A program made the position numbers and the translations under genes. DNA of 64,000 bases from Rhodobacteraceae bacterium IMCC1909 (GTDB lineage Bacteria > Pseudomonadota > Alphaproteobacteria > Rhodobacterales > Rhodobacteraceae), in NCBI GenBank assembly GCA_030704425.1, contig JAPDHM010000001.1, positions 992,001-1,056,000 of the forward strand, written 5' to 3'. The stretch's first letter is position 1. Each line of letters begins with the position of its first letter. The notes beneath the pieces were generated by a model, which saw nothing but the letters and a program-made list of their open reading frames with translations, ran no database searches and had not been told where the DNA came from. This document shows positions 1-64,000 of this stretch, piece by piece.

Positions 1-1603
1 GCTCATCGGCCACAACGATCTTCGCATCGCCTGCAAAGGCGCGGGCAATGCCCACCCGTTGCTTTTGCCCGCCTGAAAGTTGCCGCGGCATGCGGTCAGC
101 AAATTCGCGGGGCAGTTTGACCAAATCCAGAAGCTCCAGCATCCGGTCTTGGCGATCGGCCGCATTCTTACCAATTTTGAACAATTCCAAGGCGCGGATA
201 ATCTGGCTGCCAACCGTCATGGAGGGGTTCAACGTATCAAAGGGGTTTTGAAAGACCATCTGGACATCGGACACCGTCTTTGTGTCGCGATCTTCAATGG
301 CCATACCTTCGATGTTCTTGCCCTCGAGAAGGATATGTCCCTCCGTCGCCGTCTCTAGGCCCATCAGAACTTTGGCAAAGGTCGACTTGCCGCAGCCCGA
401 TTCGCCCACAATGGCGAGTGTCTCGGATTCGCGGGCCTCGAAACTTAAGGTCTCATTGGCTTTCACAACCTTTTTGTTGCCACCTCCAAAGAGGGCATTG
501 GCCGCCACCTCATAATATTTTTTGAGTTCTTCAATTTTGAGAACCACTCGGCCCGGCTCAGCTTTGGTTTTGGTTTTCGCCAACTCAAGCGGGGCGTCCC
601 AATCAATCTCGCTGCAGCGCAGGCAGCGAGATCCGTGTCGCTCCCCATGGGGCACCGTGTCCATTGAAATATGGCCCTGGTCACAGCGGCCCGCCTCAAA
701 ATAATCGCAGCGGGGTCCGAAGTTACAGCCATTCGGCCGCTCATGCGGCAGTGGAAAATTGCCGGGAATGGCAATCAGCGGGCGATCGTTCTTATCAGCG
801 CCTGGCAGTGGGATCGAACGGAACAAGGCCTGCGTATAGGGGTGCTGCATTTTGTCGAACACATCTTCAATACGGCCGGTCTCAACCGCCTCGCCGGAAT
901 ACATCACGCAGATCCGGTCGCAGGTTTCCAAAACCAAGCCAAGATTGTGCGAAATGAACAGCATCGAAGTGCCGTATTTTTTACCCAAATCCTTTACTAA
1001 CTCCACAACGGCGGCCTCCACGGTCACATCCAAAGCTGTGGTCGGCTCATCTAGGATCAAAAGGCTCGGCTTGGACATAAGCGCCATCGCAATAACGATG
1101 CGCTGTTGTTGGCCACCGGACAATTGGTGGGGAAAGGATTTCAAGATCCGCTCGGGATCTGGCAATTTCACATCCGTAACCACTTCCAAAGCCCGCGCAT
1201 AGGCGGCCTCTTTGCTGATCCCCTCATGGATCATCGGCACTTCCATTAATTGCTTACCAATTTTCATGGCCGGATTGAGCGACGCCATGGGTTCTTGGTA
1301 GATCATCGCAATTTCAGAGCCTCGAATATCCCGCAGCTCCTCCTCAGACAGGAGATTAAGGTCGCGCCCTTTAAATTTGATGGCTCCGCCAACAATGCGG
1401 CCGTTGACCCCGAGGTCTTGCATGACCCCAAGGGCCACTGTGGATTTACCGCATCCAGATTCGCCAACCAATCCCATCGCTTCGCCGGGTTGGATTGTGC
1501 AGCTGAAATCCATGACTGCTGGAATTTCATTCAGCCGGGTGAAAAATGAAATCGAGAGTTGATCAATTTCAAGGATTGGGCCGTTATAGTCTTGCTTTTC
1601 CAT
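1..1603 (-). CDS. Peptide-type ABC transporter, fused two-domain ATPase (partial)
   Basis: This is the ATP-hydrolysing subunit of a dipeptide/oligopeptide importer, with DppD-like and DppF-like halves fused in one chain. The start codon is at 1603, four bases after the upstream permease stop, and the frame stays open to the window edge, so the C-terminus is missing. About 534 residues are visible. The first Walker A (GESGCGKST) is near residue 47 with its signature LSGGQQQR near 165. An oligopeptide-transporter C-terminal region follows, rich in cysteine and proline around residues 280-320. The second Walker A is near residue 400 and the second signature (LSGGQKQR) near 515. It is the last visible gene of the operon. 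The fused arrangement is known for this family. The substrate cannot be read from the sequence. Confidence 0.9.
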   Translation of the reverse strand, partial: MEKQDYNGPILEIDQLSISFFTRLNEIPAVMDFSCTIQPGEAMGLVGESGCGKSTVALGVMQDLGVNGRIVGGAIKFKGRDLNLLSEEELRDIRGSEIAMIYQEPMASLNPAMKIGKQLMEVPMIHEGISKEAAYARALEVVTDVKLPDPERILKSFPHQLSGGQQQRIVIAMALMSKPSLLILDEPTTALDVTVEAAVVELVKDLGKKYGTSMLFISHNLGLVLETCDRICVMYSGEAVETGRIEDVFDKMQHPYTQALFRSIPLPGADKNDRPLIAIPGNFPLPHERPNGCNFGPRCDYFEAGRCDQGHISMDTVPHGERHGSRCLRCSEIDWDAPLELAKTKTKAEPGRVVLKIEELKKYYEVAANALFGGGNKKVVKANETLSFEARESETLAIVGESGCGKSTFAKVLMGLETATEGHILLEGKNIEGMAIEDRDTKTVSDVQMVFQNPFDTLNPSMTVGSQIIRALELFKIGKNAADRQDRMLELLDLVKLPREFADRMPRQLSGGQKQRVGIARAFAGDAKIVVADE

Positions 1604-1607
1604 TGAA

Positions 1608-3209
1608 TTAATCCCTCAAGCTTTCTTCACGCAGGCCATCGGCCAGAAGATTCAAACCTAAAACCAAGCTCATAAGCGAAAAGGCTGGCACCAGGGGTGG
1701 GGCCAGATAGACCGAGAGCAATTTACGCCCAGCGTTGATCGTCGTTCCCCAGTCAGGGCTTTCCGATTCCAGCCCAAGGCCGAAGAATCCCAATGTGCCG
1801 AGCAGGATGGTCGCATATCCAATGCGCAGGCAGAAATCGACGATCAGCGGACCGCGCACATTGGGAAGAATTTCCCACAGCATAATGTACCAAGGGCCTT
1901 CGCCACGGGTTTGAGCTGCGGCCACATAGTCGCGGGTTTTCACGTCCAAGGTCAACCCGCGCACAATCCGGAAGGCTGTGGGGGAGTTCACAAAGACCAC
2001 GGAAACAAAGACCAGCAGGATTTCGGCGGGCACATCAAATAAATCCAACATGGGCGGCAGAACGTCAACGGGCTTGCCGGTTTCAGACACCAAGCTGAGG
2101 TAGAGCCAAATGCCAATGATCAGCAGGATTGGGAATTGCAGGGTCAAAAAGCCCGGTTTGAGCCGGTTCTTCGAATATTGCGCCACGGCGATGAAAACCA
2201 CAGGAAAGACGAAGAGGATTACGGCCAGGTAATTGGGCAGGCCGGTTTGAACGATCTCTGGTGTGACCAGCAAGAAGAATAGCAAGATCACAGGGAAGGC
2301 CAAAACCAGGTTGGACAGGAAACTCAACACGGTGTCCAAACGCCCGCCAAAGTAGCCGGCAGGCAGGCCGAGTGTAATGCCGACCATAAAGGCAAAGATG
2401 GTGGCCGCTGGAGCGATGACTATCACGATGCCGCTGCCAAAGATGGCGCGGCTAAACACGTCGCGCGCCAAAGTATCACCGCCCAGCAGATAATAGGGGT
2501 AATCCGCCTCGGTTGCTCCGCGCAGCGGAATTCCGGGGTGTTTGTTCTTCATGCCAGAGACTTGCGCCAAAGGATCATGGGTCGCAATCCAATCGAAGCC
2601 CGCGCCGAATATCGCTGTGAAAATCCAAAACAACACTAGCCCCAATCCGATCATCCCGATTGGGCTGTCAAAGAGCTTGCCATATAGGCCCAGCTTGCGT
2701 TTGAAGAGGATCGACAGGGCAAAGGTTACCGCAAGAGCGATCCATGTAGGAATGAGGCGTTGAGAGATTGCCCCAACAATGCCCATAGTTTCGGGCTTCA
2801 CGAACAGACCGATGACCAGATAAAGGCCAAACAACAGCAAGGTTACGTAAAAGGCCAACCAGACCAATTTGAAGATCATCTCTTCAGAAATTTGAAACAA
2901 AGCAAAGCCCGCCGCAGCGCCCAGAATGAGGCATAGGATCAACGAGAGCCATATATTACCCAAGGCCAGAGGGGCGAGCAGGATGACGCCCGACAGGCTT
3001 AACAGCCAAAGCGCCAGACCAATCACCAAACTCGATCCCATCAAGGAGACTGAGGGAGGGGTGGGGTTGATCAAATGCGGCCCATCCGCGTGTGGGGAAA
3101 AGCCCCGCGCGATGGCAGCAACGGCCAAGGCCAGAAAACAGACGAGGGCTGTCAAAAATAGGGGATTAAGATACGCACCCAAGGTGCCGGTCCAGGATAG
3201 ATGTTGCAT
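1608..3209 (-). CDS. Peptide-type ABC transporter permease, DppC-like with long N-terminal membrane extension
   Basis: This is an inner-membrane permease of the DppC/OppC family, 533 aa. The C-terminal part, from about residue 215, is the usual permease: it contains a periplasmic PLRGATEADYPYYLLGGD segment followed by binding-protein-dependent transport helices, and the EAA-type loop (TRGEGPWYIMLWEILPN) near residue 450. The first 200 residues are extra and hydrophobic, with several predicted membrane segments. Ordinary DppC proteins have 280-380 residues, so this one is clearly long. A good AAGGAG site precedes ATG 3209. It lies 13 bases after dppB and 4 before the ATPase gene, so the three genes are one transcription unit. 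Confidence 0.88.
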   Translation of the reverse strand: MQHLSWTGTLGAYLNPLFLTALVCFLALAVAAIARGFSPHADGPHLINPTPPSVSLMGSSLVIGLALWLLSLSGVILLAPLALGNIWLSLILCLILGAAAGFALFQISEEMIFKLVWLAFYVTLLLFGLYLVIGLFVKPETMGIVGAISQRLIPTWIALAVTFALSILFKRKLGLYGKLFDSPIGMIGLGLVLFWIFTAIFGAGFDWIATHDPLAQVSGMKNKHPGIPLRGATEADYPYYLLGGDTLARDVFSRAIFGSGIVIVIAPAATIFAFMVGITLGLPAGYFGGRLDTVLSFLSNLVLAFPVILLFFLLVTPEIVQTGLPNYLAVILFVFPVVFIAVAQYSKNRLKPGFLTLQFPILLIIGIWLYLSLVSETGKPVDVLPPMLDLFDVPAEILLVFVSVVFVNSPTAFRIVRGLTLDVKTRDYVAAAQTRGEGPWYIMLWEILPNVRGPLIVDFCLRIGYATILLGTLGFFGLGLESESPDWGTTINAGRKLLSVYLAPPLVPAFSLMSLVLGLNLLADGLREESLRD

Positions 3210-3222
3210 GGAACTGGTCTCC

Positions 3223-4269
3223 TTAAGAAATGCGAATACGAGGGTTTAAGAAGACGTAACCGATATCAGAAATCAGCTGTGTCAAAAGCACGACAATCAC
3301 CCCGACAACCGCCACCGCTAAAAGCAGATCAATGTCATTGTTGCTGGCGGCTTGCACCAGCACCCATCCAAAGCCTTTAAAGTTAAAAAGGGTTTCCACA
3401 ATCACCACGCCATTTAGGAGCCAAGGGATTTGCAGCATGATGACGGTGAAGGGTGCAATCAATGCATTGCGCAGCGCATGCTTCAGCACGATATTGGCAA
3501 AGCTGACCCCTTTGAGCCGGGCGGTGCGGATATATTGGGCGGTCATGACTTCTGTCATGGAGGCGCGGGTCATGCGGGCAATATAGCCCATACCATAAAG
3601 CGCAATGGTCAGCACGGGCAGAAGGAAATTTTCCAGTGTGGCGTTGTCCATGGCAGAGGTGGCCGAGCCCTTAAACCACTTCAATCCCACGGCAGAGGAC
3701 GTGAAAATCGCGATGAAAATAACACCAGAGACATATTCGGGCGTGGCCGTGGTGACAATCGCTCCGGTTGAGAGTGAGCGGTCCAGCCGCGAGCCCTCGC
3801 GCATACCGGCGAAAACGCCGATGATCAGCGCACCGGGGATCATCACGATCATCACCCAAAACATCAATTTACCTGTAAGCGTCAGACGGGTTTTGACCAC
3901 ATCACTGACGGGTTCTTTAAACACGCTTGAAAATCCCCAATTGCCTTGCAAAACGCCGCAAAACTTCGGTGCATCAGGCTCAACCTCGCCATGGTTTGAA
4001 CAGCGGCCGCGGGTTTTCCCATCCACACCTTCAATGACATAGCCCGGCAAAATACCCAGCCATTCACCGTAGTTTTGCAATTTGCCCTGTGTATAGCCAC
4101 GGTTGCCCAAATAGCTGGCCACTTCAGCATCCGACATTCTGAAGTTACCTTGGTTCTTGGCTAATTTTTCCAAGTTTGGGTAAAGTGTCGTTAGGATAAA
4201 TACAATGAATGTCAGGCAGAGAGCGGTTAGCAGCATAACACCTGTTCTGCGTAGGATAAACATCCCCAT
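3223..4269 (-). CDS. Peptide-type ABC transporter permease, DppB-like
   Basis: This is a permease subunit of the same importer, 348 aa. It begins with the typical first helix (RRTGVMLLTALCLTFIVF) followed by a periplasmic stretch of about 100 residues with two cysteines. The C-terminal half holds the transport helices with the EAA loop (TARLKGVSFANIVLKHALRN) that docks on the ATPase. It lies between the binding-protein gene and the second permease gene. A hairpin upstream at 4314-4348 probably lowers its expression relative to the binding protein. Confidence 0.9.
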   Translation of the reverse strand: MGMFILRRTGVMLLTALCLTFIVFILTTLYPNLEKLAKNQGNFRMSDAEVASYLGNRGYTQGKLQNYGEWLGILPGYVIEGVDGKTRGRCSNHGEVEPDAPKFCGVLQGNWGFSSVFKEPVSDVVKTRLTLTGKLMFWVMIVMIPGALIIGVFAGMREGSRLDRSLSTGAIVTTATPEYVSGVIFIAIFTSSAVGLKWFKGSATSAMDNATLENFLLPVLTIALYGMGYIARMTRASMTEVMTAQYIRTARLKGVSFANIVLKHALRNALIAPFTVIMLQIPWLLNGVVIVETLFNFKGFGWVLVQAASNNDIDLLLAVAVVGVIVVLLTQLISDIGYVFLNPRIRIS

Positions 4270-4313
4270 GGTGTGGATTCCCGTTGGTTATTTTATAATA
4301 GCTGTATCGGTCG

Positions 4314-4348
4314 AAAAAAGGCCGCCCCCGATTCTTGAGGACGGCCTT
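4314..4348 (-). terminator. Intra-operon hairpin terminator/attenuator after the binding-protein gene
   Basis: Read on the minus strand, AAGGCCG and CGGCCTT form a stem around a short loop, followed by a run of T. It sits between the stop of the binding-protein gene and the start of dppB. Partial terminators at this position are common in ABC importers, where the binding protein is needed in excess; that role here is inferred. Confidence 0.7.
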
Positions 4349-4365
4349 CTGAGTCAACGGTGGGG

Positions 4366-6012
4366 TTAGGCTGCAAAGCCCCATTTATAAATTTGAGGCA
4401 GATAAGCGATATGCATATCACAGCCAACAAGGCCCTCAACATGGTGCCTCTGCACATAGCGCCAATAAGGCTGACAGGTCACACCCTCCTCTATGATTAG
4501 GGCTTGGATTTTGCCCATCACAACCCGACGCTCATCGGCATTGGCCAAGGAGTTGGCTTCCGCAAGCAATGCATCGAACTCGGCGTTGCTCCACGCAAAC
4601 TCATTCCAAGCTTCGCCAGAACGATAGGCCAGACCTAGAACTTGAGTACCCAATGGACGGTGGTTCCAGTTTGTGGCTGAGTAAGGAAATTTTGCCCAGT
4701 CGTTCCAGAATGTGCTACCTGGCATCAAAGTCCGTTTCACTTTGATCCCTGCATCACGCAACTGTGCGGCGACCGCATCACAGGTGTCTTTCCAGAAGCC
4801 TGTGTCGAGCGAGCGCAGTTCGTGCTCAAAATCGGCATGGCCCGATGCATCCATGAGCTCTTTGGCTTTGGCTGGATCGTAGGGCATCCGTGTGACTGAT
4901 GGGTCATGCTCTGGGTGAATTGGACCTACGTGACAGTTGTCTGCCGCAACGCCGAGACTGGCGTTGCCCAGCTCATTAATGACTTCATTATCCACAGCCA
5001 TGGCCAAGGCCTGGCGCACCATTTTGTTGTCATACGGCGCGTGATCTTGGTTTGGACGCACAACGATGGTCGCTCCAGAAGCCACCTGTGATTTTACGAG
5101 GCCGAGCGCATCAAATAACTCAACGAATTCACCTGTGGTTTCCCAGTTCAGGTCAAACTCTTCTGATTCAAAGCCTGCCATGTGGGTCGCAGGATCGGAG
5201 CCATAGTCAATGAATTCAATCCGATCAAGGTGACCGCCTTTACCCGCGGCATAGCCCCACCATTCAAAGCCCTCATTGCGGACAATAGAGGCTTTCACGC
5301 CAACTTCCCATTCGTCAGGCAGCATGAAGCCTGTGCCGACTGGGTTTGACAGAGCTGTCTCAACGGTGAAGGACTTATGTACGATTTGTGCAGGGTAGTC
5401 GGCCATGCCGGGCACAATAGTAATGTCGGGCTGCAAAAGGTTCAGCTGAACGGTGTTTTGGTCTACTACCACCACTGCGCCTTCGCGAGCTTTGCCCGTG
5501 TCCGCATCCACCAAGGATGCCATGCGGCCGGCCATGGAGTTGCCTTCAAGGCTCTTGTCACACCAGCCGATGATGTTGCGTGCAACATCTTCTGCGGTGA
5601 AATCGTCGCCATTGTTCCACTTTACGCCTTCACGCACCTTCAAAGTGTATTGTGTGGCATTCGCATTCGCTTCCCAGCTGGTCAGCAGCATTGGCTCAAA
5701 GGATCCGTCGCTGTTGTACTCAACAAGATACTCAAGCCAACCGGCTGACACGATCGAAATCTGCGTCCAGTCATGGGTGCGCGGATCTTTGAATGCTTTT
5801 ACATCCATTTGCATCCGGATCGTACCGCCTTTTTTCGCGTGGCCTCCCGCTTGGGCCGGAGTGTCGAGGCCTAGCAAGCCGTAAGCCGCAACGGTTGTTA
5901 CACCCAAGGCCGTTGCGCGCGACAAGAATTCACGACGGTCAAGCTTGCCGTCCTTCACTTCTTGCGCGTACATCTTTGCAGCTGGATGCATGAAATTGTT
6001 TTTTTGGGTCAT
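4366..6012 (-). CDS. Peptide-type ABC transporter substrate-binding protein (Tat signal)
   Basis: This is a periplasmic solute-binding protein of the SBP_bac_5 family, 548 aa. I chose ATG 6012, not the upstream in-frame codon at 6111, because AGGGAG lies seven bases before it and the N-terminus then gives a clean twin-arginine signal ([15 protein letters not shown], residues 24-38) followed by a hydrophobic stretch and AQA. The mature part has the family pattern, with [18 protein letters not shown] around residue 110. It is first in the operon with both permeases and the fused ATPase. The ligand (peptide or another compound) is not determined. Confidence 0.9.
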
Positions 6013-6365
6013 GTGTTTCTCCCTGTGACACCGTACGTCATAACAGATTGTGCTCTGGGCCACTTGTGCGACCTTCTCAACGCAAACTGACTGTCGCCCA
6101 TACATGCCCATATTGGGCCATAGGTCAATGTAAAATTTCGCGGAAAATAGCGCAAAACCGACGTTTTAACTTCGTTTTAACTGCGACTTTTGCCTTCACA
6201 TTCGACGAAACTTCAGAGGAATTTTTTTCCCAATGTGCTGTTAAATAAGAGGAGACATGGCTTTTTGCCGGTTAGGTTTCCTGTTTTGATGGCTGAAAGG
6301 ATTGGGAAATGCTGCGATTTTGTTGTGTCGGCTTCGTCGCACTGGTCTATTTGCGACATTGCGCG
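6013..6365. other. Intergenic region between the binding-protein operon and miaA
   Basis: This 353-base stretch contains no convincing gene. It holds the promoter region of the leftward ABC operon and is rich in A/T between 6130 and 6250. I see no repeat or RNA signature. Confidence 0.5.
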
Positions 6366-7256
6366 TTACAGCTGCTCGGCCGCGACGGTTTGCCAGGCGA
6401 CCATGCGCTTGCGAAACCATGTTCTTTGGCGTTTGGCGAATTGGCTTGAGGCGGTCACGGCGCGGGTCTTGGCTTCATCCAAAGTGAACTGCCCCTGTAG
6501 GTGAGCGATCAATTCAGGAGCGCCAATGGCCTGTGAGGATTGCCATCTGGAGTCCCAAAATTCTAAATTGCGGCGCGCTTCGTCCAATGCACCCTCTGCG
6601 ATCATAATATCGAAGCGTCGCTTCAGCCTGTCGTTGAGCCAATCCACCGGGCTGGTAAAATGTATCGCATGACAGGCCTCCAGAGGCAGCAGCGGCGGCG
6701 GGGTCCGTGCCTGCCAGCTCCAAATAGACTGGCCGGTGGCCTGCAAAACCTCCCAAGCCCGCGCAACCCGCATCGGGTTTTGCACATCAATGTGCGCACG
6801 CGTCTCATCATCTAAGTCCTCCAGCATCGGCTGCAATCCGCCCTGAGACAAAAGGTCCGCCGATTGAGCGCGAATATTGGCCGGAATGGGGGGAATATCT
6901 GCCAGCCCTTCTGTCAGCGCGCGAAAGTATAAACCCGTGCCGCCCACAATGATCGGGCGTTTGTCTGCACTCAAGATCGGGCCGATGTCGCGCAACCAAT
7001 CGCCGACAGAATAGCTTTCGTGATTGGCCACATGCCCATATAAAGCGTGCGGTGCGCGGCTTTCTTCCCTGGCCGAAGGGCGCGCGGTGAGAATGCGCCA
7101 ACCGCTGTAGACCTGCAAAGCATCCGCATTGACGATGACGCCGCCCAATTGTTCCGCGATCTGGAGCGCGAGGGCGGATTTTCCAATTGCAGTTGCCCCG
7201 GCAATCAGAACAGGGCGGGATTTGCCCAGCGTTGAGAGCGAAGATTTATTCACCAT
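6366..7256 (-). CDS. miaA: tRNA dimethylallyltransferase
   Basis: MiaA transfers a dimethylallyl group to N6 of adenosine 37 in tRNAs reading UNN codons; it acts in the cytoplasm. The protein is 296 aa, close to the family norm. The P-loop GATAIGKSALA is at residues 20-30, the conserved substrate segment VNADALQVY follows near 43, and the GGTGLYF motif is near 105. A basic C-terminus (FAKRQRTWFRKRM) matches the tRNA-binding end. It is divergent from pyrH, with 98 bases between them. Confidence 0.97.
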   Translation of the reverse strand: MVNKSSLSTLGKSRPVLIAGATAIGKSALALQIAEQLGGVIVNADALQVYSGWRILTARPSAREESRAPHALYGHVANHESYSVGDWLRDIGPILSADKRPIIVGGTGLYFRALTEGLADIPPIPANIRAQSADLLSQGGLQPMLEDLDDETRAHIDVQNPMRVARAWEVLQATGQSIWSWQARTPPPLLPLEACHAIHFTSPVDWLNDRLKRRFDIMIAEGALDEARRNLEFWDSRWQSSQAIGAPELIAHLQGQFTLDEAKTRAVTASSQFAKRQRTWFRKRMVAWQTVAAEQL

Positions 7257-7354
7257 TTATTGCATTTCTCTGCTTTTTTTCATTTGCCCTGTCACACGCC
7301 GTTGCTCTTGGTCGATTTTTGCGACATCTTAGGTCAAAATAGCATGAGGGCACA

Positions 7355-8086
7355 ATGCACCAAACTTTCGGTTCCCAAGGTCAATTCAAACGTGTTTTAT
7401 TAAAAATTTCTGGAGAAGCCCTGATGGGAGACCAAGGCTACGGTCTTCATCCCCCAACTGTGGAGCGGATCGCCGCTGAGGTCAAAACGGTTCACGATCT
7501 TGGGGCCGAGATTTCCATGGTCATCGGTGGCGGTAATATCTTTCGAGGTCTGCAGGGCTCTGCCCAGGGCATGGAGCGCACCACCGCCGATTACATGGGC
7601 ATGTTGGCCACCGTTATGAACGCCCTGGCGATGCAAAGCTCTCTGGAAGAGCAGGGCGTTCATACCCGAGTTGTCTCTGCCATACCAATGGATCAGGTCT
7701 GTGAACCCTACATCCGCCGCCGCGCGGTACGTCATTTGGAGAAAAAGAGGGTGGTGATTTTTGCAGCGGGCACCGGCAATCCCTATTTCACCACAGATAC
7801 CGCAGCCACATTGCGGGCCAGTGAAATGGCCTGCGAGGCGATTTTCAAAGGGACGCAGGTTGATGGCATATATGATAAGGATCCCAAGCAACACAGTGAT
7901 GCGGTGCGTTATGACGTGGTGACCTACGATGAGGTGTTGCAAAAGCGCCTGAAGGTCATGGATGCGTCAGCGATCGCTTTGGCGCGTGACAATAATTTAC
8001 CGATCATTGTATTCTCCCTAGACGAGCCCGGCGGGTTCAGGGGGATTTTGTCGGGCAACGGAAAATATACCAAGGTCCACGGTTAA
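7355..8086 (+). CDS. pyrH: UMP kinase
   Basis: PyrH phosphorylates UMP to UDP in pyrimidine nucleotide synthesis. It has 243 residues, the usual size of the bacterial hexameric enzyme. KISGEALMG near residue 18 and GGGNIFRG near residue 60 are the amino-acid-kinase motifs, and the C-terminal part keeps TDTAATLRA and [17 protein letters not shown] site precedes ATG 7355. It opens the pyrH-frr-uppS-cdsA-dxr-rseP-bamA group, the common order in alphaproteobacteria. Confidence 0.97.
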
Positions 8087-8107
8087 CCAACTCAAGAAAG
8101 AAAAATC

Positions 8108-8674
8108 ATGTCGGATGACCCATTAGATATTGATATTGATGACCTGCAACGTCGCATGGACGGGGCCATGGTCTCTTTGAAAACCGAATTTGCCTCTTTG
8201 CGCACGGGGCGGGCCAGCGGATCTATTCTCGATCCGGTGATGGTGGACGCTTACGGGCAGATGACTCCCATCAACCAAGTCGGCACAGTGAATGTACCGG
8301 AAGCGCGGATGGTGACGGTCAATGTCTGGGACAAAACACTGGTGGGCAAAGTCGAGAAAGCCATTCGTGAAAGCGGTCTGGGAATCAACCCTCAAACCAA
8401 TGGCACCATCATCATGCTGCCCATCCCGGAACTCAACGAAGAACGGCGCCGGGACTTGACAAAAGTAGCAGCGGCTTACGCGGAGAACTGCCGTGTGTCT
8501 GTGCGCAATATCCGCCGGGACGGCATGGATCAGATCAAAAAGGCCAAGGCCGCTGGCATGTCAGAAGATGACCAAAAACTTTGGGAAACAGAGGTGCAGG
8601 CCCTGACCGATGCGCAGATCAAATTGGTAGATGCCGCATTGGAGACCAAACAAGCCGAAATCATGATGGTTTAG
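8108..8674 (+). CDS. frr: Ribosome recycling factor
   Basis: RRF splits post-termination ribosomes together with EF-G. The 188-aa protein has the family's helical-bundle sequence, with [12 protein letters not shown] near residue 32, [13 protein letters not shown] near 111 and [15 protein letters not shown] near 137. It follows pyrH by 21 bases and precedes uppS by 15. Length and motifs are normal. Confidence 0.97.
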
Positions 8675-8689
8675 AGTGGACTTTAATTG

Positions 8690-9397
8690 ATGGGACAATC
8701 CGCGGAACATGTTGCTATTATCATGGATGGAAATGGCCGTTGGGCGCAGCAACGCGGCCTGCCGCGGTTGGCCGGCCACCACGAGGGGGCCAAAAGAATT
8801 CGTGAAATTGTCCAAGTCTGTCCAAATGTTGGCGTTAAACATTTGACAATATTTGCCTTTTCAACAGAAAACTGGAAGCGTACCCAGGCTGAAGTTAGCG
8901 GCTTAATGCGCCTGTTCAAGCGTTACATGTTGCGTGAGGCCCAGGATTTAGTGAATGATGGCGTGCGGGTTCGCTTCATCGGGGATCGCTTGCGGCTCGA
9001 TAAAACGCTGATCAGACTGATGGACGAGCTCGAGGTATTGACGGCTCAGAACGCCAAAGTGCACCTGACCATCGCGCTCAACTATGGGGGCCGCGATGAG
9101 GTGACGCGCGCGGCGCAGCGCATGGCGGGGGATGTGGAGCGCGGCAAGCTGGCCGCAAAAGAGGTAACGGCGGAGGTCTTGGCGCGGTACTTGGATACGC
9201 ATTCACTGCCTGATCCCGATTTGGTGATCCGCACCAGCGGCGAAGCGCGCATTTCCAATTTTCTTCTGTGGCAATCTGCCTATGCGGAATATAAGTTTAT
9301 CGACACGCTTTGGCCTGATTTTAGTGCCCGTGAATTTACAAAATTGTTGGCCAATTTTGGATCCCGCGAGCGCCGCTTCGGAGCAATTTTCGCATGA
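8690..9397 (+). CDS. uppS: Isoprenyl transferase (undecaprenyl diphosphate synthase)
   Basis: UppS makes the C55 lipid carrier for peptidoglycan and lipopolysaccharide by adding isopentenyl units in cis configuration. It has 235 aa from ATG 8690; a TTG one codon earlier would add a single residue. The catalytic IMDGNGRWA is at residues 10-18, and the C-terminal signature RTSGEARISNFLLWQ is intact. Its last codons overlap cdsA by four bases (ATGA), which indicates translational coupling. Confidence 0.96.
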   Translation: MGQSAEHVAIIMDGNGRWAQQRGLPRLAGHHEGAKRIREIVQVCPNVGVKHLTIFAFSTENWKRTQAEVSGLMRLFKRYMLREAQDLVNDGVRVRFIGDRLRLDKTLIRLMDELEVLTAQNAKVHLTIALNYGGRDEVTRAAQRMAGDVERGKLAAKEVTAEVLARYLDTHSLPDPDLVIRTSGEARISNFLLWQSAYAEYKFIDTLWPDFSAREFTKLLANFGSRERRFGAIFA

Positions 9398-10179
9398 CAC
9401 AGGACCGATGGGCAGATCTGCCTTTGCGCTTGGCCTCGACGATTGTATTACTTCTTATTTTTTCTGCATCCCTCTATGTGGGGCGCATAGGGGTTTTAAC
9501 GCTTGGCCTGGTTGCGGTGGTCGCTATGCAATGGGAATTGGCGCGCATGTTTGGCCTCAGCCGCCGCCGCCTGTTGGCGGTGACCGTTGTGGCCGCCTTG
9601 GGATGGTTGCCCATGGCGGTCCAGCCCATAATTTTGATGCAGAGTTTGCCTCTAGCAGCCGCGGCAGGTTTGCTTCCGATCATGCATGGAGCGGCTTTTA
9701 TCGTGCACAATCGGATGGTTTATATCGGCTATGGCGCGCTTTTGACGCTTGGGATGCTGTCTTTTTGGTTTTTGGCATTAACCTTTGGCGCCATTGGCAT
9801 TGCGATCTTAGCAGCCGTGGTCATTCTATCGGATATTGGCGGTTATATCGCTGGACGCTTGATGGGTGGACCCAAGTTCTGGCCAGCGATCAGCCCGAAA
9901 AAAACCTGGAGCGGCACAGTGGCAGGATGGGCGCTGGCTGGTCTTTTGGGGCTGTATCTCATGCAGCATACAGGGGCTTGGTGGTCCGTTCCGGCTGCGA
10001 TCATCGTGGCCTTTGGTGCGCAGATGGGTGACATTGCAGAAAGCTGGGTGAAACGCCGCATGGGCGTTAAAGACAGCTCACAACTCATTCCTGGGCACGG
10101 TGGTTTTTTAGATCGGCTTGATGGATTTATCGGTGGGGCCGCCGCTTTCGGCCTGATTACCGCGTTGTTTTTATCGTGA
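9394..10179 (+). CDS. cdsA: Phosphatidate cytidylyltransferase
   Basis: CdsA converts phosphatidic acid and CTP to CDP-diacylglycerol in the inner membrane, the branch point of phospholipid synthesis. The 261-aa protein has about seven hydrophobic segments and ends with the CDP-transferase signature: KRRMGVKDSSQLIPGHGG followed by FLDRLDG. It starts inside the uppS stop and ends overlapping the dxr ATG by one base (TGATG), so it sits within the coupled operon. Confidence 0.95.
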   Translation: MTQDRWADLPLRLASTIVLLLIFSASLYVGRIGVLTLGLVAVVAMQWELARMFGLSRRRLLAVTVVAALGWLPMAVQPIILMQSLPLAAAAGLLPIMHGAAFIVHNRMVYIGYGALLTLGMLSFWFLALTFGAIGIAILAAVVILSDIGGYIAGRLMGGPKFWPAISPKKTWSGTVAGWALAGLLGLYLMQHTGAWWSVPAAIIVAFGAQMGDIAESWVKRRMGVKDSSQLIPGHGGFLDRLDGFIGGAAAFGLITALFLS

Positions 10180-11339
10180 TGCGCAGGGTTTCAATCTTTG
10201 GCGCCACCGGCTCCATTGGCCAAAATACGTTGGATCTCTTGCGGCGTGACCCAACGGCCTATCAGGTGGTGGCCTTGAGCGGTGGCCGCAACATTGCGCA
10301 GCTGGCCAAAGACGCGCTTGAGTTCTCTCCCGAAGTGGTTGTCACAGCCTTTGCCGATCTTTTGCCAGAGCTGCAGGCGGCTATGGCGGGATCTGGCGTG
10401 GCGGTTGAGGCGGGGGCTGAGGCAATCGCCCGAGCGGCTGAGCGGCCCGCCGATTGGATCATGTCATGTATTGTGGGCGTGGCGGGGCTAACGCCCAGTT
10501 TGCATGCGGTACAGCAAGGCACGACCTTGGCTCTGGCTAATAAAGAATCCCTTGTGGCCGCAGGTCCTATTTTGATGGCAGAGGCCCGGCGTCATGGGGC
10601 GACAATTTTGCCGGTGGACAGTGAGCATTCCGCGGTGTTTCAAGCCTTAATAGGGGAAGATATTTCGACCGTTGAGCGCATCATCATTACCGCCAGCGGC
10701 GGGGCCTTTCGCGATTGGCCCCAGGCGGATCTGGCCAAGGCCACCCCGGCGCAGGCGCAAACCCATCCCAATTGGTCCATGGGGCAACGGATCACCATTG
10801 ACAGCGCCTCTATGTTCAACAAGGCTATGGAATTAATTGAGACCAAAGAGTTTTTTGGGATTCATGAGGCGCAGATCGAGACGATTATTCATCCCGAAAG
10901 CCTGATCCATGCGATGGTTGGATTTCAAGACGGCGGGATGATGGCCCATGTGGGGCCGCCAGATATGCGCCACGCCATCGGCTTCGCGCTTCACTATCCC
11001 GAGCGCCGCCCGTTAGATGTCGCACGCTTGGATCTTACGCAGATCGGCCAGTTTCGCTTCTACGCAGCCGATGAGGAGCGCTATCCGGCTCTAAGTTTGG
11101 CGCGCGAGGTGATGAGGCGGGGCAATCTGTGGGGCGCTGCGTTCAATGCGGCTAAGGAAGTGGCCTTAGATCGTTTTATTGCAGGGGACATTGGATTTTT
11201 AGATATGGCGATACTGGTTGAAAAGGCGTTGCAGGATATGGATCGCGCGGAGCTGCTGCGCGGCGCGCCTCGTGATTTTACGGATGTTTTGCAGGCCGAT
11301 CAAGCCACGCGCGAAAGGGCCCGGACAATAGATGTTTGA
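10179..11339 (+). CDS. dxr: 1-deoxy-D-xylulose 5-phosphate reductoisomerase
   Basis: Dxr performs the second step of the MEP pathway, giving 2-C-methylerythritol 4-phosphate with NADPH. The protein has 386 aa. GATGSIGQNTLDL near residue 7 is the dinucleotide fold. PVDSEHSAVFQAL and SGGAFRDWP mark the catalytic domain with its metal ligands. ATG 10179 is preferred over GTG 10176, giving a one-base overlap with cdsA. It overlaps rseP by eight bases. Confidence 0.96.
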   Translation: MRRVSIFGATGSIGQNTLDLLRRDPTAYQVVALSGGRNIAQLAKDALEFSPEVVVTAFADLLPELQAAMAGSGVAVEAGAEAIARAAERPADWIMSCIVGVAGLTPSLHAVQQGTTLALANKESLVAAGPILMAEARRHGATILPVDSEHSAVFQALIGEDISTVERIIITASGGAFRDWPQADLAKATPAQAQTHPNWSMGQRITIDSASMFNKAMELIETKEFFGIHEAQIETIIHPESLIHAMVGFQDGGMMAHVGPPDMRHAIGFALHYPERRPLDVARLDLTQIGQFRFYAADEERYPALSLAREVMRRGNLWGAAFNAAKEVALDRFIAGDIGFLDMAILVEKALQDMDRAELLRGAPRDFTDVLQADQATRERARTIDV

Positions 11340-12663
11340 TATTGCTGCACTCTCTGCCTCTTTTGGCGGATTTATTTGGATGATCTTCTTTTTTGTCATC
11401 GCTCTATCGGTCATCGTCGCGGTGCATGAATATGGTCATTACATCGTCGGACGTTGGTGCGGCATACATGCGGAGGTCTTCTCGGTGGGATTTGGCACCG
11501 TGCTCCTTTCGCGTGTGGACCGGCATGGCACGCGGTGGCAATTTGCAGCGCTGCCGTTTGGCGGATTTGTCCGCTTCAAGGGAGATGCCAGTGCCGCCAG
11601 CGCACCCGATGCTGCGCTATTGCCAAAGCTGAGTGCTGAAGAGCGGCGCAAAACCATGCATGGGGCGCCAATTTGGGCGCGGGCCGCGACGTCAGCGGCC
11701 GGGCCTGTGTTCAATTTTATCCTATCAATAGCGCTCTATTGTGGGTTGTTCATGTGGCATGGCCAATATGATGGCAGTTTGAAGATAGCGCAATTAACCC
11801 CGGTTCCGGGGGAAATGGGCCTGCAGATCGGAGATGAAATCTTGGCCGTTGAGGGGCAAGACGTGCGCAGTTACGAAGAATTTGCGACGATAGGTCAGGC
11901 GCTCGTGCCCCCCGTGCGCTACGCGGTGATGCGTGACGGGCGGCGCAGCTCTGTGCTGGGACCCGTACCTTTCCCGGCATTGGTGGCGCAGGTCCAGCCG
12001 CGCTCTGCGGCGATTGAGGCGGGGTTGCAAGCCGGTGACGTGATTTTGCGGATCGATGGAAGGACCATTAACGGGTTTTCTCAGTTGCAACAGTCCGTGG
12101 CGGAGGCTGATGGAGATGAAATGGAATTTTCAGTGTGGCGCGCCGGCAAAGAATTTGATGTGCGCCTGACTGCAAAATCGGTCGCGATTCCTAGCGCAAA
12201 TGGTGAATTTGTAAACCGGCGATTGGTGGGCATTTCTGGTGGGACGTTCTTTGAGCCGGGTACGGATCCATTGCCCTTTGGTGTGGCGATCCGCGCGGCC
12301 GCTGAGCGCACCTGGTCGATCATTACCCTGTCTCTAGCAGGTTTGAATCAAATGGTTCTTGGCTCGATCAGCGCCTGCAATATTTCCGGTCCGGTGGCGA
12401 TTGCGGAGACGGCTGGGCAGATGGCGCGTCAGGGAGCGATGCCCTTTGTTGCTTTGATCGCAGGATTGTCGACCGCGGTTGGCTTGATGAATCTCTTTCC
12501 CATCCCGGTCTTGGATGGCGGGCATTTGCTATTTTGCGTTTATGAAGCGATCACGGGGCGCAAGCCAAGTGATTCTGCTCTGCAGATTTTGATGACCATC
12601 GGGCTGTTTTTGGTTTTGTCGCTTACGGCCTTCGCTGTGGTCATGAATTTCATGTGCCCGTAA
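11332..12663 (+). CDS. rseP: Site-2 zinc metalloprotease RseP
   Basis: RseP cleaves anti-sigma factors and leftover signal peptides within the inner membrane. It has 443 aa. The zinc site HEYGH is at residues 32-36 in the first helix, and the third ligand comes from PVLDGGHLLF near residue 400. At least one PDZ-type region, around residues 215-290, is clear (AAIEAGLQAGDVILRIDG). Its position between dxr and bamA is the classical one. Confidence 0.95.
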   Translation: MFDIAALSASFGGFIWMIFFFVIALSVIVAVHEYGHYIVGRWCGIHAEVFSVGFGTVLLSRVDRHGTRWQFAALPFGGFVRFKGDASAASAPDAALLPKLSAEERRKTMHGAPIWARAATSAAGPVFNFILSIALYCGLFMWHGQYDGSLKIAQLTPVPGEMGLQIGDEILAVEGQDVRSYEEFATIGQALVPPVRYAVMRDGRRSSVLGPVPFPALVAQVQPRSAAIEAGLQAGDVILRIDGRTINGFSQLQQSVAEADGDEMEFSVWRAGKEFDVRLTAKSVAIPSANGEFVNRRLVGISGGTFFEPGTDPLPFGVAIRAAAERTWSIITLSLAGLNQMVLGSISACNISGPVAIAETAGQMARQGAMPFVALIAGLSTAVGLMNLFPIPVLDGGHLLFCVYEAITGRKPSDSALQILMTIGLFLVLSLTAFAVVMNFMCP

Positions 12664-12785
12664 CCTGACACGGTGGCGAAAAAGCCCGGAAAATGCGGTG
12701 ATTGGCACGCAGTTTTTTTTGACACAGTGCCGGCGAGGCGATAAGTTCACGAAATATTAACCAAGCCACAACAGGGACATTTGTG

Positions 12786-15131
12786 ATGAAACTTTTTGGA
12801 GCTCATGCGGCACAGGCAACCGTTTTGATCCGCGCCCTTGGTGTCATGATGATCTCTTGCGTCTGGATGGTGCAGGCGGCGCAGGCAAATGATTTTGAAA
12901 TTACTGAAATTATAGTCGACGGTAATCGGCGGATCGAGACAGAAACCATCCGCAGCTACACAGAGATCGAGACCCCGGCCGTTTTGGCGATTGGTGAGGT
13001 TAATGACGCGGTGCAGCGCGTGCGCGATTCAAACCTGTTTGAGACCGTGACGGCAGAGGTCCAAGGCAACAAGCTCAAGGTCACTGTCGTTGAATTTCCG
13101 ACGGTGAATGAAGTTGTGTTTGAAGGCAATGACCGGCTTGGCGAAAAACAGTTGAGCGCTTTAGTGCGCTCGCAATCCCGGCGGATTTATTCGGTCAGCA
13201 AAGTGCGTGATGATGCCAATGCCATCGCTGAGGCTTATGCCAATCAAGGCCGCATAGCCGCCTCTGTCGAACCGCGGATCATTCGGCGATCGGACAACCG
13301 TGTTGATGTGATTTTTGAGATTGCGGAGGGCGGTGTTGTGGAGATTGAACGTCTGTCCTTTGTGGGCAATCGGACGTTCTCCGATCGGCGGTTGCGCCGT
13401 GTTTTGAACACCAAACAAGCCGGTCTGCTGCGGATATTCGTACAGCGCGACACCTATATTGAGGATCGGGTAGAATTCGACAAGCAAGTTCTGACTGATT
13501 TTTATAATTCGCGTGGCTATATTGATTTTCAAGTGCAAGCTGTGACCTCAGAGCTGTCGAAAACCAAAGATTCCTTCTTTCTCACCTTCCGTGTTCAAGA
13601 AGGGCAGCAATTCTCTTTTGGCAAAATCACCACAACGTCAGACCTTGAAGATGTGGATACGGGGAATTTTGAAAACGCGATTAAAACCGAACAGGGGGAT
13701 ATCTACTCTCCGGCCCTGGTCGAAAATACCATCGCCCGGATGGAGCGCCGAGCTCTAGAACTGGGGCTTGATTTCGTGCGTGTTGAGCCGCGTGTGACCC
13801 GCAACAATGAAGGCCTGGCCTTGGATATTGATTTCAACCTGTCTCGCGGTCCGCGCGTTTTTGTTGAGCGGATTGATATTGCAGGCAATACGACCACGCT
13901 TGATCGGGTGATCCGCCGGCAGTTCAAAGTCGTTGAGGGAGATGCGTTAAACCCCGGTGAAATTCGCGCCAGCGCTCAACGGATTCGCGCGCTGGGTTTC
14001 TTCGCAAACTCTAATGTAACCACCCGCGAGGGGTCTGCACCTAATCAAAGGATCGTCGAAGTTTCGGTGACTGAGAAGCCAACCGGCAGCTTAAAATTCG
14101 GGGCCAATTATAATTCGGCCAATGGGGTCGGATTGGTGGCCAGTTTTCGTGAAGAAAATTTCTTGGGCCGGGGGCAAGCCACCAGTTTTGGAATCAATAC
14201 CACGACAAGCACGCGCGGTTTTAGTTTTGGGTTCAAAGAGCCATCGCTATTCAACCGAGATTTGAGCTTGAGTTTTGGGGTAGATTACCGTGGCACCAAC
14301 AAGAACAATGCGCGGTACAATACCGGTTCCTTTGAAATTGATGCAGCCTTGGGCTTTCCTGTCAGCGAATCTGGATTTTTTACCCCTAAGCTCTTATACG
14401 AAACTGAAGAGCTTAGAGATGTGACCACAAGTTCAGCAGTTATCACAGGAGAAGCTGCGGAGGGTGACCGCAAAACGCTTGGCCTGGGCTATACTTATTA
14501 TTTCGACAACCGCCGCACGGGCCTTAATCCGAATTCCGGAGTTTTTTTGCGGCTGTCACAAGATTTTGGCCTGACCGGGGACGCGCGTTTTGTCCGCACG
14601 AATGTAAAATTGGGTGGTGAAACCTATGTGCGTAATGAAGACTTCAAAGTCACAGCGATTTTGGAAGGCGGCGCGCTGAGTTATGCCGGTGGCAGTTCAA
14701 GCCGGGTTACGGATCGTTTTTTCCTTGGGTCTGGCTTGTTTCGAGGTTTTGCACCCGGCGGTCTGGGGCCTCGCGAAGTCGACACGAGCAACTCGATCAA
14801 TGACGCGCTTGGCGGTGAATACTACGGGGTTGCGCGGTTTGAGACGCAATTTCCAATCGGCCTGCCAGAAGAATATGGCATTGAGTTCGGCGCTTTCTTC
14901 GATGCGGGCTCCCTTTGGGGTTTGGATTCGGCCCATGTAGGGTCGGGTGCGAACCAAGCACCGGCCAATACGATCCTTTATGATGAGTTCACCCTGCGCG
15001 CGGTGGCTGGCGTGTCCATCTTTTGGAATACCCCGATTGGTCCACTGCGTTTCAACTTCACCGATGCGGTTAAAACTGCAGAGTATGACGTTAAGCAGAA
15101 TTTTGATCTCACCATTTCGGCGTCTTTCTGA
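12786..15131 (+). CDS. bamA: Outer membrane protein assembly factor BamA
   Basis: BamA inserts beta-barrel proteins into the outer membrane. It has 781 aa from ATG 12786, with AGGGAC upstream. The signal peptide ends near AQAND (about residue 36). POTRA repeats fill residues 37-430 and an Omp85 barrel follows, with the conserved FLGSGLFRGF and a terminal phenylalanine (TISASF) typical of outer-membrane proteins. The stop overlaps the next start by one base (TGATG), coupling it to the OmpH/Skp chaperone. Confidence 0.96.
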   Translation: MKLFGAHAAQATVLIRALGVMMISCVWMVQAAQANDFEITEIIVDGNRRIETETIRSYTEIETPAVLAIGEVNDAVQRVRDSNLFETVTAEVQGNKLKVTVVEFPTVNEVVFEGNDRLGEKQLSALVRSQSRRIYSVSKVRDDANAIAEAYANQGRIAASVEPRIIRRSDNRVDVIFEIAEGGVVEIERLSFVGNRTFSDRRLRRVLNTKQAGLLRIFVQRDTYIEDRVEFDKQVLTDFYNSRGYIDFQVQAVTSELSKTKDSFFLTFRVQEGQQFSFGKITTTSDLEDVDTGNFENAIKTEQGDIYSPALVENTIARMERRALELGLDFVRVEPRVTRNNEGLALDIDFNLSRGPRVFVERIDIAGNTTTLDRVIRRQFKVVEGDALNPGEIRASAQRIRALGFFANSNVTTREGSAPNQRIVEVSVTEKPTGSLKFGANYNSANGVGLVASFREENFLGRGQATSFGINTTTSTRGFSFGFKEPSLFNRDLSLSFGVDYRGTNKNNARYNTGSFEIDAALGFPVSESGFFTPKLLYETEELRDVTTSSAVITGEAAEGDRKTLGLGYTYYFDNRRTGLNPNSGVFLRLSQDFGLTGDARFVRTNVKLGGETYVRNEDFKVTAILEGGALSYAGGSSSRVTDRFFLGSGLFRGFAPGGLGPREVDTSNSINDALGGEYYGVARFETQFPIGLPEEYGIEFGAFFDAGSLWGLDSAHVGSGANQAPANTILYDEFTLRAVAGVSIFWNTPIGPLRFNFTDAVKTAEYDVKQNFDLTISASF

Positions 15132-15697
15132 TGGGCGCTTGCGCCAGGTTAGTCCGATTTTCTTTACTGTGGCTTAGCTTGCTATGGGCGCTTCTCGCGG
15201 CGCCCTTGGCGGCGCAGGAGGCCTCAATATTGGTGGTCGATCTTGATCGGGCCTATGAAACCTCTTTGTTTGGAAAATCTATGCGCGCGCAGTTTCGCGA
15301 AGATAATCAAGACGTAGCAGCTGAAAATACGCTCCTATTGAATGCCTTGAAAGATGAAGAGCTGCAGCTGACAGAGGATCGTACGACGCTGTCTGCCGAA
15401 GAATTTGCCGCCGCCGCCGCCGCATTTGATGCGAAAGTCCAGGAAATCCGCAGTGCACGGCTTGAAAAAATTAGGCAAGTGGATGAGCAGTTTAAGAATC
15501 TGAAGCCACTGTTTTTTAGCCGAATTGAGCCCTTTTTTGACCTGGTTATGCGGGAGTTCAATGCAACTGTGATCTTGGAGAAACGCTCGGTTTTACGCAG
15601 CATCGAGGGCATCGATATCACAGATCTTCTCGTCGAGCGGGTTGATGATGCCTATCTGGCCAGCGTTTCTGCCACCGAGCCGGCCGCCGAAAATTAA
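15131..15697 (+). CDS. OmpH/Skp family periplasmic chaperone
   Basis: This is a small periplasmic chaperone that holds unfolded outer-membrane proteins for BamA. The 188-aa chain starts with a signal peptide (LLWLSLLWALLAAPLAAQ, cleavage near residue 28). An EASILVVDLDRAYETS segment is typical of OmpH, and charged helical sequence between residues 60 and 140 would form the coiled-coil arms. It follows bamA directly. An lpxD gene, often found next in other proteobacteria, is absent here; fabZ comes next after 108 bases. Confidence 0.9.
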   Translation: MGACARLVRFSLLWLSLLWALLAAPLAAQEASILVVDLDRAYETSLFGKSMRAQFREDNQDVAAENTLLLNALKDEELQLTEDRTTLSAEEFAAAAAAFDAKVQEIRSARLEKIRQVDEQFKNLKPLFFSRIEPFFDLVMREFNATVILEKRSVLRSIEGIDITDLLVERVDDAYLASVSATEPAAEN

Positions 15698-15805
15698 ACC
15701 TCGGTTTGCGCCTTGGCTCCGAACGGGCGCCAGAATGGCTGTTCGGGCAAATGTTGCACGGCGCGTCGGGCTTTGGTACCTTTAATAAAATTAAGGATAA
15801 AATAC

Positions 15806-16267
15806 ATGACCGAACTTGCAAGCGCTGACATCCAACTGATTCAAGTCATTCTTCCGCATCGTTACCCCTTCCTTTTGGTAGATCGTGTCGAAGATATTGA
15901 TGGGGTGAAATCGGCGCGCGGTATCAAAAACGTCACGATAAATGAACCCCATTTTCAAGGCCATTTCCCGGGCACGCCCATTATGCCGGGGGTAACGATT
16001 ATTGAGGCTCTGGCGCAAACGGCCGCTGTTATGGTTGGGGTGACCCATAATTTGGCAGATACCAATATGTTGATCTACTTTATGTCGATCGATAAATGTA
16101 AATTCCGCCGCAAAGTCGTGCCCGGCGATGTTCTGGAGTTGCATGTGGAGACCCTGCGCGGCGGATCCAAAATCTGGAAATTTAAAGGCCGTGGTTTGGT
16201 CAATGGCGAAATGGCGGCAGAGGCCGAATTCACCGCCATGATGGATCTGCCGGAGACCGCCAAGTGA
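15806..16267 (+). CDS. fabZ: 3-hydroxyacyl-ACP dehydratase FabZ
   Basis: FabZ dehydrates 3-hydroxyacyl-ACP in fatty acid synthesis. The start is ATG 15806 (AAGGA upstream); a longer in-frame reading to 15713 adds residues unlike the family. The 153-aa hot-dog protein has [12 protein letters not shown] at residues 15-26, with the catalytic histidine in the segment [15 protein letters not shown] near 53-67 and the glutamate in EALAQ. It overlaps lpxA by four bases (GTGA). Confidence 0.96.
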
Positions 16268-17061
16268 GCGTCGATAGCACCGCACAGATTCATCCGTCAG
16301 CGGTCATCGAGCCGGGGGCCCGCATCGGGGCGGGCTGTGAGATTGGGCCGTTTTGTTGGATAGGGGCCCATGTGGAGCTTGCGGAAAATGTTGTTTGCAA
16401 ATCACATGTGGTTATTCGTGGGCAGACCAAAGTCGGTTCTGACACGCGCATTTTCTCATTTGCCGTAATTGGTGAAATTCCGCAGGATTTGAAATTTAAA
16501 GGCGAAGTGTCCCAGCTGGAGATCGGCCAGCGCAACACCATCCGCGAGCATGTGACCATCAATCTTGGCACCCAAGGCGGCGGCGGCGTCACCTCGATTG
16601 GCGATGACTGTTTGCTGATGGCCGGCTGCCATATCGCCCATGACGCGCGCTTGGGAAATCGGGTCATTATTGTAAATTCTGCAGCCATTGCGGGCCATGT
16701 GGTCATTGAGGATGACGTGATTGTTGGTGGCCTTTGCGGCGTGCATCAATTCGTGCGCCTTGGAAAGGGCGCTATTATTGGCGCGGTTACTATGGTGACC
16801 AATGATGTGATTCCCTACGGTCTGGTGCAGGCGTCACGGGGACAGTTAGATGGTCTCAACCTTGTTGGCTTAAAGCGCCGTGGGGTGGATCGCCAAGACA
16901 TTACGGCTCTGCGCGCCGCCTTTCAGATGCTGGCCCAAGGGGAGGGCGCATTTCAAGATCGTGCGAAACGACTTGGGGAGGAAACCGACAGTGCTTATGT
17001 TCAGGAAATTGTCGATTTTATTCTGGGCGACAGCGGTCGCTCCTTTTTGACACCGGGTTAA
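16264..17061 (+). CDS. lpxA: UDP-N-acetylglucosamine acyltransferase
   Basis: LpxA adds the first acyl chain in lipid A synthesis. The 265-aa protein starts with GTG 16264 inside the fabZ stop. Hexapeptide repeats (left-handed beta helix) run through residues 5-190, for example [32 protein letters not shown], near residue 122, carries the catalytic histidine, and a helical C-terminal domain follows. It belongs to the fabZ-lpxA-lpxI-lpxB lipid A block. Confidence 0.96.
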
Positions 17062-17065
17062 ACGG

Positions 17066-17869
17066 ATGCTGGTGCTGATATGTGGGCAGGGTGCTTTGCC
17101 GGGTCTGATTGTTCGAAACAGGTCCCATGTGCCCGTGATTGCGGCTCTGGAGCAATTTAGGCCCGAGGGTCTTGCCGTCGATTTGACGTTTCGCCTGGAA
17201 ACCCTTGGAACTTTCTTGCACGAATTGAAACTCCGCGGGGTTAAGCAGGTTTGTTTCGCCGGTGCGATTAGGCGGCCAAAAGTCAACCCCGCGCAAATTG
17301 ACGCGGCCACGCAGCCGCTTGTGAGCCAGATTGCCCGAGCGCTTTCTGGCGGCGATGATGCCGCCTTACGCATAGTTATTGAAATTTTCGAACAGGCCGG
17401 ATTTGAAGTGGTTGGTTTTGCGCAGCTTATACCTGAGCTATTGCCGCCGGGCGGGGTGTTGAGCAAACGCACACCTGACGCTCATGATCACAAAGATGTG
17501 GCGCGGGCTCAAACGGTGGTTGAGGGGCTCTCAGCTTTGGACATGGGGCAGGGCTGTGTTGTGGCGTCTGGCCAGATCTTGGCCGTTGAAGCTTTTGGCG
17601 GCACCCGGTGGATGTTATCGCGCCTCCCGGCCGTTCGGCCCGCTGATTGGCCCGAAGGGGGGGTGCTCTATAAAGCTCCGAAGGCCGGCCAAGAGCGGCG
17701 AATCGACCTGCCAGCCATTGGCCCTGAGACCATGGCGCAGGCGGCGCAGGCAGGGCTGGCGGGGGTCGCCATAGTGCAGGGCGGCGTGGTTACCTTGGAT
17801 TTACCAGATGTCATTGCTGAGGCGGATCGTTTGGGGCTGTTTCTATGGGTGTGTGAGGCGAAGCTGTGA
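17066..17869 (+). CDS. lpxI: UDP-2,3-diacylglucosamine diphosphatase LpxI (DUF1009)
   Basis: LpxI hydrolyses UDP-2,3-diacylglucosamine to lipid X, replacing LpxH in most alphaproteobacteria. The 267-aa protein opens with LVLICGQGALPGLI and has the C-terminal DUF1009 block with QGCVVASGQILAVEAFGGT near 165-185 and a VDVP-like IDLPAIGPETM further on. It lies four bases after lpxA and overlaps lpxB by four bases (GTGA). The placement between lpxA and lpxB is the usual one and supports the call. Confidence 0.93.
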   Translation: MLVLICGQGALPGLIVRNRSHVPVIAALEQFRPEGLAVDLTFRLETLGTFLHELKLRGVKQVCFAGAIRRPKVNPAQIDAATQPLVSQIARALSGGDDAALRIVIEIFEQAGFEVVGFAQLIPELLPPGGVLSKRTPDAHDHKDVARAQTVVEGLSALDMGQGCVVASGQILAVEAFGGTRWMLSRLPAVRPADWPEGGVLYKAPKAGQERRIDLPAIGPETMAQAAQAGLAGVAIVQGGVVTLDLPDVIAEADRLGLFLWVCEAKL

Positions 17870-19020
17870 AACTGTTCCTTTTGGCAGGTGAGGCCTCCGG
17901 CGATCGGCTTGGAGCGGATCTGATGCGCGGGTTGCGTCACCTTACACCGGATGTGACCTTTAGAGGGATCGCCGGGCCAGAGATGCAAAGTGAAGGTTTG
18001 GACAGCCTGTTTGATATTTCCGAGCTTTCCGTCATGGGTTTGGCAGAAGTCTTGCCAAAATATTTCGCCCTAAAGCGCCGCTTGGATCAGACCGTGGCGG
18101 AGGTGCTGGAGTGGAAGCCAGATATTTTGATCACCATTGACAGTCCTGATTTCTCCTTAAGGGTGGCACGGGCGGTGCGGGAGGCTGACCCTCGGATCAG
18201 AACCTGCCATTATGTTGCGCCCTCAGTTTGGGCTTGGCGAGCGGGGCGCGCAAAGAAAATGGCGGGCTTTATTGATCATGTGCTGGCGCTATTGCCGTTC
18301 GAGCCGCCCTACATGGAGGCGGAAGGCATGGCTTGCGATTTTGTGGGTCATCCGGTCGCGGCGCAAGCCCCGATCACCTCTAAACGGATTGCTAAGTTTC
18401 AAACTGATTACGCCTTAGATCCAGCGCGTGAGCCTTTAGTGATTCTGCCAGGATCTCGACCCTCAGAAGTCAAGCGCCTGTTGCCCGTGTTTTGCCAGGT
18501 CCTGTCAGAGCCATGTTTCGCAGATTTTCAGCTGATTTTTCCGACATTGCCGCATTTGGAGCCGCTCTTGCGCGAAGCGCTTGAGGCTTTGCCGCAGGAG
18601 ACACGGTTGGTCACAGGTTCCGGGCTCAGCGCGGCGGCTGCCGCCGACGAGCGGCTGGTTGCCTATGGCGCCGCAAAGGCAGCTTTGGCTGCCTCTGGCA
18701 CCGTGTCGCTTGAGCTTGCAGCGGCCGGCACGCCGATGGTGATTGCCTATGACATGGGTCTCATCTCGCGGTTGATCATCGGTGCTATGCTCCAAATTGA
18801 CACGGTGACCTTGGTCAATCTGGTATCAGAGACCCGGGCTGTGCCAGAATTTATTGGTCGGGACTGTAAAGCCGCACAAATCGCACCCGCTTTGCGGCAA
18901 ATTCTGAGCGCTCCCGTGGCGCAGGCGCAAGCCATAGAGGAGACGATGACGCGCCTTGGCCGTGGAGATCCCGAGTTACCCTATCGCGCGGCGCGCGCTG
19001 TCCTCAAAGGGCCCCAATAG
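17866..19020 (+). CDS. lpxB: Lipid-A-disaccharide synthase
   Basis: LpxB joins UDP-diacylglucosamine and lipid X to form the lipid A disaccharide at the inner membrane surface. The 384-aa protein begins FLLAGEASGDRLGADLM and keeps the glycosyltransferase-B pattern: ITIDSPDFSLRVA near residue 87, HYVAPSVWAWR near 115, and LPGSRPSEVKRL near 190. Start GTG 17866 overlaps the lpxI stop. It is the last gene of this rightward operon and ends two bases short of the convergent mnmA. Confidence 0.96.
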   Translation: MKLFLLAGEASGDRLGADLMRGLRHLTPDVTFRGIAGPEMQSEGLDSLFDISELSVMGLAEVLPKYFALKRRLDQTVAEVLEWKPDILITIDSPDFSLRVARAVREADPRIRTCHYVAPSVWAWRAGRAKKMAGFIDHVLALLPFEPPYMEAEGMACDFVGHPVAAQAPITSKRIAKFQTDYALDPAREPLVILPGSRPSEVKRLLPVFCQVLSEPCFADFQLIFPTLPHLEPLLREALEALPQETRLVTGSGLSAAAAADERLVAYGAAKAALAASGTVSLELAAAGTPMVIAYDMGLISRLIIGAMLQIDTVTLVNLVSETRAVPEFIGRDCKAAQIAPALRQILSAPVAQAQAIEETMTRLGRGDPELPYRAARAVLKGPQ

Positions 19021-19022
19021 GC

Positions 19023-20159
19023 TCATTCACGGGTGATCCAACCACCGCCCAAAACCCGGCTGCCATCGGGATCATAGAAAACGCAAGCCTGGCCCGGCGC
19101 CACACCCTCTTCGGCCATCATGAGCTCTACCACCGCTTCGGTTTCCGACAACGGGCGCAGGACCGCGTCGCGTGGCGGGCGGGTGGAGCGGACTTTTGCG
19201 GCGATGCTCCATTCGGCTTGGTCGGTCAAAGGCCTGTCGCCAAGCCAATTGACTTCCTTAAGGCGCACTTGCCGTGTCGCCAGCATCTCTTTCGGTCCAA
19301 CCACCACATGCCGGTTTTCGATATCCAAGCGGACCACATAGATTGGATCAGTCAATCCACCGATGCCAAGACCGCGTCGTTGGCCAATGGTATAGTGGAT
19401 AATGCCCTCATGGGTTCCCAGAACATTGCCGCTCTGATCGACAATGTCACCCGGTTGTGCCGAGCCTGGATGTAGCTTTTCAATGACCGCCGCGTAGTTA
19501 CCATCTGGTACAAAGCAAATATCTTGGCTGTCAGGTTTATCGGCCACACCAAGGCCGTATTTGCTCGCCAGAGCGCGCGTTTCAGCCTTGGAGGTCAAAT
19601 GCCCCAGTGGGAATCTCAGATATTCAAGCTGCTCTATCGTGGTTGAAAATAGAAAATAACTTTGATCGCGATTGTGATCTGCGGCCATATGCAATTGCGC
19701 ACCCGTTGCGCCGACTTTGCGTTGGATGTAATGGCCCGTGGCCATGCAATCTGCGTCAAGATCTTTGGCCGTTTGCAACAAATCTTTGAATTTCACACGC
19801 TCATTGCAGCGAATACAGGGCACGGGTGTCGCCCCAGCCAGGTAACTTTCGGCAAAATCGCCGATAACCGCTTCGCGAAATTTATTCTCATAGTCCAAAA
19901 CATAATGCGGAAAATTGAGCTCTTCCGCCACGCGGCGCGCGTCGTGAATGTCGCGGCCAGCGCAGCATGCACCCTTTTTAGCGAGTGCTGCTCCATGGTC
20001 ATAAAGTTGGAGCGTAATGCCAACAACATCATAGCCTTGCGCCGCCAATTCGGCCGCAACAACCGAGCTATCAACCCCGCCTGACATGGCAACAACCACC
20101 CGCGTGTCTTCCGGCGCCTTGGCAAAACCAAGGGAATTTAAAGGGGTTTTATGGCTCAT
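19023..20159 (-). CDS. mnmA: tRNA-specific 2-thiouridylase
   Basis: MnmA puts sulfur on C2 of the wobble uridine in tRNA-Lys, -Glu and -Gln. The 378-aa protein has the PP-loop [15 protein letters not shown] near residue 24, a first catalytic cysteine in [13 protein letters not shown] near 117, and a second in [10 protein letters not shown] near 215. It runs leftward and converges on lpxB; sciP lies on the other side in the opposite direction. Confidence 0.96.
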
Positions 20160-20270
20160 GGGAGGTGCTCGGTCCTGCAGAATTTAGCTGAACTATAATA
20201 ACAAAAATGGCGCGCTTCACAATACTTTAAGTGCTTTGCGGTCCATTGGCCGCGAGAAAGGAGCCTGCAC

Positions 20271-20555
20271 TTGCATATTCGCAAGGTTCGCGGTCCACGC
20301 ATGGTTCAATTGCCTGATGGCGGATATTTGAGCCGTGGCGACCTGCCGCCACCTACGACAAAACGCTGGGTCGCCTCGCGCAAGGCGACTGTCTTGAAAG
20401 CCGTGCGTTTTGGACTGATTTCATTCGAGGAGGCCTGTAGCCTCTACGACTTGACCCAAGATGAATACAGCAGCTGGCAAACTGCTGTGGCCCGGCACGG
20501 GGAGTCAGCGCTGCGCGCCACGGCGTTGAAAAAGTATCGCCAATTTGATCAATAG
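20271..20555 (+). CDS. sciP: CtrA inhibitor SciP (DUF1153)
   Basis: SciP is a small helix-turn-helix protein that in Caulobacter binds CtrA and blocks transcription from CtrA-activated promoters. The 94-aa chain matches the DUF1153 family: VRGPRMVQLPDGG at the N-terminus, RADLPPPTTRRWVASRKA-like residues at 23-41, and the helix-turn-helix FGLISFEEACSLYDLTQDEY. The start is TTG 20271, supported by AAAGGAG seven bases upstream. It is intact although the adjacent ctrA is broken, so its function here is unclear. Confidence 0.9.
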   Translation: MHIRKVRGPRMVQLPDGGYLSRGDLPPPTTKRWVASRKATVLKAVRFGLISFEEACSLYDLTQDEYSSWQTAVARHGESALRATALKKYRQFDQ

Positions 20556-20635
20556 TTTACAGAATTAGTGTTTATGAGTAACATTAAATTAACCAGTTTA
20601 TTTCAGGATGTATTTAGCTGTTATTGGGGATTTTT

Positions 20636-21346
20636 ATGCGAATACTTTTGATTGAAGATGATCCTGCCACGTCGAAAAATATTGAACTCATGCTGGGGCA
20701 TGCGAATTTCAACGTCTACACGACGGATCGAGGGGAAGAGGCATTGATTTGGCCAAACTCTATGATTACGACCTGATTTTGTCGACTTGGTTTTGCCTGA
20801 CATTAATGGGCATGATGTGTTGCGCCAGTTGCGTGTTCCTTGGATTGATACGCCGATTTCGATCCTGTCTGGCGAGATCGACACTTAGAATAAAATGCGC
20901 GGATTTGGCTCTGATGCGGTTGATTATCTGACCAAACCGTTTCACCGGGAGGAATTGATCGCACGGATTCACGCGATCTTTCGCCGCTCGAAAGGGCATT
21001 CGCAATCCATCATCAAGACAGGCGATATAGAGGTGAATTTGGACGGAAAACCGTGGAAGTGCGCGGGAATACTATGCATCTGACCGGTAAGGAATATCAA
21101 ATGCTGGAGCTGTTGAGCCTGCGCAAAGGCACGTCACTTACTAAGGAAATGTTCTTAAACCATCTCTACGGTGGTATGGATGAGCCAGAGCTAAAAATCA
21201 TTGATGTATTCATTTGTAAATTGAGAAAGAAATTAAGTGAAGCCACTGGGCGCGAAGATCACATCGAAACCGTTTGGGCGCGCGGATATGTGTTGCGTGA
21301 CCCAAAGCCTGATGATGCGGCGCAAGATATGGCGATTTCGGCCTAA
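20636..21346 (+). pseudogene. ctrA: ctrA response regulator, broken by three frameshifts and one stop codon
   Basis: CtrA is the cell-cycle response regulator of alphaproteobacteria. Joining the frames gives an almost complete Ctr[21 protein letters not shown], then [69 protein letters not shown] and GYVLRDP. One base is missing near 20745, another near 20781 (just before the phospho-acceptor aspartate) and a third in the A-run near 21050. TAG at 20886-20888 replaces an expected glutamate codon. Each lesion alone would destroy the protein. The C-terminal DNA-binding half is open from about 21053, but a separate start is not evident. Sequencing error is possible but unlikely, because flanking genes are clean. 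Confidence 0.88.
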
Positions 21347-21569
21347 GAGGATCAGGTATGACTTGCCGTGACGGTCAGCATTCTGGGCCTCACGCTTTGG
21401 CAAGCTGACAAATATGGATGGTGTCAGAAACCGTGTGACATTGACGTCGCTTTACGATGTATGAACGCAAATCGTCATTTGGCATGACAGAATCCAGACC
21501 CTGTATAGGTCAAACCCGCAAATAATTCACAGCATAAGGCCTCTGGACGGGATCGGATCCAATCCTTAG

Positions 21570-25804
<4,235 letters not shown>

Positions 25805-25821
25805 ATATTTTGTTCGCAAAT

Positions 25822-25836
25822 GTTCTTTAAAAGTTC
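25822..25836 (+). promoter_or_regulatory. LexA (SOS) box, alphaproteobacterial type
   Basis: GTTC-N7-GTTC, the alphaproteobacterial LexA operator, is present exactly (GTTCTTTAAAAGTTC). A further GTTC lies at 25812-25815. The site is 60 bases upstream of the small membrane protein gene starting at 25896. The match is direct; regulation by LexA is inferred. Confidence 0.7.
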
Positions 25837-25895
25837 TTTACATTGGCGCAATCCTATGAGAACAAAGTAGCAACAACAAAAATTGGGAGCAGAAT

Positions 25896-26039
25896 ATGGA
25901 CAATTTTTTCTCGAACGCCCGTAAATCTAATGCCGGGGAAGCGCGCCGCTTGAAGACAAAAGAGGCGATCAAGGATGCGATTGGTGCGTTCGCAATCATC
26001 GCGATGCTCTACATCGGTCTGTTTATTCCGGGCCTCTAG
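25896..26039 (+). CDS. Small single-pass membrane protein, probable SOS-regulated
   Basis: This 47-aa protein has a charged N-terminal half (MDNFFSNARKSNAGEARRL then KTKEAIKD) and one hydrophobic segment (AIGAFAIIAMLYIGLFI). GGGAG precedes ATG 25896. A perfect alphaproteobacterial LexA box lies upstream. I do not recognise a named family. Caulobacter SidA is a precedent for a tiny SOS-induced inner-membrane protein that inhibits division, but no sequence similarity is claimed. The role is unknown. Confidence 0.72.
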   Translation: MDNFFSNARKSNAGEARRLKTKEAIKDAIGAFAIIAMLYIGLFIPGL

Positions 26040-26090
26040 CCGAGGGCACAGATGTAATGCGTCCCTTGAATAAGGTGGAAGCGTGACGTG

Positions 26091-27122
26091 TTAAAGGCAG
26101 AGGACAGGTTTTTTGTTCTTCTTGTGACGCGCGATCAGCTGCCGCTGCTGGCGGTTTTCGGGGCAAAGCGCGGCCAAGCGGTGCTGGCTTGGTGCGGTCA
26201 TCAGTTCTGGAAATATAGCAAACAGCTCGGCGCGGGCGGCTGAGGAGATGCATTTCAGGGCCTCTGTGCCGGTATGCAGGCTCTCGCAGGGCGCACCATT
26301 GGCAAATATCACCTCATGTTGATCAAATAAGAGGTGAATATATGTCACTTCGGTGCAATCTGTGTCGATATGAATCCCCGACAAATCTATGAGCTTTACC
26401 GCGGCAATCAAGCAGTCCTGGGTTCCAAACATGCGCTGATTGATGGGCGATAACACCAAAACCCGATGTTGGCGGAATAGGCGTAGGGGCTCACGACGCA
26501 GACCCTGGCCAAAAGGCACCGATGGAAATTTCAATAGGTCTAAATCTGTCTTTGGGGAAATAGGGTGCCAGTTTTAAGGATCTTTTCCCAATCTATCGGA
26601 TGGTTTGTGCACCATGGTGCCGGGTGTTGACCAGATCGCCTACATGGAGCGTTTCCACGCGCTTTGCACCGGATGGGGTGTCAATCCAGGTTACCGCACG
26701 AAAACACAGCGTATTTTGCTGCACGATCTGTGCATAGGGCATAGGATCGCCCAGAGAGAAGTTCGAAAGGCTGTAGGTCACCCCATCCGTTAGATCTTGC
26801 GTGAAAAGCAAGTACCCCTCCACTTGAGACGGCGCGATCATGCGCCAAACGAGAAAGCTTGATCCGTCCGAACCCGTGACCGTCCAAGACCCACCTACTC
26901 TTGCGTTGTTATTGTGGATGATGCCCTTTAGCGATTTTAGCAGTTCTAAGCTGGTATCCGTGAGTGTCAGCTCTGCATCATTATCGGTAAACACGAGTGT
27001 TTCGATTTGCCTATTTGCTTTGTCATAGGTGAACGATCCTGTGCTTCCAAAAGTGAATCCACCTCCCCCCTAAAAACATTGGGTGCAGTGCCATCGATCG
27101 CATGCAGAGTATGGTCGGGCAT
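26091..27122 (-). pseudogene. Hint-domain (Hedgehog/intein-type) protein, degraded
   Basis: The original gene began at ATG 27122 (MPDHTLHAIDGTAPNVF) and ended at 26091. An indel near 27070 breaks the N-terminal part. The Hint domain starts with CFRAVTWIDTPSGAKRVETL; there the usual CFxxGT glycine is replaced by valine. A TAG at about 26597 replaces a tryptophan after GAQTIR. An extra T near 26517 shifts the frame before GQGLRREPLRLFRQHRVLVL and the Hint C-terminal part. Hint_2 proteins of this type are common, often in several copies, in Rhodobacteraceae; their function is poorly known. Confidence 0.85.
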
Positions 27123-27198
27123 TGTGACTGCGCTTTATGTAATAAAGATAATTAATCAAAAAATTGATTAAATTTGCAGTCAATGTGTCTTAAAGTGG

Positions 27199-27213
27199 TT
27201 AATTCTGCGTTAA
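27199..27213. promoter_or_regulatory. CtrA-box-like site TTAA-N7-TTAA
   Basis: TTAATTCTGCGTTAA matches the CtrA consensus exactly. It lies 77 bases upstream of the start of the Hint pseudogene. A palindrome, TTAATCAA-N4-TTGATTAA at 27152-27171, lies between the two. Both are seen directly; CtrA binding is inferred, and the local ctrA is itself broken. Confidence 0.5.
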
Positions 27214-27225
27214 CAATATATCGGA

Positions 27226-27678
27226 TTAGGCTGAATTCTGTGCAGCGATGCTGGCGCAAGCCTCGGCTGTGGCGTCGAGCGACAAAAGAATACTCGCGTG
27301 GCGGTTTTTATACTCAGAGGCGGGCGCGAGCACCTCAAAACCGTCAAACGGCGGGCCGGGCGGTGGCCCTCCGCATTTAAGCATCGCAGCCAGCTCATCG
27401 CGCGCGCGGGCCACCTCTTCAGCGGTGCGACCTATGACGTTTTGCGCCGCTACACTTGCCGCCGCTTGGCCAAGGGCGCAGGCTTTCACCTTTTGCGCAA
27501 ATTCAGTAATTTTGCCATTTTGCATAGTGACATCAACCGTCACCTTCGATCCACAAAGCGGCGAGCGTTTCATGGCGCTGGCGTCTGGATTGTCCAGACT
27601 TCCCACATGCGGCATCTGCGCTGCGAGGGCGAGAATGCGTGTGGAATAAAGTTTGATCAACTCAATTTGTTCAGTCAT
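27226..27678 (-). CDS. Iron-sulfur cluster assembly scaffold protein, NifU/SufU-like
   Basis: This small protein resembles the N-terminal domain of NifU/IscU/SufU, which assembles Fe-S clusters. It has 150 aa from ATG 27678; the longer reading to 27780 runs into the hisI promoter region. The ligand cysteines are in MKRSPLCGSKVTVDV (near residue 45), VKACALGQAAAS (near 72) and LKCGGPPP (near 110). The spacing fits the scaffold family. It is divergent from hisI, with 67 bases between starts. Its cellular client is not shown. Confidence 0.85.
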   Translation of the reverse strand: MTEQIELIKLYSTRILALAAQMPHVGSLDNPDASAMKRSPLCGSKVTVDVTMQNGKITEFAQKVKACALGQAAASVAAQNVIGRTAEEVARARDELAAMLKCGGPPPGPPFDGFEVLAPASEYKNRHASILLSLDATAEACASIAAQNSA

Positions 27679-27745
27679 TGTTTGGACATTCCCTGTTGCT
27701 CCCAATAGATAAGCCGCAGAAGTGAAATGCAAGAGGAGGTCTGAC

Positions 27746-28102
27746 ATGTTCGACCCGCAAACGTTAAAATATGATGCCAAGGGACTGTTGCCGGTGATTG
27801 CTCAATGCGCTGAGACGCATGAAGTTTTAATGTTGGCTTGGATGAATGCGGAAGCGGTGGCCGAGACTTTGCGTAGCCGCAGCGTGACCTATTGGTCCCG
27901 GTCACAGCAGAGTTTTTGGGTGAAAGGGGAAACCAGCGGACACCGGCAGACATTGGTCGATCTGCGGTACGATTGCGATGAAGATTGCCTTTTGGCGATC
28001 GTGATGCAGGAAGGGCCGGCCTGCCACACAAATCGCCGCAGCTGCTTTTATACGTCGGTTATCATGGGTGATCCACGTGAGTTAAGTCATCCAATTAAAT
28101 GA
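27746..28102 (+). CDS. hisI: Phosphoribosyl-AMP cyclohydrolase
   Basis: HisI opens the purine ring of phosphoribosyl-AMP in histidine synthesis. It has 118 aa from ATG 27746 with AGGAGG upstream; an in-frame start at 27722 is less likely. LAWMNAEA, SRSQQSFWVKGETSG and DCDEDCLL are the catalytic blocks, and CHTNRRSCFY carries the zinc cysteines. It converges on gluQ. Confidence 0.96.
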   Translation: MFDPQTLKYDAKGLLPVIAQCAETHEVLMLAWMNAEAVAETLRSRSVTYWSRSQQSFWVKGETSGHRQTLVDLRYDCDEDCLLAIVMQEGPACHTNRRSCFYTSVIMGDPRELSHPIK

Positions 28103-28120
28103 AATATATTCAAAATAAGA

Positions 28121-28990
28121 TCATGAATTGGAGCGTGGCGGCAGCCCGACCATCGCGCGGATATCGTCAGGGCTCGCCCCTTCGCTTCGGAATTTTGCAA
28201 TGGCTTTGGCGTCATCTCGCTTAGCGAGGCGCTTACCGTTGGTATCTCGAATGAGGGCGTGGTGATGGTAAATCGGCTTTGCGTAGCCGAGGAGGTGTTG
28301 CAATACGGCATGAATGGGTGTGGCGCTCAGTAGATCTGCGCCCCGCATCACATGGGTGATGTCTTGCGCCGCATCATCCACCACGACAGCAAGATGATAC
28401 GCTGCGGCACCATCACTGCGTGACATTACAACATCTCCAATATTATCAATCAAATGATCTACATTATTAATGTGAACAATTGGTGTTGTGAGATCATTTG
28501 AAAGCTCTTGAAACGCGATCTCAGAGCAGCCCGCGAGCGCAGCCGCCATATCAAGCCGCCGCGCCGGCCCAGCAAGAGGATGACCGGCTACCAGTGGACG
28601 ACAGGTCCCGGGATAGACCAGCCCATCGGGTCCCCAATTGGGCGGAGCACCTTCTTGGGGTGCTGAGGCAGCCTGTGCAATATCGCGGCGACTGCATTTA
28701 CATCCATAGATCAGCCCACGCCTTAAAAGTGCTGTGAGAGCCGCCTCATAGGCCGTGCTGCGTGTGGCTTGGCGCAATACAGGCCCGTCCCAGGTCAGGC
28801 CGAGCCAGGCCAAGTCATCAAAGATCTGCGCCTCCCATTCAGGCCGCGCGCGGCTTTGATCAAGATCTTCAATCCTAAGCAAAAACATGCCGCCCTGGCG
28901 GCGGGCGGAATCATGAGCCGTAATGGCTGAATAGGCATGTCCAAGATGCAGCGGGCCCGTGGGAGAGGGGGCAAAGCGTGTGCGGATCAC
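28121..28990 (-). CDS. gluQ: Glutamyl-Q tRNA(Asp) synthetase
   Basis: GluQ attaches glutamate to queuosine 34 of tRNA-Asp. It is a short glutamyl-tRNA synthetase paralogue without an anticodon-binding domain. The 289-aa protein has RFAPSPTGPLHLGHAYSA at its N-terminus (HIGH-type motif), a zinc-site fragment YGCKCSRRDI near residue 97 and a KMSKS equivalent in GKRLAKRDD near 255. It overlaps the upstream methyltransferase by four bases. Confidence 0.94.
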   Translation of the reverse strand: MIRTRFAPSPTGPLHLGHAYSAITAHDSARRQGGMFLLRIEDLDQSRARPEWEAQIFDDLAWLGLTWDGPVLRQATRSTAYEAALTALLRRGLIYGCKCSRRDIAQAASAPQEGAPPNWGPDGLVYPGTCRPLVAGHPLAGPARRLDMAAALAGCSEIAFQELSNDLTTPIVHINNVDHLIDNIGDVVMSRSDGAAAYHLAVVVDDAAQDITHVMRGADLLSATPIHAVLQHLLGYAKPIYHHHALIRDTNGKRLAKRDDAKAIAKFRSEGASPDDIRAMVGLPPRSNS

Positions 28991-29610
28991 AGGCGCCTCA
29001 AGATAAGAACATCCGATCCCATTGGGGGCTCTCGCAGGTGCAAGCCATTTTCTCGAAACATCAGCTCTGCGCGACCTTGGTTAATCTCAGTCGTCAAAAC
29101 AGCATCATAGCTGCCATGGGCGACAGTGGGGTCATTAAAGGACAGGCCGATGACCCCTCCGGGCGTTAGGTGATCAATGATCAGGCTCAAAGTTTCGGGT
29201 GGCGCGGCGCCGAGGGAAACAACGCCCGCAGCGATGATCACCGAATATTGCCCTTCCGTCACACCGGTGATCTCACCAGGGTGCCCTTGCCAAAGGTTGG
29301 TGTAGAGAGCTCGCGCCCTGGCTTTTTCCAGCATGGGCTCTGAGATGTCCAATCCATCAATATTTGTAAATCCGGCATTTTGCAGCGCGAGGCCAGACAG
29401 ACCGGTGCCGCAGCCGAAATCCAAAATACGGTTATTCAGCTGCACATAGGGTTTTAAAGCCGCGGCAATGCGGCGCGGGGTGTCATAGCCGGCTTCGGCC
29501 AAATCCTCATCATAATGAGAGGCCCAATCGGCATAGATTTCCAAAGTTTCTTCTACCGGGCGTGGCACCCAGAGAGGAAATTTAGTGGGTAAATTACGAT
29601 CCTGCGTCAT
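28987..29610 (-). CDS. Class I SAM-dependent methyltransferase
   Basis: This 207-aa protein carries a methyltransferase fold with the SAM-binding motif RILDFGCGTGLSGLAL near residue 60, and IDGLDISEPMLEKAR as the acidic motif II. The N-terminal block WASHYDEDLAEAGYDTP is typical of WBSCR27-like methyltransferases. The substrate is not determined. It is coupled to gluQ by ATGA overlap. Confidence 0.85.
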   Translation of the reverse strand: MTQDRNLPTKFPLWVPRPVEETLEIYADWASHYDEDLAEAGYDTPRRIAAALKPYVQLNNRILDFGCGTGLSGLALQNAGFTNIDGLDISEPMLEKARARALYTNLWQGHPGEITGVTEGQYSVIIAAGVVSLGAAPPETLSLIIDHLTPGGVIGLSFNDPTVAHGSYDAVLTTEINQGRAELMFRENGLHLREPPMGSDVLILRRL

Positions 29611-29648
29611 GGCAATAGCCTAGAGTTTGGTGCTGTTTTGGCAAGAGA

Positions 29649-30986
29649 TTATCGCGCCAGCCAGGCTGAAAACGTCTCTTTGGCACGGTCCGTATAGGCT
29701 TTGTAGCGCTCCTTGCGCCGCTTGCGTCCGCCCTTTACCGTATCAATTGGTGGAAAAAGCCCGAAGTTTACATTCATCGGTTGGAAGGTCTTAGCCACAG
29801 CGCCGCCCGTGATGTGGGTGATCAATGCGCCACAACCGGTATCGGGTCCCGGCGGCGGCAGAGTGCGACCTGAGAGTTCCGCGGCCGCCATACGGCCCGC
29901 TACCATGCCCATGGCCGCGCTTTCGACATAGCCCTCAACGCCCGTGATTTGCCCAGCAAAACGGATATTGGGTTTGCTTTTCAGCTGCATTTGCGGCGTG
30001 AGCAGGGTGGGGGAGTTGATGAAGGAATTGCGGTGAATTCCGCCCAATCTTGCAAATTCCGCCTCTTCCAGGCCTGGGACCATACGCAACACGCGGGTTT
30101 GCGCGCCATATTTCATCTTGGTTTGAAACCCGACAATATTAAACAGCGTGCCCAAAGCGTTGTCCCTGCGCAGTTGCACCACCGCGTAGGGCTTATTCTC
30201 TGGATCATGGGCGTTACACAGCCCAACCGGCTTCATCGGGCCAAAGCGTAGGGTTTCGCGGCCACGTTCGGCCATGACCTCAATCGGAAGGCACCCGTCA
30301 AAATACCCTGCTGTTTCACCTGGTTTGAACTCGGTTTTCTCGGCCTCGAGCAGCGCATCGATGAAGGCCTCATATTGCTCTTTGCTCATCGGGCAGTTGA
30401 GATAGGCTGTACGCTCTTCTTCGGTTTCGCCCTTGTCATAGCGCGACTGCATCCAAGCGCGGCTCATGTCGATGCTGTCGGCATAGATGATCGGTGCAAT
30501 TGCATCGAAAAAGGCCAGGGCCTCTGCACCGGTCTCCGCCTGTATCGCCTCGGCCAATGCGCCAGAGGTCAACGGTCCTGTGGCAACAATCCACTGCCCC
30601 TCATCGGGCAGATGGGTGATTTCGTCATAAGTGACGTCAATTAAGGGATGCGCATGGATCGCCGCCGTGATGCTTTTGGCATAGGGTTCGCGATCCACCG
30701 CCAAAGCACCGCCTGCGGGTACGCGATGCTTATCAGCCGTGGCCATAATGAGGCTAAAGGCCGCGCGCATCTCCCAATGCACCAAACCCACGGCGTTTTG
30801 CTCGTCATCATCCGAACGAAAGGAATTGGAGCACACCATCTCACCCAAATCACCGGTTTGATGGGCAAAGGTCTCCACCTTTGGGCGCATTTCATAAATC
30901 GTCACCGGCACGCCAAGCTGTGCTGCTTGCCATGCCGCTTCGCAACCGGCCATGCCGCCGCCGATGATGTTTAATCTTTGTGTCAT
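29649..30986 (-). CDS. trmFO: Folate-dependent tRNA (uracil-54) methyltransferase TrmFO
   Basis: TrmFO methylates U54 in the tRNA T-loop with methylenetetrahydrofolate and FAD. I use ATG 30986 ([11 protein letters not shown]); the longer reading to 31073 adds a non-conserved leader. The 445-aa chain has the FAD site [16 protein letters not shown] at residues 6-21, VCSNSFRSD near 54 with the conserved cysteine, [19 protein letters not shown] near 248, and [17 protein letters not shown] near 345. Confidence 0.95.
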
Positions 30987-31026
30987 GGCAGGCGATGTAA
31001 TGGCATGCGCGGCAAAAGGGAAGGAC

Positions 31027-31815
31027 TCACTCTTGCGACCAATTGGGATCGCGTTTCTCAATAAAGGCGGCAATCCCTTCCTCAGTGTCCCGGTTCAGCA
31101 TATTATCAACCATGACGTTGCCGGTGTAGGCATAGGCTTGATCTAGTGGCATCTGAATTTGCTGGTAGAAGGCTGTTTTGCCGGTCTTGACCGCAGAGCC
31201 GAGTTTGGATGCGATGAGCTCTGCTAAGGCGCGGGCGCTGGGGGCAAGCTCAATTTCTGGCACCACGCGATTGATCAGGCCGGCGTGTTTGGCCTCATCG
31301 GCCGTCATAAATTCGCCAGTGACCAATATTTCGAATGCGCGTTTGCGGGGAATGTTGCGCGAGAGCGCCACCATGGGCGTTGAGCAAAATAGGCCAATGT
31401 TGACGCCATTCACTCCGAACCTCGTACCCTCCGCTGCAACGGCCAGATCACAACTGGCCACCAACTGACAGCCTGCGGCGGTTGCGATCCCATGAACCTG
31501 GGCAATCACAGGCTGGGGGATTTCTTGCACAGTTTGCATGAAGGTTGCACAGCGATCAAAGAGATCCTTAAAGGCCGTAGCGCCGCCATCGGCATTTTGC
31601 CGTGCCGCAGTCATTTGCTTGAGATCATGGCCCGCGCAGAAGGCTTTCCCAGTTCCAGCCAGCACAACCGCCCGGATCGTTTTATCTGATTTCAATGCGT
31701 TCAATGTGTCTTGAAGCGCGGCAAGCATCTCGTCTGAGAGCGCATTGAGCCGCTCAGGTGCATTCATTGTAAGGTAGGCGACGGCGTTTTCGTCGCGGCG
31801 TGTCAAAATTGCCAT
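31027..31815 (-). CDS. Enoyl-CoA hydratase/isomerase family protein
   Basis: This 262-aa crotonase-fold protein probably hydrates or isomerises an acyl-CoA. GGAG lies seven bases before ATG 31815, so longer in-frame starts are less likely. The oxyanion-hole segment [10 protein letters not shown] is near residue 63, and the second block [16 protein letters not shown] is near 110. Glutamates typical of hydratases are not clearly placed, so the exact reaction stays open. It is divergent from the thioesterase gene, with 54 bases between. Confidence 0.88.
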
Positions 31816-31869
31816 CTTGCTCTCCATTAACTTCCTCGTCACCATAACCAAAAGCTAAGGAGCGCGACA

Positions 31870-32292
31870 ATGGCACTTAAAATGAACGCTGCGGAACTGA
31901 AGGCTTTTTTGCTGCTCGAATTTCCGCAAGTGGCGGATGAATTCGAAATTACAGACCTCAGCACGGAGCGGCTAGAAGTGGCACTTCGTGTGCAGGACAA
32001 GCATCTGCGTCCGGGTGGCACGGTCTCGGGTCCGTCAATGTTCGCTTTGGCTGATGTAGCGGCCTATTTGCATGTTCTTGCGCTGATAGGCCCAAAAGCC
32101 TTAGCGGTGACTACAAATTGCGGGATTGATTTTATGCGCAAACCCAGCGCGGGCGCGGATTTACTGTGCAAAAATGAGGTGGTCAAACTTGGCCGATCAC
32201 TGGCTGTGTGTCAGAGCATGATCTATTCAGCGGACCAAACCCAGCCGGTGGCCCGCGCCAATCTGACCTATGCCATTCCGCGTGATGGGTGA
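31870..32292 (+). CDS. PaaI-type hot-dog thioesterase
   Basis: This is a 140-aa hot-dog-fold protein of the PaaI/acyl-CoA thioesterase group. GGTVSGPSMFALADVAAYLHV contains the central helix and the aspartate, and TTNCGIDFMRKPSAGADLLC is the following strand pair. Divergence from an enoyl-CoA hydratase suggests a shared role in acyl-CoA metabolism, but the substrate is unknown. Confidence 0.82.
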   Translation: MALKMNAAELKAFLLLEFPQVADEFEITDLSTERLEVALRVQDKHLRPGGTVSGPSMFALADVAAYLHVLALIGPKALAVTTNCGIDFMRKPSAGADLLCKNEVVKLGRSLAVCQSMIYSADQTQPVARANLTYAIPRDG

Positions 32293-32437
32293 GGGGGGTG
32301 GCAGGCTGGACGTTGGGGTAAAATAATACCTTATTTTTAGAAAGATGATTTTAAACAGTTTTTTATGGTATTTCTGTGTTGACTGCATCTCGGCAATCTC
32401 TATAACCCGCTCATCACCAACCTCGATGGGTATAAAA

Positions 32438-32896
32438 ATGAAAACCTTCTCTGCAACACCGGCAGATATCGACAAAAAATGGATTCTAATCGACGCCGAA
32501 GGCGTTGTTTTGGGCCGTTTGGCTTCGATTATCGCAATGCGCCTGCGTGGCAAACACAAAGCCTCCTTCACACCGCACATGGACATGGGCGACAATGTGA
32601 TTGTGATCAATGCTGAAAAAGTTCAGCTAACTGGTAACAAGCGCAACAAAGAAAACTACTGGCACACCGGGTACCCAGGTGGGATCAAATCCCGCACCAC
32701 GGGCACGATCCTGGAGGGCAAGTATCCTGAGCGCGTTTTGACACAAGCTGTGAAGCGCATGTTGCCAGGTAACCGTCTGTCGCGTCAGATTATGACCAAT
32801 CTGCGTGTCTATGCAGGCGCCGAGCATCCACATGAGGCGCAAGCCCCAGACATATTGGATGTAAAAGTCATGAACAAGAAAAACACACGGGTATAA
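32438..32896 (+). CDS. rplM: 50S ribosomal protein L13
   Basis: This 152-aa protein of the large ribosomal subunit starts at ATG 32438 ([15 protein letters not shown]). Conserved segments are [16 protein letters not shown] near residue 24, [18 protein letters not shown], and [15 protein letters not shown] near 108. It is followed by rpsI after three bases, the usual pair. Confidence 0.97.
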
Positions 32897-32899
32897 GCG

Positions 32900-33388
32900 A
32901 TGTCAGATCAAATTACATCTCTCGAAGACCTGGCAGCGGTCGCCGAAGGCACCTCTGCTGTGGTTGAAATCGCAGTGCCTCGGGAACCTGTTCGCGATGA
33001 CTTGGGCCGCAGCTACGCCACTGGCAAACGTAAAGACGCGGTTGCCCGTGTCTGGATCAAACCAGGTTCCGGCAAAGTGACTGTGAACGGCAAAGATCAA
33101 GACGCTTACTTTGCGCGCCCTGTTCTGCAGCTGATATTGCGTCAACCGATGCAGGTGGCCGGTGTTGAAGGCGAATTTGACGTGGTTGCCACAGTCAAAG
33201 GCGGCGGTTTGACAGGCCAAGCGGGCGCTGTGAAACACGGAATCTCGAAAGCCTTGCAACTCTATGAGCCCAGCCTGCGCGGCGCCCTGAAAGCCGCCGG
33301 CTTCCTGACGCGCGACAGCCGGGTCGTGGAACGCAAAAAATTCGGTAAGCGCAAAGCCCGTCGGAGCTTTCAGTTCTCGAAACGTTAA
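32900..33388 (+). CDS. rpsI: 30S ribosomal protein S9
   Basis: This small-subunit protein has 162 aa. The N-terminal extension of about 35 residues is common in Rhodobacteraceae. The core begins at [18 protein letters not shown] and the C-terminus is the conserved basic tail ending SKR, which reaches the P site. A strong terminator follows. Confidence 0.97.
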
Positions 33389-33418
33389 GCTCGAACGACA
33401 TATATTAATATATAAAAT

Positions 33419-33448
33419 AAAGGGTTGCGTATTTCGCAGCCCTTTTTT
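33419..33448 (+). terminator. Rho-independent terminator of rplM-rpsI
   Basis: GGGTTGCG pairs with CGCAGCCC (one G-T pair) across a five-base loop and is followed by six T. It ends the ribosomal protein operon and marks the left limit of the AT-rich accessory region. Confidence 0.85.
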
Positions 33449-33592
33449 AATGCGTAGCAGAATTGTAGCAGAGGCAGTATGTGTTGACGTTATGGTTGAG
33501 CGATTTTAGCATAATGATAGCGTTTTAGGCTACTATTGGAGTGCGCTGTTGGCGTTTTTTGAAGACAAAAGGGAGCGGGACAAGGCGATGTC

Positions 33593-33772
33593 GTGACCAC
33601 TAGGGATGAGGCTTGGATATATGTCCAGAGAGTGATCGGAGAGGTAATAGCTCTACTAAACGACTTTGGTACGCCGCCATTTGTTTTTGAGCGGATTTTT
33701 AGCAGTCCGTACGATTATCAATTTACAGAGGCTGAGGTGGTCGAACTGGCTACACTTACTAGTTTAGATTAG
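33593..33772 (+). CDS. Small hypothetical protein
   Basis: An open frame from GTG 33593 to TAG 33770-33772 encodes 59 aa (MTTRDEAWIYVQRVIGEV and onward), acidic and soluble-looking, with LLNDFGTPPFVFERIF in the middle. AAGG lies nine bases upstream. I recognise no family. It is the first possible gene of the accessory region; codon use cannot prove it. Confidence 0.4.
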   Translation: MTTRDEAWIYVQRVIGEVIALLNDFGTPPFVFERIFSSPYDYQFTEAEVVELATLTSLD

Positions 33773-34012
33773 ATTTGAGTTGGCAGGCGATTAGAAGGCT
33801 TCAGAGTTGTATTGATCTAGCACAAAACACTCAAGTCGCAAATATAGCGGCGTCCCAAGCAGACGCATGCATTTCAAGTTTTCAGTAAATACTTTTAGCT
33901 AGCAATAGCTGAATTCCAAAGAGTTCCGACTTTTAGTGGGAGGCAAATAGGGGGGCATTAAATTAAATGATATAGATTTATATAATTAATTTAGAGATTC
34001 ATATAAATTATT

Positions 34013-34032
34013 TGGCCGAGAGACAGGGACTC
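34013..34032 (-). repeat. Partial att-like copy of the tRNA-Ser 3' end
   Basis: Eighteen of 20 bases match the 3' end of tRNA-Ser at 41452-41471, including the complement of CCA, in the same orientation. A copy of the tRNA 3' end at the far end of a block lying on the tRNA's 3' side is the normal trace of integration by a tyrosine recombinase. The integrase itself is not present in this block. Confidence 0.5.
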
Positions 34033-34093
34033 TTGTATAATTTTATTAAATAATTGGTATTAAAAAGATATCTTTTGTCTCTCTCTGAATTTT

Positions 34094-34129
34094 AGGGTCC
34101 ATTATAGGGTCCAGTGTAGGGTCTATTAT
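34094..34129 (+). repeat. Three 12-base tandem repeats
   Basis: The units agggtccattat, agggtccagtgt and agggtctattat follow one another directly. They lie 60 bases from the att-like fragment. They could be integrase or excisionase arm sites; this is inference. Confidence 0.55.
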
Positions 34130-34159
34130 GTGTTCTCTAAGGTCAACTCCAGCAACGAA

Positions 34160-34210
34160 AGCCCAGCGCCCCAAGACTAATACCCTTGCTTGCTTGGGAT
34201 GACACCTTTG
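34160..34210 (+). repeat. Left arm of 51-base direct repeat flanking the sulfatase gene
   Basis: The 51 bases match 36071-36121 at 44 positions without gaps, in the same orientation. The frame LAWDD(T/S)F is readable in both copies, so the repeat may derive from a coding sequence. Confidence 0.7.
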
Positions 34211-34553
34211 ACGCCACCTCTAGGATCAACGACATCACCCTCTCTTCGTGGGATCAAGTGTATGTCCGCATGGAAGAACCTTCACTCTAATTCTTTCGTG
34301 CCTTCCTCGTTAAGACAGTTTTAGAAAATTAGTGGCAGCAATTAAGGGCGGAAAGTCAGCAGCCTAGTATCAGGTTTCAAGTGCAACAAAGCGTTATAAC
34401 GAAGGTAAAAGTAAGATGAGACGGAATATCTTAGGTTTTATATGATACACCTACAGAGGCGACTATACTTGATTGCGCCTCTTGAGTGTATAGAGGAGGG
34501 GTATATTCATGATCTAGATCTACATAACTCATCAAGCCAATCCGAGGATCATT

Positions 34554-36071
34554 ATGACAGAGCGGCCAAATATCATCTTCATCATGGCAGACGATCACGC
34601 CTCCAAAGCGATCAGTGCTTATGGGTATGGCATAAATAAAACTCCTAACATCGACAGATTGGCTAATGAAGGAGCAAGGTTGGACCATTGTTATGTCACA
34701 AATTCAATCTGTACTCCAAGTAGAGCTGCAATATTAACAGGCACTTATAACCATGTAAATTGCGTGACTACACTCGATACACCTATTAATAGTCGCCTAC
34801 CTAATGTAGCCAAACACCTCCAGAGTAATGGATATCAGACGGCTATAATTGGAAAATGGCATTTAGGTGAAGGTAAAGAACACGAGCCATCAGGCTTTGA
34901 TTTTTGGTCCGTTTTGCCGGGCCAAGGTGATTATTTCGACCCTCACTTCATTCAGATGGGTGAAGAAATAGAAGCTGAAGGCTATGCAACGGATATAATA
35001 ACGGACAAATCTTTGACATGGTTGAAATCTCTTGATCAGGGCAAGCCATTCTTTTTGATGTGTCATCACAAAGCACCGCATCGTGAGTGGGAACCCAATC
35101 CCAAATATAGAGATTTGTTTGCAGATGAGATCGCCATTCCCGACACTTTCAATGACGACTATAAAAATAGAGCTAAAGCAGCTGCAGCTGCGAAAATGCG
35201 AATTAAAGACGATATTACTTATGACGACTTAGGACTAGTACAGCCAGAGGGTGGTTCAGAAATAGGAGAAAGAGCGAGGAGAAAAAGCAATCGCCGTAAA
35301 ATCCCAAATCCGAGTAATGTTTCAGATATAAGACTTATTGACAAACACACAGGTGAAATATTCCAATTTAATACGCCTGAGGAGTTTCATAACTTCAAAT
35401 ATCAAAGGTATTTGCAGCGATATTTGGCAACAATTGCATCTATCGACGATAGCGTTGGTGAAATACTTCAGTTTTTGGATGACAATAACTTGGCCGAAAA
35501 TACGATAGTTGTTTATACATCAGACCAAGGTTTCTTCCTCGGTGAACACGGCTGGTTTGATAAAAGGTTTATTTACGAAGAGTCCTTTCAAATGCCCTTT
35601 TTGGTGCGTTACCCAGCTAAAATTAGACCGGGTCAGGTCAACAAAGATATTTGTTGTAACGTAGATTTTGCCCCCACATTCCTTGATTATACCGATACTG
35701 TTATTCCATCTTACATGCAGGGGCTAAGTTTGCGGCCGTTGTTCGAAGGAAAGACCCCTAAAGATTGGCCTCAAATTGCGTATCATCGATACTGGATGCA
35801 CAAAGATCCAGACCATAATGCTTTCGCTCACTATGGGGTCCGCAATCGAAGATACAAATTAATCTATTGGTATAATGAAGGCTTTGATCTACCAGGCACA
35901 AACGATGGTGGAGAAAATAAAGAATGGGAATTATTTGACTGCCAAGAGGATCCAATGGAGCTTTTTAATCTTTACAACGACCACCGCTATCAAGGTGTGG
36001 TTTTAGAGATGAAACAACTGCTTGAAGACAAGATGCTCAGTATCGGTGACCTGATGGAGCACACTGGTTAA
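34554..36071 (+). CDS. Type I sulfatase
   Basis: This 505-aa enzyme of the formylglycine sulfatase family hydrolyses sulfate esters. The metal site MADDHASKAISAYG is at residues 11-24. CTPSR at residues 53-57 carries the cysteine that must be oxidised to formylglycine by a separate maturase. GKWHLG near residue 101 and HGWFDKRFIYEESF near 330 are further family blocks. No signal peptide is visible, so it may be cytoplasmic. The gene is AT-rich compared with the core genome and is flanked by direct repeats, which suggests transfer. The substrate is unknown. Confidence 0.93.
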   Translation: MTERPNIIFIMADDHASKAISAYGYGINKTPNIDRLANEGARLDHCYVTNSICTPSRAAILTGTYNHVNCVTTLDTPINSRLPNVAKHLQSNGYQTAIIGKWHLGEGKEHEPSGFDFWSVLPGQGDYFDPHFIQMGEEIEAEGYATDIITDKSLTWLKSLDQGKPFFLMCHHKAPHREWEPNPKYRDLFADEIAIPDTFNDDYKNRAKAAAAAKMRIKDDITYDDLGLVQPEGGSEIGERARRKSNRRKIPNPSNVSDIRLIDKHTGEIFQFNTPEEFHNFKYQRYLQRYLATIASIDDSVGEILQFLDDNNLAENTIVVYTSDQGFFLGEHGWFDKRFIYEESFQMPFLVRYPAKIRPGQVNKDICCNVDFAPTFLDYTDTVIPSYMQGLSLRPLFEGKTPKDWPQIAYHRYWMHKDPDHNAFAHYGVRNRRYKLIYWYNEGFDLPGTNDGGENKEWELFDCQEDPMELFNLYNDHRYQGVVLEMKQLLEDKMLSIGDLMEHTG

Positions 36072-36121
36072 GCTCAGCGCCTGAAGTCTAACACCCGTGC
36101 TTGCTTGGGATGACAGCTTTG
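36071..36121 (+). repeat. Right arm of direct repeat flanking the sulfatase gene
   Basis: This is the partner of 34160-34210. It begins exactly at the last base of the sulfatase stop codon, so the repeat encloses the gene and about 340 bases upstream. Confidence 0.7.
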
Positions 36122-36389
36122 TGGTTTGCGGTATGATCGTGGATGAGATGCGGATGTGGGTACGACAAATCTCTATTTCCTCGAGTCATGGGAGAGGGGG
36201 ATAACTAAAGTTCCTCACTTAAGTTGATAACGACAAACAGGTATCTTTATAAATTACGACACTCAAACGATAAATGGTTCGCTGAACCGTGATTTCATTT
36301 GTGACCTTGTTGAGACAGAAAACGGTGAACTCGAATTTGCAATCGACACAGAAGCAACTGAGGTTTCAAATGAACTTATACTACTGCGC
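36122..36389. other. Intergenic sequence before the winged-helix gene
   Basis: The frame of the following gene is open back to about 36229 (FINYDTQTINGSLNRDFICD and onward) without an ATG, GTG or TTG. Either the start was lost or an unusual start is used. Confidence 0.4.
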
Positions 36390-36623
36390 ATGATCGCGCA
36401 GTGTGATAGGAATCCTACCGTCCGATATTTTGCATCTAAACTAGGCTGGTCTACCGGCAAGGTAAGCAAAAACCTTAAAGTTTTGCGGGAGGAAGAAGGA
36501 GCTATATTGAAGGAATGCTATACGCTGACCAAACGGGGTGAGTTCTTATTACATGAAACTTACCCAAGTGGCTTTCCAGAGCCTCAAGGGTATCGTGAAT
36601 ATAACGACAACTCGCCTTTTTAG
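36390..36623 (+). CDS. Winged-helix DNA-binding protein, possibly N-terminally damaged
   Basis: From ATG 36390 the gene encodes 77 aa with a MarR-like winged helix: MIAQCDRNPTVRYFASKLGW, then STGKVSKNLKVLREEEGAIL, then a wing TLTKRGEFLL. The coding frame continues upstream for about 50 more codons with protein-like composition (ETENGELEFAIDTEATEV) but without a normal start, so the true protein may be longer or the gene may be a remnant. A cluster of GTTCA/TGAAC sites follows directly and could be its targets. Confidence 0.5.
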   Translation: MIAQCDRNPTVRYFASKLGWSTGKVSKNLKVLREEEGAILKECYTLTKRGEFLLHETYPSGFPEPQGYREYNDNSPF

Positions 36624-36689
36624 TGTTCACACCCTCTAACCTAGATGAACATCTTCTATAAATGTAATAAATTACAATTAGTTAATGGC

Positions 36690-36704
36690 GTTCAAGAAAT
36701 GTTC
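36690..36704 (+). promoter_or_regulatory. LexA-box-like motif GTTC-N7-GTTC
   Basis: GTTCAAGAAATGTTC fits the alphaproteobacterial LexA operator. It lies among other GTTCA sites and far from any clear start codon, so it may instead belong to the neighbouring winged-helix regulator. Confidence 0.35.
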
Positions 36705-36723
36705 ACCCTTTAATAGCCACCTA

Positions 36724-36764
36724 TGTTCAGTTCATCCCCCCGTTAGGGGGGTGAACAAGTGAAC
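36724..36764. repeat. Large inverted repeat with C6/G6 core
   Basis: The core GTTCATCCCCCC and GGGGGGTGAAC pair across GTTA with one bulged base, and outer TGTTC/GAACA arms extend it. No T-run follows, so it is not a simple terminator. Confidence 0.55.
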
Positions 36765-36830
36765 AGTTATACAACTGGTTCCTATCCTTTTGGCCTAAAT
36801 ATGACCTACCCACGTATTCATATCTCTCAG

Positions 36831-36960
36831 CCAAAAAACGTTTCCCAAAAACATGGCCCAAGGCCCGCGGCCCGCGAAGGCCCACCCACTATCTGTCGAG
36901 CAAACCCAAACAAACCAGATCGAACGTCGCCGATCACCGCACGGGCCCCTAAGGTTTTAT
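36831..36960 (+). repeat. Dispersed repeat, copy A
   Basis: It begins ccaaaaaacgtttcccaaaa, contains a GC-rich palindromic part (ggcccgcggcccgcg) and ends near gggcccctaaggtttt. Copy B at 41108-41238 matches strongly at both ends; the middle diverges. Confidence 0.7.
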
Positions 36961-37144
36961 TTAGTTCCAGAATATATGGTCCCACTTTCATTTGAACCGC
37001 GTGGTAGTCCCAGAGCATTAGTATTTTGTACCTCCTATCATTCACTTGGGCTAATCTCCGCGCTGTTTCACCGCACACAAACGCGACGATAATGTCGGTT
37101 TCTGGCGCGTAATTAGCTGCTCAAAAGACTTTAATCCTGAAGGA

Positions 37145-38116
37145 ATGAGGGATTGGTATTTAATTGTGTTCTACTCTTTAATGCTGAATAAATTAAAAGC
37201 ACAGAGCTCCACGGCCTCTGGCAACCTGAATTGCATGGTGGCGGTAGGGTTGTTTTCTTTTGGCTTTCCAGCGGCAAATAGCCTTTTAGAAACATGGGGT
37301 ATCATTTCCCTTATTACCTTGAGAAATTTATTAGGACTAATTTTTTTAGTTGGGATAATGGCCTTAACTTTGGGCGCTGCTTCACTGAGCCAACTGCCTT
37401 GGAGGAAAGGCTTTTGGATTGGTTTTTTTGGCTTTGGCATTGGTTCGATGCTCCTGCTGCTTTCACAATCAATGACAAATGCAGTGACTGCCGCTCTGGC
37501 CGCTGCCACTATGCCAATATGTGCAGTGGCGCTTGAAGTGGCCCTTGACGGCAAGCGCCTTACTTTAAGGTTTCTAATCGGCGTGGCCCTTGTCGTATTA
37601 GGCGGTTTGACTGCCTCTGGCATTCAATTTGGCGATTTTCAATTCGGATTAGGCTTCTTGATTGGATTATGTGCCTCCTCACTTTTTGCTTGGGGTTCGC
37701 GAGCAACGGTCAAGGGATTTCCGGAATTGACACCTCTTGCAAGGACCACCGTTACAACCCTCGGTATGACGGGTTTCTGCGCGTTTGTGTTCTTTGGGGC
37801 GCTCATTTTCAAAATGCCGGGCACAAGCATTCCGACGCTAACCGACAATGATTTAATTTTACTATTGATTTATGCTTGGTGCGCACTCGGGCTTTCTCAA
37901 TGGATTTGGATTCGTGGAGTTGGTCAGGTTGGGATCGGCGTGGCCTCTTTTCATCTTAATGCGGCGCCATTTTATGTGATGTTGATTATGTTAGTCTTTG
38001 GATATGGTTGGAGTTGGCTACAAGCTATTGGTGCCTGTATTCTGGCAGTCGGTGTGATTATGGCTCAAAGTCAACCCAACCGAAATAGTGCGGCAAAATC
38101 AACCCACTCACCGTAA
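37145..38116 (+). CDS. DMT/EamA family transporter
   Basis: This 323-aa integral membrane protein has about ten hydrophobic segments in two EamA halves, the drug/metabolite transporter pattern. The second half contains GLCASSLFAWGSRATVKG near residue 180. It ends with a short hydrophilic tail. The start is uncertain: ATG 37145 has AAGGA immediately before it, too close for an ideal site, and ATG 37181 is an alternative that still keeps all helices. The substrate cannot be predicted. Base composition is lower in G+C than the core genes. Confidence 0.85.
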   Translation: MRDWYLIVFYSLMLNKLKAQSSTASGNLNCMVAVGLFSFGFPAANSLLETWGIISLITLRNLLGLIFLVGIMALTLGAASLSQLPWRKGFWIGFFGFGIGSMLLLLSQSMTNAVTAALAAATMPICAVALEVALDGKRLTLRFLIGVALVVLGGLTASGIQFGDFQFGLGFLIGLCASSLFAWGSRATVKGFPELTPLARTTVTTLGMTGFCAFVFFGALIFKMPGTSIPTLTDNDLILLLIYAWCALGLSQWIWIRGVGQVGIGVASFHLNAAPFYVMLIMLVFGYGWSWLQAIGACILAVGVIMAQSQPNRNSAAKSTHSP

Positions 38117-38680
38117 AGCATTGAGGCGCGAAATTATCCCTATCCCCTAACTCTAGAAAACGTGAAACTACTGATAAAACCAAAATAAATTAAAACAATA
38201 CTTTAATAATCTTGGGATAGGTTACATAGAATTCCTATTTTCTTAAGTTCAATCTCAGCACCCCGCAGTGCTTGGCGCGTTGGCCGCGCAGCGGGGTCAC
38301 TGGTGCAATGCAGAACTCTTGATTGAAGAAAAACTATTTAAGCCGCCTGACCTGTTAGCCGAAGCGGTTACAATGTATCGATACCTCCGAGCCGCGAAAC
38401 GTTTGCCAAAAACATGGCCCAAGGCCCGTGGTCCGAGACGCGGGGCCTTATGATATGGGGGCCCGGTCCGTGGTCCTTCACCCTTGGTCTGTCTGGATTG
38501 GCCTAAGTAACCCCCGCCGCTGGCAGCCCAGCGCCACGCGGCAAAAGTCGGGCGTCGGGTTATGGGGGAGCTAAAGCGTATCGAACGACAGCCTCAAAAA
38601 CCTGCTCAAAATAACCTATTTTGAGTCAAAGCTAAAAACCGGTTTGGTTAGTAGTTAAAAGTTGGGGTGATATAGATTCG
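38117..38680. other. Non-coding region with possible gene remnant and repeat copy C
   Basis: A frame from GTG 38268 to 38453 (AEAVTMYRYLRAAKRLPKTW and onward) has protein-like composition and overlaps the dispersed repeat, but I cannot assign it. A perfect 9-base inverted repeat, CTCAAAATA-ACC-TATTTTGAG, lies at 38605-38625. Confidence 0.4.
38395..38450 (+). repeat. Dispersed repeat, partial copy C
   Basis: The stretch aaacgtttgccaaaaacatg, followed by gcccaaggcccgtgg, matches the left end of copies A and B. The right end is missing. Confidence 0.6.
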
Positions 38681-39190
38681 TCAGGGACATACGTTCTCGC
38701 GAAATTCTGCATAAGCGTAACACAGCGCAGGCCCTGAGAATTCAAAATGTTTTATTACAAATTCAAACCAAGGTGCATCTTCAGACCAATGACAATAGGC
38801 TCTGTGTTCATAGTTTTCATAACGCTCCTCGGTTGTTTGTTCGAATATTATATAAAGGTTATCTGAAAACCATCCGGGTTTTTTGATCCGTACTTCCCAC
38901 TTGCTTGGCTTTGGTCGCTGCACTCCAATACCATAATAACGCGAGTTAATATCTTGTGACTTATGACCATAGCGGTTGACTAACATACTGCAGTACTGAA
39001 TTTTATCTTGCGTCGCTGTACCATCTCCATAAGGTGGTGGTGCAGCTAACACTGGCGTGTAAACTAAATATAACAACGACACCCATTTAAGTAGATACTT
39101 CCGATGCTGCAAACTAGCCATTAAATTGCAAACAGCGGCAAGCAGCTCGTTTTCCTTTATCCAATAGATCAAGCCATCCGTTTTTATCAT
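38681..39190 (-). CDS. Hypothetical secreted protein coupled to the ZorB-like gene
   Basis: This 169-aa product starts two bases after the stop of the ZorB-like gene. An internal ATG at 39121 would give a cleaner signal peptide (MASLQHRKYLLKWVSLLYL, cleavage near VLAAPPP), but the start at 39190 has GGAG upstream and fits translational coupling. The mature part has five cysteines and many aromatic residues (YCSMLVNRYGHK, EHRAYCHWSEDAPWFEF). I recognise no family. Confidence 0.6.
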   Translation of the reverse strand: MIKTDGLIYWIKENELLAAVCNLMASLQHRKYLLKWVSLLYLVYTPVLAAPPPYGDGTATQDKIQYCSMLVNRYGHKSQDINSRYYGIGVQRPKPSKWEVRIKKPGWFSDNLYIIFEQTTEERYENYEHRAYCHWSEDAPWFEFVIKHFEFSGPALCYAYAEFRENVCP

Positions 39191-39192
39191 GA

Positions 39193-39882
39193 CTATTTGC
39201 TATGCTCCCAAGGTTTCTTGAGTGAAAAACGAAAATCTATCCGTCTATTTTTAGCGTCATCAGTCGGTTTGGAATGCTCAATCAAGGGCTGCGTGTCCCC
39301 ATAGCCCACTGGTACGAATACTTTTGCAACAGTTTTGGTGATGACGTCATCAGTTTTGTCTAGAATTTGCTTAACTGAGGCTGCTCTTAGCAAAGACAAA
39401 TCTACGTTATTGCGTATTCCATTTCTGGCTCTAAATGGCACGTTGTCGGTATGTCCCTCTACAAAAACGTGATCTATTTCGGAAATAAATCCATCAATAC
39501 ATAGTTCCGTGTTAGCTAGCTGTTGCGGTTCGCATTTGATGGCCGCGTCAATCGAAGCAGACACCTTTGATATTGTTGAAATTGATTCCGATTCTAACTT
39601 ATGCTGGCCAGCAGTAAAGCCAAGCTGATCGGACGAGATGGAAATCGTGCCACCCTTGATATTTACTTCATGGCGAATACCGTTCTTTAAAAGATTATCG
39701 CTGACCGTGCGAATGATATATGATTTTTTGAGCTCTAAATCAGACATCTGTTGCCCCAGACTTTGAGCTAAATCCTTATTTGAACTGAAGTTTATGATGT
39801 AAGCTATTAGCGTGATGATAAATACAAAAAGCATTGCTGTCATTAAATCGCTTAGAGCCTGATAGTTTTCATCTTCGTTCAT
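39193..39882 (-). CDS. MotB/OmpA-type membrane protein, Zorya ZorB-like
   Basis: This 229-aa protein has one membrane helix at residues 14-33 preceded by SDLMTAML, where the aspartate matches the proton-path residue of MotB-type proteins, and a C-terminal OmpA peptidoglycan-binding domain (HVFVEGHTDNVPF near residue 139, LSLLRAASVKQIL, NRRIDFRF). This layout is that of ZorB, the stator-like anchor of Zorya anti-phage systems, which works with the MotA-like ZorA. Its ATG overlaps the end of an upstream frame (ATGA) whose rest is missing. Other MotB/OmpA families remain possible. Confidence 0.72.
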   Translation of the reverse strand: MNEDENYQALSDLMTAMLFVFIITLIAYIINFSSNKDLAQSLGQQMSDLELKKSYIIRTVSDNLLKNGIRHEVNIKGGTISISSDQLGFTAGQHKLESESISTISKVSASIDAAIKCEPQQLANTELCIDGFISEIDHVFVEGHTDNVPFRARNGIRNNVDLSLLRAASVKQILDKTDDVITKTVAKVFVPVGYGDTQPLIEHSKPTDDAKNRRIDFRFSLKKPWEHSK

Positions 39883-39974
39883 TGCTTCGGCTCACTGAAT
39901 TTCTTCAGTTCTAGAATTAGTGTGTCGAGGCTCAATTTAAGACCCAAGTCTGGTGCCTCCGCACGGGGAAACTT
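39879..39974 (-). pseudogene. C-terminal remnant of the gene upstream of the ZorB-like gene (possible zorA)
   Basis: A frame of 31 codons (PDLGLKLSLDTLILELKKF and onward) ends with TGA overlapping the ATG of the ZorB-like gene, as expected for the preceding operon partner. It has a stop directly before it and no start. By position it should be ZorA, but so short a tail cannot be identified by sequence. Confidence 0.45.
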
Positions 39975-40025
39975 TTATCTTCACTAAAAGGCATCATCAT
40001 ATTTGTTTAACATCTGACTAATGTT

Positions 40026-40922
40026 TTAAGTACCACGGAATATCTCATTTCTATGAAAAGCCATATATGTAACCTGCTTGCTAGACAGTGGTTTTTTGAT
40101 AGCAGGATTATTCAGGTTCCATGCTGCTACTACATCAGCCGGCAGCAATGGGCTAAACATAAGTTGGCCACTGTCTTCAAATGAGATGTAACCACGGTCA
40201 AACAGGCGGTCCACGTGTGGCGATAACAACAAGCCATTGTTACCATCTACCTTTTCAAAATCGTTACTCTTTACCCATGGTTTTATATGACTAGCCGTCA
40301 AAAATCTCTTATCCGTGATACCGGTTACGCGGCATCCATCCTCATGCCTTTCTAAATTGCTTCTGTACTGGCCCTGTCCAACCCGAGACCGTACGAGTTG
40401 GTATTTCTCGGTTATATCAATGTCTGTTCTGTTTTTGATTTCACGTTCTTGGCCTTCTTCAATTGTTATATTTGATTGGTGGCCTACCAAAGATAATAAA
40501 ACGGTGGCCATTGGCTTTGAAATTTCAGCCAAATAAACTTGATTTCCACCACCGTCTACTCGGATCGGCGAGTATCGCTCTGGAAGTAACGGCCCCAAAA
40601 TATCCATGTGATCTTTAGGCTTCAGAGGATTACTAATTTCCTCATAATCAACCTGTACCAACCACCCATCAGTATCCCATGCGTCTCCAGCTTTTCCAAA
40701 CTCCTTCGGCTTTTCCGAGGAACGGACGGGCGCTGATATCACCCCCACTGTCTTGATCAAGGTGTCCGAAAAAGAAAATACAATATCTCCCACACCAGTT
40801 TCTGTCATATTTTTGTAGAACTGATTAAAGCCCCCATCCTTATTGGACTTGGGAGACCACATATAACCACCACCTACTTCTGCTTTATAAGTTTTGTTTT
40901 GATTAACCCACCAGTAGCGCAA
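40026..40922 (-). CDS. HNH endonuclease with EVE-like N-terminal domain
   Basis: This 298-aa protein resembles modification-dependent restriction enzymes. The N-terminus (MRYWWVNQNKTYKAEVGGGY) looks like an EVE/PUA-like domain that reads modified bases. The C-terminal half has an HNH_2 nuclease: CRVTGITDKRFLTASHIKPW, then NGLLLSPHVDRLFDRGYISF. It lies upstream of the ZorB-like gene on the same strand; type II Zorya also carries an HNH protein (ZorE), but the EVE-HNH layout points more to a type IV restriction enzyme. Probably part of an anti-phage locus. Confidence 0.82.
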   Translation of the reverse strand: MRYWWVNQNKTYKAEVGGGYMWSPKSNKDGGFNQFYKNMTETGVGDIVFSFSDTLIKTVGVISAPVRSSEKPKEFGKAGDAWDTDGWLVQVDYEEISNPLKPKDHMDILGPLLPERYSPIRVDGGGNQVYLAEISKPMATVLLSLVGHQSNITIEEGQEREIKNRTDIDITEKYQLVRSRVGQGQYRSNLERHEDGCRVTGITDKRFLTASHIKPWVKSNDFEKVDGNNGLLLSPHVDRLFDRGYISFEDSGQLMFSPLLPADVVAAWNLNNPAIKKPLSSKQVTYMAFHRNEIFRGT

Positions 40923-41451
40923 ATTATCGATCCCATAAAAATAATTATTTTTATCAGAGTTTAGAACTTCATTTTTGTCAAACCATGAGAATAATGCAAA
41001 TAAAAATAATTTAAGATAACCAAAGCGTTGATTTGTTAGTATCCCAAGCCAAACACTCCACCATCTGTCTAAGAAAGCAGAATGAAACTGCTATTCGTAT
41101 CTATTCACCAAAAAACGTTTCCCAAAAACCTAGCCCAAGGCCCGCGGCCCGCGAAGACCCACCCGCGATCTGCTGAGCGAATTCGGAGAACCAAATGAGT
41201 TGACTTCAAAAGCGTGACGGGCCCCTGAGGTTTTTTGGCTGGCTGCTTACTAAATGCCACTACTGCCAGCGCACACTACAATAATCCTCAAGCTGTACAG
41301 TAAACTCACCTACCAATTTTAATGATGGTCGCATCTGACCCTTAACACACGAGCTCTATTTTAATCTGATGTTTTGTGGTGGGTAGAATGGTGGGTATAA
41401 ATTTAAATAAATATTAATAAGACATTAAAACAATTACTTAATGTGTAAATG
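40923..41451. other. Intergenic region containing repeat copy B
   Basis: No gene is visible between the HNH gene and tRNA-Ser. AT-rich stretches flank the GC-rich repeat. Confidence 0.5.
41108..41238 (+). repeat. Dispersed repeat, copy B
   Basis: The first 60 bases match copy A (36831) almost perfectly, and the end gacgggcccctgaggttttt matches the end of copy A. Both copies have the same length (about 130 bases). Confidence 0.7.
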
Positions 41452-41541
41452 TGGCAGAGAGACAGGGATTCGAACCCTGGGTACCCTTGCAGGTACAACG
41501 GATTTCGAATCCGTCCCGTTCGACCACTCCGGCACCTCTCC
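41452..41541 (-). tRNA. tRNA-Ser(CGA)
   Basis: This 90-base gene on the minus strand includes the CCA end. Acceptor GGAGAGG, D stem CCG/CGG, anticodon stem ACGGA/TCCGT with loop TTCGAAA (anticodon CGA, reads UCG), a long variable arm (TACCTGCAAGGGTA) and T arm CAGGGTTCGAATCCCTG are all present. The long variable arm confirms serine. Mobile DNA lies on both sides. Confidence 0.95.
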
Positions 41542-42398
41542 GCACATGAAGTTTGCCTTCAAGTGACGTTCTCATATCAAACGGATTCTGAAATGCAACG
41601 CAAAAAGCATAGGGTTTGTGCGCGTGTAGTGGCTTGGCTTAGACGCTGGCAAGGTGACAGCAGTATCGATGCGCCTTGGGGTAAAATATCAATATCGTCT
41701 AGTAATCTGGAGGATGAAAAGACCCGTCTATCCTCCAATGGTCTTAAAACAGCGCCCGCTGATGCCAACCGTGTGCAGCAAGTGTGACGTAGAGCGTGGA
41801 CTAGTAATTTGCATCAGGTCATGGGCCACTGTTTATGCCTATGGTTACTTATACAATCTTAAAGAGAGCCTGTTTTTATGTGAAATCCGAATGTTTAGAC
41901 CACTTTTAGGTATAAATGCTTTTCTCGAAAGTTAATTTTTTCAAAACAGAATAGATTTTGTGATAAAGAAATATCAAAAAAACAGTAGAGAAAATAGGAA
42001 TGTTATCCTCAATCTAAATTACTGCACCCAATATAATCATTAGTCTAGAACTGGTTAAATATACCCCCGGAAACCCCTATGTATATGGTTTAGGCGTTAA
42101 AAGACGGTAAAAAGTGCCGCCGCGGGCCAAATCAGGGCAGGGGTAGAGCCTGAGGGGGCCGATACCGTTATACCTAATCCCCCTAAATCGGCCTCAGACT
42201 TACAGTTAAACCTATAGTTAGCACCTAAGATAAGTTATCTTCTTCTGGTGCCCCCAATAACGGCAAAACCTAAAGGCGTCTGGTCACGCGAGTTGTCTTA
42301 TAGGTTTGCTAATTTTTCCGGGGTTCATATTGGATTTGATTTGGTTGAAAATTAATGCAATGAAGCTTGCGGCAACTGTCAAAAATGGTGGTAAGACA
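41542..42398. other. Leader region of the right-hand island, non-coding
   Basis: Short frames exist but none is convincing. Between 42120 and 42205 GC-rich sequence can fold (CTGAGG...CCGAT with ATCGGCCTCAG). At 42211-42225 lies the first cctatagtnanyacc motif that recurs later in the island. Confidence 0.45.
42211..42225 (+). promoter_or_regulatory. Recurring cctatagt motif, copy 1
   Basis: The sequence cctatagttagcacc resembles cctatagtcactacc (44758) and cctatagtcaccacc (46782). It lies 190 bases before rpsU. Possibly a promoter for a phage RNA polymerase. Confidence 0.35.
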
Positions 42399-42599
42399 AT
42401 GCAAGTAAGTGTTCGTGATAATAATGTTGACCAAGCTCTTAGGGCCTTGAAAAAAAAGCTGCAACGGGAAGGTGTGTATCGTGAAATGAAGCTCAAGCAG
42501 CATTTCGAAAAACCATCTGAGAAAAAGGCTCGTCAGGCAAAAGAAGGACTTAGCCGTCAACGTAAACTTGCGCGTAAAAAAGCTGAAAAAGAGGGCTGA
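42399..42599 (+). CDS. rpsU: 30S ribosomal protein S21 (bS21)
   Basis: This 66-aa protein starts at ATG 42399 ([20 protein letters not shown]). The conserved bS21 core [20 protein letters not shown] is followed by a basic tail ([12 protein letters not shown]). bS21 sits next to the anti-Shine-Dalgarno of 16S rRNA and affects initiation. Its location inside a phage-derived island is unusual. The sequence is close to what I know of chromosomal alphaproteobacterial bS21, so it may be a captured host gene or the only copy; this window cannot tell. Confidence 0.93.
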
Positions 42600-42779
42600 T
42601 TATTCCGTATATTAAGCTAAAAGTAGCGCTGTTTAAAACTTGATGGCATATGCTAAGCTCAGTTTATAGACTTTGGACGTCTGCTATCACCGCGAGCGAT
42701 TAGCCAAATCAGCTGCATGTACTGTTTGGTGAAATGAGCGTGGTTTTTTAATTAGAACCCTAAAGGTAAAGGATTTACG

Positions 42780-43016
42780 ATGACTTGTCTTTTTGTGCAA
42801 ATACGTTGTCGGCCCGGCACTGCCTATGAAGTCGCGGCGCAAATCGTCATGCGTGAAATTCATTCAGAGCTTTATTCCACCAGTGGTGATTTTGATTTGA
42901 TGATGAAACTTTATGTGTCAAATGGCGAGGATATTGGCATGTTTATAAATGACAATTTGCTCAATATTGACGGCATAGAGCGCACTTACACGATTCAAAC
43001 TTTTAAAGCGTTTTGA
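42780..43016 (+). CDS. Stand-alone Lrp/AsnC ligand-binding (RAM) domain protein
   Basis: This 78-aa protein consists only of the alpha/beta effector-binding domain of Lrp/AsnC regulators: VQIRCRPGTAYEVAAQI at the N-terminus and SGDFDLMMKLYV near residue 35, then GIERTYTIQTFKAF. There is no helix-turn-helix. Such proteins may modulate full-length Lrp proteins or bind amino acids. AAAGGA precedes the start. The gene may be older host DNA within the island. Confidence 0.85.
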   Translation: MTCLFVQIRCRPGTAYEVAAQIVMREIHSELYSTSGDFDLMMKLYVSNGEDIGMFINDNLLNIDGIERTYTIQTFKAF

Positions 43017-43046
43017 TGAACAGAATATATTTAGGTGGAGATTCCA

Positions 43047-43130
43047 ATGAAACCCACGTTAGCTTGCATCGTGCTTGTTGTTGCTATTTCACCCAGTGAC
43101 TTCGTCTCAAAACTCCTTGAATTAATATAA
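43047..43130 (+). CDS. Possible 27-aa hydrophobic peptide
   Basis: A short frame (MKPTLACIVLVVAISPSDFV and onward) with AGGTGGAG seven to ten bases upstream could encode a small membrane peptide. It is too short to be sure. Confidence 0.3.
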   Translation: MKPTLACIVLVVAISPSDFVSKLLELI

Positions 43131-43175
43131 AAGTGGTCTCCACCCAAGCTTATAGTTGGGCTTATGACTGTGGTG

Positions 43176-43316
43176 TCATTTTTTGTTTAAAACTCCAAAT
43201 TCTATGAGAATGCTGGGCGTCAGTATCCAGTACATTTTTAAGAGCAGGGCAAGACCAAGCGTAAGGATTAGCAATGCGCTGACGATAAGCCATCTTTTGG
43301 TCTGTACGGGTAGCAT
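43176..43316 (-). CDS. Small single-pass membrane protein, copy 1
   Basis: This 46-aa frame (MLPVQTKRWLIVSALLILTL and onward, with LTPSIL near residue 32) is homologous to the 39-aa frame at 45919-46038: both have QTKRWLIVSA, a leucine-rich membrane helix, LGLALL and TPSIL. The shared protein sequence despite many silent differences supports real coding. Its place after a terminase unit suggests a phage-derived membrane protein; function unknown. Confidence 0.65.
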   Translation of the reverse strand: MLPVQTKRWLIVSALLILTLGLALLLKMYWILTPSILIEFGVLNKK

Positions 43317-43554
43317 AGTGTGAACCTAGCGCATTACTGTAGGTTCGAAAATGATAGAGGAGAGACAAAGACATTAAGAATTTTGGATGAGGGTCAAAAA
43401 TTCCGTATTTTTAAGACAAATTTGTGTCATTATTTAGCATAATGCTAATTTTGACATTTTGAGTGGGCCATATTGTTTTGTAATAACGATGGGGTTGTAT
43501 TTTGACCCCAAGTATTTGGTCGATATACCTCGTCTTCCAGCCCAAGCGGAGCAT

Positions 43555-43833
43555 GGGGGGATTTTTGCCCGAGACCATTATACGTAAACCCCTGACATTT
43601 TTCGGCCTAAATTATCGGCGGTATACTTTAAACTGCTTAAGGGCTGCACAACTATTCATAGTTTGCCTTTTTGATTGGCGCATTGCCAGAATTTTATTTG
43701 CCTCACATCTAAACCATAAAAAAACTCCAGATATACCTTCGAGGGTATAACTCTGTAACCCCCATTTCTGGGTCACTTATAGGGTGTACTGGCCAGCTTA
43801 CTCTAAATGAGTGGCTGGCTTTTTTTTCTTGAA
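43555..43833 (+). repeat. Duplicated intergenic segment R1
   Basis: This segment is colinear with 46253-46534, with long identical stretches such as tatactttaaactgcttaag. It ends with a hairpin terminator. Together with flanking genes it shows a tandem duplication. Confidence 0.85.
43792..43827 (+). terminator. Rho-independent terminator in R1
   Basis: GCCAGC and GCTGGC, extended inside by ACTC/GAGT, form a long stem followed by eight T. An identical hairpin is at 46491-46528. No convincing plus-strand gene lies directly before it. Confidence 0.75.
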
Positions 43834-43996
43834 GTTACCGGATGTCGAGCCAGTTATTGTTATAGAGTGGCTTCTGGCCATTTTCCTCTTTGGAGGAGGA
43901 ATAGCGTTTATTGGGTGGTCAATGCTGGTCCAAGGATGGCCACCCACTGTGGTTAAACGCAACGAGTTGGTCATCCGCCCCTACATTTTTAAGTAG
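43829..43996 (+). CDS. Possible small membrane protein
   Basis: A frame from TTG 43829 encodes about 55 aa with one hydrophobic segment (VIVIEWLLAIFLFGGGIAFI). The equivalent frame in the duplicated segment (about 46532 on) is stopped after ten codons, so either this is a real gene with a decayed copy or a chance frame. Confidence 0.3.
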   Translation: MKLPDVEPVIVIEWLLAIFLFGGGIAFIGWSMLVQGWPPTVVKRNELVIRPYIFK

Positions 43997-44023
43997 AATA
44001 ATTTTTATTTGACAGTCCACAAC

Positions 44024-44506
44024 ATGTGGCATCACAATGAGCTAAAAATATGTAGCAAAAACCTTTGGAATGCGAGGCTAGTTTTGCTTAAAGACAAAGA
44101 AAACAAATGGGCCGATTGGGCGGATTGGTACAAAATAATAACGATTGGTGAAAAAGGGCTATTAATTGCTATAGCGTTTTTGACCGCCTATGCAGTTGTG
44201 TTAGAAATCAGTGTAATTTTAACTGAACGTACGGTTAAACTTACAGATTTGTTGCTTTTGTTTATATATGCGGAAGTTCTCGGCATGATAGCTGCATTTT
44301 ATAAGTATCGAAAAATTCCTATCACCGTTCCGATTTTCATAGCTATAACGGCGCTTTGCCGACTAATTATTTTGCAGGGCAAAGGAATTAACACCATAGA
44401 CCTGCTATATGAAAGTGGCGCAGTTTTGTTGTTAGCAATCTCGGCATTAGTTATTCGTTGGAACTTGATTAATCTGGTGCGGCCAAAAGACAATGACGAG
44501 ACCTAA
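44024..44506 (+). CDS. PsiE family membrane protein
   Basis: This 160-aa protein has four hydrophobic segments and resembles the phosphate-starvation-inducible PsiE family: FIYAEVLGMIAAFYKYRKIP near residue 85, then FIAITALCRLIILQGKG. I use ATG 44024; a TTG at 44009 is possible. It is found only in one of the two duplicated units, so it was inserted into one copy or lost from the other. Its role here is unknown; phosphate-related genes are frequent cargo in marine phages. Confidence 0.75.
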   Translation: MWHHNELKICSKNLWNARLVLLKDKENKWADWADWYKIITIGEKGLLIAIAFLTAYAVVLEISVILTERTVKLTDLLLLFIYAEVLGMIAAFYKYRKIPITVPIFIAITALCRLIILQGKGINTIDLLYESGAVLLLAISALVIRWNLINLVRPKDNDET

Positions 44507-44947
44507 CCTTAATGCTGATGCCTAGCGCCTGAGGTCGGCCATCCGGCCCTATCTCTATAGGTTAAACCACTTGTTACTATTAGCTCTACTATGGATTGGT
44601 GCTGTCGCTGTCATAACTTTATCCACAAAATTAGGGATAACTCTGTGTTTAACCTATAGGGTAAGTTGTATTTCTATTACCGCTCTATGGTGCAACCTTT
44701 GAAATTGGTCATATAAATATGAGTTTCTACACCAGCGGCATCAGCCCCATAGGTTAACCTATAGTCACTACCTCAGATTGGTCTCTTTATTAGTTGGCAT
44801 GTTTTTTGCTATTTTATACAAGTTGCTGTTGGTGTCAAAGCCTTGGATAACCTGTAGGGTCTTTTCCCGCCCTTTGTTCCAAGGTTTTAACTTGGATAGC
44901 CTTAAATGGACTGGAGCTTTTAATACACATCAGTGGGGGTAATAATT
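44507..44947. other. Leader of the first small-protein gene
   Basis: Non-coding. It contains a perfect 14-base palindrome ATAGGTTAACCTAT (44749-44762) that leads into the recurring motif cctatagtcactacc (44758-44772) and then cctcagattggtctc, which reappears before the second small gene (about 45166). Confidence 0.5.
44758..44772 (+). promoter_or_regulatory. Recurring cctatagt motif, copy 2
   Basis: The sequence cctatagtcactacc is joined to a palindrome on its left. It stands 176 bases before the first small gene. Confidence 0.4.
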
Positions 44948-45151
44948 ATGTATACGCAAAAAGATTTCGAAAAGTTCGAATCTGTTTTGGCTTATTGTAA
45001 AAAACGACTGCCTGAACCGTCTCTACCGTCTGAGCAGTCCCTGGAAACTGCTATGCAATATGGTCAGAAAATGGATTTCTTTGACAGCCGCAACAAACTT
45101 TCCCAATCGGGTGAGCTTTTAGCCGGACTACTGCTGTCGACAGATGCCTAA
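44948..45151 (+). CDS. Small island protein, family copy 1
   Basis: This 67-aa protein (MYTQKDFEKFESVLAYCKKR at the N-terminus) belongs to a family with members at 45245 and 46878. Shared positions are FE-V-A-C--R, an AM-YG--M-F pattern and NKLSQSGELLA near the C-terminus. GGGGG lies before ATG 44948. No known domain is recognised. Three diverged copies with conserved residues indicate selection at protein level. Confidence 0.7.
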   Translation: MYTQKDFEKFESVLAYCKKRLPEPSLPSEQSLETAMQYGQKMDFFDSRNKLSQSGELLAGLLLSTDA

Positions 45152-45244
45152 GTGAGCTACCACCTCAGATTGGTCTCAAATCTAAAGCCGTCGAAGTAAT
45201 CCAATCTTAATTTCTCCCTGTATAGGTACTAGGAGGAACTTTAC

Positions 45245-45433
45245 ATGACTATCCATCATGAGTTTTTAAAGTTTGAAGCGGTTCTAGCCCATTGCGAAAC
45301 TCGAGTATCAGACAGGTCGCTGAGCGCAGCCATGGACTACGGGCGTGAAATGCAGTTCTTCGATAGAACTAACAAACTGTCACAATCAGGTCACCTTCTA
45401 GCTGAATTGTTATTGCCTACCATCGAAGATTGA
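45245..45433 (+). CDS. Small island protein, family copy 2
   Basis: This 62-aa protein (MTIHHEFLKFEAVLAHCETR at the start) is closest to the copy at 46878. AGGAGG precedes the ATG. Its 3' end overlaps the end of the truncated terminase copy by 17 bases, convergently, just as the third copy overlaps the full terminase gene by 11 bases. Confidence 0.72.
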   Translation: MTIHHEFLKFEAVLAHCETRVSDRSLSAAMDYGREMQFFDRTNKLSQSGHLLAELLLPTIED

Positions 45434-45905
45434 TGGCCTTCTCACTCTGGTGACCCGTAATCACAGCGAAACCCATAGAAGCCTGCTCACGCAGTCCATT
45501 CAATTCAGCTGCCATTAGCTCCTCTTTACGTACAACCATGCGTTGCTCAACATCCTGAGCCATTGCATCTACCCAGTACTGGCAAGCCATAGCCAGAGCA
45601 TCTAAGCGGTCATCATTCGTCAAAGCCCCACGGTCAGCCGTCAGACGGGTCATCTGGTACATCAATTGATACCTAAGGGCTTGCTCAGGGGGCAGGTGTT
45701 GACAGCTGTCGAAGTCTTTCTGGATGACCTTCTTGTCCATCACGAGACGATGCTGGTTCATCACAGGCTCAAGAACATCGATGATACGGCGTTCCTTCTG
45801 AGTGTTGTGTCTTACTTCACTCATGGTTACCGAATGAACCTTGTCGAGTACTGGCATAAACAGCTGGTTGAACATCCCATCACCGAAGTTACAAGAGCAT
45901 TCCAA
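45417..45905 (-). pseudogene. Terminase large subunit, C-terminal fragment (duplicate)
   Basis: About 155 codons match the C-terminus of the complete terminase at 47092-48822 (from NFGDGMFNQLF through HQSEK and LRW), at high protein identity with many silent changes. It includes NDDRLDALAMACQYW, part of the nuclease domain. The ATPase domain is missing. It is a product of tandem duplication with truncation; the remaining frame is open, so a separate product cannot be excluded. Confidence 0.88.
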
Positions 45906-45918
45906 AATTGGGTAGAAT

Positions 45919-46038
45919 TTATTGCATCAGTATGCTTGGTGTAAGCTCTTCGTAGGCCTTGTAGAGTAGGGCGAGACCAAGAATAAGTATGAGAACTGCG
46001 CTGACTATGAGCCATCTTTTGGTTTGACGAGGTACCAT
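45919..46038 (-). CDS. Small single-pass membrane protein, copy 2
   Basis: This 39-aa frame (MVPRQTKRWLIVSAVLILIL and onward) is homologous to the frame at 43176-43316. It ends 14 bases before the truncated terminase frame. It has a basic N-terminus and one helix; it could be a holin-like or spanin-like phage peptide, but that is only a guess. Confidence 0.62.
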   Translation of the reverse strand: MVPRQTKRWLIVSAVLILILGLALLYKAYEELTPSILMQ

Positions 46039-46252
46039 CCGTAGAATTTAACACATTCCCACGATTTGAAAACGATAGAGATAAGACAGAAGAGCAAAAT
46101 ATTGTTAATGCTTGTAAAAAACAGTGAATCATCTCAATAAATTAATATAATAGTACTCATGAATTTTAAGTAAATATTTAATATCAGCAGGTTAGATTCC
46201 GCACCGACCTCGTGTCCAGCCAAAATCCTCCAATTCAGCCAGTTTCGGCCGA

Positions 46253-46534
46253 GGGGGGGATTTGCGCTCGGGCCATATACGTATACCCCTGCACATTTTT
46301 TCGCCTAAATTAATGGCGATATACTTTAAACTGCTTAAGGGCTGCACAACTATTAATATTTTGCCTTTTTGATTGGCGCATTGCCAGCATTTTTATTTGC
46401 CTCCCATCTAAATCATAACAAAAGCCAGATATACCTTCGAGGGTATCGCCCCGTAACCCTCATTTCCCGGGTCAACTACAGGGTGAACTGGCCAGCTTAC
46501 TCTAAATGAGTGGCTGGCGTTTTTTTTCTTGAAA
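46253..46534 (+). repeat. Duplicated intergenic segment R2
   Basis: This is the counterpart of R1 at 43555-43833, in the same order and orientation relative to the flanking membrane-peptide and small-protein genes. Confidence 0.85.
46491..46528 (+). terminator. Rho-independent terminator in R2
   Basis: The same stem as at 43792-43827, GCCAGC...GCTGGC, is followed by G and eight T. Confidence 0.75.
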
Positions 46535-46781
46535 TCACCAAAAGTCGAACCATAATCTGACTCGGAAATGGCTCATAGCTATTTTTTTCTCCGGGGGAGA
46601 TTGGCGTTTGTTTGGCGAGAAACGCACATCGTTGGATGGCTAGCAACTTGGATGGAACGCAGCGTGTTAGTCATCCGCCCCTATATCTATAGGTTGAACT
46701 AAAGGTCTACTATTAGCTCTACTATGGATTTGGCCCTCCCTTGCCATTTTATCCACATTTCTGGGGACAGCTTTAGGTCGA

Positions 46782-46796
46782 CCTATAGTCACCACC
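46782..46796 (+). promoter_or_regulatory. Recurring cctatagt motif, copy 3
   Basis: The sequence cctatagtcaccacc lies 82 bases before the third small gene, with a downstream aggatggtctcaaatg block similar to that before the other small genes. Confidence 0.4.
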
Positions 46797-46877
46797 CAGG
46801 ATGGTCTCAAATGTCGCAGCATAGAAGTAATCCAATTTTAGTACTTCCCCGTAATACAAGTCAAAGGAGCAATTCCA

Positions 46878-47102
46878 ATGACCATACACCAAGAGTTTTT
46901 GAACTTTGAAGCAGTAATAGCGCATTGTGAAACACGGGTACCATCAGGCACACTGTGCGAGGCAATAAAATATGGACGTAAAATGCAGTTTATCGATGAA
47001 ACGAACAAACTATTGCCGTCAGGTGAGCTTCTAGCTGAGATTATAACGAATTGTTCGCCATCAGATGAGCTGCTAGCTGAGATTAAGTTTCCTACCATCT
47101 AA
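46878..47102 (+). CDS. Small island protein, family copy 3
   Basis: This 74-aa protein (MTIHQEFLNFEAVIAHCETR at the start) has the family core and a repeated C-terminal unit, PSGELLAEI and PSDELLAEI, so the last segment was duplicated within the gene. AAAGGAG precedes the ATG. It runs convergently into the terminase gene. Confidence 0.72.
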   Translation: MTIHQEFLNFEAVIAHCETRVPSGTLCEAIKYGRKMQFIDETNKLLPSGELLAEIITNCSPSDELLAEIKFPTI

Positions 47103-48822
47103 AGTTAGTGGTGGTGTTGGTCTTCTCACTCTGGTGACCCGTAATTACAGCAAAACCTAAGGACGCCTGCTCACGCAGTCGGTCTAGCTCAACACTCATC
47201 AGTTCTTCCCGACGTGCACCTATGCGCTGCTCGGCATCCTGAGCCATCGCATCGACCCAATACTGACAGGCCATAGCAAGCGCATCTAGTCGGTCATCAT
47301 TCGTCAGAGCGCCTCTGTCGGCCGTCAGACGGGTCATCTGGTACATCAACTGGTAACGAAGAGCCTGCTCAGGGGGCAGGTGCTGACAGCTGTCAAAGTC
47401 CTTTTGGATGACCTTCTTATCGATGACTAAACGATGCTGGTTCATCACAGGCTCTAGGACATCGATGATACGGCGTTCCTTTTGCGTATTGTGACGAACT
47501 TCACCCATAGTAACTGGGTGGACCTTGTTTAGCACAGGCATAAACAGCTGGTTAAACATCCCATCACCAAAATTTGACTCAACAATAATTTCATTGACCT
47601 GTTCTTCCTTGGCTATGACTGCAAGTTTCTTAAGTGCTTCCTCAGAATAGCCACCAGCGATGCCACCGCATCTGCGGACGTATAGGTAGCCATTCAGCAT
47701 CTTTACGACTGCATACCCAGTTTCATCCTTACCGCGTCCTGAGGGGTCGATAGACATGACTGAGCCAGTATATTCGACGAACTCAGAACTCATGAACATA
47801 GGCTTATGGTAGTGGTCACCGTTGAATGCCACGTTCGGCAATTCTTCTACGATATACTGGCTGTCAGATGACCATGAGACCTTCTCAGGGGCCTCCTGAG
47901 TGGGTATATCCATCACGATTAGGTCAGACACCTTAAGAGGGTATCTTTCCGCATCAGAGAGTCTCGTATCGAGCATGAACTGCAGAGCAAAACCTGAGCG
48001 TCCGTAGGATGCTTCACGTTCCAATAGGTCAAACTCGGAGAAGCGGTTAGGGTCTGTAGGTTCACCTACAAGTAAATCATTAGCTGCCATAGCATTTGAG
48101 ATAAGACGGGCTAACTTTGACCCGTAGCCAACAGTCTGGTCAGCGTTCGGGTATCGTGCTGGCCAGATACTGACCTTGTATCCACGGTCGGGTAGCTTGT
48201 TATACAAACTCTCTTGGTTCTGTGGTGTCCCAAGGTAGATGATACGCCCATCTGGTTTAAGAATAGCGTCAAATTCCTTCACAGCCTCTGAGAGCTTATC
48301 TCTCATACCTTGGGTCATGGAGTTGTTTGGGACTTCGATGTCATCTGCGACGATTACATCTGCACGAGAGCCAGCGAGTTGGCCTGATATACCTACAGAT
48401 TTCACTGAGGGTGCGTTAGACGCTGCAGCAGGGGCTACATCAAAGCTAATCTTCGACTGTCTTTGGTCAGTCTTTGGCCTCAGGTGTGCCAGGATGTCCA
48501 TCTCGCTGATGAGCCTGAAGGTAAACGTGGTGAAGTCATCAGAGCGGCTTTTAGATGCAGAGACGACCAATATGTTTAACTGCGGGTTCATATAAAGCAG
48601 CCAAACCACGTAGGCTGAAGTAATCCAAGATTTGCCCACCCCTCTGAATGCTTGGATAATCATTCGCTTATCGCCGTACTGTAGGTTGTAGGCGATGTCA
48701 TATTGAATAGGGGTAGGGTCGGGGAGGTTTAGATGCTTCCAGATAACGAAAAGGAACTTTTGGAAATCTGATAGGGGGTCTTTCGCTATGGGGATGCCAA
48801 GCGAGGTTGTTGCTTTAAACAT
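47092..48822 (-). CDS. Phage terminase large subunit, T7-like
   Basis: TerL is the motor and nuclease that packages phage DNA. The 576-aa protein matches T7 gp19-type maturases: Walker A QAFRGVGKSW near residue 60, Walker B ADVIVADDIE near 155, LGTPQNQESLY near 200, and an RNase-H-like nuclease with MSIDPSGRGKDETGYAVV near residue 355 and DDRLDALAM near 520. All catalytic aspartates are present and the frame is open. A broken terS lies upstream on the same strand. No other morphogenesis genes follow. Confidence 0.94.
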   Translation of the reverse strand: MFKATTSLGIPIAKDPLSDFQKFLFVIWKHLNLPDPTPIQYDIAYNLQYGDKRMIIQAFRGVGKSWITSAYVVWLLYMNPQLNILVVSASKSRSDDFTTFTFRLISEMDILAHLRPKTDQRQSKISFDVAPAAASNAPSVKSVGISGQLAGSRADVIVADDIEVPNNSMTQGMRDKLSEAVKEFDAILKPDGRIIYLGTPQNQESLYNKLPDRGYKVSIWPARYPNADQTVGYGSKLARLISNAMAANDLLVGEPTDPNRFSEFDLLEREASYGRSGFALQFMLDTRLSDAERYPLKVSDLIVMDIPTQEAPEKVSWSSDSQYIVEELPNVAFNGDHYHKPMFMSSEFVEYTGSVMSIDPSGRGKDETGYAVVKMLNGYLYVRRCGGIAGGYSEEALKKLAVIAKEEQVNEIIVESNFGDGMFNQLFMPVLNKVHPVTMGEVRHNTQKERRIIDVLEPVMNQHRLVIDKKVIQKDFDSCQHLPPEQALRYQLMYQMTRLTADRGALTNDDRLDALAMACQYWVDAMAQDAEQRIGARREELMSVELDRLREQASLGFAVITGHQSEKTNTTTNFRW

Positions 48823-48867
48823 ATTTACCTGTTCTAGTTATAGCTATTCTAATTGGAGGCGTCTGTT

Positions 48868-49038
48868 TTGCCCACCTGTAGCTCGTGTAAGAAATTTTCA
48901 TTCGTTGATACTAAGGAATGTTTAAATTGTGGGAGTTTAAACTCGTCACAATCGAAACGCTTTTATGCGTTTGCTTGGATAATCAGTAGTGTCGTATTTT
49001 CTGTAGTTGTTTGGAGTCTTTGGGAAACATTTAAGTGA
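48868..49038 (+). CDS. Small zinc-ribbon membrane protein
   Basis: This 56-aa protein, from TTG 48868 (GGAGG eight bases upstream), has two CxxC pairs (PTCSSCKKF and KECLNCGSL), which form a zinc ribbon, and one C-terminal membrane helix (AFAWIISSVVFSVVVWSLW). It lies between terL and terS on the opposite strand, so it was inserted there as a small cargo gene. Function unknown. Confidence 0.65.
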   Translation: MPTCSSCKKFSFVDTKECLNCGSLNSSQSKRFYAFAWIISSVVFSVVVWSLWETFK

Positions 49039-49042
49039 TAAA

Positions 49043-49287
49043 TTAATTTACCATTAATTCATTAACGTCGAAATCAGCATCGCTAAAGTCGGGCAGGGTG
49101 GCCACTAGGTCACTCAAAGGCGACCCCTCAACAGGTACGGCGTCTATACCGTTGTCTTTCAGAAACTGACGGGCGACATTCAGGTCTGATTATTTAGCTT
49201 CTGGGTCTTGAATGCGAAGTAGTAGGTTCTCTGCTAGCGTTTTATGCAGCAAAGCCATCATCTCTTTGTTTGTTCAACTTTAGCCAC
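49043..49287 (-). pseudogene. Phage terminase small subunit, T7-like, broken
   Basis: Joined frames read VAKVEQTK, then MALLHKTLAENLLLRIQD, then SDLNVARQFLKDNGIDAVPV and an acidic tail ending VNELMVN. SDLNVARQFLKDNGID is characteristic of T7 gp18-type small terminases. One base is missing near 49263, and a TAA follows RIQDPEAK. The gene order terS then terL on one strand is as in T7-like phages. Confidence 0.8.
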
Positions 49288-49476
49288 CGCGCCACTAACT
49301 ACACCAAAGTGGTAAGCTGTTAAGTCTGAGATTTTATTATTATAAAATTGTGTTGATAAGGGGAAATGACCGTTGTTTCTACTCACAGGGGTTGTCACAC
49401 GCATGTGTCCTATGTTTTCGTTACTTAGTCCGTCTGCCTAAAGAGGCATGAAATCTGACCAGAGGAGGAGGTTAAA

Positions 49477-49779
49477 ATGAAAAGGATTATTGGTTCAATT
49501 TTTGTTTGCTTAATTTTGGCTACATCTGCGATGGCGAACGAAACATTGATATGGCCTCGCACAGCAAACGAACCCTTTCACTCCAATCCAGAAATAGTTT
49601 TAGCGCAGGGCAAAATACTTAGTACGCAACTAGATAGTAATCGCACTGATAGGTATGTAACTGTGGTGAAATTTATAGTGGCTTTTGACGATCTGATTTA
49701 TATGTGTCGTCATATTGATTATCGCGGCGGTGATAATAGCGACATTTATTGTGTAAAATCGAGATCGGTTACGAATTAG
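49477..49779 (+). CDS. Hypothetical secreted protein
   Basis: This 100-aa protein begins with a clear signal peptide (MKRIIGSIFVCLILATSAMA, cleavage before NETL). The mature part has two cysteines (LIYMCRHIDYRGG and DIYCVKS) that could form a disulfide. GGAGGAGG precedes ATG 49477. No family is recognised. Confidence 0.7.
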   Translation: MKRIIGSIFVCLILATSAMANETLIWPRTANEPFHSNPEIVLAQGKILSTQLDSNRTDRYVTVVKFIVAFDDLIYMCRHIDYRGGDNSDIYCVKSRSVTN

Positions 49780-49993
49780 GTTTTTTGGGCTTGGTAGTCC
49801 CGCCCAGCATCGCGTTATAACTGCCGCCAATATAGATAATTCGAAATTCGAAGCTGTTTTTTGTCCACAGTTGGAGCATCTGGCTTTCTTTATGACTTCC
49901 TTGACCGTTATCTCTTTGCCATAGCGTTCCGTCAGTTTCGTCACGGGAACATTCGGTGCGTGACCCCACTTACATTCAAATGAGAGATGGTTG
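49769..49993 (-). pseudogene. Zinc-ribbon hypothetical protein, frameshifted
   Basis: The readable product is FECKWGHAPNVPVTKLTERY, then GKEITVKEVIKKARCSNCGQ, then after a one-base loss near 49853 IIYIGGSYNAMLGGTTKPKK. The two halves together resemble a small CxxC protein family of alphaproteobacteria. I see no normal start codon. It overlaps the end of the secreted-protein gene by 11 bases. Confidence 0.55.
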
Positions 49994-50145
49994 TTTGATA
50001 TGGTTTGGAGTTGGTCAGTTATAACAAGTATATGAAAGTAAAAGAAGAAAAACTGAGTTATAATTTAGTGTAGTTTTTTTGTTTATATTATGCACAATTT
50101 TGAGAGTGAAAAAATGTGAATATAGAAATTAGGGAGGAAAAAGAG

Positions 50146-50469
50146 ATGTCAATTAGATGCATAATGATGGGTTCTTATAACGCAGAGGGCGCTAAGGGTA
50201 TAATTGGTGGCTCCGACCGGATGGCTGCAGTCAAAACGGTTGCTGAAGCCGCTGGTGGTAGCGTTAATTTTGCAAGTTTTATGCGTGGTAGAATGGACAT
50301 TATTGTTGATTTTAATGTCCCTGATGCTGCGACAGCGATGGGCGTTATGGCTGCAGCTCACGCATCTGGTACTTTTGCAAGTTTGGAAGTTCATGAGTGT
50401 ATCGATAACGGGCCAGTAGTAGCAGCGGCGCAGCGTATTATGAAGGCATACGTGCCAGCTAATGCTTAA
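50146..50469 (+). CDS. GYD-domain protein
   Basis: This 107-aa protein of the GYD family has CIMMGSYNAEGAKGI at the N-terminus, AAEAAGGSVNFASFMRGRMD near residue 33 and DIIVDFNVPDAATAMG. The family has a ferredoxin-like fold and no settled function. GGGAGG lies before ATG 50146. The next gene starts 38 bases after its stop, so they are probably co-transcribed. Confidence 0.85.
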   Translation: MSIRCIMMGSYNAEGAKGIIGGSDRMAAVKTVAEAAGGSVNFASFMRGRMDIIVDFNVPDAATAMGVMAAAHASGTFASLEVHECIDNGPVVAAAQRIMKAYVPANA

Positions 50470-50506
50470 CAAAATGATATGCCTTCTTTTAGAAAGGAGT
50501 AATGCA

Positions 50507-50797
50507 ATGGCCAAGTTTGTAGTGTATAGTAAATGGTTTTGGAAAGATGGTGTGCCTGAGGATGCTTTTGTCCAAGATTGGTTGCGCGGCCGCAAGCCAA
50601 ATATGATTGCTGAGGATACTGTCTTATTCAAGGTTGACGATAATCATCATGGTTCTGTTACGACTTATGCAAATGAAGCTGATTTCAAAAAAGAGCGTGA
50701 TTCCGTTCTGGAAGAACGCAAAAGAAATCATGAAGAGGGCGCTCAGTTAATTGATGAAAATATAGGGTCTGTAATGGGTCAAATGTCTGGGCTTTAA
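50507..50797 (+). CDS. Hypothetical protein downstream of the GYD gene
   Basis: This 96-aa protein (MAKFVVYSKWFWKDGVPEDA at the start) is soluble and acidic, with HHGSVTTYANEADFKKER in the middle. AAAGGAG precedes ATG 50507. It may have a small ferredoxin-like fold like its neighbour, but no family is certain. Confidence 0.72.
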   Translation: MAKFVVYSKWFWKDGVPEDAFVQDWLRGRKPNMIAEDTVLFKVDDNHHGSVTTYANEADFKKERDSVLEERKRNHEEGAQLIDENIGSVMGQMSGL

Positions 50798-50826
50798 ATC
50801 GATAAAGCGACGCATGCCTAAATAAA

Positions 50827-50852
50827 TCTGGTGGGGGATACCCCCAGCCAGA
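50827..50852. terminator. Strong hairpin after the GYD operon
   Basis: TCTGG-TGGGGG and CCCCCA-G-CCAGA pair with one bulge. A short T-run (ctttttcttt) follows 12 bases later. Probably a terminator for the GYD operon. Confidence 0.5.
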
Positions 50853-50985
50853 CTGCTCACTTTTTCTTTGGTAAATGACCTACTTTTTACCGTAAGTTGC
50901 TTTGCCTTTTGCCATCCTAATCTTCCTGTAAAGTACACCTGAAGGGCCCTTTTTTATTTTACTTTAAGTTGTTCATTTAACTCAT

Positions 50986-51828
50986 TCAAGAATTGATAAT
51001 ATCTTCAAGACGTGCAGCAATCATCCCTATCGTATTTGGATTGGTGTGAACATATTTCATCGTGCTTGAGGGGTCTTTGTGACCAAGCATAGCGCCAATT
51101 AACAGATGACTAATGTTCATCTCGTTAGCCATCACGGTAGCTGCGGTATGGCGGGTACAATGGAAAACAGGAGACTTGTCGCCATCACAAATATTTAACC
51201 TGATATTTTTCCAAGCATAATAATGTGCGCCCTCAATAAACATGGTCTCTGCGTTCCAGTTTAACGCTTCAAATGCGTTAAAAGCGTCATCGTTAAGTGG
51301 AACGTTTCGGCGGTCTCCGTTTTTTGTGTGAGTTAAACGTACATGACGGACATCATTTATGAACACCACGTCCTTTTGTCGAACACGCAATATCTCACTA
51401 AGGCGCATTCCTGTATTGATACCGATGTTAAACATTGGCAGCAGCTATGCGTGTTTGTGGCCAGCCAGATATTCTCTGATTTGTTTCACTTCAGAGCGGC
51501 TATAAAAGCGCACACGCTGGTTCTTAACTTTAACAAATTTGATGTTTGAAATTTTTGGTAGGTCCAAATAATCTTTGGCATAATTAAAGAACCTGCTCAG
51601 GGCTGAACGATAATGATTGATAGTGTTGTCTGATATACCTCGTGTCTCTTTTAGCCAGCGGCAGAAATCAAGTATGTCAGCCCCGCTGATTTCATCCAAC
51701 CGTTTATCAGCATTGTCACCAAAATCTAAAAATACCTTCAGTTTTGCAGTACTTTCCTTATGGTGCAGGTCAGTTGTGTCCCAAATGTAGTCAGCATGCT
51801 TGTTCAGAAAGTTTGTGATGTTTGTCAT
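50986..51828 (-). pseudogene. Tyrosine integrase interrupted by one in-frame amber codon
   Basis: A single frame of 281 codons encodes a complete tyrosine recombinase except for TAG at 51445-51447. The N-terminal part (127 aa) is the core-binding domain (LDFCRWLKETRGISDNTINH). The C-terminal part has all active-site residues: Arg in NTGMRLSEILR, Lys in HTKNGDRR, His-Arg in HCTRHTAATVM, His in MLGHKDPSST and Tyr in MKYVH. It lies next to the partial tRNA-Ser copy, the normal place for an integrase. It is either a recent pseudogene or read through. Confidence 0.85.
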
Positions 51829-51892
51829 TGTCTGTCTCCAAACCTATTGAAGAAAGCAAAAATCCGTTCGACTAGGTGATTTTTGAGTCGAC

Positions 51893-51962
51893 GAACCCTG
51901 GGTGCCCTTGCAGGTACAACGGATTTAGAATCCATCCCGTTCGACCACTCCGGCACCTCTCC
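51893..51962 (-). repeat. Partial tRNA-Ser copy at the island end (att remnant), anticodon changed to CTA
   Basis: Seventy bases match tRNA-Ser(CGA) from the 5' end through the first half of the T arm with three substitutions. The 3' acceptor strand and half the T arm are absent, so it should not fold as a tRNA. One substitution changes the anticodon from CGA to CTA. Together with the complete copy at 41452 it brackets the prophage-like island. Confidence 0.85.
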
Positions 51963-52051
51963 AAATCGTAAAGTTTAGACTGTCGAGATTCCGAATAATA
52001 AAGAATTTAGAGTTTGTCCACTGGGTTGCGGCGGTAAATTTTCGACGCGGC

Positions 52052-53716
52052 TCACAGGCCCTCTTTTATCCAGGCGGCGGCCTTTTCGGCGATCATCAGG
52101 GTAGGGGCATTGGTGTTGCCGCTGGTGATGGTTGGCATGACGCTGGCATCGACCACACGCAGCCCTTGCACGCCTTTAACACGCAGATGTGGATCTAGAA
52201 CCGCTGAAGGATCATCCATCTGGCCCATTTTAACCGTGCCGACCGGGTGGAAAATCGTATTGGCGATATCACCCGCGAGCCGCGCCAATTCTTCATCGCT
52301 TTGGTGCTGCACCCCCGGCTTCAATTCTTCTGGCGCGTAGACCTGCATCGCAGGTTGCGACATAATTTGCCGCGCTTGGCGCAGGCTATCGGCCGCAACT
52401 TGCCGATCTTCGGCGGTACTTAGGTAATTGGGCATAATCTTGGGCGGATCTTCGAAATTGCCAGAGCTGATTTGCACCTGGCCTCGGCTGGTTGGGTTGA
52501 GATTGCAGACGCTGACGGTAATCGCGGGAAAGTCATGGAGATCTTCGCCAAAGGCCTCTAGGCTCAAAGGCTGCACATGGTATTCCAGATTGGCATGGGG
52601 GCGGGAGGGATCAGAGCGCGTGAAGGCGCCCAATTGACTGGGCGACATGCTCATTGGACCCGAGCGATTGAACAAATATTCGGCACCGATTTTCAACCGC
52701 CCAAACAGGCTATTGGCCAGCGTGTTGAGTGTCTGTGTTCCATTGACTTTGAACACTGCGCGGATTTGCAGATGGTCCTGGAGGTTTTCCCCCACCGGCG
52801 CGTCACGGATCACCTCAATGACGTGGGATTGCAGCAAATCTGCCGGGCCGATACCGGAGAGCTGTAGGATTTGCGGCGAATTAATTGCGCCGGCAGATAA
52901 GATCACCTCGCGGTTGGCTTTGACCTGGACAGTTTGCCCCGCGCGAGACAGGCTGAGGCCCGTGCACCGCGGCTGGCCATTGTCCGCAGTGCTCCAGGTA
53001 AGTTTTTGAGCTTGCGCTTCGGTCCAGATCGTCAAATTTGGCCGTCCCCGCGCCGGGCGCAGAAAGGCCTTGGAGCTGCTCCAACGCCAACCGGAGCGTT
53101 GATTGACATCAAAATAGCCAACACCGGCATTATCACCGCCGTTGAAATCGTCGATTTTCTCAATTCCGGTCTGTTCGGCGGCATCGGCAAAACTATTCAG
53201 CACATCCCAGCTCAGGCGTTGTTTTTCTACGCGCCATTCACCGCCCGAGCCGTGCATATCGGAAAAGCGGCTGTTGTTCCCAGTGATCGGATCGGCGCCT
53301 TGATCAAGGCGGTAATGATTTTCATGGGCTTTGAAATCCGCAAGCGCGTTTTGCCAAGTCCAGCTGTCATCGCCGGTGATTTTCGCCCAAGAGTCGTAAT
53401 CCCGCGCTTGGCCGCGCATATAGATCATGCCGTTGATCGAGGAGCAGCCGCCCAAGACCCTGCCGCGCGGATAGCGTTGCACACGATTGTTAAGGCCCGC
53501 ATCGGGCTCTGTGTGATACATCCAATCTGTGCGCGGATTGCCAATACAGTATAGATAACCGACGGGGATGTGAATCCATGGGTAGCTGTCTGTTTTGCCC
53601 GCTTCGAGCAATAAGACCCGATGGTTTGGCTCCGCGCTTAGGCGGTTGGCCAGCAAGCAGCCGGCAGTGCCGCCGCCAATGATGACGTAATCGAAAGTGG
53701 CAGATGTCTCTGACAT
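52052..53716 (-). CDS. GMC family FAD-dependent oxidoreductase (choline dehydrogenase-like)
   Basis: This 554-aa flavoprotein oxidises an alcohol. FDYVIIGGGTAGCLLANRL at residues 8-26 is the FAD fold; PRGRVLGGCSSINGMIYMRG near 84 is GMC signature 1; GAINSPQILQLSGIGP near 270 is signature 2. The C-terminal catalytic region has IANTIFHPVGTVKMG and PTITSGNTNAPTLMIAEKAA. It is similar to BetA and to alcohol dehydrogenases of this family; the substrate is not certain. Confidence 0.92.
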   Translation of the reverse strand: MSETSATFDYVIIGGGTAGCLLANRLSAEPNHRVLLLEAGKTDSYPWIHIPVGYLYCIGNPRTDWMYHTEPDAGLNNRVQRYPRGRVLGGCSSINGMIYMRGQARDYDSWAKITGDDSWTWQNALADFKAHENHYRLDQGADPITGNNSRFSDMHGSGGEWRVEKQRLSWDVLNSFADAAEQTGIEKIDDFNGGDNAGVGYFDVNQRSGWRWSSSKAFLRPARGRPNLTIWTEAQAQKLTWSTADNGQPRCTGLSLSRAGQTVQVKANREVILSAGAINSPQILQLSGIGPADLLQSHVIEVIRDAPVGENLQDHLQIRAVFKVNGTQTLNTLANSLFGRLKIGAEYLFNRSGPMSMSPSQLGAFTRSDPSRPHANLEYHVQPLSLEAFGEDLHDFPAITVSVCNLNPTSRGQVQISSGNFEDPPKIMPNYLSTAEDRQVAADSLRQARQIMSQPAMQVYAPEELKPGVQHQSDEELARLAGDIANTIFHPVGTVKMGQMDDPSAVLDPHLRVKGVQGLRVVDASVMPTITSGNTNAPTLMIAEKAAAWIKEGL

Positions 53717-54007
53717 GGATCTTATCCCCGTTGGCTCACAGGGGCGCCTGCGCGCCGCCCATGCGGTGCACCTTCAAGCACTCAGCCGAAAAATGCAATT
53801 GATCGTGCAACGGCGGTGGGCGGCCTAGGTCGGGGAAGGTTATTGCGACTTGAAATCTAATTTTGCAGCCAATTTGCCGCGCGCCCCATTGCGGTCGTTG
53901 CGAAGCTGGTTTTAAGTCGAATCGGGATCATATGCCAAACCCGCGCGTTCGACACCGCGTCTTGGCCCGATCCATGAGTGTGGCGTAATGACCGGGACGG
54001 CTTTGAC

Positions 54008-54712
54008 ATGAATGAAATATGGGCCGGAATGGCGGAGGCATTTCTGCTGATATGGTCCCTCGACGCGGACCTTATCGATATCACGCTAAGATCTTTGCAA
54101 GTGAGTTTGAGCGCATTGGTGATCGCCTCCGCTTTGGCTTTGCCTTTGGCGACTTGGTTGGCCATTCGCCGGTTCCGCCACCGCCGTTTTGTTATTGCCA
54201 CTATGAATGCATTGATGGGCCTGCCGCCTGTCGTGGTGGGGTTGATTGTCTATTTGCTCTTGTCGCGCACGGGCCCATTTGGTGTGTTGGGACTGCTGTT
54301 TACACCCGCCGCCATGATCATCGCACAGGTGATTATCATCACGCCTCTGATTGCCTCCATTACTCACCAAGCCATGCGCGAGCTTTGGTCGGACTATCAT
54401 GATCTATTAATTTCCCTGAACACCACGCATGGCCAAAGAATTGCAACGCTCATTTGGGATGGGCGGCGCGCCTTGATGACCGCCGCCTTGGCCGGGTTTG
54501 GTCGGGCCATTGGAGAAGTGGGCGCCATTATGATTGTGGGTGGCAATATCGATCACGTCACACGGGTCCTAACCACGGCCATTGCTTTGGAAACGGGCAA
54601 GGGGGATTTCGCACTGGCCCTCGGGCTGGGCTTCGTGCTCATCGCTTTGAGCCTATGTGTCAATCTGGCCATTCATACTCTGTCGCGCACAGAACGGGAG
54701 GGCCTATGGTGA
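54008..54712 (+). CDS. tupB: Tungstate ABC transporter permease
   Basis: This 234-aa inner-membrane permease has five or six hydrophobic segments and the cytoplasmic loop GFGRAIGEVGAIMIVGGN that couples to the ATPase in molybdate/tungstate-type importers. The start is ATG 54008; upstream in-frame codons are unlikely. It overlaps tupC by seven bases. The binding-protein gene downstream supports tungstate. Confidence 0.9.
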   Translation: MNEIWAGMAEAFLLIWSLDADLIDITLRSLQVSLSALVIASALALPLATWLAIRRFRHRRFVIATMNALMGLPPVVVGLIVYLLLSRTGPFGVLGLLFTPAAMIIAQVIIITPLIASITHQAMRELWSDYHDLLISLNTTHGQRIATLIWDGRRALMTAALAGFGRAIGEVGAIMIVGGNIDHVTRVLTTAIALETGKGDFALALGLGFVLIALSLCVNLAIHTLSRTEREGLW

Positions 54713-55422
54713 GCCAAGACCTTTACGCTCAATTGCATGGCGTGGTGGTGCAACGCCGCGACAAGGCTGTTCTAGGACCGCTTGATCTTGATCTGTCGGG
54801 CGGCGGTTTCACGATTGTTCTTGGACCGAATGGCGCGGGAAAGACCACGTTGCTCAAGGTCTTGCATGGGGTTGATCGGCTCACCAGCGGCTCTGTCAGC
54901 TGGACTGTACCGGCCAAAACGGTGCGGCAAGGGCAAGCCTATGTCTTTCAACGCCCAATTATGCTGCGGCGCTCGGTTCGGGCGAATTTGGCCTATCCTT
55001 TGCAATTGTTGGGCTTGCCGAAAGCGGAAATTTCCGCGTGTGTGGCGCATTGGGCGGCGCGGATTGGGCTCAGCGCAGAGCTCGATGTTCCGGCGCCGCG
55101 CTTGTCCAGCGGCGAGCAACAAAAACTTGCCCTTGCACGCGCCTTGATCCGCCGGCCAGATACAGTGTTCCTCGATGAACCCTGCTCCAATCTGGATGGG
55201 CGCTCTACCCGTGAGATTGAAGATATCTTATGCGACGCAAGCGCGGCCGGCGCGCGGATCATCATGACCACACATGACCTCGGCCAAGCCCGCCGCCTTG
55301 CGGATCGGGTTTTATTTCTCAATAAGGGGCAGGTGGAAGAGCAGGGGCCGGCTGATCGCTTTTTCACTGCGCCCAAATCACCCGGCGCTATCGCCTTTTT
55401 GAATGGGGATATCATAGAATGA
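54706..55422 (+). CDS. tupC: Tungstate ABC transporter ATP-binding protein
   Basis: This 238-aa ATPase starts at ATG 54706 with GGGAGG upstream. Walker A GPNGAGKTTLL is near residue 40, the signature LSSGEQQKLALARAL near 130, Walker B VFLDEPCSNLD near 152, and the switch histidine in MTTHDLGQARRLA. It overlaps tupA by four bases (ATGA). Confidence 0.92.
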   Translation: MVSQDLYAQLHGVVVQRRDKAVLGPLDLDLSGGGFTIVLGPNGAGKTTLLKVLHGVDRLTSGSVSWTVPAKTVRQGQAYVFQRPIMLRRSVRANLAYPLQLLGLPKAEISACVAHWAARIGLSAELDVPAPRLSSGEQQKLALARALIRRPDTVFLDEPCSNLDGRSTREIEDILCDASAAGARIIMTTHDLGQARRLADRVLFLNKGQVEEQGPADRFFTAPKSPGAIAFLNGDIIE

Positions 55423-56216
55423 TCCGCGCCATATTGATCACTCTCACCGTTGCGGGAACGGCGGCTTCTGCCGAGACTTTGCGGCTTGCCGCCACGACAA
55501 GTTTCAACAATTCCGGTCTATCGGACGTGCTTTTGCCGGCTATTGCACAGGATATTGGTCTGGACGTGCAGCTTTTGGTGGTGGGGACCGGGCAGGCCAC
55601 CCGGCTTGGGCAGTCCGGCGATGTGGATGCTATTTTCGTACATTCGAAATCCGCCGAGCTGGCCTTTGTGGCTGCGGGTTACGGCAGCCACAGGCGCGAA
55701 ATCATGTATAACGACTTTGTTCTGATTGGCCCATCGGGCGATCCCGCGCAGGTGCGCGCGGCCACATCGGCAATCGAGGCCCTTCAGAGCATTGCATCGG
55801 CTCAAGCGACCTTTGTCAGCCGCGGAGATGACAGCGGCACGCATCGAAAAGAGATGGCGCTCTGGGCTACGGCAGATCACGACCCAGCAGATTTTGCCGC
55901 ATGGTACAGGGAGGTCGGTGCGGGGATGGGGGCCAGTCTGAACAGCGCCTCAGCCATGAATGCCTATATTTTGGCAGATCGAGCCAGTTGGTTGAACTTT
56001 GGCAATAAAGGCGATCATAGCCTGCTCTTTGCCGGTGATCCTGCCTTGTTCAATCAATATTCTTACCTGCCGGTTAACCCAGAACGCCATGCGCATGTCA
56101 AAGCGCAAGCGGCTCAGGCCTTGGGAAATTGGTTGGTCTCACCGCGCGCCGAAAGGATCATCAACGGTTATGAAATTGGCGGTGAAGCGCTGTTTGTATT
56201 CAATGCCCGTCCTTAG
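55419..56216 (+). CDS. tupA: Tungstate-binding periplasmic protein
   Basis: This 265-aa protein has a signal peptide ending TAASA (about residue 18). The mature sequence carries the TupA pattern: LAATTSFNNSGLSDVLLPA, VVGTGQATRLGQSGDVDAIFV and EIMYNDFVLIGPSGDPAQV. These residues wrap the oxyanion. It completes the tupBCA operon, which supplies tungsten, for example for W-dependent formate dehydrogenases; that use is inferred. Confidence 0.93.
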   Translation: MIRAILITLTVAGTAASAETLRLAATTSFNNSGLSDVLLPAIAQDIGLDVQLLVVGTGQATRLGQSGDVDAIFVHSKSAELAFVAAGYGSHRREIMYNDFVLIGPSGDPAQVRAATSAIEALQSIASAQATFVSRGDDSGTHRKEMALWATADHDPADFAAWYREVGAGMGASLNSASAMNAYILADRASWLNFGNKGDHSLLFAGDPALFNQYSYLPVNPERHAHVKAQAAQALGNWLVSPRAERIINGYEIGGEALFVFNARP

Positions 56217-56225
56217 GGTCCTGTG

Positions 56226-56654
56226 ATGACCTCTTACACGGTATTGTTCATTTCGGCATTAATGGCCGCAACTATTTTACCGATGCAATCGGAGGCAGTC
56301 TTGGTCGGACTTTTGGTTGCCGGTCAGAAACCTGTTGCCTATCTGCTCATTATCGCCACATTGGGCAATGTACTGGGGGCGGTGATAAATTGGGGTTTGG
56401 GACGCGCACTTCGCCGTTTTGAAAGGCGGTCTTGGTTTCCAGCTTCTCACGAGCAAATGCAACGCGCGCAGAGGTGGTATCTGCGCTATGGTAGGTGGTC
56501 TTTACTGGCGAGCTGGCTGCCGATGGTTGGCGATCCGATTACGGTGGTGGCAGGCGCGCTTCGGGAAAATTTTTGGCCGTTTGTGGCTTTGGTTACATTG
56601 GCAAAGGGTGGTCGGTACATCGTCTTGGCGGCGATGACTGTGCCGTGGCTTTGA
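56226..56654 (+). CDS. YqaA/DedA-type small membrane protein
   Basis: This 142-aa protein is related to the VTT/DedA group: AATLGNVLGAVINWGLGR near residue 43 and a RYGRWSLLASWLPMVGDP block near 90, which is the conserved arginine/glycine region. Four hydrophobic segments are seen. It follows tupA by nine bases. DedA-like proteins are linked to lipid-carrier flipping; the role of the YqaA branch is unknown. Confidence 0.85.
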   Translation: MTSYTVLFISALMAATILPMQSEAVLVGLLVAGQKPVAYLLIIATLGNVLGAVINWGLGRALRRFERRSWFPASHEQMQRAQRWYLRYGRWSLLASWLPMVGDPITVVAGALRENFWPFVALVTLAKGGRYIVLAAMTVPWL

Positions 56655-56674
56655 TACGATAAGGGCAGGTGGTG

Positions 56675-57580
56675 ATGGCAATTTTGGAAACACGGGCGTT
56701 TGGCCTGATCGCGGCCATGGCTACGGTCACGATTTGGGCAGGATTTATGCTCATCACCCGATTTGCGGTGCAAAGCGATTTCACGATAGAAGAGCTCTTA
56801 GTGTTGCGGCTGTTGCCCGGCGCCATTGTCATGCTGCCATGGATGTGGAAGCTGGGCGTCATGCCCCCAAAGATGGCTTGGCCCCGCGCGGCAATGCTGA
56901 TGGTCGGTGCCAGTGCTGTTTTCCCCTATGTGGTCTCCAAAGGCCTTGCCTTCGCGCCGGCCTCTGACGGCGGGGCATTGGCGCCGGGGATGTTGCCATT
57001 TTGGGCCGCTGTGGCCGCCTATGCCTTGGCTGGCGAAGTGCCGGGGCCGCGCCGTCGGGCCGGCCTCGCGATGATCCTGCTGGGGGCGCTGCTCGTCAGT
57101 CTTTGGCCCATCCTCAAAGGTGGCAGCGATGGCGCTTGGCGCGGGCATTTGATGTTTCTTAGCGGCTCTGGCCTTTGGGCGATATATTCCGTGGTGTTTC
57201 GCCAAAGTGGTTTGAGCCCGATGCGGGGTTTGGTGATCGGGCTGTTTTGGGGCACTTTGGCCGCGTTACCGGTGTTATTTATGAGCGGAAATGTCAGTTT
57301 TTCAGGCGTGCCTTGGCCGGATATTTGGATCATGATCGTCATTCAAAGTTTCATCATTGGAATATTGGCGATGGTTTTATTTAGCTATGCGGTGAAACTG
57401 CTTGGCGCGGCGCAATCCTCTGCCTTCGGGGCGTTGACCCCTTTGATGGCACTTATGGGAGGTGTGTTGTTTTTGGGTGAAACCGTCACACCTCTAAAGG
57501 TTTTTGGGGTGATCCTCGTGGCGGTAGGGGTGTTTCTTGCGTCGGGTATTCTGCGCAAAATTGCACCGACAACGGCCTAG
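56675..57580 (+). CDS. DMT/EamA family transporter
   Basis: This 301-aa protein has ten hydrophobic segments and two EamA halves (TVTIWAGFMLITRFAV near the start, SYAVKLLGAAQSSAFGAL near residue 240). ATG 56675 is preferred; two GTG codons lie just upstream. It belongs to the exporters of metabolites and amino acids; the substrate is unknown. Confidence 0.88.
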   Translation: MAILETRAFGLIAAMATVTIWAGFMLITRFAVQSDFTIEELLVLRLLPGAIVMLPWMWKLGVMPPKMAWPRAAMLMVGASAVFPYVVSKGLAFAPASDGGALAPGMLPFWAAVAAYALAGEVPGPRRRAGLAMILLGALLVSLWPILKGGSDGAWRGHLMFLSGSGLWAIYSVVFRQSGLSPMRGLVIGLFWGTLAALPVLFMSGNVSFSGVPWPDIWIMIVIQSFIIGILAMVLFSYAVKLLGAAQSSAFGALTPLMALMGGVLFLGETVTPLKVFGVILVAVGVFLASGILRKIAPTTA

Positions 57581-57589
57581 GTGATGCGC

Positions 57590-58171
57590 CTACACTTGGC
57601 TTTTCAGATAGGTTTTATAGTCCTGCGGTGTATCAATATCATAAGATCCAGATCGGCGAGAGCTGGTAAATTCGTGTAAAGCTGATTTGAACTTGGCGAT
57701 AACAGGTTGTGCGCCAACATCCCCGGAGATCTGAGCAAAAGCGGAAAACGTGTCCCGGTGAAAAAATGTTGGATGCGCTGGTTTTCCGTTTGGGCTAAGT
57801 GAGCGCCAGATTAAGCAGTCAGAATACCGCCGTCTGTGTTCAAAGAGCTGCGCAAAATCTACCAGGGCAAGTTCCGGTAAATCTGCCAGAACCACGCAGA
57901 GATGTGTGACCGTCGGGGGGAGATCTGCCACGGCCGCGCGCAGGGTGCCGGACAGTCCTTCGGCGCTGTCTGGGTAGCTTATCTTGCGCAAAGGCAAGTC
58001 TTTCACGGCTTGCCATCTCGGGTGCGGCTCTGGCGGCAGAGCGACAAGCGTTGGGACAGAGACCTCTAGCACACGCTTGGCCATATGGCGCAAAAGTGGG
58101 CGGCCGTGCACGGGCAACATGAGCTTGTCATCGGGCGCCATACGCCGCGAGGCTCCAGCGGCACAGATCAA
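57590..58171 (-). CDS. MobA/MocA-like nucleotidyltransferase
   Basis: This 193-aa protein has the pyrophosphorylase loop CAAGASRRMAPDDKLMLPV at its N-terminus and VVLADLPE near residue 93 as the metal site, typical of molybdenum-cofactor cytidylyltransferase (MocA) and related enzymes. No ATG is available in frame; TTG 58171 is used, and the frame continues upstream for several residues toward the previous gene. A link to the neighbouring tungstate importer through Mo/W cofactor maturation is plausible but inferred. Confidence 0.8.
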   Translation of the reverse strand: MICAAGASRRMAPDDKLMLPVHGRPLLRHMAKRVLEVSVPTLVALPPEPHPRWQAVKDLPLRKISYPDSAEGLSGTLRAAVADLPPTVTHLCVVLADLPELALVDFAQLFEHRRRYSDCLIWRSLSPNGKPAHPTFFHRDTFSAFAQISGDVGAQPVIAKFKSALHEFTSSRRSGSYDIDTPQDYKTYLKSQV

Positions 58172-58203
58172 GATCTGCGGCGCGAAAGTGGTGGCATCAA
58201 CAG

Positions 58204-60594
58204 TTATAACAAGGGCTCCAACAGACGTTTGGCAGGACGCAATTGGCCTAGAATTTCAATTTCAGCCTGCAAGTCATCAGTCACCTCAGCGCGGGGCACC
58301 AAGGCAAAGGCGATGGATTTTTTGGCATGATGCGAATAGCCGCCGGAGGTGCAAAATCCCTGAACCGTTCCGTTGATAAACACCGGCTCATAGGCCACGA
58401 CGTCCGCACCATGCGCGTCCACATCGAAGATCACCAATTGACGCTCTGGGGGGGTGAGACGTTCGGATTCCGCAGCGCTACGTCCGATGAATTCCACGTT
58501 TTTGCGGAAGCTTATGAACCGATCGAGACCGGTTTCAGCGGCGGTGTAATCGGGTGAAAATTCCGAGAGCCAAGAGCCGAAGAACCGATCCAAGCGCAGG
58601 GACATCATCGCGCGCATGCCGAAAGGGGTCATGCCATGCGGCTTCCCGGCTTCCCATAGCGTGTCCCAGAGCGCTCTTTGGGCCATGGGGTCACAATAGA
58701 GCTCAAAGCCATGATCGCCCGTATAGCTAACCTGTTGCACAAGACAGGCTGTGGAGCCGACCACCAGCTCTGTGACATCAAGGAACTTAATATCGACCAC
58801 ATTGGCCGTGCTGCAGGCCTGCAGCACCTCTGCCGCCTTCGGTCCGGCGATTTGAAAGCCAGTGCGTTGATCGGAGATGTTTTGCAGCGTTACGCCAGGC
58901 TCCATATTCTGTTCGAACCAGCGCTGGTGATAGGCTTGACTGCCGTAGCTGGCTGTCAGTTGGAACAGGCCTTCGCGGATACAAGAAACGGTGAAATCAC
59001 CGATAAGCTTACCCTTTGGTGAAAGCATGGGCGTAAGCGAGAGGCGGCCGGCTTGCGGAATTCGCCCCGCCATGATCCGGTCGAGCCAGGCGCGTGCATG
59101 GGCGCCACTGACCAAGAATTTTGAGAAATTATGCACTTCATTGATGCCAACGCCGCGGCGCACGGCCTTGACCTCGCGTTTCACCGCGCCCCAAGCGTTC
59201 GACCGGCGGAAGGAAGGGGACTCAAAATCAGGCTCGCCATTTTGGGCAAAATAATTCGGCACTTCGAGCCCAAATTGCGCACCCCAGACCGCACCCATGG
59301 CGCTGAAATAGTCATACATCGGGGTACGGCGTAGGCCGCGGGCGGCGGGCAGCTCTTCATTGGGGTAGCTAACAGAGAAACGCCGTTGATAATTCTCAAC
59401 GACCTTTGGCACCGTATAGCCCGGCGTTATCCATGAGCCAAAGCGGGCGCAATCCATGGCGAAGACATCGCGCTCCGGCTCGCCTTCCACCATCCATTGC
59501 GCCAGCGTCAGGCCAACGCCGCCGCCTTGGCTGAAGCCCGCCATGATAGCACAGGCGGACCAATAATTGCGCATCCCAGGCACTGGCCCCACCAGAGGGT
59601 TGCCGTCGGGGGCGAAGGTGAAGGGGCCGTGGATCACGGATTTCACCCCGGCCTTTTCAAGCGCTGGGAAGCGCCGATAGGCAAAGGCGATGCTGTCTTC
59701 GATCTTGTCGAAGTCATTGGCCAAGAGTTCGTGGCCAAAGTCCCAAGGCGTGCCGTTTACAGCCCAAGGACGGCAGGGCTGTTCGTAAAATCCGATGCAA
59801 AGGCCGCGACCTTCTTGGCGCAGATAGCTTTCTCCTGCGGGATCCATCACATGGGGATGCTCGCCACCTGCGTCGATCATATCTGCAATCTGGGGAACAT
59901 CTTCGGTGACAAGATATTGATGCTCCATCGGTAAAAGTGGGAAATAAACGCCCGCCATGGCGCCCACCTCACGCGCCCAAAGGCCGGCGGCATTCACAAT
60001 ATGCTCTGCGTGCACAGTGCCTTTATCTGTCACCAGATCCCAAGTGCCATCGGCGCGCTGCGTGGTGGAGAGGACTTTACAATGGGTCTCAATATGCGCC
60101 CCGCCCATTCTAGCAGCCTTAGCATAGGCATGGGTTGTACCCGATGGGTCGAGATGCCCATCAAGCGGATCATAAAGCCCGCCGATGATCCCCTCAATAT
60201 TGGTCACCGGGGCTATTTTTGCGATCTCGTCAGGGCCGATGATCTCTGTCTCTAGCCCCATATAGCGGTGTTTGGCGCGCTCTGCGACCAGCATATCAAA
60301 CCGATCTTGATTGTCTGCCAGCGTCACGCCACCCACATGATGCAGACCGCAAGACATGCCAGTGATTGCCTCAAGTTCCCTGTAAAGCTTGATGGTATAG
60401 CCCTGTAGCGCCGCCATATTGGTGTCACCATTGAGCGTATGAAATCCGCCGGCTGCATGCCAGGTGGACCCCGAGGTCAACTCAGAGCGTTCGAGCAGCA
60501 TCACATCAGACCAGCCAAGTTTGGTCAGATGGTACAAAACTGAACATCCGACGACGCCTCCGCCGATAATTGCGACTCGGGTGGTGGTTTTCAT
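58204..60594 (-). CDS. Dimethylglycine/sarcosine dehydrogenase-like flavoprotein 1
   Basis: This 796-aa two-domain enzyme has an N-terminal DAO domain (VAIIGGGVVGCSVLYHL) with GSTWHAAG near residue 46, where the histidine is the expected covalent FAD site of dimethylglycine dehydrogenase. The C-terminal half is a GcvT-like folate-binding domain (GDFTVSCIREGLFQL, SYTGDHGFELYC). Such proteins demethylate methylated glycines and pass one-carbon units to tetrahydrofolate. It is divergent from a paralogue. Confidence 0.9.
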   Translation of the reverse strand: MKTTTRVAIIGGGVVGCSVLYHLTKLGWSDVMLLERSELTSGSTWHAAGGFHTLNGDTNMAALQGYTIKLYRELEAITGMSCGLHHVGGVTLADNQDRFDMLVAERAKHRYMGLETEIIGPDEIAKIAPVTNIEGIIGGLYDPLDGHLDPSGTTHAYAKAARMGGAHIETHCKVLSTTQRADGTWDLVTDKGTVHAEHIVNAAGLWAREVGAMAGVYFPLLPMEHQYLVTEDVPQIADMIDAGGEHPHVMDPAGESYLRQEGRGLCIGFYEQPCRPWAVNGTPWDFGHELLANDFDKIEDSIAFAYRRFPALEKAGVKSVIHGPFTFAPDGNPLVGPVPGMRNYWSACAIMAGFSQGGGVGLTLAQWMVEGEPERDVFAMDCARFGSWITPGYTVPKVVENYQRRFSVSYPNEELPAARGLRRTPMYDYFSAMGAVWGAQFGLEVPNYFAQNGEPDFESPSFRRSNAWGAVKREVKAVRRGVGINEVHNFSKFLVSGAHARAWLDRIMAGRIPQAGRLSLTPMLSPKGKLIGDFTVSCIREGLFQLTASYGSQAYHQRWFEQNMEPGVTLQNISDQRTGFQIAGPKAAEVLQACSTANVVDIKFLDVTELVVGSTACLVQQVSYTGDHGFELYCDPMAQRALWDTLWEAGKPHGMTPFGMRAMMSLRLDRFFGSWLSEFSPDYTAAETGLDRFISFRKNVEFIGRSAAESERLTPPERQLVIFDVDAHGADVVAYEPVFINGTVQGFCTSGGYSHHAKKSIAFALVPRAEVTDDLQAEIEILGQLRPAKRLLEPLL

Positions 60595-60827
60595 GATAGG
60601 TCTCCTGCTGCTGTATTGGGAAGATTATGGCGGGGATAGGGGTAAAAGAATAGCAGTTCCCGACATAAAACGGCCAAAATTTTCGGAGGCGACTATGGAG
60701 CTCGGTTTGAATTGTCCGAGAAGTGATCAGATGGTTCAAATCAGACATAGGATGTCGCCTTGGGGCAATGGTCATCCCGAGGCATTGCCGATACTCTATA
60801 CGAGAGAATTTAAAGAAAGTGCCGAAA
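60595..60827. promoter_or_regulatory. Shared promoter region of the two divergent flavoprotein genes
   Basis: This region of 233 bases must hold both promoters. I see no clear operator. Confidence 0.4.
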
Positions 60828-63239
60828 ATGTGGACCCATGCTCAAGCAGTTGTAATCGGTGGCGGTGTAATTGGTTGTTCTATACTTTATCATCTGACCA
60901 AATTGGGCTGGAGTGATGTGGTTCTTTTGGAACGCGACGAGCTGACGTCCGGTTCGACATGGCATGCGGCGGCGAATATTCACGGGCTACATGACAGCAC
61001 CAATATCAGCCGTATCCAACACTACACGATGAACCTTTACAATGAGCTGGAAGCCGAGACCGGACAAAGCTGCGGCGTGTTTCAGCCCGGAAGCCTATAT
61101 CTGGCCCAAACAGAAAACCGTGAACAGCAGCTGCGTCTTCAGGCGGCTAAGGCCAAATTCTACGGTATGAACTTTCACGAGGTCAGCCGCGAGGAGGCGG
61201 AGCGGCTGCATCCTTTGGTCAATTATGACGGGGTGCGCTGCATAATGTTTGAACCTGATGGCGGCAATGTCGATCCCTCAGGTGTCACCCATGCCTATGC
61301 AGCCGGCGCGCGGGCGCGGGGTGCGGAAATTCATCGTTTCACCCCGGTGATGGGAACAGAGGCCCAAGCCGATGGCAGCTGGATTGTGCGCACCCCGAAG
61401 GGCGACATTCACACGCAATGGGTGGTGAATGCCGCAGGTCTCTGGGGCCGAGAGGTGGCCGCGCTGGCCGGCATTACCTTGCCGCTTCAGCCAACAGAGC
61501 ATCAATATTTCGTGACCGAAACCATTCCAGAGGTGGCCGCGATGAGCCAGCGCCTGCCGTCGGTTGCGGATCGTGATGGCGAATATTATCTGCGCCAAGA
61601 GGGGCAGGGGCTTTTGATTGGCGCCTATGAAAAAGATCTGCGGTTTTGGGCCGAAGAAGGCACGCCGCTTGATTTCGCCCATGAACTTTTTGCCGATGAC
61701 TTAGACCGGATAGAAGACAATATGATGCGTGCCATTGATCGCGTGCCCGCCGTAGGCACAGCTGGGATCAAACGCGTGATTAATGGGCCGATGATCTGGT
61801 CACCCGACAGCAATGTATTGTTTGGCCCGCATCCCGATTTGACAAACTATTTCTGCTGTAATGGGATCATCCCTGGTTTTAGCCAATCGGGCGGTATGGG
61901 TTTGATGTCAGCGCAATGGATGGTGGAGGGCGAAAGCCAATATGATATGTTCGCTTGGGATGTCGCGCGTTTTGGCGACTGGGCCGATAAGGCCTTTACC
62001 AAGGCGCGGGTGGGCGACCAATATGCCAAGCGTTTTGCGATCCATTTTCCCAATGAAGAGCGCGACGCTGGCCGGCCTGTCCGCACCCGCCCCGCACATG
62101 CTTTGCAAACGACCCTTGGCGGCGTGTTTGGGCTGAACTACGGCTGGGAGCATGTGCAGTGGTTTGCCGATCACCCCGGCGCAAAGGACACAAATGGCTT
62201 CACCCGCCAAAATTGGTTCGAGCCCGTGGGCCGCGAATGCCGTATGCTGCGCAATACGGCTGGGATCATAGATATTTCGAATTTCGCCAAATATCGCGTC
62301 TGTGGCGGGCAGGCGGAGGAATGGCTCAACGCCGTCTTCGCCAATACCATGCCCAAGGCCGTGGGCCGCTCTTGCCTGACGCCTTTGATCGGTGTACGCG
62401 GGGGGATTGCTGGGGATTTCACAGTGACGCGCTTGGCCGAAGATGAATTTATGATCATCGGCTCCGGCATGGCCGAACGCTATCATCAGCGGTTCTGGAA
62501 GATGGTTCCGATGCCTGCAGGTGTGAGCTTTGAAAGCCTGACCGAAGCGCTTTGCGGCTTTAATGTTGCGGGGCCAAATTCCCGCGGATTGCTGCAGCGT
62601 CTGACGAATACGTCGCTGGCTACTGAGGATTTCCCCTTCATGCGATCCAAACGTATTGAGCTGGCCGGCGTTGACTGCGTCGCGCTGCGGGTCTCTTTCA
62701 CAGGGGATTTGGGCTGGGAACTGCATTGTAAAACAGAAGACCAGTTGCGTCTCTATGAGGCCCTGCTGGACTGTGCGAAAGACTTTGACGCAGGCCCTGT
62801 CGGGGCCCGTGCATTAATGAGCCTTCGAGTGGAAAAAGGCTACGGCTCTTGGTCGCGGGAATATAGCCCGGAATATTGGCCGCAGGAGGTTGGTCTGGCG
62901 GGCTTGATCAAGCTAGACAAGGATTTTCTGCATAAAGAGGCCTATCTGGCCATCAAAGATAAAGATCCGCGCGAGCGGCTTTGCATCGTTGAGATCCTGG
63001 CGCCAGATAATGCCGATGCCACGGGCGGTGAACCCATTTTCGACAAGGCTGGAGCGGGTGTTGGACGGGTGACATCTGGCACCTATGGCTATGGGGTTAA
63101 TAAGTCCTTGGCGCTGTGTTACCTGAAAAATGTGGCAGCGGATGATGAGCTGGATGTTATGATCTTGGGAAAACCGCATCATGCGATTGTTCTGCCTGAA
63201 GCCCCCTTTGATCCGAAGGGGAAGAAATTGCGGGCTTAG
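60828..63239 (+). CDS. Dimethylglycine/sarcosine dehydrogenase-like flavoprotein 2
   Basis: This 803-aa paralogue of the divergent gene has the same plan: VVIGGGVIGCSILYHLTKLG, GSTWHAAANIHG with the FAD histidine, and a C-terminal GcvT domain (GDFTVTRLAEDEF, SFTGDLGWELHC). I chose ATG 60828; an in-frame GTG at 60723 would add a leader unlike the family. The two proteins are clearly diverged, so they probably act on different methylated amines. Confidence 0.9.
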   Translation: MWTHAQAVVIGGGVIGCSILYHLTKLGWSDVVLLERDELTSGSTWHAAANIHGLHDSTNISRIQHYTMNLYNELEAETGQSCGVFQPGSLYLAQTENREQQLRLQAAKAKFYGMNFHEVSREEAERLHPLVNYDGVRCIMFEPDGGNVDPSGVTHAYAAGARARGAEIHRFTPVMGTEAQADGSWIVRTPKGDIHTQWVVNAAGLWGREVAALAGITLPLQPTEHQYFVTETIPEVAAMSQRLPSVADRDGEYYLRQEGQGLLIGAYEKDLRFWAEEGTPLDFAHELFADDLDRIEDNMMRAIDRVPAVGTAGIKRVINGPMIWSPDSNVLFGPHPDLTNYFCCNGIIPGFSQSGGMGLMSAQWMVEGESQYDMFAWDVARFGDWADKAFTKARVGDQYAKRFAIHFPNEERDAGRPVRTRPAHALQTTLGGVFGLNYGWEHVQWFADHPGAKDTNGFTRQNWFEPVGRECRMLRNTAGIIDISNFAKYRVCGGQAEEWLNAVFANTMPKAVGRSCLTPLIGVRGGIAGDFTVTRLAEDEFMIIGSGMAERYHQRFWKMVPMPAGVSFESLTEALCGFNVAGPNSRGLLQRLTNTSLATEDFPFMRSKRIELAGVDCVALRVSFTGDLGWELHCKTEDQLRLYEALLDCAKDFDAGPVGARALMSLRVEKGYGSWSREYSPEYWPQEVGLAGLIKLDKDFLHKEAYLAIKDKDPRERLCIVEILAPDNADATGGEPIFDKAGAGVGRVTSGTYGYGVNKSLALCYLKNVAADDELDVMILGKPHHAIVLPEAPFDPKGKKLRA

Positions 63240-63241
63240 CT

Positions 63242-64000
63242 CTAGATTGAACCGCCTTCGACCAAAAAGTTTTGCGCCGAACAGGCCGCAGAATCGTCGG
63301 AGGCGAGAAAAAGCACCATTCGGGCGACATATACAGGATCGATGGGATCGGGCAGGCATTGGCGGTCGATTTGCTTGGCGAGGGCTTCGGGAGTGACCCA
63401 AAGCTGTTTTTGCCGCTCGGTCATAATCCAACCCGGCACCACTGTATTGACCCGAATGCGATGATCGCCCAGATCGCGCGCCATGGTGCGGGTCAGCCCA
63501 TGCACGGCCGCTTTGGCGGTGGTATAGGCCGGAAAGCCGCCACCGGCTTCCCACCAAGAATTTGATCCCATGTTGATAATCGAGCCACCGCCGGCCGCGA
63601 TCATCCCATCGGCTACAGCTTGAATGGCAAAGAACATATGGCGAAGATTGTTATTTTGCCGCTCATCCCAATACTCAGGCGTCACCTCGCGCCAATCATG
63701 TCGGTCATCGCGCGCAGCATTGTTGACCAAGATCTCCGCTGGCCCAAGGGTCTCAGCCAATTGGGCAAAGGTGGCTTTCAGCGCGGCTATATCGCGCAGA
63801 TCACAAGGTGCAAAGCCATGCGTGCCCTCCAGCTTGGCCAAAAGCGCCTCCGATCCAGCGATGTCCATGTCAACAAAACCAACATTGGCGCCCTGCTTGG
63901 CAAAGGCAGTGACTATCTCAGCACCGATGCCCGATGCGCCGCCTGTTACAAACACAGTTTTGCCGCACAGGCTGGGGTAATTGGCAAATTTTTCTCTCAT
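63242..64000 (-). CDS. Short-chain dehydrogenase/reductase
   Basis: This 252-aa SDR has the cofactor loop VTGGASGIGAEIV at residues 18-30, the NNA motif (VNNAARDD) near 90, a catalytic serine in INMGSNSWW near 142 and the YxxxK pair in YTTAK near 158. The start codon is at the last base of the window, so a longer N-terminus cannot be excluded. It converges on flavoprotein 2 with two bases between. The substrate is unknown, perhaps a sugar or polyol. Confidence 0.88.
   Translation of the reverse strand: MREKFANYPSLCGKTVFVTGGASGIGAEIVTAFAKQGANVGFVDMDIAGSEALLAKLEGTHGFAPCDLRDIAALKATFAQLAETLGPAEILVNNAARDDRHDWREVTPEYWDERQNNNLRHMFFAIQAVADGMIAAGGGSIINMGSNSWWEAGGGFPAYTTAKAAVHGLTRTMARDLGDHRIRVNTVVPGWIMTERQKQLWVTPEALAKQIDRQCLPDPIDPVYVARMVLFLASDDSAACSAQNFLVEGGSI

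Follow-up and report, generated by a model that had tools for sequence, protein, structure and literature searches.

The 64,000-nucleotide stretch of DNA analyzed here (the window) very likely captures the CckA-ChpT-CtrA phosphorelay at one stage of its dismantling, in a genome of the genus Planktomarina (RCA cluster), labelled G000 in our survey. Several branches of the genus have a relay that is broken, missing or left only as remnants, and the interest of the locus lies in this repeated dismantling within one marine lineage. The first-pass annotation had suggested a rare snapshot, but the case is not an isolated one, the relay having been lost repeatedly in this genus.

The ctrA locus between mnmA and ligA

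The nearest relative, G019 (a single contig of 3,288,122 bases), served as the reference with an intact ctrA. The features of the locus, in window positions, are:

19023..20159, minus strand: mnmA, intact upstream neighbour, used as an anchor and for the tree
20257..20263, plus strand: AAAGGAG, resembling a ribosome binding site, before sciP (from the sequence)
20271..20555, plus strand: sciP, 94-codon open frame starting with TTG (NCBIfam NF051866, Pfam PF06627, alignment)
20636..21346, plus strand: ctrA copy, very probably a pseudogene (alignment with intact and broken relatives, open frames, three-frame translation)
20740..20741, plus strand: lesion 1 of ctrA, one-base loss (alignment with G019)
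20781..20782, plus strand: lesion 2 of ctrA, one-base loss between 20781 and 20782 (alignment with G019)
20886..20888, plus strand: lesion 3 of ctrA, in-frame TAG, codon 85 (alignment, three-frame translation)
21047..21050, plus strand: lesion 4 of ctrA, one-base loss within a short A run (alignment with G019)
21053..21346, plus strand: residual open frame in ctrA, 97 codons, GTG start, whole CtrA DNA-binding domain (PF00486, Trans_reg_C, 72 bits)
21597..23717, plus strand: ligA, intact downstream neighbour

In three-frame translation, ctrA runs from the ATG at 20636 to the TAA at 21346 (711 bases), and the three one-base losses and the TAG leave it without a full-length open frame holding both the receiver and the DNA-binding domain. 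Alignment with G019 confirmed these four lesions, which had been proposed from the sequence of the window, and a comparison of close relatives showed that none of them is common to the five aligned (G019, G018, G005, G011 and G013), all four being private to the window lineage among these. The gene is nonetheless orthologous to CtrA: its DNA-binding half is 95% identical to that of G019, whose CtrA reaches 418.7 bits with NF045991, the model for CtrA of the Rhodobacterales (cut-off 350), and the neighbours are alike. The window copy was filed as a ctrA pseudogene, which it very probably is, and not as CtrA. An intact second ctrA elsewhere would have spoken against its loss. The window genome is 99.97% complete and carries 8 Trans_reg_C domains, and a search with the CtrA DNA-binding half found no second ctrA in it, the remaining matches being paralogues of at most 31% identity.

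The remaining relay genes

A search for the partners of CtrA, as the first-pass annotation had advised, revealed that the loss is not limited to this regulator. No CckA orthologue was found in the window genome. At the syntenic site, between rsmB and a sulfotransferase-like gene and beside recA and alaS, about 2.04 kb of the G019 sequence is missing, and about codons 1-90 of cckA remain. Moreover, chpT has lost one base in a C run near its 3' end, and this frameshift leaves the genome without an intact ChpT, although the HPTransfase domain still matches at 36.1 bits. Taken alone, the chpT lesion could be a base-calling slip, since it lies in a C run. With cckA deleted and chpT frameshifted beside the broken ctrA, the whole CckA-ChpT-CtrA relay of the window genome is very probably dead. 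The sulfotransferase-like gene next to the deletion (G000 L201:7328-7915) has an open frame of 121 codons, and its match to the 198 codons of G019 continues beyond it.

Among eleven genomes, the place of cckA holds an intact gene in G010 and a gene in two frames in G019, and the gene is gone in the other nine. Codons 1-90 are left in the window genome, and diverged matches to codons 2-57 and 15-46 are left in G013 and G003, respectively; nothing is left in G018, where the deletion reaches into the sulfotransferase-like gene, nor in G001, G014, G004 and G017. In G005, the contig stops shortly past rsmB. Because the leftovers differ among the genomes, they fit several separate deletions. The cckA of G019 itself (G019:C1:1741988-1744278; L182:8988-11278) lies in two frames of 289 and 467 codons, which is either an error in the record or the onset of a like decay, so that this gene may be non-functional or misread.

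Decay versus sequencing error

The window and G019 share 45,569 alignment columns, of which 33,460 are 95.7% identical with 17 indel openings and 12,109 are 96.6% identical with none. Three of the 17 openings fall within the 0.7-kb ctrA, which exceeds what chance would place there; six lie outside open reading frames of at least 80 codons and eight touch open reading frames of G019. Besides ctrA, the sole gene clearly split by indels is a Hint-domain open reading frame at 26.1-27.0 kb; the remaining indel-touched frames of G019 are, in our judgement, doubtful or start beyond the likely true start. The Hint-domain frame has 341 codons in G019 and lies in two frames in the window (26091-26994).

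The substitutions in ctrA were polarized with G018, G005, G011 and G013 as outgroups. The window branch carries 12 nonsynonymous changes (TAG counted in) and 7 synonymous ones, compared with 0 and 9 on the G019 branch (Fisher p=0.0028; 7 differences unpolarized), so that the branch bearing the lesions also shows the nonsynonymous excess of relaxed selection. These counts point to strong selection on ctrA that was kept in G019 and lifted in the window lineage. With about 9.5 synonymous changes taken for the branch since the split from G019, the constraint was lost over roughly the last third of that time, a figure with a wide error given the small counts. The first-pass annotation's idea of a lineage that had only just lost CtrA is thereby upheld as regards age, the loss being recent in evolutionary terms, but ctrA is not the sole loss, as cckA and chpT were hit too. 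Between G018 and G011, both with an open ctrA, the dN/dS of the gene is 0.259, and values for mnmA, ligA, recG and lpxB in the same pair are only slightly lower (0.095-0.231), a difference that was given no weight as evidence.

Sequencing error is unlikely to have caused the breakage of ctrA because of the nonsynonymous excess on the window branch and its absence on that of G019; as an account of the whole gene, it was rejected on the strength of this excess together with the scarcity of indels elsewhere. It is likewise very unlikely that the one-base losses are sequencing or assembly miscalls and that ctrA is intact in the organism. In favour of miscalls, every loss is a single base and one sits in an A run, the RCA isolates of PMC10675870, among which the window genome may be, were in part sequenced by 454 according to the available portion of that paper, and draft relatives break housekeeping frames (mnmA in G002 and G016, ligA and recG in G014, bamA in G013). 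Against this, the shared columns hold just one other clearly split gene, and neither the TAG, nor the nonsynonymous excess, nor the cckA deletion is an indel miscall. That the isolate mutated in laboratory culture instead of losing the gene in nature is scarcely credible. Single events do split ctrA in G192, G092, G025 and G310, some of which may be cultured strains, and Silicimonas algicola DSM 103371 (L067) has its ctrA split as in G192; however, culture is much too short for four lesions and about a dozen nonsynonymous changes private to this lineage to build up, and the trend is also present in uncultured relatives.

Relay states across the genus

The survey covered 20 genomes of the genus, the window's included; ten of them are only 67-86% complete, which makes single absences weak. 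The ctrA gene is open in seven (G019, G018, G011 and G007-G010), broken in three (G000, G005 and G013), a remnant in G003, where only parts of codons 10-71 and 220-237 are left, and not found in nine. In eight of these nine, the mnmA-ligA interval has no match to ctrA or sciP, and in G015 the contig ends there. CckA was found in five genomes (G019, in two frames, and G007-G010), each with an open ctrA, and ChpT in nine. SciP was found in 11, and the nine genomes without it are exactly the nine without ctrA. No genome combines a broken ctrA with a cckA; in G018 and G011, ctrA is open and a cckA was not found, G011 being 77% complete with the place of its cckA unread. As cckA was found only in five genomes, all of them with an open ctrA, the distribution suggests that the kinase was lost first, an order of losses that rests on few genomes.

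A genus tree was built from MnmA, LigA, RecG and LpxA. It joins G000 and G019 (support 99) and then adds G013, G018, G011 and G005 (100 for all six). A second group consists of G014, G003, G001 and G002, with a support of 95 for the two groups together; it is followed by G012, G016, G017, G004, G015 and G006, whose own joint node has a support of 42. On the assumption that no lost gene came back, the tree implies a minimum of three losses of ctrA, in the window lineage, in the second group and in the third group; the number rises to five if the drafts G005 and G013 truly carry their frame breaks. Frame breaks in drafts call for care, as seen from bamA in G013 and the housekeeping genes in G002, G014 and G016.

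Family-wide distribution and gene order

A sample of 296 genomes of the family, at least 95% complete and evenly drawn, gave a CtrA match at E≤1.7e-59 in 280, the broken copy of the window counted. Of the other 16, nine have no match at 1e-30 and seven have only matches at paralogue level (9.7e-31 to 8.7e-34). SciP is missing in 14 of these 16; it is open in G167, and in G197 it has two TAGs and lies beside degenerate pieces of ctrA. The four next weakest CtrA matches after that of the window (G025, G310, G192 and G092) have ctrA in pieces, all with SciP. In L067 and G192, the frame of ctrA changes near codon 166; the last part of the gene lies about 48 kb away in G092, and its halves are on different contigs in G025 and G310. 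Overall, the loss of CtrA in the family is uncommon yet recurrent.

Genes at this locus usually follow the order mnmA-sciP-ctrA-ligA. MnmA was used to fetch 80 named loci, of which 71 carry at least 215 stop-free codons of ctrA, each of them together with sciP. Of the nine remaining loci, four (L030, L094, L100 and L105) lack both genes; sciP is also missing from L099, which keeps pieces of ctrA. At the L107 locus sciP stands alone, and in L067, L078 and L102 it accompanies a split or partial ctrA.

SciP and the residual DNA-binding frame

SciP is known from Caulobacter to bind and inhibit CtrA. The SciP of the window scores 118.7 bits against NF051866 ("CtrA inhibitor SciP", cut-off 100) over residues 4-90 of 94 and 120.9 bits against PF06627 (DUF1153), above the curated cut-offs, and its gene occupies the usual site by ctrA. 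It differs from the usual SciP in that its partner is broken and in its start codon, which is TTG in the window and ATG in the five relatives (G019, G018, G005, G011 and G013). The full frame given in the earlier annotation was confirmed, as was a sequence resembling a ribosome binding site before it; the TTG start had escaped that annotation. The dN/dS of sciP between the window and G019 is 0.196, which places it 27th in ascending order among 35 neighbouring genes, and three nonsynonymous changes (start codon included) fall on the window branch and two on that of G019, with four unpolarized; these values show neither clear constraint nor clear decay. In the relatives, sciP ends four codons early in G005 and lies in two frames in G013.

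A SciP beside a dead ctrA had been expected to be either new in function or next to decay. The joint absence of both genes (SciP is missing where ctrA is gone in 9/9 genus and 14/16 family genomes) favours the latter, a new function being less likely, and we read the window SciP as a probable leftover. Counter to this reading, G167, G003 and L107 have SciP without a full ctrA. It is rather unlikely that SciP persists because it has a task independent of CtrA, as a small regulator that itself binds DNA, for which speak the open frame with its ribosome binding site, the open SciP of G167 (99% complete, 2 contigs) with no CtrA match, the SciP of G003 beside a ctrA remnant and the sciP of L107 at a locus without ctrA. 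Such a task fits poorly with the absences just given and with the wear on the gene, namely the TTG start here, the four last codons lost in G005, the two frames in G013 and the two TAGs in G197. Nor is the SciP of G003, 55% identical to that of the window, any closer than those of other genera (37-62%), despite an MnmA identity of 89%. A further alternative, that the frame at 21053-21346 yields a CtrA reduced to its DNA-binding domain and still acting, for example as a repressor, is highly improbable. The domain is complete by its match to Trans_reg_C, and only three of the 12 private missense codons fall in it, which covers 99 of the 237 codons. However, such numbers are too small to demonstrate constraint, all three (codon 209 among them) hit positions invariant in the five relatives, the fragments left in G003 are parts of both ends of the gene (codons 10-71 and 220-237), and no broken relative was seen to retain just the DNA-binding part.

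Flagella and gene transfer agents

In the Rhodobacterales, the relay serves at its core to control flagellar genes and has gene transfer agents as a conserved target, according to the available portion of PMC12363192. A complete gene transfer agent was detected in none of 87 RCA genomes, as far as the accessible part of PMC10675870 goes.

The flagellar cluster of the window genome (G000:C1:364200-386100; L187:6700 to L188:8600) has 41.6% G+C, compared with 54.0% in the core of the window. Its proteins are 25-70% identical to those of G019 and not orthologous in sequence, the core genomes being 96% identical; its FlgH shares 90% identity with one of two copies in G004, a member of the third group, and 55% with that of G019. 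The cluster encodes a FliA/WhiG-type sigma factor (181.8 bits, below the curated 189.6) and a ParA/MinD-type ATPase, which we take to be FlhG. A candidate for FlhF by position had no Pfam match and is not claimed. Because of the composition of the cluster, the likeness of its FlgH to that of G004 and its own FliA-type sigma factor, this flagellum of foreign composition may not need CtrA. The flagellum may itself be damaged, since flhA, next to which lies an insertion-sequence transposase, is missing about 65 codons at its start. The CtrA box motif, TTAA-N7-TTAA, occurs nowhere in 40 kb around the flagellar genes of the window genome (1.6 expected in base shuffles), once in the 40 kb of G019 and six times in the window.

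FlgH is present in 8 of the 20 genus genomes; it is found in four of the nine without ctrA and missing in five of the seven with an open ctrA. Loss of the flagellum as a simple cause of relay loss was rejected, since no FlgH was found in G007-G010, the four with an unbroken cckA and a retained relay.

Other features of the window

About 18.4 kb of the window (33453-51891) has no counterpart at this site in G019, where about 2.2 kb lies. This part has 43% G+C, compared with 54% in the core, which is close to the 41-44% seen in the third group of the genus, and it encodes a sulfatase (34554-36071) as well as a phage-type integrase lying in two frames (50986-51828). The gene at 4366-6111 has a synonymous divergence of 0.56 from G019, compared with 0.03-0.18 for the other genes counted, at low dN, and looks as if it was replaced by recombination.

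Proposed course of relay loss and its significance

We propose that the relay lost its value as its main tasks in the Rhodobacterales were lost or replaced, there being no complete gene transfer agent in RCA genomes and the flagellar cluster being foreign in composition and encoding a FliA-type sigma factor of its own. In this scheme, the kinase would have gone first; CtrA, left unphosphorylated, would have been useless and decayed, and SciP, an inhibitor without a target, would be a leftover whose decay has begun or is to follow. A bolder version, quite unlikely as a whole, holds that the relay was dismantled repeatedly, kinase first, once horizontally acquired clusters with FliA-type control had taken the place of its flagellum, and that SciP, where kept, is now a DNA-binding regulator in its own right.

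The window genome has the same genes as the CckA-ChpT-CtrA phosphorelay of Phaeobacter inhibens and Dinoroseobacter shibae, described in the available portion of PMC12363192, and its ctrA and sciP occupy the place between mnmA and ligA that is usual in the named loci; it differs in the deletion of cckA, the frameshift in chpT and the lesions of ctrA. The convergent reduction of life-cycle genes in Caulobacterales (PMC12700997, in the part accessible) is alike in being a repeated developmental loss in free-living Alphaproteobacteria, but there holdfast and pili are concerned, and in this marine genus of the Rhodobacterales it is the CtrA relay itself that has gone. No report of the loss of the CtrA relay in Planktomarina, and no paper joining CtrA with this genus, was found in the literature searched (titles and openings of abstracts, most subscription papers being outside its scope).

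Nearly every genome sampled from the family has a clear CtrA match (280/296). A genus with intact, decaying, remnant and missing states allows one to ask in which order the relay is undone and what must change before a master relay can be spared, and it offers natural strains in which motility and division can be measured without CtrA.
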